Below, one piece after another: positions 1 to 48,517 of a stretch of DNA of 48,517 nucleotides. Each line of letters starts with the position of its first letter. The first letter of the stretch is position 1. The stretch lies in contig JAAYLG010000109.1 of assembly GCA_012522075.1 (NCBI GenBank), positions 1-48,517 of the forward strand. Reading direction: 5' to 3'. The stretch comes from Bacillota bacterium. GTDB lineage: Bacteria; Bacillota; Dethiobacteria; Dethiobacterales; Dethiobacteraceae. A model generated the notes under the pieces. It saw only the letters and a list, made by a program, of their open reading frames with translations. It did no database searches and was not told the DNA's origin. Position numbers and translations under genes: made by a program.

Positions 1-173
1 AAGAAAAATTCAAGGCAATATTATCAGAGGTGCCAAAATATGGGTGGCAATAAAACTTGCAATTAACCTATGAAGTTTTGGCACGGGCAGAACATTGATA
101 ATGAAAGGGTAAATTGCTATAATTAAATATTAGTATGTTATAAGAGTAAATATAAGACTAAGGAGAGCAGTAA

Positions 174-1442
174 ATGAAGACTACAGCCATTGCACTATTT
201 CTATTAACATATGTACTGCTTTTAATTTTCCCGAAAATCCGTGCCTACATTGCCCTGCTTTCAGCCCTGGCCTTTGTCCTGCTGGGGATCATGCCCGTAA
301 CAAAAGTTTTTAGTTCCGTGGACTGGAATGTTATTATGATGATTGCCGGTACCATGGGGATTGTATCTTTATTCATCGAATCAAAAATGCCCTCCCTGTT
401 GGCGGACTTGATTATTGAAAAAACACCTAACGTTAAGTGGGCAATAGTTTCCCTGTCCCTTTTTGCCGGTTTTATTTCCGCCTTTGTAGACAATGTGGCC
501 ACGGTCTTGATGGTTGCTCCTGTAGCCGTCACCATTGCTAAAAAACTCAAAATCTCTCCCGTCAACAGTATCATAGCCATCTCCGTGGCTTCCAATCTCC
601 AGGGAGCGGCTACCTTGGTCGGGGACACAACTTCCATTCTGCTTGGCGGACATGCCGGCATGAACTTCCTGGACTTTTTTGTTTTTCAGGGGAAACCCGG
701 CATGTTTTGGGTTGTGCAGGCCGGCGCAGTGGCTTCAACTTTTGTTTTACTGTATCTTTTTCGCAAAGAGAACCTCCCGGTTCAATCTCTGGGGAGAACG
801 GAAGTTACCGACTACTTCCCGTCCGTTCTGCTTGCCGGTATGGTTCTCCTATTGATTCTCGCCTCATTTTTGGGCAACATGCCAAAAACAATCAACGGTA
901 TTATCTGTATTTCTTTGTTTGTTATCGGTTTGATCAGGAATTATCTCATCCGGAAAGACGGAAAGCTGATTCTTAATGCCCTGAAAGAAATTGATTACTT
1001 TACCATTTTACTTTTGGCGGGGCTTTTTGTTGTGATAGGCAGCATTACTGAAGCGGGCGTGGTAGAAGACATCAGCAAACTATTTGTCAAGGTGAGCAAG
1101 GATAATGTTTTTGTGATTTATACCCTGGTTGTCTGGGCTTCCGTCCTGCTTTCCGCTTTTATTGACAATATACCGTATGTGGCCACCATGCTGCCCGTTA
1201 TGGCCGGGACTGCCAGGATTATTGGCATTGACCCCACACTATTATATTTTGGTTTACTAACAGGCGCAACTCTGGGCGGGAATCTAACTCCCATCGGTGC
1301 CTCCGCCAATATTACAGGTCTGGGAATCCTGCGCAAGGAAGGTTATGAAGTAAGCGTTGCGGAATTTATGAAAATAGGCATTCCCTTTACGCTTGCCGCC
1401 GTTCTTACCGGGTACGTGCTCGTCTGGCTGCTCTGGGCATAA
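174..1442 (+). CDS. ArsB/NhaD/SLC13-like ion transporter (12-TM permease)
   Basis: 422 aa hydrophobic ORF with motifs typical of the ion transporter superfamily (SAFVDNVATVLMVAP, SAFIDNIPYVATMLPV, GATLGGNLTPIGASANI). Confidence 0.88.
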   Translation: MKTTAIALFLLTYVLLLIFPKIRAYIALLSALAFVLLGIMPVTKVFSSVDWNVIMMIAGTMGIVSLFIESKMPSLLADLIIEKTPNVKWAIVSLSLFAGFISAFVDNVATVLMVAPVAVTIAKKLKISPVNSIIAISVASNLQGAATLVGDTTSILLGGHAGMNFLDFFVFQGKPGMFWVVQAGAVASTFVLLYLFRKENLPVQSLGRTEVTDYFPSVLLAGMVLLLILASFLGNMPKTINGIICISLFVIGLIRNYLIRKDGKLILNALKEIDYFTILLLAGLFVVIGSITEAGVVEDISKLFVKVSKDNVFVIYTLVVWASVLLSAFIDNIPYVATMLPVMAGTARIIGIDPTLLYFGLLTGATLGGNLTPIGASANITGLGILRKEGYEVSVAEFMKIGIPFTLAAVLTGYVLVWLLWA

Positions 1443-1588
1443 GCAAAGGAACAGCGTCTGCTTTACAACAGATGGATAAAAGAAGCACAGCATACGGATT
1501 AAATGTCCGCAGATGCAGTGCCTTTTTGCTTGGTCGTTCCCAATTGCCGGTACGGCAAAGGAGACATAAGCAGGCTGCTCCAAGACGG

Positions 1589-2251
1589 CTACCTGACATA
1601 GGGAATTTTGTCCTCTTCACCTTCATTGAGGGCGGTAATTAACTCCTGTGTTGTAAGCACCCGGCCAAAGAAACGCCTGATATTATTAAGTGTAGCCTGG
1701 TGTGCGGCCTCGTCAAAGGTACCGTTGGCATCACTGACAAAAACCACTTTATAGTCCCGCATGAAGGCGCTGCGGGCTGTACTTTCGCAGCAGACATTGG
1801 TTAAAGTGCCTGTAATAATAACAGTATCCACCACGCCCAAACCGCGCACGTTGTTTAACAGCAGTTCCAGATTTGTATTATAGAAGGCATCGTAGCGGTG
1901 TTTAACAATAATATGCTCCCCGGGCAAGGGGGTAATCTCTGCAATTATTTCGTAACCAAATGTGCCCGGCCGCAGGCCTTTTTCCAATAACAGGGGCTGG
2001 TAGCTGGCTTCTAAAGGTGAAATCTTGAATTCATCTTTTAGTTGTGCCTGTGTATAAATAACCGGAATGCCCAGTTTGCGGCATTCAGCGATAATTCTTT
2101 TGATATTGGGCACAATTTGCAATGCGTTATCATTGGCATATAAAGCGCCACCCGGTTTTAAAAAATCGTTTTGCATATCGATCACAAGCAGTGCACATCG
2201 TTTATGGTCAATTCGCCAAGGGATATAATTAGTCATGTTTTTCTTTTCCAT
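1589..2251 (-). CDS. Isochorismatase-family cysteine hydrolase
   Basis: ALLVIDMQNDFLKPGG and TNVCCESTARSAFMRDYKVVFVSDA motifs typical of the family. Confidence 0.9.
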   Translation of the reverse strand: MEKKNMTNYIPWRIDHKRCALLVIDMQNDFLKPGGALYANDNALQIVPNIKRIIAECRKLGIPVIYTQAQLKDEFKISPLEASYQPLLLEKGLRPGTFGYEIIAEITPLPGEHIIVKHRYDAFYNTNLELLLNNVRGLGVVDTVIITGTLTNVCCESTARSAFMRDYKVVFVSDANGTFDEAAHQATLNNIRRFFGRVLTTQELITALNEGEEDKIPYVR

Positions 2252-2465
2252 CTTTTCACCCCTTTTAGAGTTTTACAAAAAATAATCCCTGCATTCTGCT
2301 TGCAACGTTGCAGCCTGCGCCAGTTGGGGATTCAGTATCGTCGACATCCTTAACAAACTCCCCGTAAAGGAGTAACATGCTAGCTTGATTATATAGAAAA
2401 AAAATTCTTTAAGCAATCACTATACAAAAGTGCCGATTCGGAAAAGAATAAGTGACGCAGAAGAA

Positions 2466-2499
2466 AAAAAGAGGTGCCGGAAACAGCCGGCACCTCTTT
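2466..2499. terminator. Bidirectional intrinsic terminator
   Basis: AAAAGAGGTGCCGG-aaacag-CCGGCACCTCTTTT, perfect 14-bp inverted repeat flanked by A/T runs. Confidence 0.85.
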
Positions 2500-2612
2500 T
2501 CCAGTTATAAACAGCCCGTGGTGGATGTTAACTTTTTCAAGGTTGATCGATCCGGCAGGTGGAGAACAGGTCAACAGCGAATCAGCGTACAGGTGCAAGG
2601 AGATGGAAAAGC

Positions 2613-2885
2613 TTAAGAGTTCGCTTTCCATACGCGTTCGGCCTGGACATTTTTCCCCTCGGAGGTAAAGAGGTAGATTTCATAAGCATCTCCCTCTTCC
2701 GCATTTAGCAGTGAAACTACTTTTGGGTAGTCGGCTGCTTCAAAACGGGCGGCAATTCCACAGGAGGAGGAGATCAACCGGGGCACAGGAATCATTTTTA
2801 CCGGAATTGCTTTTGCTTGCAGCAATTTTTCAAAACGAAGTGCCTGGGAAACGGTATGGAAAGATGCAACATAATAAGTGGTCAA
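2613..2885 (-). CDS. DUF3343-type small protein (putative Se/S carrier-like)
   Basis: 90 aa, MTTYYVASFHTVSQALRFEKLLQAKAIPVKMIPVPRLISSSCGIA; SSCG motif; directly downstream of YedF/YedE genes. Confidence 0.75.
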   Translation of the reverse strand: MTTYYVASFHTVSQALRFEKLLQAKAIPVKMIPVPRLISSSCGIAARFEAADYPKVVSLLNAEEGDAYEIYLFTSEGKNVQAERVWKANS

Positions 2886-2887
2886 AT

Positions 2888-3112
2888 TTACACCTTCTTC
2901 GTGATGGTCAGCACAAATTCATCGTTATTTTCAGTTGTTTCACAGTTGTAACCCAGAGAACCGGAGAGGCGACGGATGTTTTCGGCAGAGACAAAGCTGT
3001 CACACAAAACGGTTAGCGGCTCGCCGGGGTTTGCTTCGATTGCTTTTTTTACCCTGATGACCGGTTCAGGACAGGATAAGCCGCGGACATCTACTTTAAG
3101 CTGTGTGCTCAT
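2888..3112 (-). CDS. yedF: TusA/YedF-like sulfurtransferase, selenium-metabolism type
   Basis: MSTQLKVDVRGLSCPEPVIRVKKAIE: canonical TusA-fold SCPEPV motif. Start trimmed to the internal Met at 3112. Confidence 0.85.
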   Translation of the reverse strand: MSTQLKVDVRGLSCPEPVIRVKKAIEANPGEPLTVLCDSFVSAENIRRLSGSLGYNCETTENNDEFVLTITKKV

Positions 3113-4184
3113 GTGTTGCGCCTCCTTTTTGCTTGACAGAGATATTGCTCTTCGTAAAAGCAAAGCCGACAACCAGCAGAAAAGCGGCTGCAATCAGGAC
3201 GCCTGCTTGTCCGGCCGGGGTGACGCCGTTGGCGCTGGCGGCAAGACCGAAATTATGGGAAACTGCCGCCCCCGCCAAAAGACCTAGCACGGTAAATGCC
3301 GCATCGGTGTCGCCTTCGCCGGAGAGGACCAGCTGGCGCAACGGGCAGCCGCCCAGACGAGTTGCCCCCAGACCTACTACAGCCAGGCCGATGAAATTCC
3401 AGACACCGTCTGTGTGGGCAACGGGCTGATCCACAAAACCAAGTTTAAAGTAACCGAAAGCCAGGTTCATAATGAGCGCAGCGGCAATGATGCCAATAGT
3501 ACCGAAAAGCAGGTGCGGGTCTTTGATTAAAAGCAGATCGCGGAAGCATCCAACCTGGCACAAGCGTGTCCGCTGCACCGCAAAACCGATCAGCAGGCCG
3601 GCAAACAGTGAAATTAGAATTGGTGCCCTTGCTGCTGCCGGGCCGCTTTCACTGAAGAAAATAAAAGCAGGGGCTGACATTACCAGAATTAATAATACCA
3701 AAGCCAATACCGGCATGGCAAACCCGTTTGCCGCAGGCAGTCTGTGGCTGCGCCCCAGGGAAAAGCCTTTTTTCAGAAATTGCACGCCGATAAAAATGCC
3801 AAAAACAAAGCCAACAAGGCCTACCAGGGCATTCAGGTCGCCGGCGGCCAGGCGCAGCACCATGCGCAGCGGGCAGCCTAAAAAGGTTAAGGCGCCGATC
3901 ATAATCGCCATCCCGATAAAAAAGCGCATCAGCGGCGAAGAGCCGCCGCGGGTACGGAATTCACCCGTCAGTACTGCCGTCAGAAAAGCGCCGAGGATAA
4001 AGCCGCTAATTTCCGGGCGTATGTATCGTACCGGTTCCGCCCTGTGCAGGCCGAGCCCGCCGGCTATGTCACGGATAAAACAGGCGATACAGACTCCCAT
4101 GTTTGCCGGATTGCCGAAATAAACGAGCAGGACACCTAAAAATCCTACCAACAAACCGCTGAGAAGGATTTTTTTGCGGTCCAA
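3096..4184 (-). CDS. yedE: YedE-family putative selenium transporter (YeeE/YedE)
   Basis: Polytopic protein with repeated GCPLR(M/Q)(V/L) motifs and RTRLCQVGCFRD; overlaps yedF. Confidence 0.85.
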   Translation of the reverse strand: MDRKKILLSGLLVGFLGVLLVYFGNPANMGVCIACFIRDIAGGLGLHRAEPVRYIRPEISGFILGAFLTAVLTGEFRTRGGSSPLMRFFIGMAIMIGALTFLGCPLRMVLRLAAGDLNALVGLVGFVFGIFIGVQFLKKGFSLGRSHRLPAANGFAMPVLALVLLILVMSAPAFIFFSESGPAAARAPILISLFAGLLIGFAVQRTRLCQVGCFRDLLLIKDPHLLFGTIGIIAAALIMNLAFGYFKLGFVDQPVAHTDGVWNFIGLAVVGLGATRLGGCPLRQLVLSGEGDTDAAFTVLGLLAGAAVSHNFGLAASANGVTPAGQAGVLIAAAFLLVVGFAFTKSNISVKQKGGATHEHTA

Positions 4185-4385
4185 GTGTGCATCACTCCTT
4201 TTTTGGGTAGTGTGTGTTCGTGATAATTATACCTGTACCTTATTTCACGCAACAAATAGAGATTATCAATATGGGCGGGAAGGCACATAGAAAACAACGA
4301 TGCGGCAAACGCAAAGCTGAAGGGATAGGCTTTTTTGCTGCGTCTATATAAAGGAAAGACAAACGGCCGGAAAAGGGGGGAAGAG

Positions 4386-4937
4386 ATGAACTCCGAGGAT
4401 TTGCTCGTGAAACGCGCAGTTTCCGGGGACAAGGCCGCCTGTGAGCAATTGGTGAAAAAATATCAGGCCTATATTTTTGCCATCATTCTTAATCTCACAG
4501 GCGACAGTTGCAATGCGGAAACTATCGCCCAGGAAGTATTCCTGCAGATGTACATCTCTTTGCCCCAATACCGGTTTAAAGGTTTCAGGACATGGTTGGG
4601 CAGGATTGCCGTCCATAAGGCCATTGACTGGAAGAGAAAGCAGCAGAGAAGACAGGCGAAGGAGCGCCTGCTGGCGGACAGGGAACGGCTGGCGGTGCAG
4701 GTTGAATACGGTGGCGTGGAAGAGAAGCTCAACCGGCAGGAGGAGGCAAAAAGGATCAGGAATCTCTGCCGGAGGCTTCCGGAGAGTTACCAAAGAGTAA
4801 TTAAGAAGTATTACTTTGCAGGGAAAAGTTATCAGGAGATAGCCGGAGAGGAGGGCATAGCGGTAAAAACAGTGGAAACAAGGCTCTACAGGGCCCGGAA
4901 AAAATTGCAGGCATGGTGGAAGGAGGAACAGGGATGA
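4386..4937 (+). CDS. ECF-type sigma-70 family RNA polymerase sigma factor
   Basis: Region 2 (AQEVFLQMYISLPQYRFKGFRTWLGRIAVHKAIDWKRK) and region 4 (YQEIAGEEGIAVKTVETRLYRARKKL). ATG at 4386. Confidence 0.92.
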   Translation: MNSEDLLVKRAVSGDKAACEQLVKKYQAYIFAIILNLTGDSCNAETIAQEVFLQMYISLPQYRFKGFRTWLGRIAVHKAIDWKRKQQRRQAKERLLADRERLAVQVEYGGVEEKLNRQEEAKRIRNLCRRLPESYQRVIKKYYFAGKSYQEIAGEEGIAVKTVETRLYRARKKLQAWWKEEQG

Positions 4938-5413
4938 CGCATTACGTCCGGCAGGAATGGAAAGCATTTGCGGAAGGGCGGACTGATGAAAAAAAACGCT
5001 GCAAAATGGAAGAACACCTGCTGGCATGTGATGGATGCTTAAATGAGTATCTGACCTGTATTGCGCCTGAGCAGGAAAGCCTTTTCGGCAGCCGGATCAG
5101 CCCGCAGTTTACCGCACAGGTAATGCAAAAGATAAATGCTTATGCTGCGCAGAAGAAAAAAGAAAGCGCCAAAAAGCACCTGCTTTTTTACTATGCAGCT
5201 ACGGCCTGCCTCACACTTTGGCTAACTTCCGCCGGCATCTTCCGCCACCTGGCAGAAACAATACCGGAGATACCGGGGATAAAAGAAAACCGGTTGACTT
5301 TTCCCGCAACGCGGGAACAAAGACTTTTTAGATTCGGCTGGTCAGACAGGTTGATGGATAGTACTTTGCACCTTTTGGATGCAATAACACCTGACGAGGA
5401 GGTAAGAGAGTGA
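4934..5413 (+). CDS. Putative anti-sigma factor with N-terminal zinc-finger-like HxxxC..CDGC motif and one TM segment
   Basis: ATGA overlap with the sigma gene; EEHLLACDGCLNEYL motif followed by a hydrophobic segment. Confidence 0.75.
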   Translation: MTHYVRQEWKAFAEGRTDEKKRCKMEEHLLACDGCLNEYLTCIAPEQESLFGSRISPQFTAQVMQKINAYAAQKKKESAKKHLLFYYAATACLTLWLTSAGIFRHLAETIPEIPGIKENRLTFPATREQRLFRFGWSDRLMDSTLHLLDAITPDEEVRE

Positions 5414-6216
5414 ATAAGAAAAGCAAGTTTATCGTCTTTGTCCTCTCGTTTTTACCGGGGTTGAGCCATATTTACCTTGGCTTTTTTCGCAGGGGGTACA
5501 TCTTCCTGGGAGCCACGGCGGGAGTTGTTTTATTGACTCTGGGGCTTGCCAGTGTGCTTTACGGTAATGATGTTTTTATTGTGCTGCTTGGTTTGCCTGT
5601 CCTGTGGTTTATTGCCCTGGTAGACAGCATGACATTGACGGAAATAATCAACAGGAGCCAAGGACCGGAGACAGCCGGCATTGTTGCAGAACCGGGCGGC
5701 AGCATTGCCGGAATTCTGGATAAGCAGAACAGGAAAATACTCACCTGCATCCTGTCCATTGTTCCGGGAGCGGGGCACATGTATTTAGGCTATATGAAGC
5801 TGGGGCTGGAGCTGATGACTCTGTTTTTCTTCTGCCTGTTCCTGGTAGACTGGCTGAGGATCGGATTCTTTATGTTTATTCTCCCGGTAATCTGGTTTTA
5901 CAGCATGTTTGACTCCCTGCACAAAACAGCGCAGGAGCCGGGGGAAGAAGCAGGCTTTTCCCTGTTTGCCCTCTGGGGGCAAAACGGAATCAGCCGGAGC
6001 GGCTCCAAACTCCTGGGATACGTGCTTGTTGGCCTGGGGCTGTTGCTGATCTTCGACAAAATAATTTCGCCGCTCATACCGTACGAAATAAAAAATTCTG
6101 TGCAGACAGGAATTGTTGCCATCCTGCTTATTGCAGGGGGAATCAAGACACTGACGGGCGGGAGTGGTTCCCGCGAGAGCGGGGAGGTGGCGGACAAATG
6201 CGCAGGTGGAGAGTAG
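5410..6216 (+). CDS. Multi-TM protein with two TM2-like repeats
   Basis: FLPGLSHIYLGFFRRG and IVPGAGHMYLGYMKLG internal repeat; translationally coupled to the anti-sigma gene. Confidence 0.7.
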   Translation: MNKKSKFIVFVLSFLPGLSHIYLGFFRRGYIFLGATAGVVLLTLGLASVLYGNDVFIVLLGLPVLWFIALVDSMTLTEIINRSQGPETAGIVAEPGGSIAGILDKQNRKILTCILSIVPGAGHMYLGYMKLGLELMTLFFFCLFLVDWLRIGFFMFILPVIWFYSMFDSLHKTAQEPGEEAGFSLFALWGQNGISRSGSKLLGYVLVGLGLLLIFDKIISPLIPYEIKNSVQTGIVAILLIAGGIKTLTGGSGSRESGEVADKCAGGE

Positions 6217-7040
6217 GAACACTGTCCCTGGGAGTCTTGTTGATTTCGCTGGGAGTCGTGCTGCTTGTTGCCCAGTTCAAACGGCAGTTCATCCTGCAGA
6301 CCCTGCTCACATGGTGGCCGGTGGTGCTTGTCCTGCTTGGCGGAGAAATACTGTTCTCTGTTTTTACGGCAAGGGAGCCGGAACCTAAAATCAAATACGA
6401 TCTCTTTAGCATCTTTTTTGTCGCCGTCATGCTTTTTTGCAGCATTGGCATGTACGCTCTGACCGCTACCGGCATGCTTGATAAAATTTGCCGGGCTGTG
6501 GACAGCAGCACCATGGCGGTGGATGTGCCGCCGCTGCGGACAACGGCCGATGAGAGAATAAAAAACATTGTCGTGTCAGCTCCTGCGGGCAGGCTGGAGA
6601 TTAAAAGAAGCAGCACATTGGAAGTGACCACTTTCGGGCAGGCTGTTGTCAATGCCACAGACAGGCAGGAGGCCGAAGCTTTGCTGGCGCAGCACCGGGT
6701 AGTCATGCGGCGGGAAGGGGACACTTTGTTTATCAAGTATCCTGCAACAGTATACCCGGGGGATTTCAAACCCTATATCCGGGAAATCAGCCATACCCTG
6801 CTTTTGCCTGCACACATTGCCGTGGAAATAAACGATTCCGGCAATTACTTTGACCTTGATATTGACGGCCAAGCCATTGGAGAGAACTGGCTGATCAAGG
6901 GCAGTGGCCGGATTAATATCATGGTCGCCGGGCTGCCGGACCTGGACATGAATGCTTATGTCGGGGATGTGCAGCAGTTGTGCGGCAGTGCAAACTGGCA
7001 GCCGGCAGAAATAAAAAATGAAACCGGCAATACAGTATAA
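6198..7040 (+). CDS. LiaF/DUF5668-like membrane protein with C-terminal beta-rich domain
   Basis: N-terminal TM hairpin (LGVLLISLGVVLLVAQF, WWPVVLVLLGGEILF) typical of LiaF/DUF5668 proteins, then an extracytoplasmic-like domain. Confidence 0.6.
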   Translation: MRRWRVGTLSLGVLLISLGVVLLVAQFKRQFILQTLLTWWPVVLVLLGGEILFSVFTAREPEPKIKYDLFSIFFVAVMLFCSIGMYALTATGMLDKICRAVDSSTMAVDVPPLRTTADERIKNIVVSAPAGRLEIKRSSTLEVTTFGQAVVNATDRQEAEALLAQHRVVMRREGDTLFIKYPATVYPGDFKPYIREISHTLLLPAHIAVEINDSGNYFDLDIDGQAIGENWLIKGSGRINIMVAGLPDLDMNAYVGDVQQLCGSANWQPAEIKNETGNTV

Positions 7041-7081
7041 AGTATAAAGGCACTATTCAGTGGGGAACGGGCAAAAACAAC

Positions 7082-7498
7082 TTAAAAATTATTCTTGAGA
7101 GCGGGGAAATCAAGGTGGATGAGATTTAACTGCTGTGCCACTTCGGGATATAATGTGAGAAACTTTTTGTTTGCCGCTTCCAGTTGCTTGTAGTATTCCG
7201 CGTAGGCAGGACTCAACCTTTTCATGGCCGGAATAAAGATGTCATAATAGCCGCTTGCCTGATGAAATTCTTTCAGCAGGATCTGGAGCTTGTAAGCAGG
7301 TGAGTTTTTATACTCATCAGACCGGCGGTATGCCAGGTACTGTTCCATGATATCCTTGTTTTCAGCAAAGAACTTTTCAGGGTCTGCGACAGCCTGTCTT
7401 GTATCCTCAATCATCTCCTCTATGTTTTCCGTATTGAAATTTTTGGTGCTTTCATCCAGAAAAGCTTGCAATTCCTCCGGGATTGCCAAAGGCGGCAC
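7082..7498 (-). CDS. Hypothetical protein
   Basis: 138 aa soluble helical ORF, low complexity absent; no family recognised. Confidence 0.5.
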   Translation of the reverse strand: MPPLAIPEELQAFLDESTKNFNTENIEEMIEDTRQAVADPEKFFAENKDIMEQYLAYRRSDEYKNSPAYKLQILLKEFHQASGYYDIFIPAMKRLSPAYAEYYKQLEAANKKFLTLYPEVAQQLNLIHLDFPALKNNF

Positions 7499-7601
7499 AA
7501 TTTGTTTTTTCTATATGTAGTATTAATAAGAACAATTGTAGCAACAGGTAAAATCTGATAAAAGGAAAGAAGGGAGCAATTTTTCCAGAAACGGGAAAGG
7601 G

Positions 7602-8378
7602 GTGTATACTGTGCAACTGACGGGCAAAGTGGCCCTGATTGTCGGATCCGGCAGCGGGATTGGCAAGGCGGCCGCCATCCTTCTGGCAAGTGAAGGCGCC
7701 GACGTGATGCTGGCTGACATTGACCCGGAAGGAGCCATGAAGGTAGCGGAAACAATCCGCCAAAACGGCGGCAGGGCGGCCATTGTGCAGGGGGATATGA
7801 CCAAGGAAGAAGATGCGGAGAAAATGGTACAAGCCGCTTTGGAACAGTTCGGGCAGGTTGACATACTGGTGAATGTGGCGGGTGGTTCCCAGGGTCGTTT
7901 TATCCGGGAGCGGCTGAGACCTTTTGCCGAATCGGTCAAAGAAGAATGGGACCGTATTATTGATGTCAATTTAACCGGTGCCCGCAACTGTACAAGAGCG
8001 GTCATCAACCACATGCTGGAGCGGGGCTCCGGCAAAATTATTAATATGTCTTCCATGGCGGGAGTAAGCGGGGTGGCAAATGCGGTGGATTATTCTGCGG
8101 CCAAGGCCGGCCTCATCGGTTTCACAAAGGCGCTGGCACAGGAAGTGGCTCCCTATGGCATCCAGGTGAACAGTATCAGCCCGGGCGGGGTATATACTGA
8201 GCGCCTGCAGGCTGTCATGGAGAGGCACAAGCGGGAAGGTTCCGGGCGTACATTCGATGTAAGCAAGTTGTCTACACCGGATGAAATTGCCCGCATTATC
8301 CTCTTTTTGGCTGCAGCTGACGTGAAAAATCTAAACGGCATTAATATTGAGGTCCACGGGGCAAGAAGGAACATGTAG
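7602..8378 (+). CDS. SDR family NAD(P)-dependent oxidoreductase
   Basis: GSGSGIGKAAA glycine-rich motif, NVAGG, and YSAAKAGLIGFTKALA catalytic motif. Confidence 0.92.
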   Translation: MYTVQLTGKVALIVGSGSGIGKAAAILLASEGADVMLADIDPEGAMKVAETIRQNGGRAAIVQGDMTKEEDAEKMVQAALEQFGQVDILVNVAGGSQGRFIRERLRPFAESVKEEWDRIIDVNLTGARNCTRAVINHMLERGSGKIINMSSMAGVSGVANAVDYSAAKAGLIGFTKALAQEVAPYGIQVNSISPGGVYTERLQAVMERHKREGSGRTFDVSKLSTPDEIARIILFLAAADVKNLNGINIEVHGARRNM

Positions 8379-8419
8379 CGACAGTTGTTATTAGGAAGCA
8401 ATATATGCCGATGAGGGAG

Positions 8420-8756
8420 GGATGCCCGTCCTTGTTTTGAGCCCGCGTGTTGTTGAACGCCCGGATGAGGAAAGTATCAGGCGTATAGGGGCGTCTGCGC
8501 CACCAAACGGGGTGCCGCCCCGGAAGAAATAGGAATGCTTGCCGTTTTCCTTGCCAGCCCTGCGGCATGGCAGCTTGCAGGTACTGCTATTCCTATTGAC
8601 GGCGGCCTACACGACCCGGCCGGCGGACCGGAACGGCGCAATGCCATGTGGGCAGCGTACAAAAATAGGAGGGCGGGTGGTTTGATGAAGAATAGATGGC
8701 CGGCATGGTGCGTTGGTTACAGGTTCCGGCGGCGGCTCGTGGTGAAAGTTTTGTAA
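8420..8756 (+). pseudogene. Degenerate C-terminal remnant of a second SDR oxidoreductase
   Basis: Frame A: MPVLVLSPRVVERPDEESIRRIGASAPP; then after a frame change, frame B: KRGAAPEEIGMLAVFLASPAAWQLAGTAIPIDGGLHD, the standard SDR C-terminus. Confidence 0.65.
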
Positions 8757-8816
8757 AGCTCAAATGCGCAAAATAAAAATCTAAATTCCACTAAACGAGA
8801 GTGAAAGGAGACCGGT

Positions 8817-9719
8817 ATGGAGCTGAAATACAAAAATCTTGTTAAGCGGTTGCACTTCCGGGAAAACATGGGCGGTACCCCCGCCAGGCTGAAAGTTTAT
8901 ATGGAAGCCGCCGACCTGAATGGCATTGAGGTAAACTTTGTGATTGGGGTGTATGATCTTCTGGGGTTGTGGGCGCCAAAACGCGGCTACAAAGACACTG
9001 TGGACAGGAATATTACTCCAAAGCCCCTGGCCCATGCCCACACTTTTCCGGAGCTGCTTTTCTTTTACGGCTATGGCGCAGACGGCCTGCACAACTTGGG
9101 AGCGAGAATTAATCTCTCGCTTGGGAAAGAATACGAGCAGCATGTAATTAGTGAGCCGGCCCTGGTTGTGGCACCGCCCAACCTGCCTCACTGTCCGGTG
9201 TACACGGAAGCATGTGAACGCCCCTATGCCCATATGCATATAGCTTTAAGTGCGGACCACGGTTTGGAGGGAGCGACAACAACGGTGGAGCAGGAGGGCA
9301 GCACTGACGGGTCAAAATATTCTTACTTGGTCAGGAGGTTTTCCCAGGCACAAAAACCGGACGGAGCTGAAGCCGGGTTTATCTTTACAGGTCAAGACCT
9401 GGAAGGGACACCGCTGACGGTAACCATGGGCATGTATAATCGGGAAGGAAGCTGGTTTCCAGGTAAAGGAGCCCTGGTTAATCCGTATCATAAACTGCTA
9501 ATCATTTTCGGCAACAATGCGGAAAACCCCAATGATTTGGGGGCGGAGATTTCAGTGTGTCTCGGGGAGGAAAAGGAGGAGCACATTTTAACGGAGGCTT
9601 CTGTCATTGTCGTGCCGCCGAACACGCCGCATATGCCGGTTGTTTGCCGTAAAATAAAGAGGCCGTATTATGCCCTGCAGGTTGAATTCAGTGCCCGGCC
9701 GGAGGGCACATGGTTGTAA
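8817..9719 (+). CDS. Two-domain cupin-like protein (tandem duplicated domain)
   Basis: Two homologous halves ending in VVAPPNLPHCPV and VVPPNTPHMPV, each preceded by NLGARINLSLGKEYEQH / DLGAEISVCLGEEKEEH. Confidence 0.7.
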   Translation: MELKYKNLVKRLHFRENMGGTPARLKVYMEAADLNGIEVNFVIGVYDLLGLWAPKRGYKDTVDRNITPKPLAHAHTFPELLFFYGYGADGLHNLGARINLSLGKEYEQHVISEPALVVAPPNLPHCPVYTEACERPYAHMHIALSADHGLEGATTTVEQEGSTDGSKYSYLVRRFSQAQKPDGAEAGFIFTGQDLEGTPLTVTMGMYNREGSWFPGKGALVNPYHKLLIIFGNNAENPNDLGAEISVCLGEEKEEHILTEASVIVVPPNTPHMPVVCRKIKRPYYALQVEFSARPEGTWL

Positions 9720-9727
9720 AAAAAAAC

Positions 9728-9753
9728 AAGGTGCTTTGCCAGCAAAGCACCTT
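9728..9753. terminator. Intrinsic terminator-like hairpin
   Basis: AAGGTGCTTTGC-ca-GCAAAGCACCTT followed by TGTT. Confidence 0.7.
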
Positions 9754-9838
9754 TGTTGCATTTCAAGAAAAGGAGTGTTTACTCTGACTGATTAGTCCCG
9801 GGTGAGCCGGCCGCAGACTGTACCGAGTAGAAAAGCCT

Positions 9839-10735
9839 TTACGAAGTAATTTCTTTTAAAACAAAGTCCCGGAATAGTTTGGTCATCTGGGGCAATGTGC
9901 CTCTTCCGGCATGGCCGGTGGGGACTGCCAGACCGTTTTGAACGGTAATTTGCTCCTGCAGCGGCACTATTTTTGTTCCCGGCACCAGCAGTGCTTCAGC
10001 CAGTTTATCCCCCAGCAGGGAAAGACCAAGGCCGTTGGCGACGCAGCGACGAATTAAATCAGCATTGTCGCTTTCCAGAATAATATTTAGTTCTGTTTCG
10101 TTTCGTTTTAGAACATCATCTATAATTTTGTTAATGGAACTGTTAAATTTGAGGCGCAGTAAATTCTGGCCCTTCAGGTCTTTAATGGCAAGGTTTTTTC
10201 TCGCGGCGAGCGGGTGATCGGCCGGCAGCAAGGCAACAACTTGCTCGTCAATGATGGGATAAAAACTGACATCGAATTGCCTGGGAAAAGGAGCACTGAC
10301 AAAAGCCAGGTGAATCCGGCGGCCGCGGATTTCGACAAGTAAATTGTCTGCCGTGTCTATATGCAGCCTCACTTCAATTTTTTTGTGCTCGGCAATAAAC
10401 TTTTTGATCAGATTTTCAAACTTTAAATAAATAAAGGAGGGGACTATCCCCAGGCGCAGGAAACCTTTGTTTAAAGTGGCATACTGTTGCATGGCCTGCT
10501 TGGCCTTTTCTACTTCAGTTACAATATTTCTGGCATAAACCAGAAATTCCTGACCGGGGCGTGAGAGGTAAACCTGCCGTTTATGTCTGACAAACAGAAA
10601 AACTCCCAGTTCGTCTTCCAGGGAAGCAATTTGCTGGGACAGCGTGGACTGGGAAATGTTGATTTCCATTGCCGCCTGTGAGAAAGAACGGTACTTTTCC
10701 ACAGCGAGGAAATATTCAATTTGATGCAGTTTCAT
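9839..10735 (-). CDS. LysR family transcriptional regulator
   Basis: MKLHQIEYFLAVEKYRSFSQAAMEINISQSTLSQQIASLEDELGVFLF N-terminal HTH; start trimmed to Met at 10735. Confidence 0.92.
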   Translation of the reverse strand: MKLHQIEYFLAVEKYRSFSQAAMEINISQSTLSQQIASLEDELGVFLFVRHKRQVYLSRPGQEFLVYARNIVTEVEKAKQAMQQYATLNKGFLRLGIVPSFIYLKFENLIKKFIAEHKKIEVRLHIDTADNLLVEIRGRRIHLAFVSAPFPRQFDVSFYPIIDEQVVALLPADHPLAARKNLAIKDLKGQNLLRLKFNSSINKIIDDVLKRNETELNIILESDNADLIRRCVANGLGLSLLGDKLAEALLVPGTKIVPLQEQITVQNGLAVPTGHAGRGTLPQMTKLFRDFVLKEITS

Positions 10736-10830
10736 TTTAACCACCCCATGCTCTGCCGCAATTACTGGACTATTTCTACAATTAGCACCCATATCCTTTA
10801 TTTGACTGAAAAGAATATGCACTTGCGCAT

Positions 10831-10903
10831 TTATTAATTTTCCCAATAATAACTCTTTGAAAGTTTAATTGAGCCTGGCAGATATATTTGCTATTTATGA
10901 ATA
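10831..10903 (+). promoter_or_regulatory. Predicted promoter/operator copy 1
   Basis: TTGAGC (10869) -17 bp- TATTTA (10892), preceded by TTTTCCCAATAATAACTCTTTGAAAGTTTAA; same layout as copy 2 at 11957-12026. Confidence 0.6.
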
Positions 10904-11020
10904 CGGGCAAGAGAAATTTTTCAGGTGCGCATATTCCCTGATCTGTCCCTGATCCACGCGCCGGCGGCTTGGCGTCAGCGCTAAAACACTTTAATTACAC
11001 ATAACGGGGAGGAAGGCTCT

Positions 11021-11887
11021 ATGACATTGAATGTTGGTTTTATCGGTGTCGGCAATATCGGGATGGTAATGGCCAAAAGTATACTTAAAGCGGGTATCCC
11101 TTTGGCGGCGTACGACATTAATGAACAGGCGGTTGCCGAAATCGAAGCGGCCGGCGCCCGGGCCATGAAATCGTGCCGGGAAGTTATGGAGGCAAGTGAT
11201 GCTGTTATCACGATGGTACGGGATACTGCCCAAACCGAAAAAGTTGTTTTTGGGGAAAACGGTCTCTGGGAAGGTGCGAAGGAAGGCAGCATTATTATAC
11301 TTGCCAGCACCATTGGCCCGGACTATCCCAGGGAACTACACCGGAAAGGTAAAGAAAAAGGCATCAGGGTTTTGGACATGGGAGTAACAAAAAATATTTA
11401 CACTAATGAAATCGGGCAGTTTACACTGATGGTAAGCGGTGACGATGATGTAATAGACAAATGCTGGCCTGTTTTTACGGCCATGGGCAGGATAGTATTC
11501 AGAGCCGGTAAGATAGGCTACGCACAGGCATATAAGTTGATAAATAACATGATGGCTTTCAACCTGGGCAGTGTGCTGCATGAATGCCTCAATGTGGGGC
11601 TTAAAGCCGGCTTGGATATGAAGATGATGCTGGATATAATGCACGAAGGTACCGGTGCCAGCTGGATGGCAAACAGTATGCGCAATTTAATTGCCTCCGG
11701 CAGGAGGCGGCGTCTACCCAAAATGGATGATACGAGGAAACCGGCAAGGTTCATTAATAAAGATCAGGTTTTGGCCCTCGAACTGGCGGAAAAAGTGGGG
11801 GCAAAAGTTCCGTTGGCCAAACTGATTGAACAGCTTGACGAAGCTGAAACATATGACTCCTTTATCAGTTTTATGAGTGGAGAATAG
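11021..11887 (+). CDS. NAD(P)-dependent oxidoreductase, 3-hydroxyisobutyrate dehydrogenase family
   Basis: VGFIGVGNIGMVMAKSILKAG Rossmann motif and GYAQAYKLINNMM substrate/catalytic motif. Confidence 0.9.
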   Translation: MTLNVGFIGVGNIGMVMAKSILKAGIPLAAYDINEQAVAEIEAAGARAMKSCREVMEASDAVITMVRDTAQTEKVVFGENGLWEGAKEGSIIILASTIGPDYPRELHRKGKEKGIRVLDMGVTKNIYTNEIGQFTLMVSGDDDVIDKCWPVFTAMGRIVFRAGKIGYAQAYKLINNMMAFNLGSVLHECLNVGLKAGLDMKMMLDIMHEGTGASWMANSMRNLIASGRRRRLPKMDDTRKPARFINKDQVLALELAEKVGAKVPLAKLIEQLDEAETYDSFISFMSGE

Positions 11888-11896
11888 ACACAGTTA

Positions 11897-11931
11897 GTGC
11901 CACGGAACCGAGAAGCAGGGTTCCGCGGCAC
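11897..11931. terminator. Stable hairpin without U-tract after the dehydrogenase gene
   Basis: GTGCCaCGGAACC / GGTTCCGcGGCAC, 13-bp arms with one mismatch. Confidence 0.45.
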
Positions 11932-11956
11932 AGGCCTCCTACTGTTACTCTTGTCT

Positions 11957-12026
11957 ATTCATTTTCCCAATAGTAGCTAAATGAAAGTTTAATTGAATTC
12001 GGCAAAAATGTTTGATATTTATGAAT
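11957..12026 (+). promoter_or_regulatory. Predicted promoter/operator copy 2
   Basis: TTGAAT (11993) -17 bp- TATTTA (12016), preceded by ATTTTCCCAATAGTAGCTAAATGAAAGTTTAA; near-repeat of 10831-10903. Confidence 0.6.
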
Positions 12027-12230
12027 TGGTAGAGGGTATGCTTCAATGCAGGAAAAAGAATACGATGAAAAAATTTTTTTCAATATAAATTTCTGAAATA
12101 TGGGAATATTTAACCTATACCAAAATTATGGCCTTAAGTGGATTTATATTTAAGGAGGTGAAAGTCTGCCGGAAAAAGTTGTTGGTGGCTGTATGTACCG
12201 CGTGAACGGTTTAAAAAAGGAGGAGAAAAG

Positions 12231-13922
12231 ATGTGCGGAGGAAAAAGGTCGTTATTAAAAACTATTACAGTATCACTGGTAATTTTCCTAGCCGTGCTGC
12301 TCTTCCTGTCAGGTTGCAGCGGTAAAAATGAACCAGCGAACCAAAATGATAACAATAACAATAACAGCCAGATCGAAAATAATGCCAATAACGAAGAACC
12401 GGTTGCTGAAGGTCCCAGACGGGGGGGAGAGGTGCACTTTTACTATGATCAGGACCCGACTACGTTTTTAGTGGGGACATTGTCGCAGCCGGGCGGCGGC
12501 ATTGGGACGTATTTTTACCCCGGGTTAATCCGCCTGGATCTTGATCGCAATCCTCATCCTTATGCAGCAAAGAGTTGGGATATTTCTGAAGACTCGCGGA
12601 GAATTACATTTTACCTGCGGGATGATATCAAGTTTACGGATGGCGTGCCCCTTACTTCTGCCGATGTCAAATGGACTTTTGAAGAGATATCTGCCAAGCA
12701 CAGTGCGCAGATGACGCCAGTCTTTAAGCAGGTTACTTCAATAGAGACTCCTGACGATTATACAATAGTCCTGAACTTTGACCAGCCTTACGGGCCGCTG
12801 TTTGTTCTTTTATGTGCCCCCTATTTTGGGATTCATCCCAAGCATAGGCTTGAAGGGAAAGATCTACTGACAGACCCGGATGCCATGCTGGATGCAGTGG
12901 GCTGGGGGCCCTTTAAGCTGGCCGAATGGAAAAGTGGCGAGTATATCATCCTGGAAAGAAATGAGGACTACTTCGAGGAGGGGAAACCTTATCTGGACAG
13001 GATTATCTTCAGGATGATTACCGATACGACAGCCCAGCTATATGCTTTTGAAAACCAGGAAATAGACTCAATGGGGGCAACAGGAGCAGGCGGCATCTTG
13101 GAGCATATCCCCAGGCTGAGAGAACTTCCTTTTGTAGGTTATAGGGAAGGACTGGCAGATCCGGCAGGAATGGACCTTTTCTTTAATCTGAAGAATGATA
13201 AACTGTCGAAATTCGAAGTGCGGGCAGCCATCTGCCACGCCATTGACCGGGAATTGATCAATGATATGGTCTGGATGGGTCTGGGAATACCGGCGATCAG
13301 CCATTTTTCCCCGGAATTTGGTAATTTTTACAACCCCAAGGTAAACCTCCTGCAAAAGTATGAATATAACCCCGCGAAGGCGGAAGAAATGCTTGATGCC
13401 GCCGGTTATCCGAGGGGAAGCGACGGTACCAGATTTGAGTTGAGGCTGATTACCTCCAATACAAACCAGTATCTGAAAAATGCGCAGGAAGTTATTATAG
13501 ACCAGTTAAGGGCTGTAGGAATCAAAGTGATACCCGAGAATTTTGATGTTACAGGCATTACACAACGGGTATACGAAAGCCATGACTTTGACATGAAAGT
13601 ATGGCACTGCACCCAGGGTGCAGACCCGATTATTGGTGTAGAGCGCTGGTGTTTGAGCGACTATTACGGTTCCGGACGCTTTGCCCAGAACCCGACAGGT
13701 TATGCCAACGAGAGGGTAGATGAGCTGTTCTGGATAGCTAAAACCAGTGCAGTACCTGAAGAGCGGATTTCAGCTTTTCATGAGATTCAGGAGATCCTGG
13801 CAGAGGAAATGCCTTACCTGCCGCTCAATAACCCGCCCTCAATTGGATTGTATAATAACCGCATGCAGGATTACGGCTTTTATCTTAACCATTTCATGCA
13901 GGATGTTTGGGTAAAAGAATAA
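12231..13922 (+). CDS. ABC transporter substrate-binding lipoprotein, peptide/nickel family (SBP family 5)
   Basis: Lipobox LFLSGC; DIKFTDGVPLTSADVKWTFEE and AICHAIDRELIND motifs. Confidence 0.92.
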   Translation: MCGGKRSLLKTITVSLVIFLAVLLFLSGCSGKNEPANQNDNNNNNSQIENNANNEEPVAEGPRRGGEVHFYYDQDPTTFLVGTLSQPGGGIGTYFYPGLIRLDLDRNPHPYAAKSWDISEDSRRITFYLRDDIKFTDGVPLTSADVKWTFEEISAKHSAQMTPVFKQVTSIETPDDYTIVLNFDQPYGPLFVLLCAPYFGIHPKHRLEGKDLLTDPDAMLDAVGWGPFKLAEWKSGEYIILERNEDYFEEGKPYLDRIIFRMITDTTAQLYAFENQEIDSMGATGAGGILEHIPRLRELPFVGYREGLADPAGMDLFFNLKNDKLSKFEVRAAICHAIDRELINDMVWMGLGIPAISHFSPEFGNFYNPKVNLLQKYEYNPAKAEEMLDAAGYPRGSDGTRFELRLITSNTNQYLKNAQEVIIDQLRAVGIKVIPENFDVTGITQRVYESHDFDMKVWHCTQGADPIIGVERWCLSDYYGSGRFAQNPTGYANERVDELFWIAKTSAVPEERISAFHEIQEILAEEMPYLPLNNPPSIGLYNNRMQDYGFYLNHFMQDVWVKE

Positions 13923-13933
13923 GTTACAGGAGC

Positions 13934-14069
13934 GGCCCTGCTGCCATGGTATGAGTGTTTAAAAAAGCGGCGGCAGGTATCGAACGGCTGGAGGTGCTTC
14001 ATTGTCTTGCAGCAGGGTTCCAGAAAAGCGCCTCCAGCTGTTCCTGTTTTAGCAGGAAGATGCCGCCGC
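13934..14069 (+). ncRNA. Candidate structured 5' leader/cis-regulatory RNA of the UGSC gene
   Basis: Four complementary pairs in 136 nt: 13936-13944/14009-14017 (9 bp), 13967-13975/14061-14069 (9 bp), 13985-13999/14026-14040 (15 bp with two G-U), 14041-14046/14053-14058 (6 bp). Confidence 0.5.
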
Positions 14070-14107
14070 CTGGAAACAAAGGACTGCAAAGCAAGGAGGG
14101 ATTTCTC

Positions 14108-15724
14108 TTGACAATGGAACAAACTGTTTACACCTGTCTTGATCCAAGAGGCGAAATGCAGAATATTCAGCTTTCTCCCCTTAGTGCACGTGCGGATGAT
14201 CTGGACGGAAAAACTGTTTATTTTGTGGATAATGGTAAAAACGGCGCGGAACCGATTTTAAAAGCTCTCATGGAGCTGATGGAAAAAGACTACCCGGAGG
14301 CAAAACTGGTTTATTACCCTAAGACCACTGCTTATGCCCGTCCTGAGCCGCAAAGCTGGTGGCAGGAACTGGAAAAAAATGCCGCTGCAGCCGTGGTAGC
14401 TGTCGGTGATTGAGGTTCCTGCACCATGTGGATTATCCACATGCAGGTTGAAATGGAAAAAAGAGGTATACCCACTGTTTCCATTATTACTACACCTTTC
14501 ATCCGGGACGCTGCGGCCTCGGCGGAAATGTTCGGCTATCCCGGAGTGCGCAGAGTAGTGCTGCCTCATCCGGTCGGTGACATGGCCCGAAAAGATACCC
14601 CGGCCAAGGTTAAAGCGGCATACAGCGACATTGTCAGTGCTCTTACGGCACCTTTAACAGAAGAAGAAAGCAGGACAGGTGTACAGAAAGCCATCCCCCG
14701 GGAAAGAATTGCTTGCAGGGGTACTATTGATGAGGTTTATAAATTTTTCGTTGAGAAAGGAATGTGTGACGGTCTGCCCATTGTTCCGCCCACAGAGGAA
14801 AGAGTAAAAAGAATGCTTGAGGGAACAAGCCATCCTCCTGATGAAGTTTTGGGAAAAATGGATCCTGAACAGTGGGAAGTTACTGTGGAAAAGGTGGCAA
14901 TCAATGCCGTAATGTGCGGGTGCCTTCCCGAATATATGCCTGTCCTGTTGGCACTGGCCGAGGCGTTAATTGATCCCAGAACGGCGACGGGGACATACGT
15001 CCGCAGTACCAGTTCGTTTACTTTCTGGTCGGTGGTAAACGGCCCTATAGCAAGGGAAATCGGCATGAATGCCGGCAATAATGCCTTGGGCCCCGGCAAT
15101 AGAGCCAATGCCACGATCGGTCGGGCCATCAGGATGTTTTTAATCAATCTGGGCGGAACCGAGCCGGGAGTGAACGATATGTCGTCAATCGGTAATGCCC
15201 TGAAGTATGGTTTTGCTTTTGCGGAAAACGAAGCAGAAAGTCCCTGGGAACCGTATCATGTCACCCATGGATTTAAGCCGGAAGAGAGCACCGTCACCGT
15301 TTTTAAGTCGTGGGGTTTCCGTCCTACATCAATAGCCGCCGGCAGAGGGATGGGTTTGGCCAATATCGCCTGGAATGCCCAGGTTGTAGGCGGCGGGATG
15401 GTCATCCTCATGGACCCGCTGTTGGCAAAACAGCTGGCCGAACGGGGGATAACGAAAAAGAATATCCAAGAATTTCTTTACCAGAGCATGCATAGGAGCG
15501 TGCGAGTTTGGAAAAAGAACCCCAACTTTCGTCATGCTTTTATTGAATCAGGTGTCCCGGCATGGTACGAAGAACTCGCTGATGATGTTATAATTCCCAG
15601 GTTGGCAGGCCTGGACAGCGTGCAGACAATTGTTGTCGGCGGCCAGAACAATCCTTTTTACCAGCTGTATGATGCTACGCCGCCAGTAAAAGGAACAACC
15701 ATCTCTGTTGACAAATGGCGGTAA
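14108..15724 (+). CDS. UGSC family selenoprotein (in-frame UGA at 14411-14413 read as Sec), fused to a C-terminal CDGLPIVPPT domain
   Basis: ORFs 13955..14413 and 14426..15724 are in the same frame, joined by TGA GGT TCC TGC ACC ATG = U-G-S-C-T-M. AGGAGGG at 14094-14100 supports a TTG start at 14108 (ATG alternative at 14114). yedE/yedF present in the same window. Confidence 0.88.
14414..14447 (+). promoter_or_regulatory. Candidate bacterial SECIS hairpin
   Basis: Immediately after the UGA: CCTGC(14418-14422)-ACC bulge-ATGTGGA(14426-14432)-TTA-TCCACAT(14436-14442)-GCAGG(14443-14447); 12 bp with a short apical loop. Confidence 0.72.
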
Positions 15725-15752
15725 CAAAGCAGAGTTATCTCTGCTTTGTTAC
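15721..15752 (+). repeat. Perfect 14-bp inverted repeat between the UGSC gene and the first permease gene
   Basis: GTAACAAAGCAGAG-TTAT-CTCTGCTTTGTTAC; starts at the UGSC stop codon; no U-tract. Confidence 0.8.
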
Positions 15753-15798
15753 CCTTAGGAAACAGGCCGTGTCAGTTCGGGAGAATAGCGGAGGTGAA

Positions 15799-16782
15799 AT
15801 GATGAGGAAAACAAAGTCGATTCCTGTTTTTATCCTGCAGCGTATCCTACAGGTCATTCCCATAGTGCTAGGAACAATTTTCATTACTTTTCTTCTTTTG
15901 GAACTCAGCGGGGATCCCATCACCGCCCTTGGCGGCGATTTCGCCTTACCCGATGAAACTGTTGAGCACTTAACCAAAGCTTACGGCCTTGACAAGCCGG
16001 TCTATCAACGGTTTTTCATTTATATCTCAAAGGTGTTGCGGGGGGATTTCGGCTATTCCTATAAACAGGGACGCCCTGTCATGGAAATAATCATGGAACG
16101 CATGCCGGCTACCATTCTGTTGGGAGCGGCAACGTATGTTATCAGCACCATACTTGGCGTCGCCATGGGAGTAATAGCATCACTGAAGCCGCGGTCCTGG
16201 CTTGACAACCTGATTGTAACCCTGTCGGTGATGGGTTTTTCCACGCCTGCCTTTTGGTTTGCCCAGTTATCCATTTTTATTTTCTCCGTCCTGCTGGGCT
16301 GGCTTCCCGGATTTGGTATGCGTACCCTTGATTTGGTGGATACAAGCCTGCTAGCGGTTATTATTGACCGAGCCAAATATTTGATTTTACCGGCTTTTGT
16401 TCTTTCCATTAATGGTCTGGCCACCCTCGCCCGCGTTACCAGGGCCAACATGCTGGAAGTTATGCACAAAGATTTTATCACTACAGCAAGGGCAAAAGGC
16501 TGTTCCGAATTTGCCGTGCTGATTCGCCATAAATTACGCAATATTATGCTGGTTCTTATCACCTTGATAGGGCTGCGGGCAGGGATGCTGGTGTCCGGTT
16601 CTGTCCTGATAGAAACTGTGTTTTCCTGGCCGGGTGTGGGCAGGCTGATGTACAATGCCATCAGCAGCCGTGATTTCCCCGTTGTGCTGGGCGGGTTTTT
16701 AATCACGGCCGGGATGACAATTTTTATCAATTTGACAACAGACATCTTGTATACAATTTTAGATCCACGTGTCAGGTACTAG
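15799..16782 (+). CDS. ABC transporter permease, DppB/OppB-like
   Basis: VIPIVLGTIFITFLLLELSGDP N-terminus and ARAKGCSEFAVLIRHKLRN EAA loop. Start trimmed to MMRKTK. Confidence 0.9.
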   Translation: MMRKTKSIPVFILQRILQVIPIVLGTIFITFLLLELSGDPITALGGDFALPDETVEHLTKAYGLDKPVYQRFFIYISKVLRGDFGYSYKQGRPVMEIIMERMPATILLGAATYVISTILGVAMGVIASLKPRSWLDNLIVTLSVMGFSTPAFWFAQLSIFIFSVLLGWLPGFGMRTLDLVDTSLLAVIIDRAKYLILPAFVLSINGLATLARVTRANMLEVMHKDFITTARAKGCSEFAVLIRHKLRNIMLVLITLIGLRAGMLVSGSVLIETVFSWPGVGRLMYNAISSRDFPVVLGGFLITAGMTIFINLTTDILYTILDPRVRY

Positions 16783-16828
16783 ACTGCTTCCGGCGACACG
16801 CAACATTAACTACGTAGGGGGCGTAAGC

Positions 16829-17740
16829 ATGGAAATGCAGACAAGCAGGCAAGTACTGCATAAGAAAATGGAAATGGGTTTTTCCGTTCGTCTGCATAAA
16901 TTTTTCGTATCCGCAGTGGATTTCTGGAGACGTTACAAAAAAACAAAGACTGCCGTCTTTGGCTTGGTAATAATTCTGATTTTTGCTTTTATTGCCATTA
17001 ACGCTTCATGGCTGGCACCTTACGATCCTTACCTAATAACAAGGGAAAGGTTTGCTCCGCCATCTGCCAAACATTGGCTGGGAACCGACGACATGGGCAG
17101 GGATATTTTAAGCAGAATTATTTACGGCTCAAGAGTTTCTCTGAGTATTGGTTTTATTATAGCAGCCCTATCCATGACCATTGGTATTGTTATCGGTGCT
17201 GTTTCCGGTTACTTCGGGGGAAAAGTTGATACCCTGCTGCAGCGGCTGGTGGAAATGGTCCAGATGTTGCCCAGCCTGGTACTTATAATTGTTGTGTTGC
17301 TATTACTGGGGGGCGGCATAGACAGGATTGTTATTATCATGGGGCTTTTAGGCTGGACGGGAACAGCCCGTGTTGTCAGGGCTGAATTTCTTTCCCACCG
17401 GGAGCGGGAATATGTAGAGGCAGGCAAGGCATTAGGTTTCAGCAAGTTTCATATTATTTTCAGCGAGATTTTACCTGCCGTGATTCCGACAGTACTAGTC
17501 ATTATGGCAATGAATATTTCCGGGGCGATTTTAATGGAAGCCGGTTTAAGTTTTTTAGGTCTGGGCGATCTCAGTGTTATTACCTGGGGGCAAATGCTGC
17601 AAAACGCCCAGAGGTGGCTTTCCCAGGCATGGTGGATTTCATTCTTCCCGGGACTGGCAATTTTCCTCACCGTGCTCAGCTTTAACCTGATAGGAGACGG
17701 TATTAACGACGCAATCAATCCTTACCTGAAAGAGAGATAA
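16829..17740 (+). CDS. ABC transporter permease, DppC/OppC-like
   Basis: HWLGTDDMGRDILSRIIYGSRVSL and EYVEAGKALGFSKFHIIFSEILP motifs. Confidence 0.9.
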   Translation: MEMQTSRQVLHKKMEMGFSVRLHKFFVSAVDFWRRYKKTKTAVFGLVIILIFAFIAINASWLAPYDPYLITRERFAPPSAKHWLGTDDMGRDILSRIIYGSRVSLSIGFIIAALSMTIGIVIGAVSGYFGGKVDTLLQRLVEMVQMLPSLVLIIVVLLLLGGGIDRIVIIMGLLGWTGTARVVRAEFLSHREREYVEAGKALGFSKFHIIFSEILPAVIPTVLVIMAMNISGAILMEAGLSFLGLGDLSVITWGQMLQNAQRWLSQAWWISFFPGLAIFLTVLSFNLIGDGINDAINPYLKER

Positions 17741-17776
17741 AAGCAAAAAGTAAAAACTTACCCTGGGAGTGGTTGG

Positions 17777-18787
17777 TTGATGAATGATTTGCTCTTAAAT
17801 ATCAAAGGGCTGAAAACTTACTTTAATTTAACGCGGGGAGTTCTCCGAGCCGTGGATGGCGTTGACTTAAAAGTGGGGGCCGGTGAAATTGTGGGCCTGG
17901 TGGGTGAATCGGGATGTGGGAAATCAGTTTTGGCCCGCTCTGTCCTCCGCCTGTTGCAGCATCCCGGGTATATTGCAGCAGGTGAAATAATCTACGAAGG
18001 AACAGACCTCTCTAAATTGCCTGATGAAAAGATGCGCGAACACCGGGGGAAAAAAATTGCCATGGTGTTCCAAGATCCCCTTGGCTATTTAAACCCTGTT
18101 ATGAAAGTAGGCAGTCAGATTGAAGAAGCATTGCGAATACACCGGCCAAATGAAGATCCCGGTAAAATTATCCCTTTACTCCTGGAATCTGTTGGTTTCC
18201 CGCGGTCTGCCCGTATCTGGGACAGATATCCCCATGAGCTTTCAGGCGGAATGTTGCAAAGGGTGATCATTGCCCTTGCCATCTCCTGCGACCCGAGACT
18301 GCTAATTGCCGATGAGCCTACAACCGCCCTTGATGTGACCATTCAGGCACAGGTATTAAGGTTGCTGAAAAGGCTTTGTAAAGAACGGGAAATGGCCATG
18401 TTGCTGATTACCCACAATCTGGGCATTGTTGCTGATACCTGCGACCGCATTTATGTGATGTATTGCGGAAGGATTGTTGAAACTGCCGATGTCTTTTCCC
18501 TTTTTGAAAAACCTTACCATCCTTATACCAGAGGCCTGCTGGAAGCCACTTTAAGTATTGATGAATTCCGCGAAAACTTGACAACCATAGAGGGCACCGT
18601 TCCTGACCCTATTAACCTGCCGCCCGGGTGCAGGTTCGCACCGCGCTGCTCTGCCGCCCGTTTAGTTTGTACGCAAGCGGATCCGCCTTGTCTCACTATT
18701 GATGCCTTAAAAGAACATGTGGCTTACTGCTGGATCGGCACGGCCGAATATGAAAAAAGTGCTGCTCCGTTGACCACTGCCATTTGA
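17777..18787 (+). CDS. ABC transporter ATP-binding protein, DppD/OppD-like
   Basis: Walker A GESGCGKS, signature LSGGMLQR, Walker [14 protein letters not shown]-terminal oligo/dipeptide ATPase motif CRFAPRC. Confidence 0.93.
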
Positions 18788-18845
18788 GGATACGGCTTCT
18801 TTAGGGCAGACAATGCCTTATCTATCTCTGGAAGGGGTGGCCCAT

Positions 18846-19847
18846 ATGTCCGAAGCAAATGGGACAATTATGAAGGCTGAAAATGTTGTCAAACTGTTTC
18901 CGGTGAAAAAATCATCTCTACTTGCTGCATTAACCAGAAAACCGCCAGACTATGTTCACGCCGTTGACGGCGTTTCACTTGATGTCCAAGTCGGTGATAC
19001 AATTGCCATTGTGGGGGAAAGCGGTTCAGGCAAAACAACCCTGGCCCGCGTAATGCTTAATTTGATAGAACCGACGTCGGGAAAGGTAATCTGGCGGGGG
19101 AAAGATGTGTCCACCTTGGATAAAAATGAGCTCTTTCAGTTCCGTAAAGATGTTCAGATTATCTTTCAGAACCCGGGAGGAGCTTTAAACCCCCGTAAAA
19201 GTATTTTTAGGATTCTCAGTGAACCGCTAAAACTGCATTTTAATATTAAATCCGGGAGCGAACTGGTTGACAGGGCTTCCGAAGCGCTGCTGGCGGTAGG
19301 CCTCAACCCGGCCATACACCTGGACCGCCATCCTCACGAATTTAGCGGAGGACAGCGCCAACGTATCTGTATTGCCAGGGCTCTTTCCTTGGGAGCAAAG
19401 ATTATTTTTGCCGATGAACCTGTCTCGTCACTGGATGTTTCCATTCAGGCACAAATCCTGATTTTAATGAAAAAGCTGAAAGAAGAATTTGGCCTCACCT
19501 ACATTTTTGTTACCCACGACCTTGCTTTAACACGCTCCTTTGCTTCCCGGGTATACGTTATGTATCTCGGCGAGATAGTTGAGAGCGGTCCTGTTGAAGA
19601 TATTTTTATGGAACCCCTCCATCCTTACACCAAATTGCTTTTGGCATCGACCCCTGTCCCCAATCCCAAACGAGCTCGCAGCAGAGAAACAATAATTCCT
19701 GTGGGAGAAATTCCTTCACCGATCAACCCGCCGCCTGGTTGTCGCTTTCATACGCGCTGTGCCCTGGCAAAGGCAATATGTAAAACCGCAAAACCGGTTG
19801 TTAAAACCGTAGGTAACCGCTCTTTTGCATGTCACCTGGTCAATTGA
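18846..19847 (+). CDS. ABC transporter ATP-binding protein, DppF/OppF-like
   Basis: Walker A GESGSGKTT, signature FSGGQRQR, Walker B IIFADEPVSSLD, CRFHTRC. Confidence 0.93.
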   Translation: MSEANGTIMKAENVVKLFPVKKSSLLAALTRKPPDYVHAVDGVSLDVQVGDTIAIVGESGSGKTTLARVMLNLIEPTSGKVIWRGKDVSTLDKNELFQFRKDVQIIFQNPGGALNPRKSIFRILSEPLKLHFNIKSGSELVDRASEALLAVGLNPAIHLDRHPHEFSGGQRQRICIARALSLGAKIIFADEPVSSLDVSIQAQILILMKKLKEEFGLTYIFVTHDLALTRSFASRVYVMYLGEIVESGPVEDIFMEPLHPYTKLLLASTPVPNPKRARSRETIIPVGEIPSPINPPPGCRFHTRCALAKAICKTAKPVVKTVGNRSFACHLVN

Positions 19848-19921
19848 CCGCTGCGGAACTATCAAGGTGCGCCGGGAAACACGAAGCTTATATATCCATG
19901 TTGCGCGATTCTTACAATCAT

Positions 19922-19949
19922 GACTGCATTTACTATGCGGTCTTTTTTT
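19922..19949 (+). terminator. Intrinsic terminator after the ABC operon
   Basis: GACTGCAT-ttact-ATGCGGTC followed by TTTTTTT (one G-U pair). Confidence 0.75.
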
Positions 19950-20119
19950 ATTATTAAAAAATGTTGCTGCGATGATCTCTTCCCGGATTGGTCAGAAACT
20001 GCGATGCCGGTTGCAATTTACCTGTTTTTATGCTTATAATACTTTGTGATAAATAATGTATTAATAATTAGCCAGACATCGGGATAGACTCCAAGAAATT
20101 AACGGAGGAATATGCTTCT

Positions 20120-21358
20120 ATGGGGACAACTAACGGCAAGACAACAAAAATCTGGAACAGAGCGTTCACGTGTTCGATTATAGCCAATTTTCTTTTGGGC
20201 ATCTCACAGTATATTGTCAACCCGCTGATTGCTACATACACAGACCATTTAGGCGCAAGCGAGTTTATGGTAGGTTTAGTCTCCGGGCTGTATTTTGGCG
20301 TTTCCTTTGCGGCCAGGCCCTTTTCAGGACCTCTTATAACAAAGATGAATAAAAAGCGGATTATGCTTTTTTCTTATGCCATGGGGGCAATTGTCAATCT
20401 TGGTTATGCCGCAGCCCGCAGCATGCCGCTTTTTATTGTGGCCAGGGTACTGCACGGGATCCAGTTTGCTTTTATCGGTTCTCTTAGTATGACGGTAGCC
20501 GCCGACAGCCTGCCAGAAGAGAAAATAGCCTCCGGGCTCGGTCTTTTCAGTGCCGCCATTGCCGTATCCATGGCAATCGCACCAACCATCGGCATAGCCT
20601 TGCGGTCTTGGGGCGAAAGCACTTTCGGCAGCCTGGGCGCCGGCTACACTGTAGTTTTTCTGACGGCGGCAGCTTGTATGCTGATTTCCTTAATCCCCTG
20701 TAGCTTATTGCCGTACAAGCACAGATCCAAGGAAGATCTGGCTTCCCTGGGCGCTTGGTATAAAAATATTATTGCCCCGGAGGCCCTGATGCCGGCCGTT
20801 GTGGTGATGTTTTATTCCATGGCACAGATCATTTATATTATTTACATGGAACCGTATGCGCAAGCCAACAATATACCCAATGTGGGTCTTTTCTTTACTA
20901 TCTATGCTTTTGTCCTGCTTGCCGCCCGGCCTGCCAGCGGCAGGCTGGTGGATAAGCATGGAATTCCGAAAGTGCTTATTCCGGGCTCGCTGATTTTTGC
21001 CCTGTCGTTTCTAGTTGTCGGTTTGGGCAATTCATACCCTGCCATGCTTGTAGCAGCAGTGCTGGCACCTCTCGGCTTCGGTTTAGCTCAGCCGGCCATA
21101 CAAGTTATGGCACTACAGTCGGTAGCACCTGTAAGAAGGGGAGTGGACAGCAATACAAACTTCTTTGGCATCGATCTCGGCTTTTTTATCGGCCCCTCAC
21201 TGGCAGGGTTGGCTTATTCGTTAACAAACAGCTATTCCGCCATGTTCATGCTGGGAGCGATCCCGTTCCTGGTGGCGCTCTTAATTTTTACTGTCAGCCT
21301 GAAAACCTTCCAGCAAAAGGTGATGGCAAAGCGGGCTCAAGAAGCGAACCGGGGCTGA
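20120..21358 (+). CDS. MFS transporter
   Basis: 12-TM protein with AARPASGRLVDKHG motif between halves. Confidence 0.88.
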   Translation: MGTTNGKTTKIWNRAFTCSIIANFLLGISQYIVNPLIATYTDHLGASEFMVGLVSGLYFGVSFAARPFSGPLITKMNKKRIMLFSYAMGAIVNLGYAAARSMPLFIVARVLHGIQFAFIGSLSMTVAADSLPEEKIASGLGLFSAAIAVSMAIAPTIGIALRSWGESTFGSLGAGYTVVFLTAAACMLISLIPCSLLPYKHRSKEDLASLGAWYKNIIAPEALMPAVVVMFYSMAQIIYIIYMEPYAQANNIPNVGLFFTIYAFVLLAARPASGRLVDKHGIPKVLIPGSLIFALSFLVVGLGNSYPAMLVAAVLAPLGFGLAQPAIQVMALQSVAPVRRGVDSNTNFFGIDLGFFIGPSLAGLAYSLTNSYSAMFMLGAIPFLVALLIFTVSLKTFQQKVMAKRAQEANRG

Positions 21359-21430
21359 TGTGCTGCAGGGTCTGCAGGCAGCTGACATTGTGACACTTCG
21401 CAGATGGTTGTAGTGAATACAGTGAGAGAG

Positions 21431-21465
21431 AGCCTGATTTCTGCAAAGGGAAATCAGGCTTTTTG
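21431..21465 (+). terminator. Intrinsic terminator
   Basis: AGCCTGATTTC-tgcaaagg-GAAATCAGGCT followed by TTTTGC. Confidence 0.85.
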
Positions 21466-21573
21466 CTTCCCCGGAAAAATAGTACTAAAGTAATAAGAAA
21501 AATAAGACCTTCATATCATTAATTAGTCTACAGAATCAGTTACACTCAGTTTACAGGTTGGTTAGCAGGAGGG

Positions 21574-22002
21574 TTGCCTGTGCTAGTTGTCATGTTGCGT
21601 AAAACCGGCCGGCAAAACGGGCAGGCATTGGTGGAAACAGCCTTAGTTTTGCCACTGGTCCTGCTGCTACTGCTTGGAGTGGTGCAGTTCGGGATGATCT
21701 TAAGCGGGGAAATTGCCGTTTCCAGTGCCGCACGGGAGGGAGCAAGGCTGGCCGCTGTAGGAGCAACAGATGCTGAAATTTCGAGCAAGGTGGAAAATAT
21801 GCTGCACAGCTCCCCGTTGCTGAAGGCAGTCTCCGTTCATATTACCCCGGAGGGGACAAGAAGTTTCGGTCAACCGGTTACAGTGACAGTAGAAGCGGGA
21901 ACCGGTGTCATTGTACCTTTCTTTAATTTGTTTTTTGGAGAAAACTTCCGGCATGAGGCGAATGCAACCATGCGGGTTGAATATGTTCAGGAGGCGACCT
22001 GA
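21574..22002 (+). CDS. TadE-like pilus assembly protein
   Basis: GQALVETALVLPLVLLLLLGVVQFG TadE-type N-terminus. Confidence 0.85.
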   Translation: MPVLVVMLRKTGRQNGQALVETALVLPLVLLLLLGVVQFGMILSGEIAVSSAAREGARLAAVGATDAEISSKVENMLHSSPLLKAVSVHITPEGTRSFGQPVTVTVEAGTGVIVPFFNLFFGENFRHEANATMRVEYVQEAT

Positions 22003-22003
22003 A

Positions 22004-22936
22004 ATGAAGTTTCTAAAAAAATTTCTGAGGGAAGAAAAAGGGAGTTCTCTTGTCATTGTTATGCTTGCCATGGTGGCCTTGTTAGGTTCGGCAGCCATGG
22101 TAACAGATTACGGGCTTCTGGCAGCAAAAAGAAGGGCGCTGACAACCGCCGCCGACGCGGCTGCACTGGCAGGCGCCCAGGAACTGATCCTTAACCCGGG
22201 GGCCGGCAATCAGGCTCTGGAAAAAGCGGTGGAATATGCCGGTGTAAACGGTGTGGAGCCGCAAGCAGTTGAGGCCAGCCTGTCACATGGCGGGCGGGCG
22301 GTCACTGTCACAGTCAGGGATAATGTGCATTATTCCTTTGCCCGTGTGCTGGGCTTTTTTGCGGGAGATGTCTCCTCCACCGCCACTGCATTGACAGGAA
22401 CAGTATCGGCACTTACAGGCGTTGTCCCTCTTACGGTGGTGGAACAAGATTTTGTCAAGGGACAGGAATATCACCTGAAATCATTTCCCGCGGGTGATCT
22501 TGGACCCGGCAACTTTGGCGCCCTCGCTTTAGGCGGCAAGGGTGCCGCCAATTACAAGAAAAACTTAAGCCAGGGTTACCAAGGACAAATAAAAGTCGGG
22601 GATATATTGGAAACAGAGCCGGGCAATATGTCCAACCCGACCAGGGCCGGTTTTCTGGAGCGTGTCAACCGCTGCCAGGATAATTGTACTTTCTCCAATT
22701 TCAAGCCCGGCTGCCCCCTGCTGGTCTACATTCCGGTGATAAAACAACCGACCGGCCAGGGGAGGCAGGAGGTGGAGGTGGTGGGCTTTGCCGCTTTCTT
22801 CCTCAATAAAAACCATCCACCAAAACAGGGCAACCAAAGCATTATCCGGGGTTGGTTCGTCGACACCATCGTCACCGGCCAAATAGACGACAACGCCGCG
22901 GATTACGGTATAACGGCAGTAAATTTAATAAGGTAA
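22004..22936 (+). CDS. TadG-like protein
   Basis: EEKGSSLVIVMLAMVALLGSAAMVTDYGLLAAKRRALTTAADAAALAGAQEL, TadG-like N-terminus. Confidence 0.85.
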   Translation: MKFLKKFLREEKGSSLVIVMLAMVALLGSAAMVTDYGLLAAKRRALTTAADAAALAGAQELILNPGAGNQALEKAVEYAGVNGVEPQAVEASLSHGGRAVTVTVRDNVHYSFARVLGFFAGDVSSTATALTGTVSALTGVVPLTVVEQDFVKGQEYHLKSFPAGDLGPGNFGALALGGKGAANYKKNLSQGYQGQIKVGDILETEPGNMSNPTRAGFLERVNRCQDNCTFSNFKPGCPLLVYIPVIKQPTGQGRQEVEVVGFAAFFLNKNHPPKQGNQSIIRGWFVDTIVTGQIDDNAADYGITAVNLIR

Positions 22937-22955
22937 AAAACAGGCAGAAGTAAAA

Positions 22956-22989
22956 GGAAGCGTGGCAGCTGGAAAGCCGCCGCGCTTTC
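22956..22989 (+). terminator. Probable intrinsic terminator after tadG-like gene
   Basis: GGAAGCGTGGC / GCCGCGCTTTC pairing (with two G-U), followed by TATTTTG. Confidence 0.5.
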
Positions 22990-23220
22990 TATTTTGTTTG
23001 TCAACCAAAAAAGGAAATTTAAAACAGAAGTAGAATAATACATATACAATTATCTATAATCATAATTATCTTCGTAGTTCCTGGTTGGACTTTAAGGAAG
23101 TCTTACTCAGGGACTCTTTCTGTTTATTGGAGGTATCTACACTTTTCAGCACTATATGGCAAAAATGGGCAGGAATATACTTCTGCTGGAGTTGTTTCAG
23201 CAGATAAGGGGGTGATTCCT

Positions 23221-24462
23221 TTGAAATTAGCTGCCAAATGGAAAACACAACCCTTGGAAATTTATACGTTGGGGAAATTTTATGTCAAGCGCGGCAATAA
23301 AATTATCTCCGCGCATGCCAACAAGTCGTACAAACTGTGGAAACTTTTCAAATATCTTTTAACAAATCGTGACAAAAACATCCTTCCTGAAGTTGTCATG
23401 GATACACTGTGGCCGGAAAACAATTACTCCGATCCCAAGAAAGCACTTCGGACAGCTGTCTACCGCTTGCGCAAGCTGCTTAATGAAAATAGTGACAATG
23501 TAAAAAGCAGTGATATTATAGTTTTCTCCCAGGGCTGTTACAAGTGGAATCTTGATGCCGATTATTGGCTTGATACTGATGAATTTGAAATGCTTTGCAA
23601 GCAGGGCCAGGATTGGGCCGCAAGGGAGCCCGAGAAAGCCATCAAAATTTATTCAAAAGCTATAGCATTGTATAAAGGCGATTATCTCCCTGAGTGTGCT
23701 TATGATGAATGGGCACTGCCGATCAGAAGCTATTATCGCCATATTTACCTGCAAAGCGCCCTGGAGCTGCTAAGGCTTTTACACAATAAACAAAGATACG
23801 ATGCAATTATAAAAATCTGCGAAACAGTATTTGCTATTGAACTGTTTGAAGAAGACTTCCATATCTATTTTATTGATGCTCTGTTGGCACTGGGAAAAAT
23901 AAAGGAAGCCAGGTCTCATTATGAATATATAACATCGCTTTTTTATCGAGAATTGGGAGTAAAACCGTCTTTGGCCATGAAAAGTATCTATAAAAGATTA
24001 ACGGCGGAAAATGAGAATGTGAAAACAGATTTATTCTCTATTCAATACCAACTGACAGAACAGTATGTTTTAGATAGAGCTTTTTTCTGTGAGCCAGACG
24101 TCTTCAGTGAATTTTATCAACTGGAGCGCAGACGGCTGGAAAGGTCGGGCGGTTCGGTATTCTTGGCATTGCTGACAGTGGCGGCCATTAATCATAAAGC
24201 TCCGAACATCAACAAGGCAACCGATATCCTGCTTCATTTTATACTCTCAAGTCTACGCAAAGGCGATGTGGTCACAAAATGGAACGACACACAATTTTTG
24301 CTTTTACTTTCCGCCCTGAACTTTGAACAGGGAGAAAAAATCTTACACCGGATTTGCAGCGACTTTAAACAACAGCAACCGGATGTCGTTTTATATGCCA
24401 CACTCCAGCCAATGACGCCTCTTTCCCCTTATGCGGAAACTTGTGCACGCCATGAGCCATGA
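23221..24462 (+). CDS. BTAD/SARP-like transcriptional regulator
   Basis: N-terminal winged-helix (LWKLFKYLLTNRDKNILPEVVMDTLWPENNYSDPKKALRTAVYRLRKLL) plus bacterial transcriptional activator domain. TTG start after aaggggg. Confidence 0.85.
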   Translation: MKLAAKWKTQPLEIYTLGKFYVKRGNKIISAHANKSYKLWKLFKYLLTNRDKNILPEVVMDTLWPENNYSDPKKALRTAVYRLRKLLNENSDNVKSSDIIVFSQGCYKWNLDADYWLDTDEFEMLCKQGQDWAAREPEKAIKIYSKAIALYKGDYLPECAYDEWALPIRSYYRHIYLQSALELLRLLHNKQRYDAIIKICETVFAIELFEEDFHIYFIDALLALGKIKEARSHYEYITSLFYRELGVKPSLAMKSIYKRLTAENENVKTDLFSIQYQLTEQYVLDRAFFCEPDVFSEFYQLERRRLERSGGSVFLALLTVAAINHKAPNINKATDILLHFILSSLRKGDVVTKWNDTQFLLLLSALNFEQGEKILHRICSDFKQQQPDVVLYATLQPMTPLSPYAETCARHEP

Positions 24463-24498
24463 AGGCTTTTTTTTTATCTTTACAACTCTATTTTTGAT

Positions 24499-24569
24499 CA
24501 AGTTGTGACTACAAAGTGATGCAAGTGTGATCGGGCTGTGGCCAAGTTGCGGTACCCGCATGTTATAGT
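24499..24569 (+). promoter_or_regulatory. Candidate activator-binding direct repeats plus extended -10 promoter
   Basis: CAAGT at 24499, 24522 and 24543 (spacings 23 and 21), followed by TGT-TATAGT (-10 at 24564). Confidence 0.45.
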
Positions 24570-24677
24570 TGAACCGTGAACAAAAACTGGAGCAGTCTGT
24601 CCACCTCAGCCATTTATGGAGTTACGTTCCTGGAAGGATGAGACAATTGTCTTCTAAATTTAAGGAGGCAAGCATTA

Positions 24678-24908
24678 ATGGCAAAGGTAAATGATAAATA
24701 ACCCGCCCGCAAGTTGGGTGGAGCAACTTTTGTTGCCAGAATTCAATACAGGCAAAATGCCAGTTGGCAGGGAACCATCCAATGGCTAGACGGGAAAAAA
24801 ACAGCTCCTTTCCGCAGTGCGTTGGAAATGATTTTGCTGATGCATGAAGCTCTTGAAACCAACAACAGCGGAGACCTGCCATGCAAATTGAATGTATGGG
24901 GCAATTAG
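24678..24908 (+). pseudogene. Small conserved-looking protein gene interrupted by TAA at codon 8 (or restarting at TTG 24714)
   Basis: AAGGAGG + ATG at 24678: MAKVNDK*PARKLGGATFVARIQYRQNASWQGTIQWLDGKKTAPFRSALEMILLMHEALE, same frame throughout. Confidence 0.55.
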
Positions 24909-25507
24909 CAAGGTTCTGCATACAAAATTCTGTGCTTAAGGGTGAGCTGCTTGTGAAAAACAAACGCATCAGAGGGCTAAGCTTGCCGGGGTGGCTTATC
25001 TGGTTCATCCTTACGGCTACATTCAGTGTAATAGGGTTAAGCTACGCTGCATGGCAGGATCAGCTTACAGTCAATGTTACCGCATCCACCGGAAAGGTTG
25101 ACCTGGCCATTACAGACTGCTGGTTTATAAAAGATGTGCCCAACGGCAATATTCCCGATGGTCAGAAAAAACCAACCCCTCAGATCAATTGGGACGGCAA
25201 AACAATTTCAATATCCATTGAAGACGCTCGTCCCGGATACAATGTCTGGTTCGGGTACACAATTGCAAACCGGGGCAGCCTGCCGGTCAGGCTTACAGCT
25301 GTTAATCAGGGCAGCTTCCCAAAGAAAAGCGGCAATAATCTTATTGATCCCGGCACAATAAAGGTGCAACACAGCCTTGACAAGTATGTCCTGGAACCGG
25401 GAGAGAGCACGACGGGAGAAATTCACATAACGATTCAGGGCATGGAAGAAAACGCGGAATATAATTTCTATTTCTCCCTGGATTTTATCCAGTGGAATAT
25501 AAGCTGA
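24881..25507 (+). CDS. TasA/camelysin-like SipW-dependent secreted protein
   Basis: Signal region FILTATFSVIGLSYAAWQDQLTVNVTASTGKVDL, typical of SipW-type cargo. True start is likely downstream of 24881 (GTG near 24953). Confidence 0.7.
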   Translation: MQIECMGQLARFCIQNSVLKGELLVKNKRIRGLSLPGWLIWFILTATFSVIGLSYAAWQDQLTVNVTASTGKVDLAITDCWFIKDVPNGNIPDGQKKPTPQINWDGKTISISIEDARPGYNVWFGYTIANRGSLPVRLTAVNQGSFPKKSGNNLIDPGTIKVQHSLDKYVLEPGESTTGEIHITIQGMEENAEYNFYFSLDFIQWNIS

Positions 25508-25714
25508 TTTTAAGTTCCAGCTTGGCCCTGCTGCTCAGCATGAAGTGCAAAAGGCGGATGCCGGATCTAAATTTTTAAAAACAGTTCAACTTGTAATATT
25601 TAGGCAAGTTGAAAAAGTGGATGTTCCGAGGTGGTGATTTCGGGGGTAGACAGATTCAGACCATTTAAGTTGTGATGGCAGGCTGGGAAGGAAGAATTAA
25701 AGGCAGGAAAAAGA

Positions 25715-26392
25715 ATGAAAAAGTTTAAGTTTATGGCGTTGATTCTGGTGTTGGCTTTAGGTTTGCTGGGTGCAACATATGCTGCCTGGTGGAGTTCATC
25801 CACTTCATTTGGGGCTACAATTGACACGGGTGTAGTAGACATGCGAATCCGTAACGGAAAACCTGGACATTTACCCGTTTATGCCACAGTAGGCGATGAA
25901 GGCGCATTTATGGAAGTAGATCATACTTATGATGAAAAATCGGTAACAGTAACCATTGGCAACTTGTATCCTGTATCAAAGTATCAACATGGCGTTAAAA
26001 TTGGATTTGGTATGCAAAACTATGGCTCTGTGCCAGTAAAGTTAAGAGGCATTAAGTTTACAAAAATAAACGAAGAGTCCGAAGCCTGGGATTACCTGCG
26101 TATCTACGGTCACATTTCACTTTGGAAAGATAGGGGCAGTTCCTCTCCGCAAAGCATATGGACCGAAACCTTCCAGCACGTATATTTGAAAGATCTTGAT
26201 ACCGTTGTGATGAATATATTAAAAGATGTGGTTGTTGAACCGGGGTATATTGTTTCATTCTCTTCTGAAGATCTTGATGGAAATACCATCTACATCTATT
26301 TAAATCCAAATGATGATGGCGTAGAAAATGTTCAGGGCCAAAGTGTAGGATTCACAGCAGAGTTTGATTGGGTCCAGTATAACTACAAATAA
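25715..26392 (+). CDS. TasA/camelysin-like SipW-dependent secreted protein
   Basis: MKKFKFMALILVLALGLLGATYAAWWSSSTSFGATIDTGVVDM, SipW-type signal peptide, beta-rich mature region. Confidence 0.75.
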   Translation: MKKFKFMALILVLALGLLGATYAAWWSSSTSFGATIDTGVVDMRIRNGKPGHLPVYATVGDEGAFMEVDHTYDEKSVTVTIGNLYPVSKYQHGVKIGFGMQNYGSVPVKLRGIKFTKINEESEAWDYLRIYGHISLWKDRGSSSPQSIWTETFQHVYLKDLDTVVMNILKDVVVEPGYIVSFSSEDLDGNTIYIYLNPNDDGVENVQGQSVGFTAEFDWVQYNYK

Positions 26393-26397
26393 TGAAG

Positions 26398-26431
26398 TAA
26401 TCATGGGGAGAGAGCTCTCTCCCCATGATTA
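26398..26431. repeat. Perfect 34-bp palindrome, possible terminator
   Basis: TAATCATGGGGAGAGAGCTCTCTCCCCATGATTA. Confidence 0.8.
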
Positions 26432-26544
26432 TCCTTGTCGCTAGTTGATAAATTAGACCTAAATTGTTTTCTAATTTGTGTATAGGAATTGTAATTATAA
26501 ACAGCGCAAGTATACGAAGCACATTATGAGCCGGAGGCGAGGAA

Positions 26545-26979
26545 ATGAGAGCAAAAATTATATTTTTGTTTGCTTGGATAGCGGTTGCCTTGTGGCTGCT
26601 TCCCGGTGGCCTTGCTTCCTGGCAGGGGTCACTTCAGGTGCGGGGAAGCATTACAACCACGGAGTGGACCGGTCCTAAAGCAGCTCCCGAACTAGCGACG
26701 GACACTGCTGAAAGCAGTGTTGAATTGGGAGTTGTGCAGGACGTTAATATAGAAGAATTAAACAATTCAAAGGAAGATGAAAATGTAACGGAAGAAAAAG
26801 AAAGCTGGGTGGATGAAGGGGAAAGTGAGAATGGGCAGGATCTGGAAGAAAATGATAGCGATGAAAAAGAAGTTGCTGCTGAAAATGAAGTCGTTATAGA
26901 GTCAGAGGGAGAGCAGGGATGCGAGGATATAGGCAGCAACGGTGAAGAAGAGGACGTAAAAGAATTCGTAGCAGAGTAG
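26545..26979 (+). CDS. Short secreted protein with SipW-like signal and Glu/Asp-rich tail
   Basis: MRAKIIFLFAWIAVALWLLPGGLASWQGSLQVRGSITTTE then about 90 aa rich in E/D/S/N. Confidence 0.65.
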   Translation: MRAKIIFLFAWIAVALWLLPGGLASWQGSLQVRGSITTTEWTGPKAAPELATDTAESSVELGVVQDVNIEELNNSKEDENVTEEKESWVDEGESENGQDLEENDSDEKEVAAENEVVIESEGEQGCEDIGSNGEEEDVKEFVAE

Positions 26980-27004
26980 CCCGGCTGGCGGAGGTGTCTT
27001 CCCT

Positions 27005-28204
27005 GTGAGTATGCTTATCTCCGTCCGTACCCGGCAGGGTATAGCAATCTTGTTTTTTTTATTAATCATGTTTCTGGGAAATAATTTTATTTCCGGGCGG
27101 TTGACAGGACTGTGGGGTATTTATGTCCTGCCAGCCGTTTTCTGGAGTTTACTTGCTCTTGTTGTATGGTTCCGACTTGGCCTGATCAGATCTAAAATGA
27201 AAGCGCGTCACCGGAAAATGTTTTATTGGGCAGGTTTTATCTGCGGGATGGCAACTGTGCTGGCTGTTTTTGCCGTTGGTCTCCTGGAAGGGATGGGGCG
27301 AAGTCCGTATGATCATAGTTTTTCCGGCATTGTTATTAATCTGTTTTATCTTGGCTCTATGCTGGTGGGCATGGAGATTAGCCGTGCGTGGCTAATGAAT
27401 TCTTTATTTGCCAAGCGCCAGGTAGTGGGGATTGTTTTTACCGGTATCATTTATTCTTTATTTGGCTTTTCCTTAAGACGCTTGGCAATGTTTGAAACCT
27501 CTTTAGACATGGCCAAGTTTGTCGGCAGTACATTCATCCCTGTTATATCGGAAAATATTTTGGCATCCTACCTTGTTTCGCTGGCGGGGCCGCTGCCGGC
27601 AATAATTTACCGGGGCGTTCTAGCGGCTTTTCACTGGTTTTCTCCAATTTTACCGGACCTAAACTGGATTACTCAGGCTATGGTCAGCACCTTTGTCCCG
27701 GCTTTTTGTATGGTGCTGGTTTATCAGTTACACAAAGCGGAGGTGCTGCGAGTACGCAAGAGGGACAGTGAAAGTCCCGTGGGATGGATTGTGGCAAGTG
27801 TTATTTCGGTTCTTATCGTATGGTTTGCGGTTGGCGTGTTTAGCATTTTCCCTACAGCAATTGTAACTGGAAGCATGTCACCAGCCATTGAACAGGGGGA
27901 TATTGCCATTATCAAGAGAATTACGCCGGGTGAAGTGAAAATAGATGATATACTGCTCTTTCAGTTGGAAAGGGCAAGAATTGCCCATCGTGTGGTGGAT
28001 ATTAAAAAAGATGAAAGAGGGCTCCCCCTGTTTTATACCAAAGGAGATGCCAATGACAGGATAGACAGTGATCCTGTTCTTGCAGAGCAGGTGGTAGGAA
28101 AGGTGATACATGTCATTCCGCGGGCAGGTTGGATTACTATTTGGTGGCGTATTTCAGATCATTCATGGGTTGATAATGTCACCGGAGAGGGATGTAAAAT
28201 ATGA
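27005..28204 (+). CDS. SipW/archaeal-type signal peptidase I with large N-terminal membrane domain
   Basis: C-terminal VTGSMSPAIEQGDIAIIKR ... ARIAHRVVDI ... FYTKGDANDRIDSDPV signal peptidase motifs; N-terminal ~250 aa polytopic. Confidence 0.85.
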   Translation: MSMLISVRTRQGIAILFFLLIMFLGNNFISGRLTGLWGIYVLPAVFWSLLALVVWFRLGLIRSKMKARHRKMFYWAGFICGMATVLAVFAVGLLEGMGRSPYDHSFSGIVINLFYLGSMLVGMEISRAWLMNSLFAKRQVVGIVFTGIIYSLFGFSLRRLAMFETSLDMAKFVGSTFIPVISENILASYLVSLAGPLPAIIYRGVLAAFHWFSPILPDLNWITQAMVSTFVPAFCMVLVYQLHKAEVLRVRKRDSESPVGWIVASVISVLIVWFAVGVFSIFPTAIVTGSMSPAIEQGDIAIIKRITPGEVKIDDILLFQLERARIAHRVVDIKKDERGLPLFYTKGDANDRIDSDPVLAEQVVGKVIHVIPRAGWITIWWRISDHSWVDNVTGEGCKI

Positions 28205-29304
28205 AGAAACTAAAAATAAACAAAAGAAGCAGGCAGGGTATTATCATTGTCTTTCTTTTTATTCTTCTAGTTGCTGCAGCAGGGATTACCTGGAGCCATC
28301 TGACCCCCATGGAAAGGGTGGAGGAAACCACGCTTTATTCCTATAACCAAAAAGCTACGGTTGATTATCAGGTCCAGATGCTGCCCAGTGAAACGCTGCC
28401 GGAATTGGTGGTGGGGCCGGGCAGGGCGTATATTACAGACTGGGTCGAGAGTGTTTCCACGAACTTTTTCTATCGTTTTCAAGTGGATGACAATGTGACA
28501 ATTGAGGGGGAGTATTATGTCATTGCCGCACTTAAGGCTTGTGCCGGCAGCGAAAATTTGGTTGTCTGGGAAAAAAAGGATAATTTGCTGCCGCCTCAAA
28601 ACTTTTCAGGTTTAGGTTTTGTTAATATCCATAAGAATATTGATATTCCCATTGTCGAATACCTCGAGTATGCGGGCATGATAAGGGAAGAAACAGGTTT
28701 TTCTCCCGAAAACCTTGACCTTGAGGTACAGTATAAAGTCAATGTTGAAGCTATAACCAACCCAAGAACAATCAGGGAAGAACTTGCTTCCATTATGGTT
28801 ATTCCTTTGCGAGGGAATACATTTACAGTGGGTGGGGAACTGGAAAAACAGGCATCTGGCACTGTTACCGGTGAGGTAACTGTATTCCTTCCATATGTAG
28901 AAACTGCACAAAAAGGATTTATTATTGCCGCAGGTGTTTCTGCGTTATTGCTACTGGTATTTTCACTGCTGACTTCCCCCGTTCAGCAGAAAATTAATAT
29001 GCAAGAAAAAGAAATAAACACGATTTTAAAAAAACATCAGGACAGGATTGTGGTTTGTGCCGGTCAAATAACCGTTGAGCCGGAGAGCACAATAGTTGTT
29101 AACTCTTTTGAGGATTTGCTGAAAACTGCGGATGAACTTGGGAAACCTATTGTTTATTATAAAAATGATTTGGAAAAAGGAACCAGGCATTCATTCTTTG
29201 TGCTTTCTCCGGGGCATAATTATACTTACATTATTGATGTTGTATCCACCTCTATTTCGATGTTGAGATACAAGGCAAAAGCGGGATACCACAACATGAG
29301 GTAA
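28201..29304 (+). CDS. DUF5305-like membrane-anchored protein
   Basis: N-terminal TM, YNQKATVDYQVQM, FFYRFQVDDNVTIEGEYYVIAAL, second TM near residue 245; ATGA overlap with the signal peptidase gene. Confidence 0.7.
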   Translation: MKKLKINKRSRQGIIIVFLFILLVAAAGITWSHLTPMERVEETTLYSYNQKATVDYQVQMLPSETLPELVVGPGRAYITDWVESVSTNFFYRFQVDDNVTIEGEYYVIAALKACAGSENLVVWEKKDNLLPPQNFSGLGFVNIHKNIDIPIVEYLEYAGMIREETGFSPENLDLEVQYKVNVEAITNPRTIREELASIMVIPLRGNTFTVGGELEKQASGTVTGEVTVFLPYVETAQKGFIIAAGVSALLLLVFSLLTSPVQQKINMQEKEINTILKKHQDRIVVCAGQITVEPESTIVVNSFEDLLKTADELGKPIVYYKNDLEKGTRHSFFVLSPGHNYTYIIDVVSTSISMLRYKAKAGYHNMR

Positions 29305-29319
29305 AAACGAGGTGAAAAA

Positions 29320-30171
29320 GTGAGTAAATTTCCCGTGTACTTGTACAATTCGATAATATATGTTTTCCTTGTCGGCATTGTCATTATTACCAGCCTGTTG
29401 GTCGTGAATCATACTTTGGCCTCTTCCCCGGATCTTCCCTTGGAAATTATAGGAAGTAATAAAGGTCTTCAGGTGGAGCCAGAAGGAAAACAGCTTTTTA
29501 ACATTGACAACCTGTATCCCGGCATAGTGGAAACATCGTCCTTAAGAATAAGCAATATTGGGCAAAAGAAGTTTGCGCTGTTAATCGGGGTGGAAAAGAA
29601 AGCCGGAGATGACCTGCTTTTCCGTGGAGTCGATATCAGTATCTCGAAACGGGGAAGTAACCAGATTTTTTACAGCGGTCCTCTCAGCGGCATTAACAGT
29701 ATCAATATTGGAGATATTCAGGCAGTTACTTCGGTAGACCTTGATTTTGCTGTAAGCTTAAATAAGGATGCGGGCAAGGAATGCCAGGGGAAATCCCTTG
29801 AGCTGACCTGGAAACTTATTGCCGCCTGGCCTGATGATGGAGAGTTGCCACCCGAACCTCCCGGTCCAAGCAATGGCGGAAACGGAGATATTGATTTGCC
29901 GCCCGAGCCTCCCGGTGCAGATAACGGAGAAGACGGTGAAAATAGTTTGCCCCCGGAACATCCCGATCCGGGTAACGGAGAAGACGATGGCAATGATTTA
30001 CAGCCAGAATTACCGGGTTATGGAGAAGACGGCGATGTTAAGTTGTCCCCGGAAACTCCCGGAACCGGCTTGCCCAAAACCGGAGGAAACGATTTTCTCT
30101 TGATGGTAATTGGCATTGTCTTCCTGGGAACAGGCTTCCTGCTTACAAGAATACGTGACAAGGAAGACTAA
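29320..30171 (+). CDS. LPXTG-anchored surface protein with Pro/Glu/Gly-rich stalk
   Basis: C-terminal LPKTGGNDFLLMVIGIVFLGTGFLLTRIRDKED; repeated LPPEPPG..NG(E/G)DG.. Confidence 0.8.
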   Translation: MSKFPVYLYNSIIYVFLVGIVIITSLLVVNHTLASSPDLPLEIIGSNKGLQVEPEGKQLFNIDNLYPGIVETSSLRISNIGQKKFALLIGVEKKAGDDLLFRGVDISISKRGSNQIFYSGPLSGINSINIGDIQAVTSVDLDFAVSLNKDAGKECQGKSLELTWKLIAAWPDDGELPPEPPGPSNGGNGDIDLPPEPPGADNGEDGENSLPPEHPDPGNGEDDGNDLQPELPGYGEDGDVKLSPETPGTGLPKTGGNDFLLMVIGIVFLGTGFLLTRIRDKED

Positions 30172-30254
30172 AAAAAGCCAACGGAAACGCTGTAAATAAA
30201 GATTAAAACTGCGGTAAACCCCGGCAAGTTAGTTAGGAGCAGCTAGTCTACGAC

Positions 30255-30296
30255 AACAATAAGCGCAGCACCAAAGAAGGTACTGCGCTTATTGTT
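30255..30296. terminator. Bidirectional terminator between convergent genes
   Basis: AACAATAAGCGCAG / CTGCGCTTATTGTT 14-bp arms. Confidence 0.8.
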
Positions 30297-30339
30297 TGCC
30301 GACAATTAAATTGTTTTTCTCAGGCTGCTGCCTACTTTT

Positions 30340-30699
30340 TTACTCCTCTGGCGGGGGCTCGTCATTTACATACTCATAATAGTCTTCTATAGAACGTTCA
30401 CCGCTAACTCCACTTGGTACTTCTGTTGGGAACTTTTCCAGGTAATCCGGTACTAAATCCGCTATTGAAGGTAGTATCTCCGGGTCACTGGTGTTTGTGT
30501 CAATTCTCCACATAGCTACAGCACCCTGTATAATTCTTATGTTTGCGTCATGAGCCCTGTTTGCTGCCGTTTCCCTTACGTTACTATACACTGGAACTGC
30601 AATCGCCACCAAAATGCCAATAACAACTACAACCACCATCAGTTCAACAAGAGTAAAGCCTTGTTGATTTTTTTGTGCCATGCGAAACAGCTTGGACAT
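30340..30699 (-). CDS. Type IV pilin / GspG-like major pseudopilin
   Basis: NQQGFTLVELMVVVVVIGILVAIAVPVYSNVRETA prepilin motif; start trimmed to MSKLFRM at 30699. Confidence 0.92.
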   Translation of the reverse strand: MSKLFRMAQKNQQGFTLVELMVVVVVIGILVAIAVPVYSNVRETAANRAHDANIRIIQGAVAMWRIDTNTSDPEILPSIADLVPDYLEKFPTEVPSGVSGERSIEDYYEYVNDEPPPEE

Positions 30700-30908
30700 T
30701 TTTGTCTTCCTCCCTTTAATAATAAAACTTTTTTTATAATACCGGGTAATAGTGTTATACCGCGAAACGGCAGATTTAGACACTATGATAAATATTTTCT
30801 TTAAATGTATGAATTTGTATGGAGTAAGGAAGGAAGATCGACTTTTTGGGCGAAATATATATGGAAAATGATGTAATTACCAGATAAATCTAGCAGGGGA
30901 GGGTATTA

Positions 30909-32114
30909 ATGCCGCTTTTTGCATATCAAGTACTTGACAAGGGCGGTGAGGTGGTAACAGGAAAGTTGGAAGCGGAAAGCGACCTGGCGGCTGCTGCACG
31001 TTTGGTTAAACTTGGTTATACGCCGGTAGAAGTGAATGAGATAAAGACTTCATTGTGGGCCCGATTGTTTCAGTTTCAAAGGAAAGCCGGCATTGGGGAG
31101 CTGGCGCTTTTTAGCCGGCAGTTGGCGGCAATGTTGAGTGCCGGTATTCCGCTGACCAGATGCCTCTATGTCCTGGGGGAACAGGCAGCGACTCCTGTCT
31201 TGGGCGAAGCTCTACCTGCAGTGGCCAGAAGTGTGGAAGGTGGCATGAGCTTTTCCCAAGCGCTGCGGGCTTACCGGGAAATATTCTCCGGGATATATGT
31301 GGAGCTGGTGCATGCAGGGGAAGTGGGGAGCACACTGGAGACGGTTTTGGTCAAGCTGTCTCAGCAGCTGGAAAGTGAAAAGATGCTTAGGGACAATATG
31401 CGTGCAGCCATGTTTTACCCTTTTATGGTCCTGGCTTTTGCCGTCCTGTTGATGATTGCCATGCTGCTTTTTATCGTTCCCGTGTTTGTGGGGTTCTACC
31501 CGGATGGCCACGAACTGCCTTTTCTGACAAGTTTCATTATTGCCCTCAGTGATTCTGTTCGTGCCTACTGGTATTTATATTTTTTGGGTGGTGCGCTGTT
31601 TGTTACGGGGCTTCGGGCATATATGGCCGGACCCGGCGGGCATGTTTACGACAGGTTGAAATTTAGAATCCCTGTCTTTGGCCCCCTGGTCCAGAAGATA
31701 GTGATTGCTCGTTTTGCCAGGACGTTGTCCGCCCTGCTTGCCGGGGGGATTCCAGTCCTGCAGGCATTGGAGACGGCGGGCCCGGCGGCGGGAAGCAGTC
31801 TTGTGCTGGAAGCTGCCCGCTATGCCAGGGAACGTATCAGGGAGGGACAAAGCATTGCCCGGCCGCTAAAAGAAAGCGGCCTTTTCCCGCCCATGGTAAC
31901 ATTAATGATTTCCGTGGGGGAAGAAACGGGAGATGTGCCCGGGCTTTTAAACCGGGTGGCAGAATTTTATGAACAGGAAGTGGCGGCTTTGTCAAAAGGG
32001 CTGACGAGCCTGATAGAGCCGGTCATGATAATTGGTGTAGGCGGGATAATTGCGGTGATAGTCATTGCCCTTTATCTCCCCATGTTTTCAGTTATTGCCA
32101 CCTATCAGCATTAA
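30909..32114 (+). CDS. pilC: Type II secretion F family / PilC inner membrane protein
   Basis: FSRQLAAMLSAGIPLTRCL, FARTLSALLAGGIPVLQAL, ISVGEETGDVPGLLNRVAEFYEQEV. Confidence 0.93.
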   Translation: MPLFAYQVLDKGGEVVTGKLEAESDLAAAARLVKLGYTPVEVNEIKTSLWARLFQFQRKAGIGELALFSRQLAAMLSAGIPLTRCLYVLGEQAATPVLGEALPAVARSVEGGMSFSQALRAYREIFSGIYVELVHAGEVGSTLETVLVKLSQQLESEKMLRDNMRAAMFYPFMVLAFAVLLMIAMLLFIVPVFVGFYPDGHELPFLTSFIIALSDSVRAYWYLYFLGGALFVTGLRAYMAGPGGHVYDRLKFRIPVFGPLVQKIVIARFARTLSALLAGGIPVLQALETAGPAAGSSLVLEAARYARERIREGQSIARPLKESGLFPPMVTLMISVGEETGDVPGLLNRVAEFYEQEVAALSKGLTSLIEPVMIIGVGGIIAVIVIALYLPMFSVIATYQH

Positions 32115-32128
32115 GGGGACAAGTTGGC

Positions 32129-32827
32129 ATGCCGGTGCGGCGGGAAAATTTGGACAGCCTGTATTACCGCTACAGTAGCAGTCTCAGCGAAGAAGACTTG
32201 GCAGGGCTTGTTACCGCCGCCGAGCGGCTGGTACGGTATTATGCCCGCCTTTATACCGGCGGGGCGGCGGAAGATGTGATGCAGGCGGGAAGGGAAGGGT
32301 TGATGAAGGCGGTGCGCAGGTTTGATGCCGGCCGGGGAGTTGCATTTTCTACATATGCGGCGCACTGCATTATGGGAGAGATCAGGCATTATATCCGCAA
32401 GGAGGCATCTTACTACAGGCCAGGGGTGATAAAAGATCTGCAGCACAAAATTGACGCTTACGTGGAAGCGGTGGTGAAGGAAAAGGGCGAACCGCCGGAG
32501 CTTTCGGAGATTGCTGTTCACCTGAATGCCAAGGAGGAAGGTATAATCGAGGCCATGCGTGCCGGGCTGGTCTCTTTGGAGGAAATTGATGTGAAGCAGA
32601 TACAATCGCTGCATTATGAAAGCTTCCGGCTGCCTATAGAAGATAAAATCTGGCTGGAAGAGGCATTAAACCGGTTAAGCAGGCTGCAAAAAAAGGTGGT
32701 TTATTTATTGTTTTACAGGGATTTGACGCAGTCGCAGGCAGGCAAATTGCTGGGAATCAGCCAGCGCCGCGTGTCCAGGATTCTGCAAAAGAGTTTGCAG
32801 CAGCTTGCGAAAATGTTGAAGGTCTGA
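32129..32827 (+). CDS. Sigma-70 family sigma factor (group 3-like) within the pilus operon
   Basis: AGREGLMKAVRRFDAGRGVAFSTYAAHCIMGEIRHYIR (region 2) and LTQSQAGKLLGISQRRVSRILQKSLQQL (region 4). Confidence 0.88.
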   Translation: MPVRRENLDSLYYRYSSSLSEEDLAGLVTAAERLVRYYARLYTGGAAEDVMQAGREGLMKAVRRFDAGRGVAFSTYAAHCIMGEIRHYIRKEASYYRPGVIKDLQHKIDAYVEAVVKEKGEPPELSEIAVHLNAKEEGIIEAMRAGLVSLEEIDVKQIQSLHYESFRLPIEDKIWLEEALNRLSRLQKKVVYLLFYRDLTQSQAGKLLGISQRRVSRILQKSLQQLAKMLKV

Positions 32828-32843
32828 TGCGGAGGGCATTTTT

Positions 32844-33863
32844 ATGGGACTGTGGGGGCGTAACGGAATTGTCGGTGTGGAACTGGACTCGAGAATGCTC
32901 CGGGCCGTGGAAGTAAAAGGCAAGAGCAGTAAACCGTGTGTTGTGGGAGCCGGCCGGGTGCAAGTACCGGAAGGTGCCGTATCTGACGGGGTAGTCAATG
33001 ATGCAAATGCGGTGGGCAAAGCTTTGCAAAAGCTCTGGCAGGAAGCAAAGCTTGGGAGCCGCCGGGTTGCGCTGGGAATATTTAACCGGAGCGTGTTAGT
33101 GCGCATGATTACTTTCTCCCGGCTTCCGGAAGAGAAACTGAAAAAAGCGCTGCACCTGCAAGCTGGGGAGTATCTGCCCGTTCCCGTCTCGCAGATGGTG
33201 CTGGATTTTGCCGTGGTGGGAAGCGTTGACAACGAACGGCTGAATGAAGTGCTGCTGGTGGCTGCCGGGAGAGAGGAGCTCACGGCCGGCCTGCAAGCCC
33301 TTTTGCACGGTAAACTGGCGCCTGTTGTGGTGGACGCGTCCCCGCTGGCACTGCCGCGGATCCTGCCGCCGGCAAAACGGCAGGGAACCACAGCGATAGT
33401 GGATCTGGCCAAGGGGACAAGTAGTATTGTCATAGCTGCAAACGGAATGCCGCGTTTTGCCCGCATGCTGCCTGTGTCGCTGCAGCAGTGCCTGAAAAGC
33501 CTGGGAGTTGCCACGGGCGGAAACGGGCGGCATGTCAAGTTTGTGGCGGCTGCGGCGGAAAAGAATACGGAGGAGGATGTTTATGTCCGGCACTGGAGCA
33601 AAATGGTTGCCCGTGAAATCAAGATTTCCCTCGGTTATTATGTACGGCATGACAGGTTCCGGGAAGTGGACAGACTGGTGCTCAGCGGCCGGGGGGCGGG
33701 TGTTACCGGGCTGGCGTCACTGTTGCAGGAGGAGCTGCAACTGCCGACTGAAGTGGCTGTACCACAGGCTGCCGTCAGCGTGCAGGGGGAACTGAGTGTT
33801 GACCTTTCACAGCCGGAATTTGCTGTCAGCATGGGCTTGGCGCTGCGCGGGCTGGAGGTGTAG
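32844..33863 (+). CDS. pilM: PilM-like pilus assembly ATPase-fold protein
   Basis: GIVGVELDSRMLRAVEVKG, KALHLQAGEYLPVPVSQMVLDF; gene order pilC-sigma-pilM-N-O-B. Confidence 0.85.
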   Translation: MGLWGRNGIVGVELDSRMLRAVEVKGKSSKPCVVGAGRVQVPEGAVSDGVVNDANAVGKALQKLWQEAKLGSRRVALGIFNRSVLVRMITFSRLPEEKLKKALHLQAGEYLPVPVSQMVLDFAVVGSVDNERLNEVLLVAAGREELTAGLQALLHGKLAPVVVDASPLALPRILPPAKRQGTTAIVDLAKGTSSIVIAANGMPRFARMLPVSLQQCLKSLGVATGGNGRHVKFVAAAAEKNTEEDVYVRHWSKMVAREIKISLGYYVRHDRFREVDRLVLSGRGAGVTGLASLLQEELQLPTEVAVPQAAVSVQGELSVDLSQPEFAVSMGLALRGLEV

Positions 33864-33865
33864 GT

Positions 33866-34441
33866 ATGGTTAAAATTAACCTGCTGCCTGCTGAATTTGT
33901 GGCGGAACAAAGGCGGAAGTTATTGCAGAATCGCTGCCTCCTGGCGGTTTTGCCCTTGGTGGCACTGTTGTTTTGCATATCCGGCAATTTATATTGTCTT
34001 GCGCAACAAATGGCGGCTGAAATTACTGTTATGCAGAAACAGCTGGAGTTTGTGGAGAGGGAAGTTGAAAAGTATGGACCGTTTTTGGAGTTGCAAAGAT
34101 GTGTCAGCTTGAAAAAAAACTTGCTGGCGGTGGCCATGGGAGCTGAATTTGGTTGGCGGGAGATGCTTGCCGCCTTGGAAACACGGATTCCGACCAATGT
34201 CCGGCTGACAAACCTGGAGCTTGTTTTTAACGGCTTGCCGGGCACTTTGACACTGTATGGGATGACAGACAGTCATCCTGCCGCGGCAGGATGGGCGGAA
34301 GCGCTGGAGGCTGTCCCCGGTATATCCGGTGTGCAAATCAGTTTTTCTACAGTGGAGCAAGGTGATGACGGCAAGCAGGTTCGTTTTAAACTGTGGGCAC
34401 AGATATTTTCCCGGCAACCGGCCGGGTGGAGTGAAAAATGA
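33866..34441 (+). CDS. pilN: PilN-like protein
   Basis: MVKINLLPAEF N-terminus, single TM, coiled segment. Confidence 0.82.
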   Translation: MVKINLLPAEFVAEQRRKLLQNRCLLAVLPLVALLFCISGNLYCLAQQMAAEITVMQKQLEFVEREVEKYGPFLELQRCVSLKKNLLAVAMGAEFGWREMLAALETRIPTNVRLTNLELVFNGLPGTLTLYGMTDSHPAAAGWAEALEAVPGISGVQISFSTVEQGDDGKQVRFKLWAQIFSRQPAGWSEK

Positions 34442-34962
34442 TGAAATGCAGGCAGCCTCCACAGATACTGTTTGTTTTGTTTTTTCTCCTGGCGGCGGCA
34501 AGTATTTTATGTTGGCTGCAGTTTCATGACTGGCGACGGCAAAAAGAAGCGCTGGCGGCAGCAATACAAGGGCTCCAGGCAAGTGAAAGAAGACTTGCCG
34601 TGCTGCAGGAGCAAAAGCAAGAGGAGGAGCAGCTGGCAGCGGAACTTGTAGTGCTGAACCGGCTTTTACCGGATGTGCCGGCTGAGGGAAGGCTTTTGGT
34701 GGATTTGCAAACCGGGGCGGATCTGGCGGGGATGGCATTTTTGCAAATCCGTTTTGGAGAGCATGTTGACCGGCTGGAGTATATGGAAATCCCACTGGAG
34801 ATACAGCTTGAAGGGACATATTTTGAGTTTTTGGCTTTTCTTGATTACCTGAAACTGTCGGAACGGGCCATGCGCCTGCAGGAAATACGCATGGATGAAA
34901 ACGAAAAGAAGGAAAACCTTGCTGTCAGCATTAAGGCAAGCGTATTTTACCTGCCGGATTAG
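34438..34962 (+). CDS. pilO: PilO-like protein
   Basis: Position after pilN; TM + coiled-coil; YFEFLAFLDYLKLSERAMRLQEIRM. Confidence 0.75.
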   Translation: MMKCRQPPQILFVLFFLLAAASILCWLQFHDWRRQKEALAAAIQGLQASERRLAVLQEQKQEEEQLAAELVVLNRLLPDVPAEGRLLVDLQTGADLAGMAFLQIRFGEHVDRLEYMEIPLEIQLEGTYFEFLAFLDYLKLSERAMRLQEIRMDENEKKENLAVSIKASVFYLPD

Positions 34963-34988
34963 AGACGTTGCATGAGGTGAGGGCAAGT

Positions 34989-36692
34989 ATGAGGCAATAC
35001 GGGCAGGATTTTTTGGGGAGGCGTCTAGTTCAGGAAAAAATTATTACAGAAGAGCAGCTGAAGGAAGCAATGCATTACCGGGAAAAGGATGGGGGCGACA
35101 GGCTGTCTCTGGGAAATGTTCTTGTCCGGCTGGGGTTCTGCAAGGAAGAAGATATTGCCAGGGCAGTTGCCCGGCTGGCCGGTGTTCCCTTTCTCAGTCT
35201 GAAAAACTATCCCATCAATGAAGCGGCCATGGCAACCGTTCCAGCAGAAATTGCCAGGCGATACAAGGCGCTGCCCATTAATTTTTCAGAAGACGGGAGT
35301 CTGCTGGTGGCCATGGAGCAACCTCTGGATATTTTTGTTCTGGATGACCTGCGAGTGCTTACGGGGTACAATATTCAGGCAGTGGTGGCGACCGGCAGCG
35401 AGCTGGAGGCGGCAATCAACAATTACAGCCAGGCCAGTGTCAGCGTGGAAGGTGTGGCGGGAGATAACTTTAACCCGGAGGAAGAACCGGCGGAAGAAAC
35501 GCTTACTGCGTCTCTTGATGCGGAAAAACCTGCCGTTCAACTGGCCAACATTATCCTCTCACAGGCGGTGAATGTGAAAGCCAGTGATGTCCATCTTGAA
35601 GTTTATGAAAAAACATTAAGAGTACGTTTTCGTATTGACGGCGTTCTCCATGATGTGATGCACCCGCCGCGGCGGATGCATGGCCCGCTGGTTTCCCGTT
35701 TTAAAATTATGGCCAATATGAATATTGCGGAGCGGAGAGTCCCTCAGGACGGGCGCATGTCGATCAGGGTGGAAGGACGCACAGTGGACGTGCGGGTCGC
35801 TACCCTGCCTGCCAGTTATGGTGAGCGTGTCACACTTCGCCTGTTGGAACGCAGCGACCGGGCCATAACGCTTGGGGAACTGGGGGTGGCGCCGCAGATC
35901 CTGGAGAAATTTAAGCAGCTGATTAATCTGCCATACGGCTTTATTCCTGTGACGGGACCAACAGGGAGCGGTAAAAGCACCACCCTCTATGCCAGCCTGG
36001 CGGCAGTGGACAGGGTGGCCAAAAATGTTGTTACAATTGAAGACCCGGTGGAATACCGGATGGAAGGGATTAACCAGATACAGATCAACCCTAAAGCCGG
36101 TCTGACTTTCGCTTCCGGTTTACGTTCCATCCTGCGCAGCGACCCTGACATTATCATGGTAGGAGAAATCCGTGACCGGGAAACGGCCCAAATTGCCATA
36201 GAGTCGGCGCTGACAGGCCATTTGGTATTTGCCACATTGCATACAAATGATGCGGCGGGAGCCATCAGCCGTCTGACGGAGATGGGAGTGGAACCGTATC
36301 TGACAGTCTCCTCGGTTGTTGGGATTCTGGCCCAGAGATTGGCACGTAAACTGTGTCCGCAATGCAAGGAAGAATATTTTATCAACCGGGAGATGGCGGC
36401 CAAGCTGGAGGATTTTCCGCTGGAACCGGGAGAAGACAAGATAAGGCTCTTCCGCCCGCACAAAAACGGCTGTATCTGCTGCAACAATACAGGTTATGCC
36501 GGCAGAATTGGTATTTTTGAGTTGCTGCTTGTAACAGAAGGGGTTCAAAAACTTGCCCTGGAGCAGCGGTCGGCGGCGGAAATAAAAAGTCTGGCAATAA
36601 AAGAGGGCATGGTTACACTCCGTCAAGACGGTTTACACAAGGCAAAGCAGGGGATTACATCAATTGAAGAAGTATTGAGGGTGGTTATGTAA
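34989..36692 (+). CDS. pilB: GspE/PilB type II/IV secretion ATPase
   Basis: GPTGSGKSTTLYASL Walker A, IEDPVEYRMEGINQIQINPKAGLTFASGLRSILRSDPDIIMVGEIRD, CPQCKEEY..CICCNNTGY zinc motif. Confidence 0.95.
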   Translation: MRQYGQDFLGRRLVQEKIITEEQLKEAMHYREKDGGDRLSLGNVLVRLGFCKEEDIARAVARLAGVPFLSLKNYPINEAAMATVPAEIARRYKALPINFSEDGSLLVAMEQPLDIFVLDDLRVLTGYNIQAVVATGSELEAAINNYSQASVSVEGVAGDNFNPEEEPAEETLTASLDAEKPAVQLANIILSQAVNVKASDVHLEVYEKTLRVRFRIDGVLHDVMHPPRRMHGPLVSRFKIMANMNIAERRVPQDGRMSIRVEGRTVDVRVATLPASYGERVTLRLLERSDRAITLGELGVAPQILEKFKQLINLPYGFIPVTGPTGSGKSTTLYASLAAVDRVAKNVVTIEDPVEYRMEGINQIQINPKAGLTFASGLRSILRSDPDIIMVGEIRDRETAQIAIESALTGHLVFATLHTNDAAGAISRLTEMGVEPYLTVSSVVGILAQRLARKLCPQCKEEYFINREMAAKLEDFPLEPGEDKIRLFRPHKNGCICCNNTGYAGRIGIFELLLVTEGVQKLALEQRSAAEIKSLAIKEGMVTLRQDGLHKAKQGITSIEEVLRVVM

Positions 36693-36744
36693 TGGAACGA
36701 AATCTTACTATAAACCTCTACAAAGCGGGAAGGTCCGTGCGCTG

Positions 36745-37491
36745 ATGCTGGGACCGGCGGCGTTTACTTGCGGCTTGCTGTGCGGATCATTTCTAAATGT
36801 TTGTATTTACCGCCTGCCAAAAAAAGCGTCGGTAATTTCCCCGCCGTCACACTGTCCTGCCTGCGGCCGGAGACTGCGTGTGGCGGAGCTTGTACCGGTG
36901 GTTAGCTACTTGTGGCAGAGGGGGCGCTGCCGCAGCTGTGGTGTTGCAATTTCCCTACGTTATTTGCTGGTGGAAATTTTAACAGGTTTTGTTTTCACCG
37001 CTTTGGACTGGCGTTTCGGCTGGCCTGCCATCTTGTGGCATGCCCCTTTCTTTGCAACCCTTATTGTTATTTTTTTCATTGACTTGGACTGCCAGGTAAT
37101 TCCCAACCGTTTGGTACTGTTGCTTGCCGCTCTCATGCCTGTACGCCTGCTGGCCGGGGAAGTGCTTTTCCTGCAGGCGGCGGCGGGGATGCTGCTTGGC
37201 GGCGGGCTTTTTTACATGCTGGCTGTGCTGAGCCGGGGTGGCATGGGAGGGGGAGATGTTAAGCTTGTCACTGCTTTGGGGCTGTGGTATGGCTGGAAGC
37301 TGTTGCTCCCGGTTATCTTTCTTGCTTTTTTTTGCGGCGGTGCGGTTGGACTTGTTCTTATGGCCCTGAAAGTAAAAAAGCGTAAAGATGCAATTCCTTT
37401 TGGCCCATATCTGGTGCTGGCTGCATTTTTTGTCAGCATGTGGGGCGAGCAGCTTGTCAACTGGTATCTGCGCATAAGCGGCCTTATTTAG
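36745..37491 (+). CDS. pilD: Prepilin peptidase (A24 family)
   Basis: GSFLNVCIYRLPKKASVISPPSHCPACGRRL and GGMGGGDVKLVTALGLWYGW. Confidence 0.93.
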   Translation: MLGPAAFTCGLLCGSFLNVCIYRLPKKASVISPPSHCPACGRRLRVAELVPVVSYLWQRGRCRSCGVAISLRYLLVEILTGFVFTALDWRFGWPAILWHAPFFATLIVIFFIDLDCQVIPNRLVLLLAALMPVRLLAGEVLFLQAAAGMLLGGGLFYMLAVLSRGGMGGGDVKLVTALGLWYGWKLLLPVIFLAFFCGGAVGLVLMALKVKKRKDAIPFGPYLVLAAFFVSMWGEQLVNWYLRISGLI

Positions 37492-37562
37492 TTTTTTCAC
37501 TCTCCGACCAAGGGCCGGTACTTTTTCTTTGCCATCATAAACTTTATCTTGGGGATTGGGAA

Positions 37563-37937
37563 ATGAAGAATGAAAAAGGCTTTTTACTGCTGGAACTGCT
37601 GGTAGTACTGGCGCTGCTGGCACTTTTGGCACCGCCTCTTACGGGACTGCTTTTTGTGGGCGGGGAAGGCCTGCTTTTGGCCGGGCGGCGGACGGTGGCG
37701 GCCAATTTGGCAGTTGAAGGACTGGAAGTTGCATGCAGTCGCCATTATTGTGAAATCAACAGTACTGAAGAAACGGAAGTGGACGGTTTTACCGGTTATG
37801 TACGCACAGTAGAAGTAAGGGAAATAGCTGCCACTGCCGGCACACTGCCGCTGAAAGAGGTAAGCGTGACTGTTTCCTGGCAGCAGGGTGCACGCCGGCA
37901 GTCTGTGCAGTTTTTGACATGGCAAGCCTGGAGGTGA
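37563..37937 (+). CDS. Prepilin-type N-terminal cleavage protein
   Basis: MKNEKGFLLLELLVVLALLALLAPPLTGLLF. Confidence 0.82.
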   Translation: MKNEKGFLLLELLVVLALLALLAPPLTGLLFVGGEGLLLAGRRTVAANLAVEGLEVACSRHYCEINSTEETEVDGFTGYVRTVEVREIAATAGTLPLKEVSVTVSWQQGARRQSVQFLTWQAWR

Positions 37938-38423
37938 GCACATGGGGAAGATGGCTTTACTGTAACGGAGTTCCTGGTTGCCATGGCTTTACTGGCGGTA
38001 ACACTGGCAGCTTTGCTGCCGTTGCTGCGGCTGATGATACAGGGCTGGGAAGAGGGTGCCGACCGGGTGGAAGCACAGCAGCATCTCCGGATTGCTATGG
38101 AAGAGGTGCTGCATGAGCTGCTTTATGCCTGTCGCGTGGAAGTGGATGCGGCGGGGAAGATTCTTACATACTACAAAAGGGCAGCCGGTGAGGAAAAACG
38201 TTATCGCCTGTATATTTCCGGTAAACAGTTGCTTTTGCAGCTACCCGAAGGTGTGTCCGTGCCCCTTGCCGCCTGTGTGGACAGTCTGGCCTTTGCGCCG
38301 TCAGGGCGGCTTGCAGCGGGAGAGGTGCTGACTGTGACACTGGAAACTTCACAGGCAGGACAGAAAGCTGCTGCCCGCTCTGCCGTGCGGCCGCGAAACC
38401 TGCCTGCAGGTGGGGAGACATGA
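37938..38423 (+). CDS. PilW/GspJ-like prepilin, start unresolved (probable frameshift near 37942-37950)
   Basis: In frame: AHGEDGFTVTEFLVAMALLAVTLAALLPLLRLMIQGWEEGADRVEAQQHLRIAMEEVLHEL; no ATG/GTG/TTG between the preceding TGA (37935-37937) and the prepilin cleavage site. Confidence 0.7.
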   Translation, partial: AHGEDGFTVTEFLVAMALLAVTLAALLPLLRLMIQGWEEGADRVEAQQHLRIAMEEVLHELLYACRVEVDAAGKILTYYKRAAGEEKRYRLYISGKQLLLQLPEGVSVPLAACVDSLAFAPSGRLAAGEVLTVTLETSQAGQKAAARSAVRPRNLPAGGET

Positions 38424-39466
38424 ACGGCGAGCGCGGTGCAGCCATGCTCTGGCTGCTTTTTATCGTTGCCCTGCTCCTGATTCTGGGGACATCGCTGCTT
38501 TATCTTGCCCGTTCCGAGCTTGCTGTCAGCGGCCATCTTATTAATGCTACCCGGGCACAATATGCGGCGGAGGCGGGGATTAAGCTGGCCGTAACGCATT
38601 TGGGGCAGTCTTTTCCGGAGCTGGGGGAAGAGGGCTGGCTCTATGAGCATGCGGATGAGCCTGTTTTTGCCGTGCGGGCGGAAAAAAAGGATTACCGTAC
38701 ACTGCTGATAACTTCCGTCGGGTATGCGGGAGGCCTGGCGCAGAAAGCGGAAGTGCTGGCCGTTTACCGGCCGCTGGGCAGGCAGGTGCTGGTGGCGGGT
38801 GATATTGCGGCAGGCGCGCTGGTGGCGGAAGGGCATGTTGCCGCCCGGGAGGTCTTGTTTACGGCAGGTGCAAGCAGCATAGACGGCGACCTGCGGGCGG
38901 AATGGGTAGAGGCCGCCGGCGGGGCTGCCTTTGCTGTGAGCGGCCATATCTGCCCGGACTGGCCGCAACGGGAGACAGACGTTGATTTCAGCGGGCTTAT
39001 GCTGCAGGCAGCCCGTGAAGACTGGGAAGAACCGCCGCCTTCCGCGGACGGGGGGTACATTATAACCGGTCCGGCGGCAGGGACCCTTTTTGCTCCGGGC
39101 GACACTGTTATTGCGCTGCAGGAGGCGGCAGACTGTTTTCTAGTCGTCGACGGTGACCTTACTGTGAACGGATGGGCTCCCGGCAGCCGCATGGCTGCAC
39201 TGGCGGCGGGAGATGTCATCTTACCGCCGGCTGCCGCCTGGGAGGGTTCCCTCTTTCTTTATGCCGCCGGGAAAATACTGCGCAGCGGCGAGGACATGCT
39301 ATCCTTTGACGGTTGCCTTGTGGCATGTGAAATGGATGTGAGCAAGCTGCATGTGCGCTACTGTGATGAAGCTGCTTTGGCTTACCTGAAGCTGCTGCCA
39401 AAAGAGCTATTCAGGCTGGGCGCAACATTTGACCTGGAATGGACTGATCCGGAGCCGCGGAGATGA
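38420..39466 (+). CDS. PilX-like pilus assembly protein
   Basis: MNGERGAAMLWLLFIVALLLILGTSLLYLARSELAVSGHLINATRAQYAAEAGIKLAV. Confidence 0.8.
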   Translation: MNGERGAAMLWLLFIVALLLILGTSLLYLARSELAVSGHLINATRAQYAAEAGIKLAVTHLGQSFPELGEEGWLYEHADEPVFAVRAEKKDYRTLLITSVGYAGGLAQKAEVLAVYRPLGRQVLVAGDIAAGALVAEGHVAAREVLFTAGASSIDGDLRAEWVEAAGGAAFAVSGHICPDWPQRETDVDFSGLMLQAAREDWEEPPPSADGGYIITGPAAGTLFAPGDTVIALQEAADCFLVVDGDLTVNGWAPGSRMAALAAGDVILPPAAAWEGSLFLYAAGKILRSGEDMLSFDGCLVACEMDVSKLHVRYCDEAALAYLKLLPKELFRLGATFDLEWTDPEPRR

Positions 39467-39469
39467 ATT

Positions 39470-39916
39470 ATGGGCGATAAAGGTTTTACTATGTTGGAAG
39501 TACTTATAGTGCTGCTGCTTTTGGCAATAGTGGCGGCACTGGCTGTGCCTGCAGTGGCGGCGCTTTCTACGTGGCAGTTGCAAGCTGCTGTCAGGGAAAT
39601 GGTGAGTGATATGCGGGAGGTGCGGGAGACTGCCATTACCCACGGCCTGACTTGCTCGCTGGTGTTTTATGAAATCGGGGGACGCTATCGTCTGAACCTG
39701 CCGGGTGGTACGATCTGGCGGGAGTTGCCGCAGGGTGTGTCTTATGCTGCCGTTAATTTTCTTGGGGTGGACGGGCGTCCTACCCTGGCTTTCCGTTACA
39801 CCGGAGCACCGAACAGGGGCGGTCACTTGGCGTTGATTGATCAACGGGGAAGAAAAAAATATATTATTGTAACGCCTGTAACAGGACGGGTGCGGGTTGA
39901 CGACAAACCGCCATAA
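39470..39916 (+). CDS. GspH/FimT-like prepilin
   Basis: MGDKGFTMLEVLIVLLLLAIVAALAVPAV; C-terminal beta domain with TGRVRV. Confidence 0.87.
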   Translation: MGDKGFTMLEVLIVLLLLAIVAALAVPAVAALSTWQLQAAVREMVSDMREVRETAITHGLTCSLVFYEIGGRYRLNLPGGTIWRELPQGVSYAAVNFLGVDGRPTLAFRYTGAPNRGGHLALIDQRGRKKYIIVTPVTGRVRVDDKPP

Positions 39917-40134
39917 TCGTAAATAATTGTCTTTTCCAGGGTTTTGCGGTTATCTTATTGCTGGCACGGAGCAGTGCCCGCATAGCTTTTCAACCGGCGG
40001 TTGTTTGTTTCATTGTCATAAAAGGAATCCGCCGCCCGCAGGCAACCGGAATGTACAGGTAGACTTGTCTACAAGTGCCAAGTTCATGTATACTGGAAAG
40101 CAAGTAAAAATGTACAGCTGGAGGCTCCGGAGCA

Positions 40135-40656
40135 GTGAATAGTATTGCCGGGAAAAATGTGGTCCTGATCGGCTTTATGGGGACAGGCAAAACAGAGGTT
40201 GGCCGGTTGTTGGCAAAAGCTTTGAGTCGCCGCTTTGTCGATACGGACGCGTGGATTGAGAAAGAAAATAATATGACTGTGCAGAAAATTTTCGCCACGC
40301 TGGGGGAAGCTGCTTTCCGGCAAAAGGAAGCCGAAGCCCTTGCCGTGCTTTGCGGACAGAAGGGACTTGTGTTGGCGACCGGCGGTGGCATTATCTTAAA
40401 TCCGCAGAATGTCGTCCTATTGAGAGAGACGGGTTTTGTAATCTGGCTTGATGCCGGCCTGGAAGAACTGGCCAGGAGACTGGCAGGGGACAACACGCGC
40501 CCGCTGCTTGCAGGCGGTGTGGATTTCAGGGACATTTACCGCAGGAGGGAAAAGCTTTACCGCAATGCCGCCCATGTGCGCATCGATACCACCGGCAAAA
40601 CGCCTCTTGTCGTCAGTGACGAGATTCAGGCACTCCTGCGGCAGGACGGTGCTTAA
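40135..40656 (+). CDS. aroK: Shikimate kinase
   Basis: LIGFMGTGKTEVGRLLA, DTDAWIE, GGGIILNP, RPLL. Confidence 0.94.
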   Translation: MNSIAGKNVVLIGFMGTGKTEVGRLLAKALSRRFVDTDAWIEKENNMTVQKIFATLGEAAFRQKEAEALAVLCGQKGLVLATGGGIILNPQNVVLLRETGFVIWLDAGLEELARRLAGDNTRPLLAGGVDFRDIYRRREKLYRNAAHVRIDTTGKTPLVVSDEIQALLRQDGA

Positions 40657-40734
40657 TGTTATAATCACATCATTGAGGAGGATTTTTTTTCCGGAAGAGC
40701 GAAATACTATCCGTTAAAGAAATTGGAGAAAGCG

Positions 40735-41802
40735 ATGGAGCATTTAACGAAACTGCGTCAGCTTTTGCAAAAAGAAAAGATTGAAGCTTTGCTTGTGACA
40801 AATCCGGTTAATGTGGCCTACCTTAGCGGGTTTACCGGCACTGCCGGGATGCTGCTAATCACTGAACAGGATGCCTGGCTGCTGACAGACTTCCGGTATC
40901 TGGAACAGGCGGAGGCACAGGCTCCCGCTTTTACCGTTACAGATACGGCGGGTGACGGCTGGAAGCAGGTTACGCAGCTCCTTGGCAGGGCGGCCGTTTC
41001 CTCCTTGGCGGTGGAAGCCGACCACCTTACTGTCAAGGATTTTACCGCCCTTGGTGCCGCCTGTAGAGCTTTGACACTGCGTGAGATGGAATCTCCGGTA
41101 AAAGTATTGCGCCGCATTAAAAGCAAAGCGGAAATTGATGCCATTGCGAAAGCCCAAGCACTGACGGACGAGGCATTTGCCCATCTGCTGAAGCTGATGA
41201 AAGCAGGTATGACGGAAACGGAAATAGCCCTGGAGGCGGAATTTTTTCTGCGCAGGCGCGGCGCCGGTGGGATGTCATTTGCCATGATTGTTGCCTCGGG
41301 AGCAAGGTCGGCCTTGCCTCACGGTGTTGCCTCACAAAAAAAATTGGTGCCCGGCGATGCAGTGGTGCTTGATTTTGGCTGTGTGGTGGACGGTTATTGC
41401 TCCGATATGACCAGGACAGTTTTTGTCGGTGACGTTTCCGACAGGCAGCGGCAGGTTTACGATGCGGTGCTTGCGGCACAAAAAAACGCTCTGGAACAGT
41501 TGCGGGCCGGGTTAAGCGGCCGGGAAGGCGATGCACTGGCCCGGGATGTACTGCAGGAGTTGGGGCTGGCAGATTATTTCGGCCACGGACTGGGGCACGG
41601 TGTGGGCCGGGAAATACATGAAGCGCCCAGGCTGTCGCCCGCCGCCGGGGATGTTATTTTGGAGCCCGGCATGGTGGTCACTGTGGAGCCCGGAGTTTAT
41701 TTTACAGCAGAATTTGGCATCCGTATTGAAGATATGGTTGTTATTACGGCAGACGGCAACCGTAATTTGACACACAGCCCCAAGGAATTATTCTGTGTCT
41801 AG
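40735..41802 (+). CDS. pepQ: Xaa-Pro peptidase (M24 family)
   Basis: [57 protein letters not shown]. Confidence 0.93.
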
Positions 41803-41815
41803 TGGAGGAGTCAAG

Positions 41816-42373
41816 ATGATTTCAACAAGTGATTTTCGGACAGGCCTGACAATTGAGGTGGACGGAGAAGTATATACCATTGTAGAGTTTCAGCATGTCA
41901 AGCCGGGTAAAGGTTCCGCCTTTGTCCGCACCAAGTTGAAAAATGCCCGTACCGGTGCCGTTACCGAACGTACTTTCCGGGCCGGGGAAAAAATGGAGCG
42001 TGCCATCATGGACCGCCGGGAAATGCAGTATCTCTACAATTCCGGCGACGAGTATTACGTTATGGACAATGAAACATATGAGCAGTACGCCTTGACCAAA
42101 GACCAGATCGGCGACGGGATTAAATACTTGAAAGAAAATATGAATGTTACCGTCCTTTTCTACCAGGACAAAATATTCGGTGTGGAATTGCCCAATTTTG
42201 TGGAACTGGTTGTGGTGGACACTGAACCGGGCATCAAAGGGGACACGGCTTCCGGCGGCTCAAAGCCTGCCAAGCTGGAAACCGGCCTGGTAGTGCAAGT
42301 GCCTTTGTTTGTCAATGTTGGCGATACCCTGCGTATTGACACCCGGACGGGCGAATATCTGGAACGGGTTTAA
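41816..42373 (+). CDS. efp: Elongation factor P
   Basis: [48 protein letters not shown]-terminal [10 protein letters not shown]. Confidence 0.98.
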
Positions 42374-42414
42374 TGCCCCGGAAGCCCAAATATTTCGAAG
42401 GAGGTTTTTACCTG

Positions 42415-42882
42415 ATGGATGACTTGAAATCCCGTGTAGCGTATGTAAAAGGACTGGCCGAGGGGCTCGGCCTGGACGACAGCAGCCGTGAGGGGAAACT
42501 TTTTCGCCACATGATTGACTTGTTTGATGCATTGGCGGATGCAGTGACAAAACTGCAGGAGGATTATGCCGATCTTGCCGATTATACAGAGGCAATTGAT
42601 GAAGACTTAAATGACCTGGAAGACGACTTTTATGACGGCATGGACGAAGAAGATGAAGATGGGGATGAGGAAGAAATGGATTTTGCCGACGACGATGAAA
42701 TGTTTTCCGTTGAATGCCCCGAGTGTCATGAAATTGTCTACATAGATGATGATATGCTGGAAGATGACGATGTGGTGGAAATACTGTGCCCCAACTGCGA
42801 GCGGGTAGTTTTTGTCAATGACAAAGAAGACTATGAAGATTTCGGTGAATACACAGAGGAAGAAAAAAAGGAAGCGGAATAA
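42415..42882 (+). CDS. CD1247 N-terminal domain-like protein with Zn-ribbon, acidic
   Basis: MDDLKSRVAYVKGLAEGLGLDDSSREGKLFRHMIDLFDALADAV; CPECHEIVYIDDDML...CPNCERVVF. Confidence 0.85.
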   Translation: MDDLKSRVAYVKGLAEGLGLDDSSREGKLFRHMIDLFDALADAVTKLQEDYADLADYTEAIDEDLNDLEDDFYDGMDEEDEDGDEEEMDFADDDEMFSVECPECHEIVYIDDDMLEDDDVVEILCPNCERVVFVNDKEDYEDFGEYTEEEKKEAE

Positions 42883-42898
42883 AAGGCTCTGCAATGGA

Positions 42899-42930
42899 AA
42901 AAGCTCAATTAATCTGTTGAGCTTTTTTTT
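42899..42930 (+). terminator. Intrinsic terminator
   Basis: AAAAGCTCAA-ttaatctg-TTGAGCTTTTTTTT. Confidence 0.88.
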
Positions 42931-42942
42931 ACCACGCTACAG

Positions 42943-42976
42943 CAGGCCGGTCTCACCCGGGACCGGCTGTTTTTTT
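42943..42976 (+). terminator. Second tandem intrinsic terminator
   Basis: GCCGGTC-tcacccgg-GACCGGC followed by TGTTTTTTT. Confidence 0.8.
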
Positions 42977-43114
42977 GTCTCAAGCGGCGATTTCCGCCTG
43001 CGGGCGGCGCGTAGCCTGCAAAGCCGGGACAAGTTCAAGCCGGTCCGGCCTGCCACAGACATGTTTCTGGCATAAAGGGTGGCATGTCCCCATATAGATA
43101 TAGTGGTGATCGTA

Positions 43115-44110
43115 ATGGAAGAGACAGGCTGGCAAAAACATATTGTGCCGCTTGTAGCGCCAAGGGTCCGGGCGGCACTGTCCGCCCTGCCGCCGGAGGT
43201 GGCGGGGGAACTGGAGGAAATCCGGCTGCGAGCGGGACAACCCTTGCTTTTGCAAACCGGACGGGGAGAATTGTTTGGCGGGGAGTACGGGGTGGCGAAG
43301 ACGGCGGCGGAGGCGCTGCGTTTGACGGCCGCGGAACTGCAGCAGATACTTTTGGCCATGACGGAATTTTCCCTCTATGCGCGGGATGAAGAACTAAAAC
43401 GCGGCTACCTTGCCCTGCCCGGCGGGCACAGGGCAGGTTTTGCCGGGCGGGCGGTGCTGGAAGACGGCAGGGTAAAACTGCTGCGTGACATTAACGCTGT
43501 CAATATCCGCATTGCCCGGCAAATCAAGGGGGCGGCGCTGCAGCTTCTCCCTCATGTTTACTGCCGGCAAAAGAAGCGAGTCTACCATACGCTGCTTGTC
43601 TCGGCGCCGCAGGCGGGAAAAACCACCATGCTCCGGGACCTGGCCAGATTGCTCTCCAACGGTGATGCCAGGGAAGGACGCCCCGGGATGAAAGTCGGTA
43701 TTGTGGATGAGCGGTCTGAAATTGCAGGTTGCTTTCGGGGTGAACCGCAGCTTGACGTGGGGATGCGCACCGATGTCCTGGACGGTTGTCCCAAGGCGGA
43801 AGGCATGATGATGCTGGTACGTTCCATGTCGCCGCAGGTGTTGGTAACGGATGAGCTGGGAAGGCCCGAGGATGTCCGGGCGGTGGAGGAAGCCGTCACG
43901 ACGGGGGCCAGTGTGATAACCACTGCCCACGGGCAAAACGCCGCGGAGCTCATAAAACGCCCCGGCCTGGCATATTTATTGGAAAATGCTTTTTTTGAAA
44001 GGGTTGTTGTTTTATCCAGGCGCCACGGTCCCGGAACCATTGAAGCAGTATATGCGGGGGAGTCCGTCCGCAAGTGGTGGCGCACGGAGGGTAAGGGCAA
44101 TGTGGGTTAA
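43115..44110 (+). CDS. spoIIIAA: Stage III sporulation protein AA
   Basis: EEIRLRAGQPLLL, SAPQAGKTTMLRDLARLLS, GIVDERSEIAGCFRGEPQLDVGMRTDVLDGCPKAEGMMMLVRSMSPQVLVTDE. Confidence 0.96.
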   Translation: MEETGWQKHIVPLVAPRVRAALSALPPEVAGELEEIRLRAGQPLLLQTGRGELFGGEYGVAKTAAEALRLTAAELQQILLAMTEFSLYARDEELKRGYLALPGGHRAGFAGRAVLEDGRVKLLRDINAVNIRIARQIKGAALQLLPHVYCRQKKRVYHTLLVSAPQAGKTTMLRDLARLLSNGDAREGRPGMKVGIVDERSEIAGCFRGEPQLDVGMRTDVLDGCPKAEGMMMLVRSMSPQVLVTDELGRPEDVRAVEEAVTTGASVITTAHGQNAAELIKRPGLAYLLENAFFERVVVLSRRHGPGTIEAVYAGESVRKWWRTEGKGNVG

Positions 44111-44624
44111 AGCTTTCGGTGCCATGCTGATTTTGTCCGCCACAATCATGTGGAGCAATACGGAGATTGCCAAGCTGCGCGGCCGTCTCCGGCAGCTGGA
44201 AGAGTTCCGCCTGGCGCTGCGTTTGCTGGCGGCGGAAATTGGCTATACGGCTACGCCGCTGCCGCGAGCCCTGGAGCAGGTAGCTTGCCGCCTGGAAACT
44301 GATGCAGTGCAATCTTTTTTTCTTTCTGTCGCCGGCAGGCTGCAGGGAGAGGCAGCGGCTGATGCGGGAGCGGCTTGGCTGGAAACGGTCCGTAACCTGC
44401 AAAGCAGGCTGCAGTTGACGGCAAAGGACTGGGCGGTGCTTTCCCGGACGGCGGCCGGACTGGGCGGCCTGGGTAGGGAAGACCAGCTGAAACAATTAAA
44501 CGCGGCGGAGGCACAGCTGGCGTCCCATGCCGCGGCGGCGGCCGCACAGGCGGCCAGCGGGGAAAAGATGTGGCGCTACCTGGGAGTGTTGTCGGGGTTG
44601 GGTGTAGTGATCCTGCTGCTCTAG
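44100..44624 (+). CDS. spoIIIAB: Stage III sporulation protein AB
   Basis: RLRQLEEFRLALRLLAAEIGYTATPLPRALEQVA; operon position. Confidence 0.93.
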   Translation: MWVKAFGAMLILSATIMWSNTEIAKLRGRLRQLEEFRLALRLLAAEIGYTATPLPRALEQVACRLETDAVQSFFLSVAGRLQGEAAADAGAAWLETVRNLQSRLQLTAKDWAVLSRTAAGLGGLGREDQLKQLNAAEAQLASHAAAAAAQAASGEKMWRYLGVLSGLGVVILLL

Positions 44625-44650
44625 CGTGATTCCGGGAAGGAGCGAAAAGC

Positions 44651-44854
44651 ATGAACGGTTTCAATGTTGATCTCATCTTCCGCATTGCAGGCATCGGTAT
44701 TTTTATTTCCGTACTGAATATTGTCCTGAAGCAAGCCGGGAAAGAAGAGCAGGCACAAATGCTGACCCTGGGCGGGGTGATTGTGGTGCTGTTAATGGTT
44801 ATCCAGCTGATTAACGAACTTTTCTCCAATATTAAAACTATTTTTAACCTGTAG
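44651..44854 (+). CDS. spoIIIAC: Stage III sporulation protein AC
   Basis: VDLIFRIAGIGIFISVLNIVLKQAGKEEQAQMLTLGGVIVVLLMVI. Confidence 0.96.
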   Translation: MNGFNVDLIFRIAGIGIFISVLNIVLKQAGKEEQAQMLTLGGVIVVLLMVIQLINELFSNIKTIFNL

Positions 44855-44892
44855 TACCCGCAAGGGAGGAAGCACGGGAAAGGAAGAGTTTA

Positions 44893-45279
44893 GTGGAAAT
44901 TATCCGGATTGTGGCTTTTGCACTGGTTGCCGCCTTTTTGTCCATGGTGTTGCGGGAGCATAAGCCTTTTTATGCCACCATGGTTGCCGTGGTGGCGGGT
45001 GTGTTGATTTTCCTGCGTGTTGTTGCCTACTTGTCGTCACTGATCTCCTACCTGCTGGAGATTACTTTGCAGACCAGCATCTCCCTGGTCTACCTGAACA
45101 CACTGCTGAAAATTATCGGCATTGCCTATATTGCCGAATTCGGCTCCCAAATCTGCCGTGATGCGGGTGAAAATGTTATTGCCGGCAAGGTAGAGTTTGC
45201 CGGCAAACTGTTAATCCTGGTACTGGCCATACCGCTGCTAACGGCTGTGCTGGAAACGATTCTCAAATTTGTGCCGTAG
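44893..45279 (+). CDS. spoIIIAD: Stage III sporulation protein AD
   Basis: LLKIIGIAYIAEFGSQICRDAGENVIAGKVEFAGKLLIL; GTG start. Confidence 0.95.
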   Translation: MEIIRIVAFALVAAFLSMVLREHKPFYATMVAVVAGVLIFLRVVAYLSSLISYLLEITLQTSISLVYLNTLLKIIGIAYIAEFGSQICRDAGENVIAGKVEFAGKLLILVLAIPLLTAVLETILKFVP

Positions 45280-45286
45280 GTGTGTC

Positions 45287-46450
45287 ATGAAAAATTTTTT
45301 GGCGGTTTTGTTTTTTGTGCTGCTTGCTTTTACCGGCATTTCCCCTGTTTGGGCGGCAAGCCCGCAGGAGCTTGCCAGGCAGCAGCTGGAGCAGATTGAT
45401 CTTGCGGAAATTGAAGCATTTTGGAAAGAATTGCAGCAGGAGACGGGGGAATACCTGCCCAGCATAACTTTTGCCACCATCCTGGACTGGTTCCGTGGGG
45501 GACAAGAAGTCTCCCTGGGACACATATTTTCCGGTTTATGGCGCTTTCTCTGGCGGGAACTATATCTTAACCTGAACCTGCTTGGCAAGCTTCTTTTTCT
45601 GGCAGTGGTGGCGGCGCTGCTGAAAAACCTGGAAAAAGCTTTTGCCAACGAAACCATTGCCGGCTTGACCCAGGCCATAGTCTATCTTGTCTTGATTGTG
45701 ATTGCCATGCAAAGTTTCGGTGTGGCGGTAGCCCTGGGGCGGGAAACTGTCGATAAAATGGCGGATTTAATCCTGGCCGTTATCCCGCTGCTTTTGGCGC
45801 TGTTGGCAGCCCTGGGCAGCCTGGCTTCGGCGGCAATTTTCCGTCCTCTCATTGTTTTTGCCGTGAATTTTTTTGCCTCTCTCACCCGGGATGCGGTGTT
45901 TCCCCTGATATACCTGACTACCATCCTCTCCATTGTGAATTATTTTTCGCCGCGCGTTACTGTCAGCAAGCTGGCCGAGCTGTTGAAAAATGTGGCCGTC
46001 TGGGGCATGGGACTTTCCATGACCATCTTTGTCGGCCTCATGACTGTCCATGGGGTTGCATCTTCCGTGGGAGACGCGGTCACCATCCGCACGGCCAAAT
46101 TTGCCGCCGGTGCTTTTTTGCCGGTGGTGGGCGGCCTGCTTTCCGATGCGGTGGAAACGGTGGCGGGTGCAACCTTGATCTTAAAAAATGCGGTGCATGT
46201 GGCCGGTGTTTTTATCCTTTTTGCCCTGGTGATTTTCCCGTTAATTAAGATTTTGGCCCTGGTTTTTATTTATAAGCTGGCGGCCGCTTTGATCCAGCCC
46301 CTGGGGGACACAAGCCTGTGCGATTCGCTGAATACCATGGGCAACTGCCTGGCACTGGTGTTTGCGGCTGTGGCCGTGGTTAGCGTTTTTTTCTACCTGG
46401 GCATTACCATTATTGCCGGCGCCGGCAACGCCTCTTTCATGTTGAGGTAG
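45287..46450 (+). CDS. spoIIIAE: Stage III sporulation protein AE
   Basis: Long polytopic ORF at the AE position, IRTAKFAAGAFLPVVGGLLSDAVETV. Confidence 0.95.
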   Translation: MKNFLAVLFFVLLAFTGISPVWAASPQELARQQLEQIDLAEIEAFWKELQQETGEYLPSITFATILDWFRGGQEVSLGHIFSGLWRFLWRELYLNLNLLGKLLFLAVVAALLKNLEKAFANETIAGLTQAIVYLVLIVIAMQSFGVAVALGRETVDKMADLILAVIPLLLALLAALGSLASAAIFRPLIVFAVNFFASLTRDAVFPLIYLTTILSIVNYFSPRVTVSKLAELLKNVAVWGMGLSMTIFVGLMTVHGVASSVGDAVTIRTAKFAAGAFLPVVGGLLSDAVETVAGATLILKNAVHVAGVFILFALVIFPLIKILALVFIYKLAAALIQPLGDTSLCDSLNTMGNCLALVFAAVAVVSVFFYLGITIIAGAGNASFMLR

Positions 46451-46458
46451 GTGGGAAG

Positions 46459-47058
46459 ATGCTTGCCGTCCTCTCCGACGTGGTCCGCAATCTTGTTATT
46501 TTCATTATCATGGTGGCCGTCCTAGAACTGCTTTTGCCGCGCAGGGATTTCCGCCCTTTCATCAATATGGTGGTAGGGCTGGTGCTGATCCTGATGCTTT
46601 TGGCGCCGCTGCGTTCCTTGCCGCTGCTGCCGTGGTTTAAAGCACCCATGCTGGAAATCCGGGAAGCCGTCAGCCAGGATGATGTGGCTGCACGACTGGC
46701 CGAGCTGGAGCAGGTTAACTGGGAAATGACGCTTGCCCGCTACCGGGATCTGGTTAAGGAAAAAATCACGGCACTGCTTCAGGCAAGAGGCAAGGAGCCT
46801 GTTACCCTGGAATTTGCCCTGGAGGAGGACATTAACCACCCGCAATTTGGCACACCCCAAAAGATCTTTGTCCTTGCCAGGGAGGCAAGACAGCAGCCGG
46901 CAGGGATTGTGCAGCCGGTCGAAAAGGTGGAAATCGGCCCAGGCACGGAAAAGGGGGAGATGCCTGCGGGCAGGCGCGCGCCCGAGTTGGAAAAAAGCAT
47001 TGCGCAAGCCCTGGGGGTCTCGCAATATGTTGTGGAGGTGTGGGTATTTACGGAGTAA
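46459..47058 (+). CDS. spoIIIAF: Stage III sporulation protein AF
   Basis: LSDVVRNLVIFIIMVAVLELLLPRRDFRPFINMVVGLVLILMLLAPL. Confidence 0.93.
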   Translation: MLAVLSDVVRNLVIFIIMVAVLELLLPRRDFRPFINMVVGLVLILMLLAPLRSLPLLPWFKAPMLEIREAVSQDDVAARLAELEQVNWEMTLARYRDLVKEKITALLQARGKEPVTLEFALEEDINHPQFGTPQKIFVLAREARQQPAGIVQPVEKVEIGPGTEKGEMPAGRRAPELEKSIAQALGVSQYVVEVWVFTE

Positions 47059-47085
47059 GAGCCAAAGAGGTCCCGGCCGGGCCGG

Positions 47086-47721
47086 GTGTCAGGAGAAGCG
47101 CCGATAAAAGGGGTGAAACAGGAAATGACAGACAGTATCTGGCAGCGACTTGCGGAATTTACTGCGGGAAAGGGAGAGAATAATGGAAAAGGAAATATTC
47201 CCGCCTGGCTCATTGTTGTTCTTGTTGTCCTGGGTGTTTTCTGCATGTATTTTATCGCAGCACCAGGCGGCAGCGAGAAAGCGGTACTGCCGCAGGATAC
47301 GGGTGGGGGGAGAGCCAATGCCACTTTGGCTTACAAGGCACAACTGGAAAGGGAATTGCAGCAGGGCCTGGAAAGTGTTGCCGGGGTGAAAGAAGCAAGG
47401 GTGATTGTTACCCTGGACAGCGGCCCTGTATACGATTACCTGCAGAATGAGGAAAACACGAAGCGTACAACGGAAGAAGAAGACAGCAGCGGTGGAACCC
47501 GGTTGGTTGGAGAGAACACTGCCAGGGTGGAGGCTGTAATGTCCCAAAACGGCGGCGGGCAGGAGGCGGTGGTTATCCGGGAGTGGATGCCGCGGGTTGC
47601 CGGTGTAATGGTAACGGTGAAAGGCAGCGGCGGGGCGCAGCTTCTCTTTGATGTGACCCAGGCAGTGAGCTCGGCCCTCAACCTGCCGGTGCACCGGGTG
47701 AAGGTTCTGCCAATGGATTAA
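47086..47721 (+). CDS. spoIIIAG: Stage III sporulation protein AG (start may be 47125)
   Basis: YKAQLERELQQGLESVAGVKEARVIVTLDSG, VKGSGGAQLLFDVTQAVSSALNLPVHRVKVLPM (ring-building motif). Confidence 0.93.
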   Translation: MSGEAPIKGVKQEMTDSIWQRLAEFTAGKGENNGKGNIPAWLIVVLVVLGVFCMYFIAAPGGSEKAVLPQDTGGGRANATLAYKAQLERELQQGLESVAGVKEARVIVTLDSGPVYDYLQNEENTKRTTEEEDSSGGTRLVGENTARVEAVMSQNGGGQEAVVIREWMPRVAGVMVTVKGSGGAQLLFDVTQAVSSALNLPVHRVKVLPMD

Positions 47722-47743
47722 ATGTTCAAAGGAGGGAAAAAAA

Positions 47744-48379
47744 ATGCGTCTTGAAAACCAAAGAAAACTTCTTCTTATCCTTGTATTGCTTGTCGCTGTA
47801 GTCGCCCTCTGGTACGTAAAACAAAACCGGGAGGGGCGGATTATCATCGGCAAACCCCCGGTGGCACCGGCGGAAGGAGCGGACCGGGAGGAGACGGATG
47901 TCTTGGATGGAGGTGAAACACAAAACCGGGATGCAGCCGGGGAAGAGGTGGCCGGTGAAGAAGCGGCTGCCGGTTCGGGGCTGGATCCGGAAAACTGGGA
48001 TTTGGAAAGCAGCCGGGACTTTTTTGTTGAATACCGCCTGCAGCGTGACCGTGTGCGGGCAAGTGAGATTGAAATGCTGGAGCGGATGATTGAAAACCCT
48101 AACATTTCACCGGAAGGAAAGAAAAAAGCGGAGGCACAGCTTTTGGCCCTGACTGCCGCTATGGAAGAGGAGCTGCTGGTGGAGAATATGCTGAAAGCAC
48201 AAGGGTATAAGGAAGCTATTATTTTTAAGAAAGACGGTCAGGCCAGTGTGGTGGTACAGGCAGTCAAACTGAATGAGGAGCAGTTTTTACAGATTGCAGA
48301 AACAGTCAGTAATGCCACGGGCGTAAGAATGGAGAATATCGCCGTCCTGGAACACGGTGGCATACCGGATAAGGAATAG
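47744..48379 (+). CDS. spoIIIAH: Stage III sporulation protein AH
   Basis: NREGRIIIG..., FFVEYRLQRDRVRASEIEMLERMIENPNISPEGKKKAEAQLLALTAAMEEELLVENMLKAQGYKEAIIF. Confidence 0.95.
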   Translation: MRLENQRKLLLILVLLVAVVALWYVKQNREGRIIIGKPPVAPAEGADREETDVLDGGETQNRDAAGEEVAGEEAAAGSGLDPENWDLESSRDFFVEYRLQRDRVRASEIEMLERMIENPNISPEGKKKAEAQLLALTAAMEEELLVENMLKAQGYKEAIIFKKDGQASVVVQAVKLNEEQFLQIAETVSNATGVRMENIAVLEHGGIPDKE

Positions 48380-48446
48380 CTGTCCGGCACGGGTTAGTGT
48401 AAAGTTATTGTAGGTTTTTAAAGGAATAATCATATCAAAAAAAGAA

Positions 48447-48497
48447 GAGGAACCTCACATTCGAATGAATACCCCAAGAAGGAGGCAGAGGTTCCTC
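48447..48497 (+). repeat. Inverted repeat enclosing a Shine-Dalgarno, just before ATG at 48498
   Basis: GAGGAACCTC (48447-48456) and GAGGTTCCTC (48488-48497), perfect 10-bp arms; loop contains AAGGAGG. Confidence 0.5.
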
Positions 48498-48517
48498 ATG
48501 GAAGTAGTTCGTTTAGT

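Follow-up and report, generated by a model that had tools for sequence, protein, structure and literature searches.

The question raised by this locus is whether the window (the whole stretch of DNA analyzed, 48,517 nucleotides) holds, at positions 14108-15724, two short genes or one gene read through an internal TGA. The sequence-only reading had proposed that a TGA splits a single frame, and its coordinates, translation and length of 538 amino acids all proved right; the hairpin with its unusual loop, the Opp array, the expansion of paralogues, the split forms and the relation to GrdB, all described below, go beyond that reading. On the forward strand, the open reading frame 13955-14413 ends in AAAAVVAVGD followed by TGA, the frame then resumes with GSCTMWIIHMQVEMEKRG, and it closes with TAA at 15724. 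Taken as one coding sequence from a TTG start at 14108, the gene contains this single in-frame TGA, and its 538 codons show no further damage to the frame; a Shine-Dalgarno-like AAGGAGG (14093-14099, + strand) lies 8 nt 5' of the TTG. Based on the sequence evidence presented below, 14108-15724 is best described as one gene, in which the TGA at 14411-14413 most likely encodes the selenocysteine (Sec) of a U-G-S-C motif, and whose two-domain product, a UGSC domain followed by a C-terminal domain (CTD), belongs to an operon-like oppA - UGSC-CTD - oppBCDF arrangement. That the protein is a UGSC-family selenoprotein with a C-terminal partner domain has high probability, and to the overall explanation, which places this selenoprotein in an Opp array and includes the mechanism proposed below, we assign a probability of about 0.7.

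One coding sequence across the TGA

The TGA falls inside the Pfam UGSC domain PF24696 (14135-14647, + strand), whose profile spans the junction (residues 61-231 of P0001, the TGA being residue 153) with 138.7 bits against a cut-off of 25. Together with the U-G-S-C motif at the junction, this match bears out the family membership suggested from the sequence. The NCBIfam model UGSC_fam (NF041046) gave 121.4 bits (E 3e-35), narrowly below its equivalog cut-off of 125. Homologues spanning the junction were also found, including L017 (85% by tblastn), apparently from the congener G002, and L018 (75%), both of which align end to end with the window protein and carry the TGA at the identical place. 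Between the window gene and L017, dN was 0.076 and dS 0.585 upstream of the TGA (dN/dS of approximately 0.13), and 0.053 and 0.621, respectively, downstream of it (approximately 0.09). As the ratio is low on either side of the TGA, both halves are under selection as protein.

It could be argued that the TGA is a true stop, with re-initiation at ATG 14426 yielding two proteins, as split two-gene forms of the family are known: in haloarchaea (L019-L022), the UGSC domain and the CTD are encoded by neighboring separate genes, with Cys replacing Sec, and they are also split in G067 (L077) and G010 (L100). However, these forms break between the two domains rather than at the site of Sec, 14426 has no Shine-Dalgarno sequence ahead of it, the UGSC profile runs unbroken across the TGA, and homologues with Cys in place of U exist, so that re-initiation is very improbable. 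Genome-wide reassignment of TGA to another amino acid is hardly credible at all: apart from the in-frame TGA itself nothing speaks for it, while the adjacent opp genes, read with the standard code, have their full length and no internal TGA, haloarchaeal homologues carry Cys at the site, and SelA, SelB and SelD are encoded in the genome.

Recoding hairpin and selenium machinery

Directly 3' of the UGA lies a stem-loop, CAUGUGGA-UUA-UCCACAUG, predicted to act as a bacterial SECIS hairpin (14418-14447, + strand, core stem 14425-14443), with a perfectly paired stem and UUA as its apical loop, against GUN in relatives. Across 16 loop-registered copies, 89% of cells are paired and 8 of 8 pairs have changed on both sides, with the caveat that, for copies outside the UGSC register, the offset was picked by pairing and by the loop GU, which biases the whole-set score towards structure; ten copies share the register of the window and required no offset. 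This covariation score was reached in none of 500 shuffles, and slid structures came nowhere near the observed value. Hairpin and covariation agree with the SECIS stem-loop expected directly 3' of the UGA in a bacterial selenoprotein.

The loop itself is unusual. Positions +23/+24 from the UGA read U-U in the window and G-U in all other register-matched copies; the first of the two, at 14433, is T in the DNA of the window and G in that of these relatives. The bacterial SECIS model includes a G within the first two loop positions (PMC13188914), and the loop G has been described as invariant (PMC4607533). With the stem fully closed, the window has no such G; if the closing G21-C27 pair is taken as open, it retains a G at loop position one. 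The T at 14433 may be either a natural loop variant or the mark of a decaying copy.

Regarding the selenium machinery, contig C75 of the source genome carries selA, selB and selD in one cluster, each above its curated cut-off, and the selD gene carries a TGA of its own. The search for selA, selB, selC and selD suggested along with the original reading was thus successful for three genes, found clustered, and not for selC: no tRNA-Sec above cut-off was found in the 93%-complete source assembly, and neither Aragorn nor Rfam detected one on the sel contig. In a search of relatives, 17 of 26 genomes had a tRNA-Sec above cut-off, including both congeners. Contig C211 corresponds, starting at its base 128, to the surroundings of the tRNA-Sec of the congener, its last 127 bases, at the contig end, being unrelated. 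We attribute the missing tRNA-Sec to a gap in the assembly, which is probable given its presence in both congeners, or to a rearrangement, neither of which is proven by C211; cases where the tRNA-Sec was simply absent from an assembly have been reported (PMC5330540).

These observations bear on the possibility that the window copy is decaying, having lost its loop G, so that UGA would mostly act as a stop and leave a 101-aa fragment. The U for G at hairpin position +23, unique among register-matched copies, and the lack of a tRNA-Sec in the source assembly are in line with decay, but the stem is perfectly paired, dN/dS downstream of the TGA is approximately 0.09, the 538 codons are otherwise free of frame damage, and selA, selB and selD are intact; decay is, in our view, quite improbable. 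Selenocysteine at the TGA, as originally proposed, is instead supported by the retention of the TGA in L017 and L018, the purifying selection acting before and after it, the covarying hairpin, and the presence of genes for SelA, SelB and SelD.

The UGSC domain and its relation to GrdB

The predicted model of the UGSC domain (pLDDT 75.5, moderate confidence) alternates strands and helices in a doubly wound, flavodoxin-like alpha/beta fold, and places Sec102 where a strand ends and a helix begins. This model, in which a thioredoxin fold was not recognized at that moderate confidence, does not fit the likely thioredoxin-like fold stated for UGSC in PMC2398784. That statement and the UxxC motif would favor the view, found in the selenoproteome literature, of UGSC as a thioredoxin-like antioxidant or thiol-disulfide oxidoreductase with the CTD as an accessory partner. 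We consider this unlikely: besides the doubly wound model with Sec following a strand, the matches of the UGSC domain in the PDB are weak and to mixed alpha/beta folds, its profile relatives are GrdB and PrdB and not thioredoxins, and its neighbor genes encode transporters and dehydrogenases.

The UGSC domain bears a resemblance to the Sec region of GrdB. On that region, the GrdB-type profiles TIGR01917 (26.6 against a cut-off of 602, E 2.6e-6, a weak match) and TIGR01918 (21 against 65) both stayed below their cut-offs, and the U of the GrdB genes of three genomes (G133, G141 and G144) aligned onto the U of the window protein. With GrdB and PrdB, the substrate-specific selenoproteins of glycine-type and D-proline reductases, the window protein shares a C-terminal UxxCT region aligning Sec on Sec, and one UGSC-CTD homologue sits in a Grd-like operon. 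Yet it has no counterpart of the N-terminal part of GrdB, scores far under the family cut-offs, and comes from a genome in which GrdA, GrdB and GrdC were not found. With the UGSC family (PF24696/NF041046) it shares the full-length domain match across the TGA, the U-G-S-C motif and the hairpin 3' of the UGA; it differs in adding a CTD of approximately 334 aa beyond both profiles, in its score below the NF041046 cut-off, and in having paralogues with UDGC, UPGC, UIGC and other motifs.

The C-terminal domain

The joined frame also corroborates the fusion of the UGSC domain to a C-terminal extension, the CTD of approximately 334 aa (14720-15721, + strand), with conserved DGLPxxPPT, AVMAGxxP, (N/S)GP and ENE motifs. 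Beyond residue 205 or so of the 538, neither a Pfam or NCBIfam model nor a credible PDB sequence match was found, and PDB sequence searches with the whole protein and with both domain alignments, UGSC and CTD having been aligned separately from each other, returned nothing credible. Across 49 sequences, the best-conserved features are DG-P--PPT, AVMAG--P, GP, N, R and E, and no Cys is invariant. We weighed and discarded the idea that the CTD carries a pyruvoyl group or a redox Cys, as its best conserved Cys occurs in only 27 of the 49 sequences. The AlphaFold model of the CTD, built on a ten-sequence alignment, is unreliable (pLDDT 54) and too poor to interpret. Since the two domains are fused in some organisms and encoded by adjacent split genes in others, their arrangement indicates that UGSC and CTD act together.

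Homologues and variation at the Sec site

UGSC-CTD homologues were found in 19 of 150 related genomes, the good matches mostly having exactly one in-frame TGA. Among approximately 48 homologues, which are not independent as several come from sister species, the Sec site is occupied by U in 33 (window counted), Cys in 7 and Met in 6, the remainder having Ala or not being alignable. The U-bearing homologues display UGSC, UGTC, UDGC, UPGC, UIGC, USSC and UNCC motifs, and the haloarchaeal ones have Cys. Six homologues (L106, L107, L108, L109, L111 and L112) keep both domains with Met (MGTS) at the Sec position, where a form with neither a selenium nor a sulfur nucleophile thus persists; one of them, L109, is from the source genome and lies beside oppABCDF. 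Given Met at the site in these six, Sec is dispensable in some members of the family.

Two-domain gene copies are numerous, with approximately eight loci in G002 and four to five in the source genome. An extra UPGC copy in the source genome (L102, G000:C46), which has a frame break as well as a TGA and a TAG, is possibly a pseudogene or an assembly error. Two UDGC-type copies in tandem (L078, L079 and L084) are flanked by short-chain dehydrogenase genes.

Gene neighborhood

The UGSC-CTD gene is flanked by oppA and oppB in an Opp-type array on the forward strand. This array comprises an Opp/Dpp/Nik-type ABC substrate-binding protein of the SBP_bac_5 family (oppA, 12231-13922), OppB-like (15799-16782) and OppC-like (16769-17740) permeases, and OppD-like (17777-18787) and OppF-like (18813-19847) ATPases. 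For oppB, the ATG at 15799 follows GGAGGTGAAA, the longest open reading frame starting at 15715. A terminator-like hairpin 3' of oppF (19922-19942, + strand) is a consensus match only, such hairpins being as numerous as in shuffles. Upstream of the array lie a gene for a 3-hydroxyisobutyrate-dehydrogenase-family protein (11021-11887, + strand), a 68% identical relative of which adjoins the UGSC/CTD pair in L100, and a divergent LysR-type regulator (9839-10846, - strand). Elsewhere in the window, the stretches 30909-37491 and 43079-46450 contain type IV pilus/type II secretion genes (T2SSF, PilM, T2SSE and prepilin peptidase) and spoIIIA genes (AA and AE), the latter indicating a spore-forming lineage.

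Of 45 loci, nine have a cluster of at least two Opp genes: those of the window, L017, L022, L075, L081, L084, L099, L105 and L109. The window and L017 loci are orthologous, and one of the nine belongs to a haloarchaeon. No OppB or OppC was found in 212 kb of control stretches, and the source genome has only approximately eight SBP_bac_5 genes, while two of its UGSC-CTD loci (on C201 and C71) each adjoin such a gene. The neighborhood of the close relative L018 contains no Opp genes. In our literature search, no paper connecting UGSC with Opp transporters was found.

A different context is seen in the complete genome G022 (L086, G022:C1:2571000-2588000), where the UGSC-CTD gene is part of a Grd-like reductase array. 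There it lies between genes for a TRAP transporter and an MtaA/CmuA-family methyltransferase and those for GrdE/FarE-like, GrdB-like, thioredoxin reductase, GrdA and GrdC-beta proteins. A local GrdA/B/C pathway role in the source genome was rejected, as GrdA, GrdB and GrdC were not found in it, the same GrdA/GrdC search being positive in G022, G133, G141 and G144; because of this absence, it is improbable that the window protein supplies the acetyl-phosphate branch of glycine reductase. For the reduction of fluoroacetate, a Grd-type system has been put forward (PMC10838667; FarE model), and therefore the substrates of Grd-type systems appear to vary.

Proposed function

Our best guess, drawn from sequence comparisons, is that the protein would be a reductase that acts through Sec on an imported small molecule and works without a Grd complex. 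The Opp transporter would import a small organic or peptide-like substrate, which the CTD may help to bind or activate. The Sec selenolate, at the helix start of the GrdB-related alpha/beta domain, would attack an activated C-X bond; the selenenyl-sulfide would be resolved by the Cys three residues after Sec, and cellular thiols or thioredoxin would re-reduce the enzyme. Unlike in glycine reductase, the product would not be passed to GrdA/GrdC, because both are absent from the source genome. Taken alone, this sequence of import, CTD binding, Sec attack and Cys resolution is tentative, and we would not be surprised to see it replaced.

A broader proposal, somewhat more doubtful still when all its parts are taken jointly, is that UGSC-CTD proteins make up a large and diversified class of reductases, each a single polypeptide dependent on Sec, which would have arisen from the Sec domain of GrdB or in parallel with it and would cleave activated bonds in substrates delivered by dedicated transporters without a GrdA/GrdC relay. 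In such a class, the CTD would be a new domain serving catalysis or the handling of substrate, and the window copy may also show that SelB tolerates a hairpin loop lacking the canonical G.

Significance for the UGSC family

The UGSC domain is already known, and its fusion may not be new in itself: a 2008 study of Global Ocean Sampling data (PMC2398784, Fig. S1A) presents UGSC fused to an uncharacterized conserved domain, 'Unknown_1'. Both fusions join UGSC to an uncharacterized conserved domain, although the likeness of 'Unknown_1' to the CTD is by description only, and the text of that study has no operon, split forms or paralogue expansion. In the literature searched, we found neither the paralogue expansion, the motif diversification and the coexistence of fused and split forms, nor the Opp linkage and the membership of a Grd operon. 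What is new is a CTD with no Pfam, NCBIfam or PDB relative and a two-domain gene that reaches approximately eight copies per genome with varied UxxC motifs, together with split haloarchaeal Cys pairs, recurrent Opp-type ABC neighbors and, in a complete genome, one glycine-reductase-like operon.

According to PMC2398784, UGSC is among the most abundant selenoproteins of marine metagenome data, and its function is uncharacterized. Most UGSC-CTD genes would be split by standard gene callers. The fusion partner, the recurrent transporter neighborhood, the Grd-type operon in one genome and the many Sec paralogues are leads to the substrates and the chemistry of this family.

Follow-up and report, generated by a model that had tools for sequence, protein, structure and literature searches.

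A UGSC-type selenoprotein gene within an ABC transporter operon

Is the hairpin behind the in-frame UGA of a UGSC-type gene in this Bacillota genome a SECIS element, and can SelB still read it when its loop lacks the guanine that relatives keep? We addressed this by sequence comparison, starting from a window that comprises the whole analysed stretch of 48,517 nucleotides (contig JAAYLG010000109.1). The features concerned are the following.

14114-15724, + strand: UGSC-family selenoprotein gene, UGA read as U; 536 aa, residue 100 being Sec
14411-14413, + strand: Sec codon (UGA, in frame) of the U-G-S-C motif; L007, L013, L049 and other Sec homologues also have TGA here
14425-14443, + strand: conserved hairpin, predicted SECIS; 8-bp stem 14425-14432/14436-14443 with covariation
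14433-14435, + strand: apical triloop U-U-A; U at 14433 where 41/41 other Sec homologues have a loop G
14418-14422, + strand: 5' arm of a lower stem in the earlier reading, pairing with 14443-14447; not conserved in relatives
14443-14447, + strand: 3' arm of that lower stem in the earlier reading; the conserved structure pairs 14443 with 14425 instead

The gene has an alternative start at an in-frame TTG (14108). Its product matched the Pfam family UGSC (PF24696) with 138.9 bits (E 2.4e-40, cut-off 25) and NCBIfam NF041046 with 121.6 bits, slightly below the cut-off of 125. Membership of the UGSC family is defined by a U/C-G-S-C motif together with a match to the PF24696 profile, and the protein has both. 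The U-x-x-C region also gave weak matches to glycine reductase selenoprotein B; a search for GRDB (PF07355) in the same genome found no match, but the controls were silent too, hence this search was uninformative. A marine metagenome survey counted UGSC-containing selenoproteins among its major families (PMC2398784).

Upstream of the gene lies an ABC solute-binding protein gene (12231-13922), and downstream are oligopeptide-type permease and ATPase genes (15715-19847). Over 11021-19847, the UGSC gene is located inside an oligopeptide-type ABC operon with a solute-binding protein, two permeases and two ATPases, and a 3-hydroxyisobutyrate-dehydrogenase-like gene adjoins this operon. The order of solute-binding protein, UGSC gene and permeases is shared with the sister genome (L048), in which the gene order around the UGSC gene is identical up to the limit of its contig.

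An in-frame hairpin directly behind the UGA

The codons following UGA 14411-14413 are GGT TCC TGC ACC ATG TGG ATT ATC CAC ATG CAG. The first-pass annotation had placed a candidate SECIS, a bulged 12-bp hairpin, here, and its letters, coordinates and in-frame position were exactly reproduced when the sequence was re-read and translated: CCTGC (14418-14422), bulge ACC (14423-14425), ATGTGGA (14426-14432), loop TTA (14433-14435), TCCACAT (14436-14442) and GCAGG (14443-14447). The whole bulged hairpin lies within the coding frame, which reads ...VAVGD-U-GSCTMWIIHMQV... The proposed structure also formed in folding prediction, with -15.7 kcal/mol for the bulged hairpin (14418-14447); the upper hairpin (8 bp, 3-nt loop) by itself reached -9.4 kcal/mol.

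Like the E. coli fdhF element and the bSECISearch model of bacterial SECIS, the window element is an in-frame hairpin directly 3' of the Sec UGA. The distance from UGA to loop is 19 nt (14414-14432), within the 16-37 nt published for the spacing between UGA and apical loop in bacteria (PMC13188914), and the positional fit to bacterial SECIS proposed at first pass thus holds. We further applied limits of 3-9 nt for the loop, 4-16 bp for the upper stem and an MFE of -7.5 kcal/mol or lower; the window hairpin, with its triloop, 8-bp upper stem and stability beyond -7.5 kcal/mol, falls within all three. No family for the hairpin element was found in Rfam.

Dinucleotide-shuffle folding of a 56-nt context gave a z-score of only -1.3, an uninformative measure that was superseded by synonymous recoding and covariation. 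For the 34-nt element itself, z was -4.3, and 0/200 dinucleotide shuffles folded as well. When the same peptide was recoded synonymously with local codon usage, 12 of 1000 recodings folded as well, and 161 of 5000 contained an equally good continuous stem. Judged from the single sequence, the hairpin is only moderately unusual, and because these statistics are only moderate, the case for it is carried by its relatives.

Covariation delimits the element to the upper stem and triloop

Homologues were collected from genomes of the taxonomic family, the class and the GTDB species. The site of the Sec codon was occupied by UGA in 42 loci, by a Cys codon in 22 and by neither in seven. A phylum-wide genome sample yielded no closer orthologue, and a search of viral contigs yielded no relative.

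Sixteen homologues sharing the stem register could be aligned without gaps and formed the covariation set. In this set, 89.8% of cells in the upper 8-bp stem were paired, and double-sided changes were found at 6 of the 8 stem pairs. The covariation score was 0.452, compared with a shuffle mean of 0.147 (0.452 was reached in 0/500 shuffles) and with at most 0.136 in slid-register controls. Covariation across UGSC homologues, which the first-pass annotation had named as a check, is therefore present. These comparisons show that the hairpin is genuine and has been kept in relatives by compensatory base changes.

The lower stem (14418-14422/14443-14447) did not share this pattern: only 38.8% of its cells were paired, not above the shuffled and slid controls, and we rejected it as part of the element. 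Of the bulged 12-bp candidate SECIS described at first pass, the upper 8-bp stem stood and the lower CCTGC/GCAGG pairing did not. The conserved element, as delimited by the alignment, is 14425-14443 (upper stem plus triloop), because the lower stem pairs no better than controls.

In L012 (G016:C3), stem bases co-changed with the protein, MWSIH becoming MSSIL (W to S and H to L). Around Sec, this locus reads MSSILIQ where MWSIHIQ is found otherwise, the protein being altered along with the stem bases. Here the RNA structure seems to drive the protein sequence. Together with this protein change, the covariation provides a clear comparative demonstration of a SECIS in a poorly studied selenoprotein family.

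The hairpin accompanies Sec codons but not Cys codons

For comparison of Sec and Cys homologues, we counted only Watson-Crick pairs and scored stems of 4 bp or more that enclose a G-U loop. Such a stem and loop were found in 35 of 39 distinct Sec homologues and in 2 of 22 Cys homologues (Fisher p = 3e-10, which is indicative, since the sequences are related). Three of the four Sec exceptions have the G-U loop with a wobble-paired stem; the fourth is the window copy. As judged from these homologues, an orthologous, covarying hairpin lies behind the UGA of every Sec-encoding homologue and is missing behind the Cys codons of Cys homologues. Compensatory change in Sec homologues and absence of the structure in Cys homologues were thus both found. 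Cys orthologues retaining the hairpin, or a lack of covariation, had been named at first pass as signs against a SECIS; neither was seen.

The window copy lacks the conserved loop guanine

The loop of a bacterial SECIS is usually G-U or G-G, and E. coli SelB recognises a loop guanine whose counterpart in the window is 14433. Under the bacterial SECIS model, at least one of the first two loop positions has to be G (PMC13188914), and according to a review UGA read-through is abolished when U17 or G23 is altered in the E. coli element (PMC8659212). The window loop, UUA, has no G in the first two positions, unlike that model. The sole suboptimal fold with a G at the start of the loop (GAUUAUC) costs 4.3 kcal/mol. 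G-U is part of the loop in each of the 41 other Sec homologues, as GUA, GUG, GUU, GUC, UGUAU, GGUC, AGUU or UGUG. This loop G is not tied to one codon phase: it occupies each of the three, within Ser, Gly, Val, Cys and Gln codons, and this spread places the constraint at the level of RNA. The first-pass remark that the loop differs from that of fdhF was true and can be sharpened: what is missing is the consensus G, and among the related copies only the window copy lacks it, which is the new observation here. Because of the missing G, SelB recognition of the window copy is in real doubt.

The same G-U is seen elsewhere in the genome and family. The paralogues of the UGSC gene on contigs C155 and C46 of the same genome have SECIS hairpins with a G-U loop, and G-U is likewise present in every one of the selD SECIS hairpins compared within the family (20 loci, 19 genomes, the own genome included).

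Compared with the E. coli fdhF SECIS, the window stem has no bulged U, nor do the stems of its relatives. Compared with the other UGSC hairpins (PF24696/NF041046), the window copy agrees in gene family, stem register and the orthologous operon of the sister, but has U-U for G-U and is the only copy with a lower stem. The selD SECIS of the own genome and family (GUN triloop) share its stem length and triloop size and have the same SelB, but keep G-U and, with a loop offset of 36 versus 22, are 14 nt more distant from the UGA. We class the window hairpin as derived from a SECIS but variant in its loop, because its position, spacing, size, stability and covariation are those of a bacterial SECIS while its loop departs from the loop-G rule.

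Selenocysteine machinery

In the own genome, selA, selB (385 bits) and selD are adjacent on contig C75, and selD has an in-frame UGA with a GUA-loop hairpin. Throughout the taxonomic family selD is a Sec gene (L100:8017, L105-L125); its G-U hairpin has an offset of 36 to the UGA in 19 of the 20 loci, and many of these loci have a second hairpin nearer the UGA.

SelB is 88-91% identical within the genus, and its C-terminal RNA-binding region is conserved. Comparison with relatives revealed no compensating change in SelB; in the own protein, V68 and Y528 are the sole differences at otherwise invariant residues, and both lie outside the displayed C-terminal region.

A search for selC (RF01852) in the own assembly gave no hit over the cut-off, only Ser- and Arg-type tRNAs, and selC is present in both same-genus genomes, G002 and G003. 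When the DNA flanking selC in G002 was compared with the own genome, only one flank matched, at the end of contig C211, where the syntenic flank starts 128 bases from the contig end and the tRNA side is missing. The own assembly stops near the position that selC has in G002 (G000:C211:1-130). The absence of selC is probably an assembly gap, because C211 breaks off close to where synteny would put the gene.

Selection downstream of the UGA

The frame is intact over 436 codons after the UGA. Of the polarised changes in this part, 9 non-synonymous and 34 synonymous ones fall on the window lineage and 9 and 38, respectively, on that of the sister. Pairwise dN/dS was 0.053/0.621 after the UGA versus 0.068/0.615 before it. 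A functional element, a mutation of very recent date and a base error would each agree equally with this pattern.

Interpretation of the variant loop

Comparison has established the UGA, the stem, its covariation, its restriction to Sec copies, the selA, selB and selD genes and the conserved frame. As for the loop, we prefer the reading, with a probability of roughly one half, that the window hairpin is the SECIS of the UGSC gene, derived from one with a G-U loop, and that SelB still binds it. In the ancestor, SelB bound to the G-U loop would have brought Sec-tRNA to the UGA; in the window lineage, the loop G (14433) would have changed to U, and Sec would still be inserted, perhaps less efficiently. 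The upper 8-bp stem would be the working part, and the lower pairing, which is 5-10 nt behind the UGA and only in the window copy, should be melted by the decoding ribosome. Weighing against this reading are the missing loop G, the energy cost of the fold that would restore one, the lack of a compensating change in SelB and the failure to find selC in the assembly. More tentatively, the U-U loop may be a natural, working variant that is read by an unchanged SelB. If it works, the loop guanine would be dispensable outside E. coli, perhaps through compensation by a perfect stem of greater length or by the additional lower pairing, and such genes would escape search models in which a loop G is mandatory.

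The variant-loop hairpin would be either such a tolerated natural variant, an assembly error or a recent loss. The U at 14433 could have arisen from misassembly or mixing of strains, the true element having an ordinary G-U loop. We consider this unlikely, even though the assembly is a draft of 221 contigs, a single base separates the window loop from the pattern of the family, G-U occurs in every relative and in every other SECIS examined in the own genome, and selection is not relaxed. The frame is intact, no direct sign of an error was seen, and a second, adjacent loop base is likewise not that of the sister (six loop-region bases read AGTGTC in the sister and ATTATC in the window), so the region has truly diverged.

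Rather unlikely, in our estimate, is a recent loss, in which SelB recognition would be abolished and translation would stop at the UGA while other selenoproteins are still made; the gene would then be at an early stage of breakdown, the first step in the loss of a selenoprotein gene. The one loop base that is invariant has gone, a change of G23 abolishes read-through in E. coli (PMC8659212), and SelB offers no compensating change. On the other hand, the window lineage has no non-synonymous excess after the UGA, there is no frame break in 436 codons, and the stem itself is perfect. The window copy represents a natural single-base test of the one loop base thought essential for SelB recognition.

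That the UGA simply terminates translation and the hairpin is a chance product of coding, for example with a second gene starting from the ATG at 14426, is very improbable and, for the family, is refuted by the covariation: the 161/5000 recodings with an equally good stem, that ATG and the G064 gene split in two frames (at residue 183/184, away from the UGA) could be cited for it, but the Sec/Cys split, the conservation of the UGA in place and the protein similarity unbroken across the UGA all speak against it. A separate gene starting at ATG 14426 was rejected, as the homologous frame runs through the UGA.

Other gene arrangements in the family

In L090/L098 (G064:C364), the split leaves the UGSC domain with the UGA in one gene and the C-terminal domain in a separate one. 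In L023 (G000:C46), the matched frame of the own UGSC paralogue contains a TAG besides the Sec UGA, which may reflect a base error or a gene that is broken. L008 and L029 (G011, G003) are tandem pairs of UDGC-type Sec paralogues, each with a GUN-loop hairpin of its own one codon nearer the UGA.
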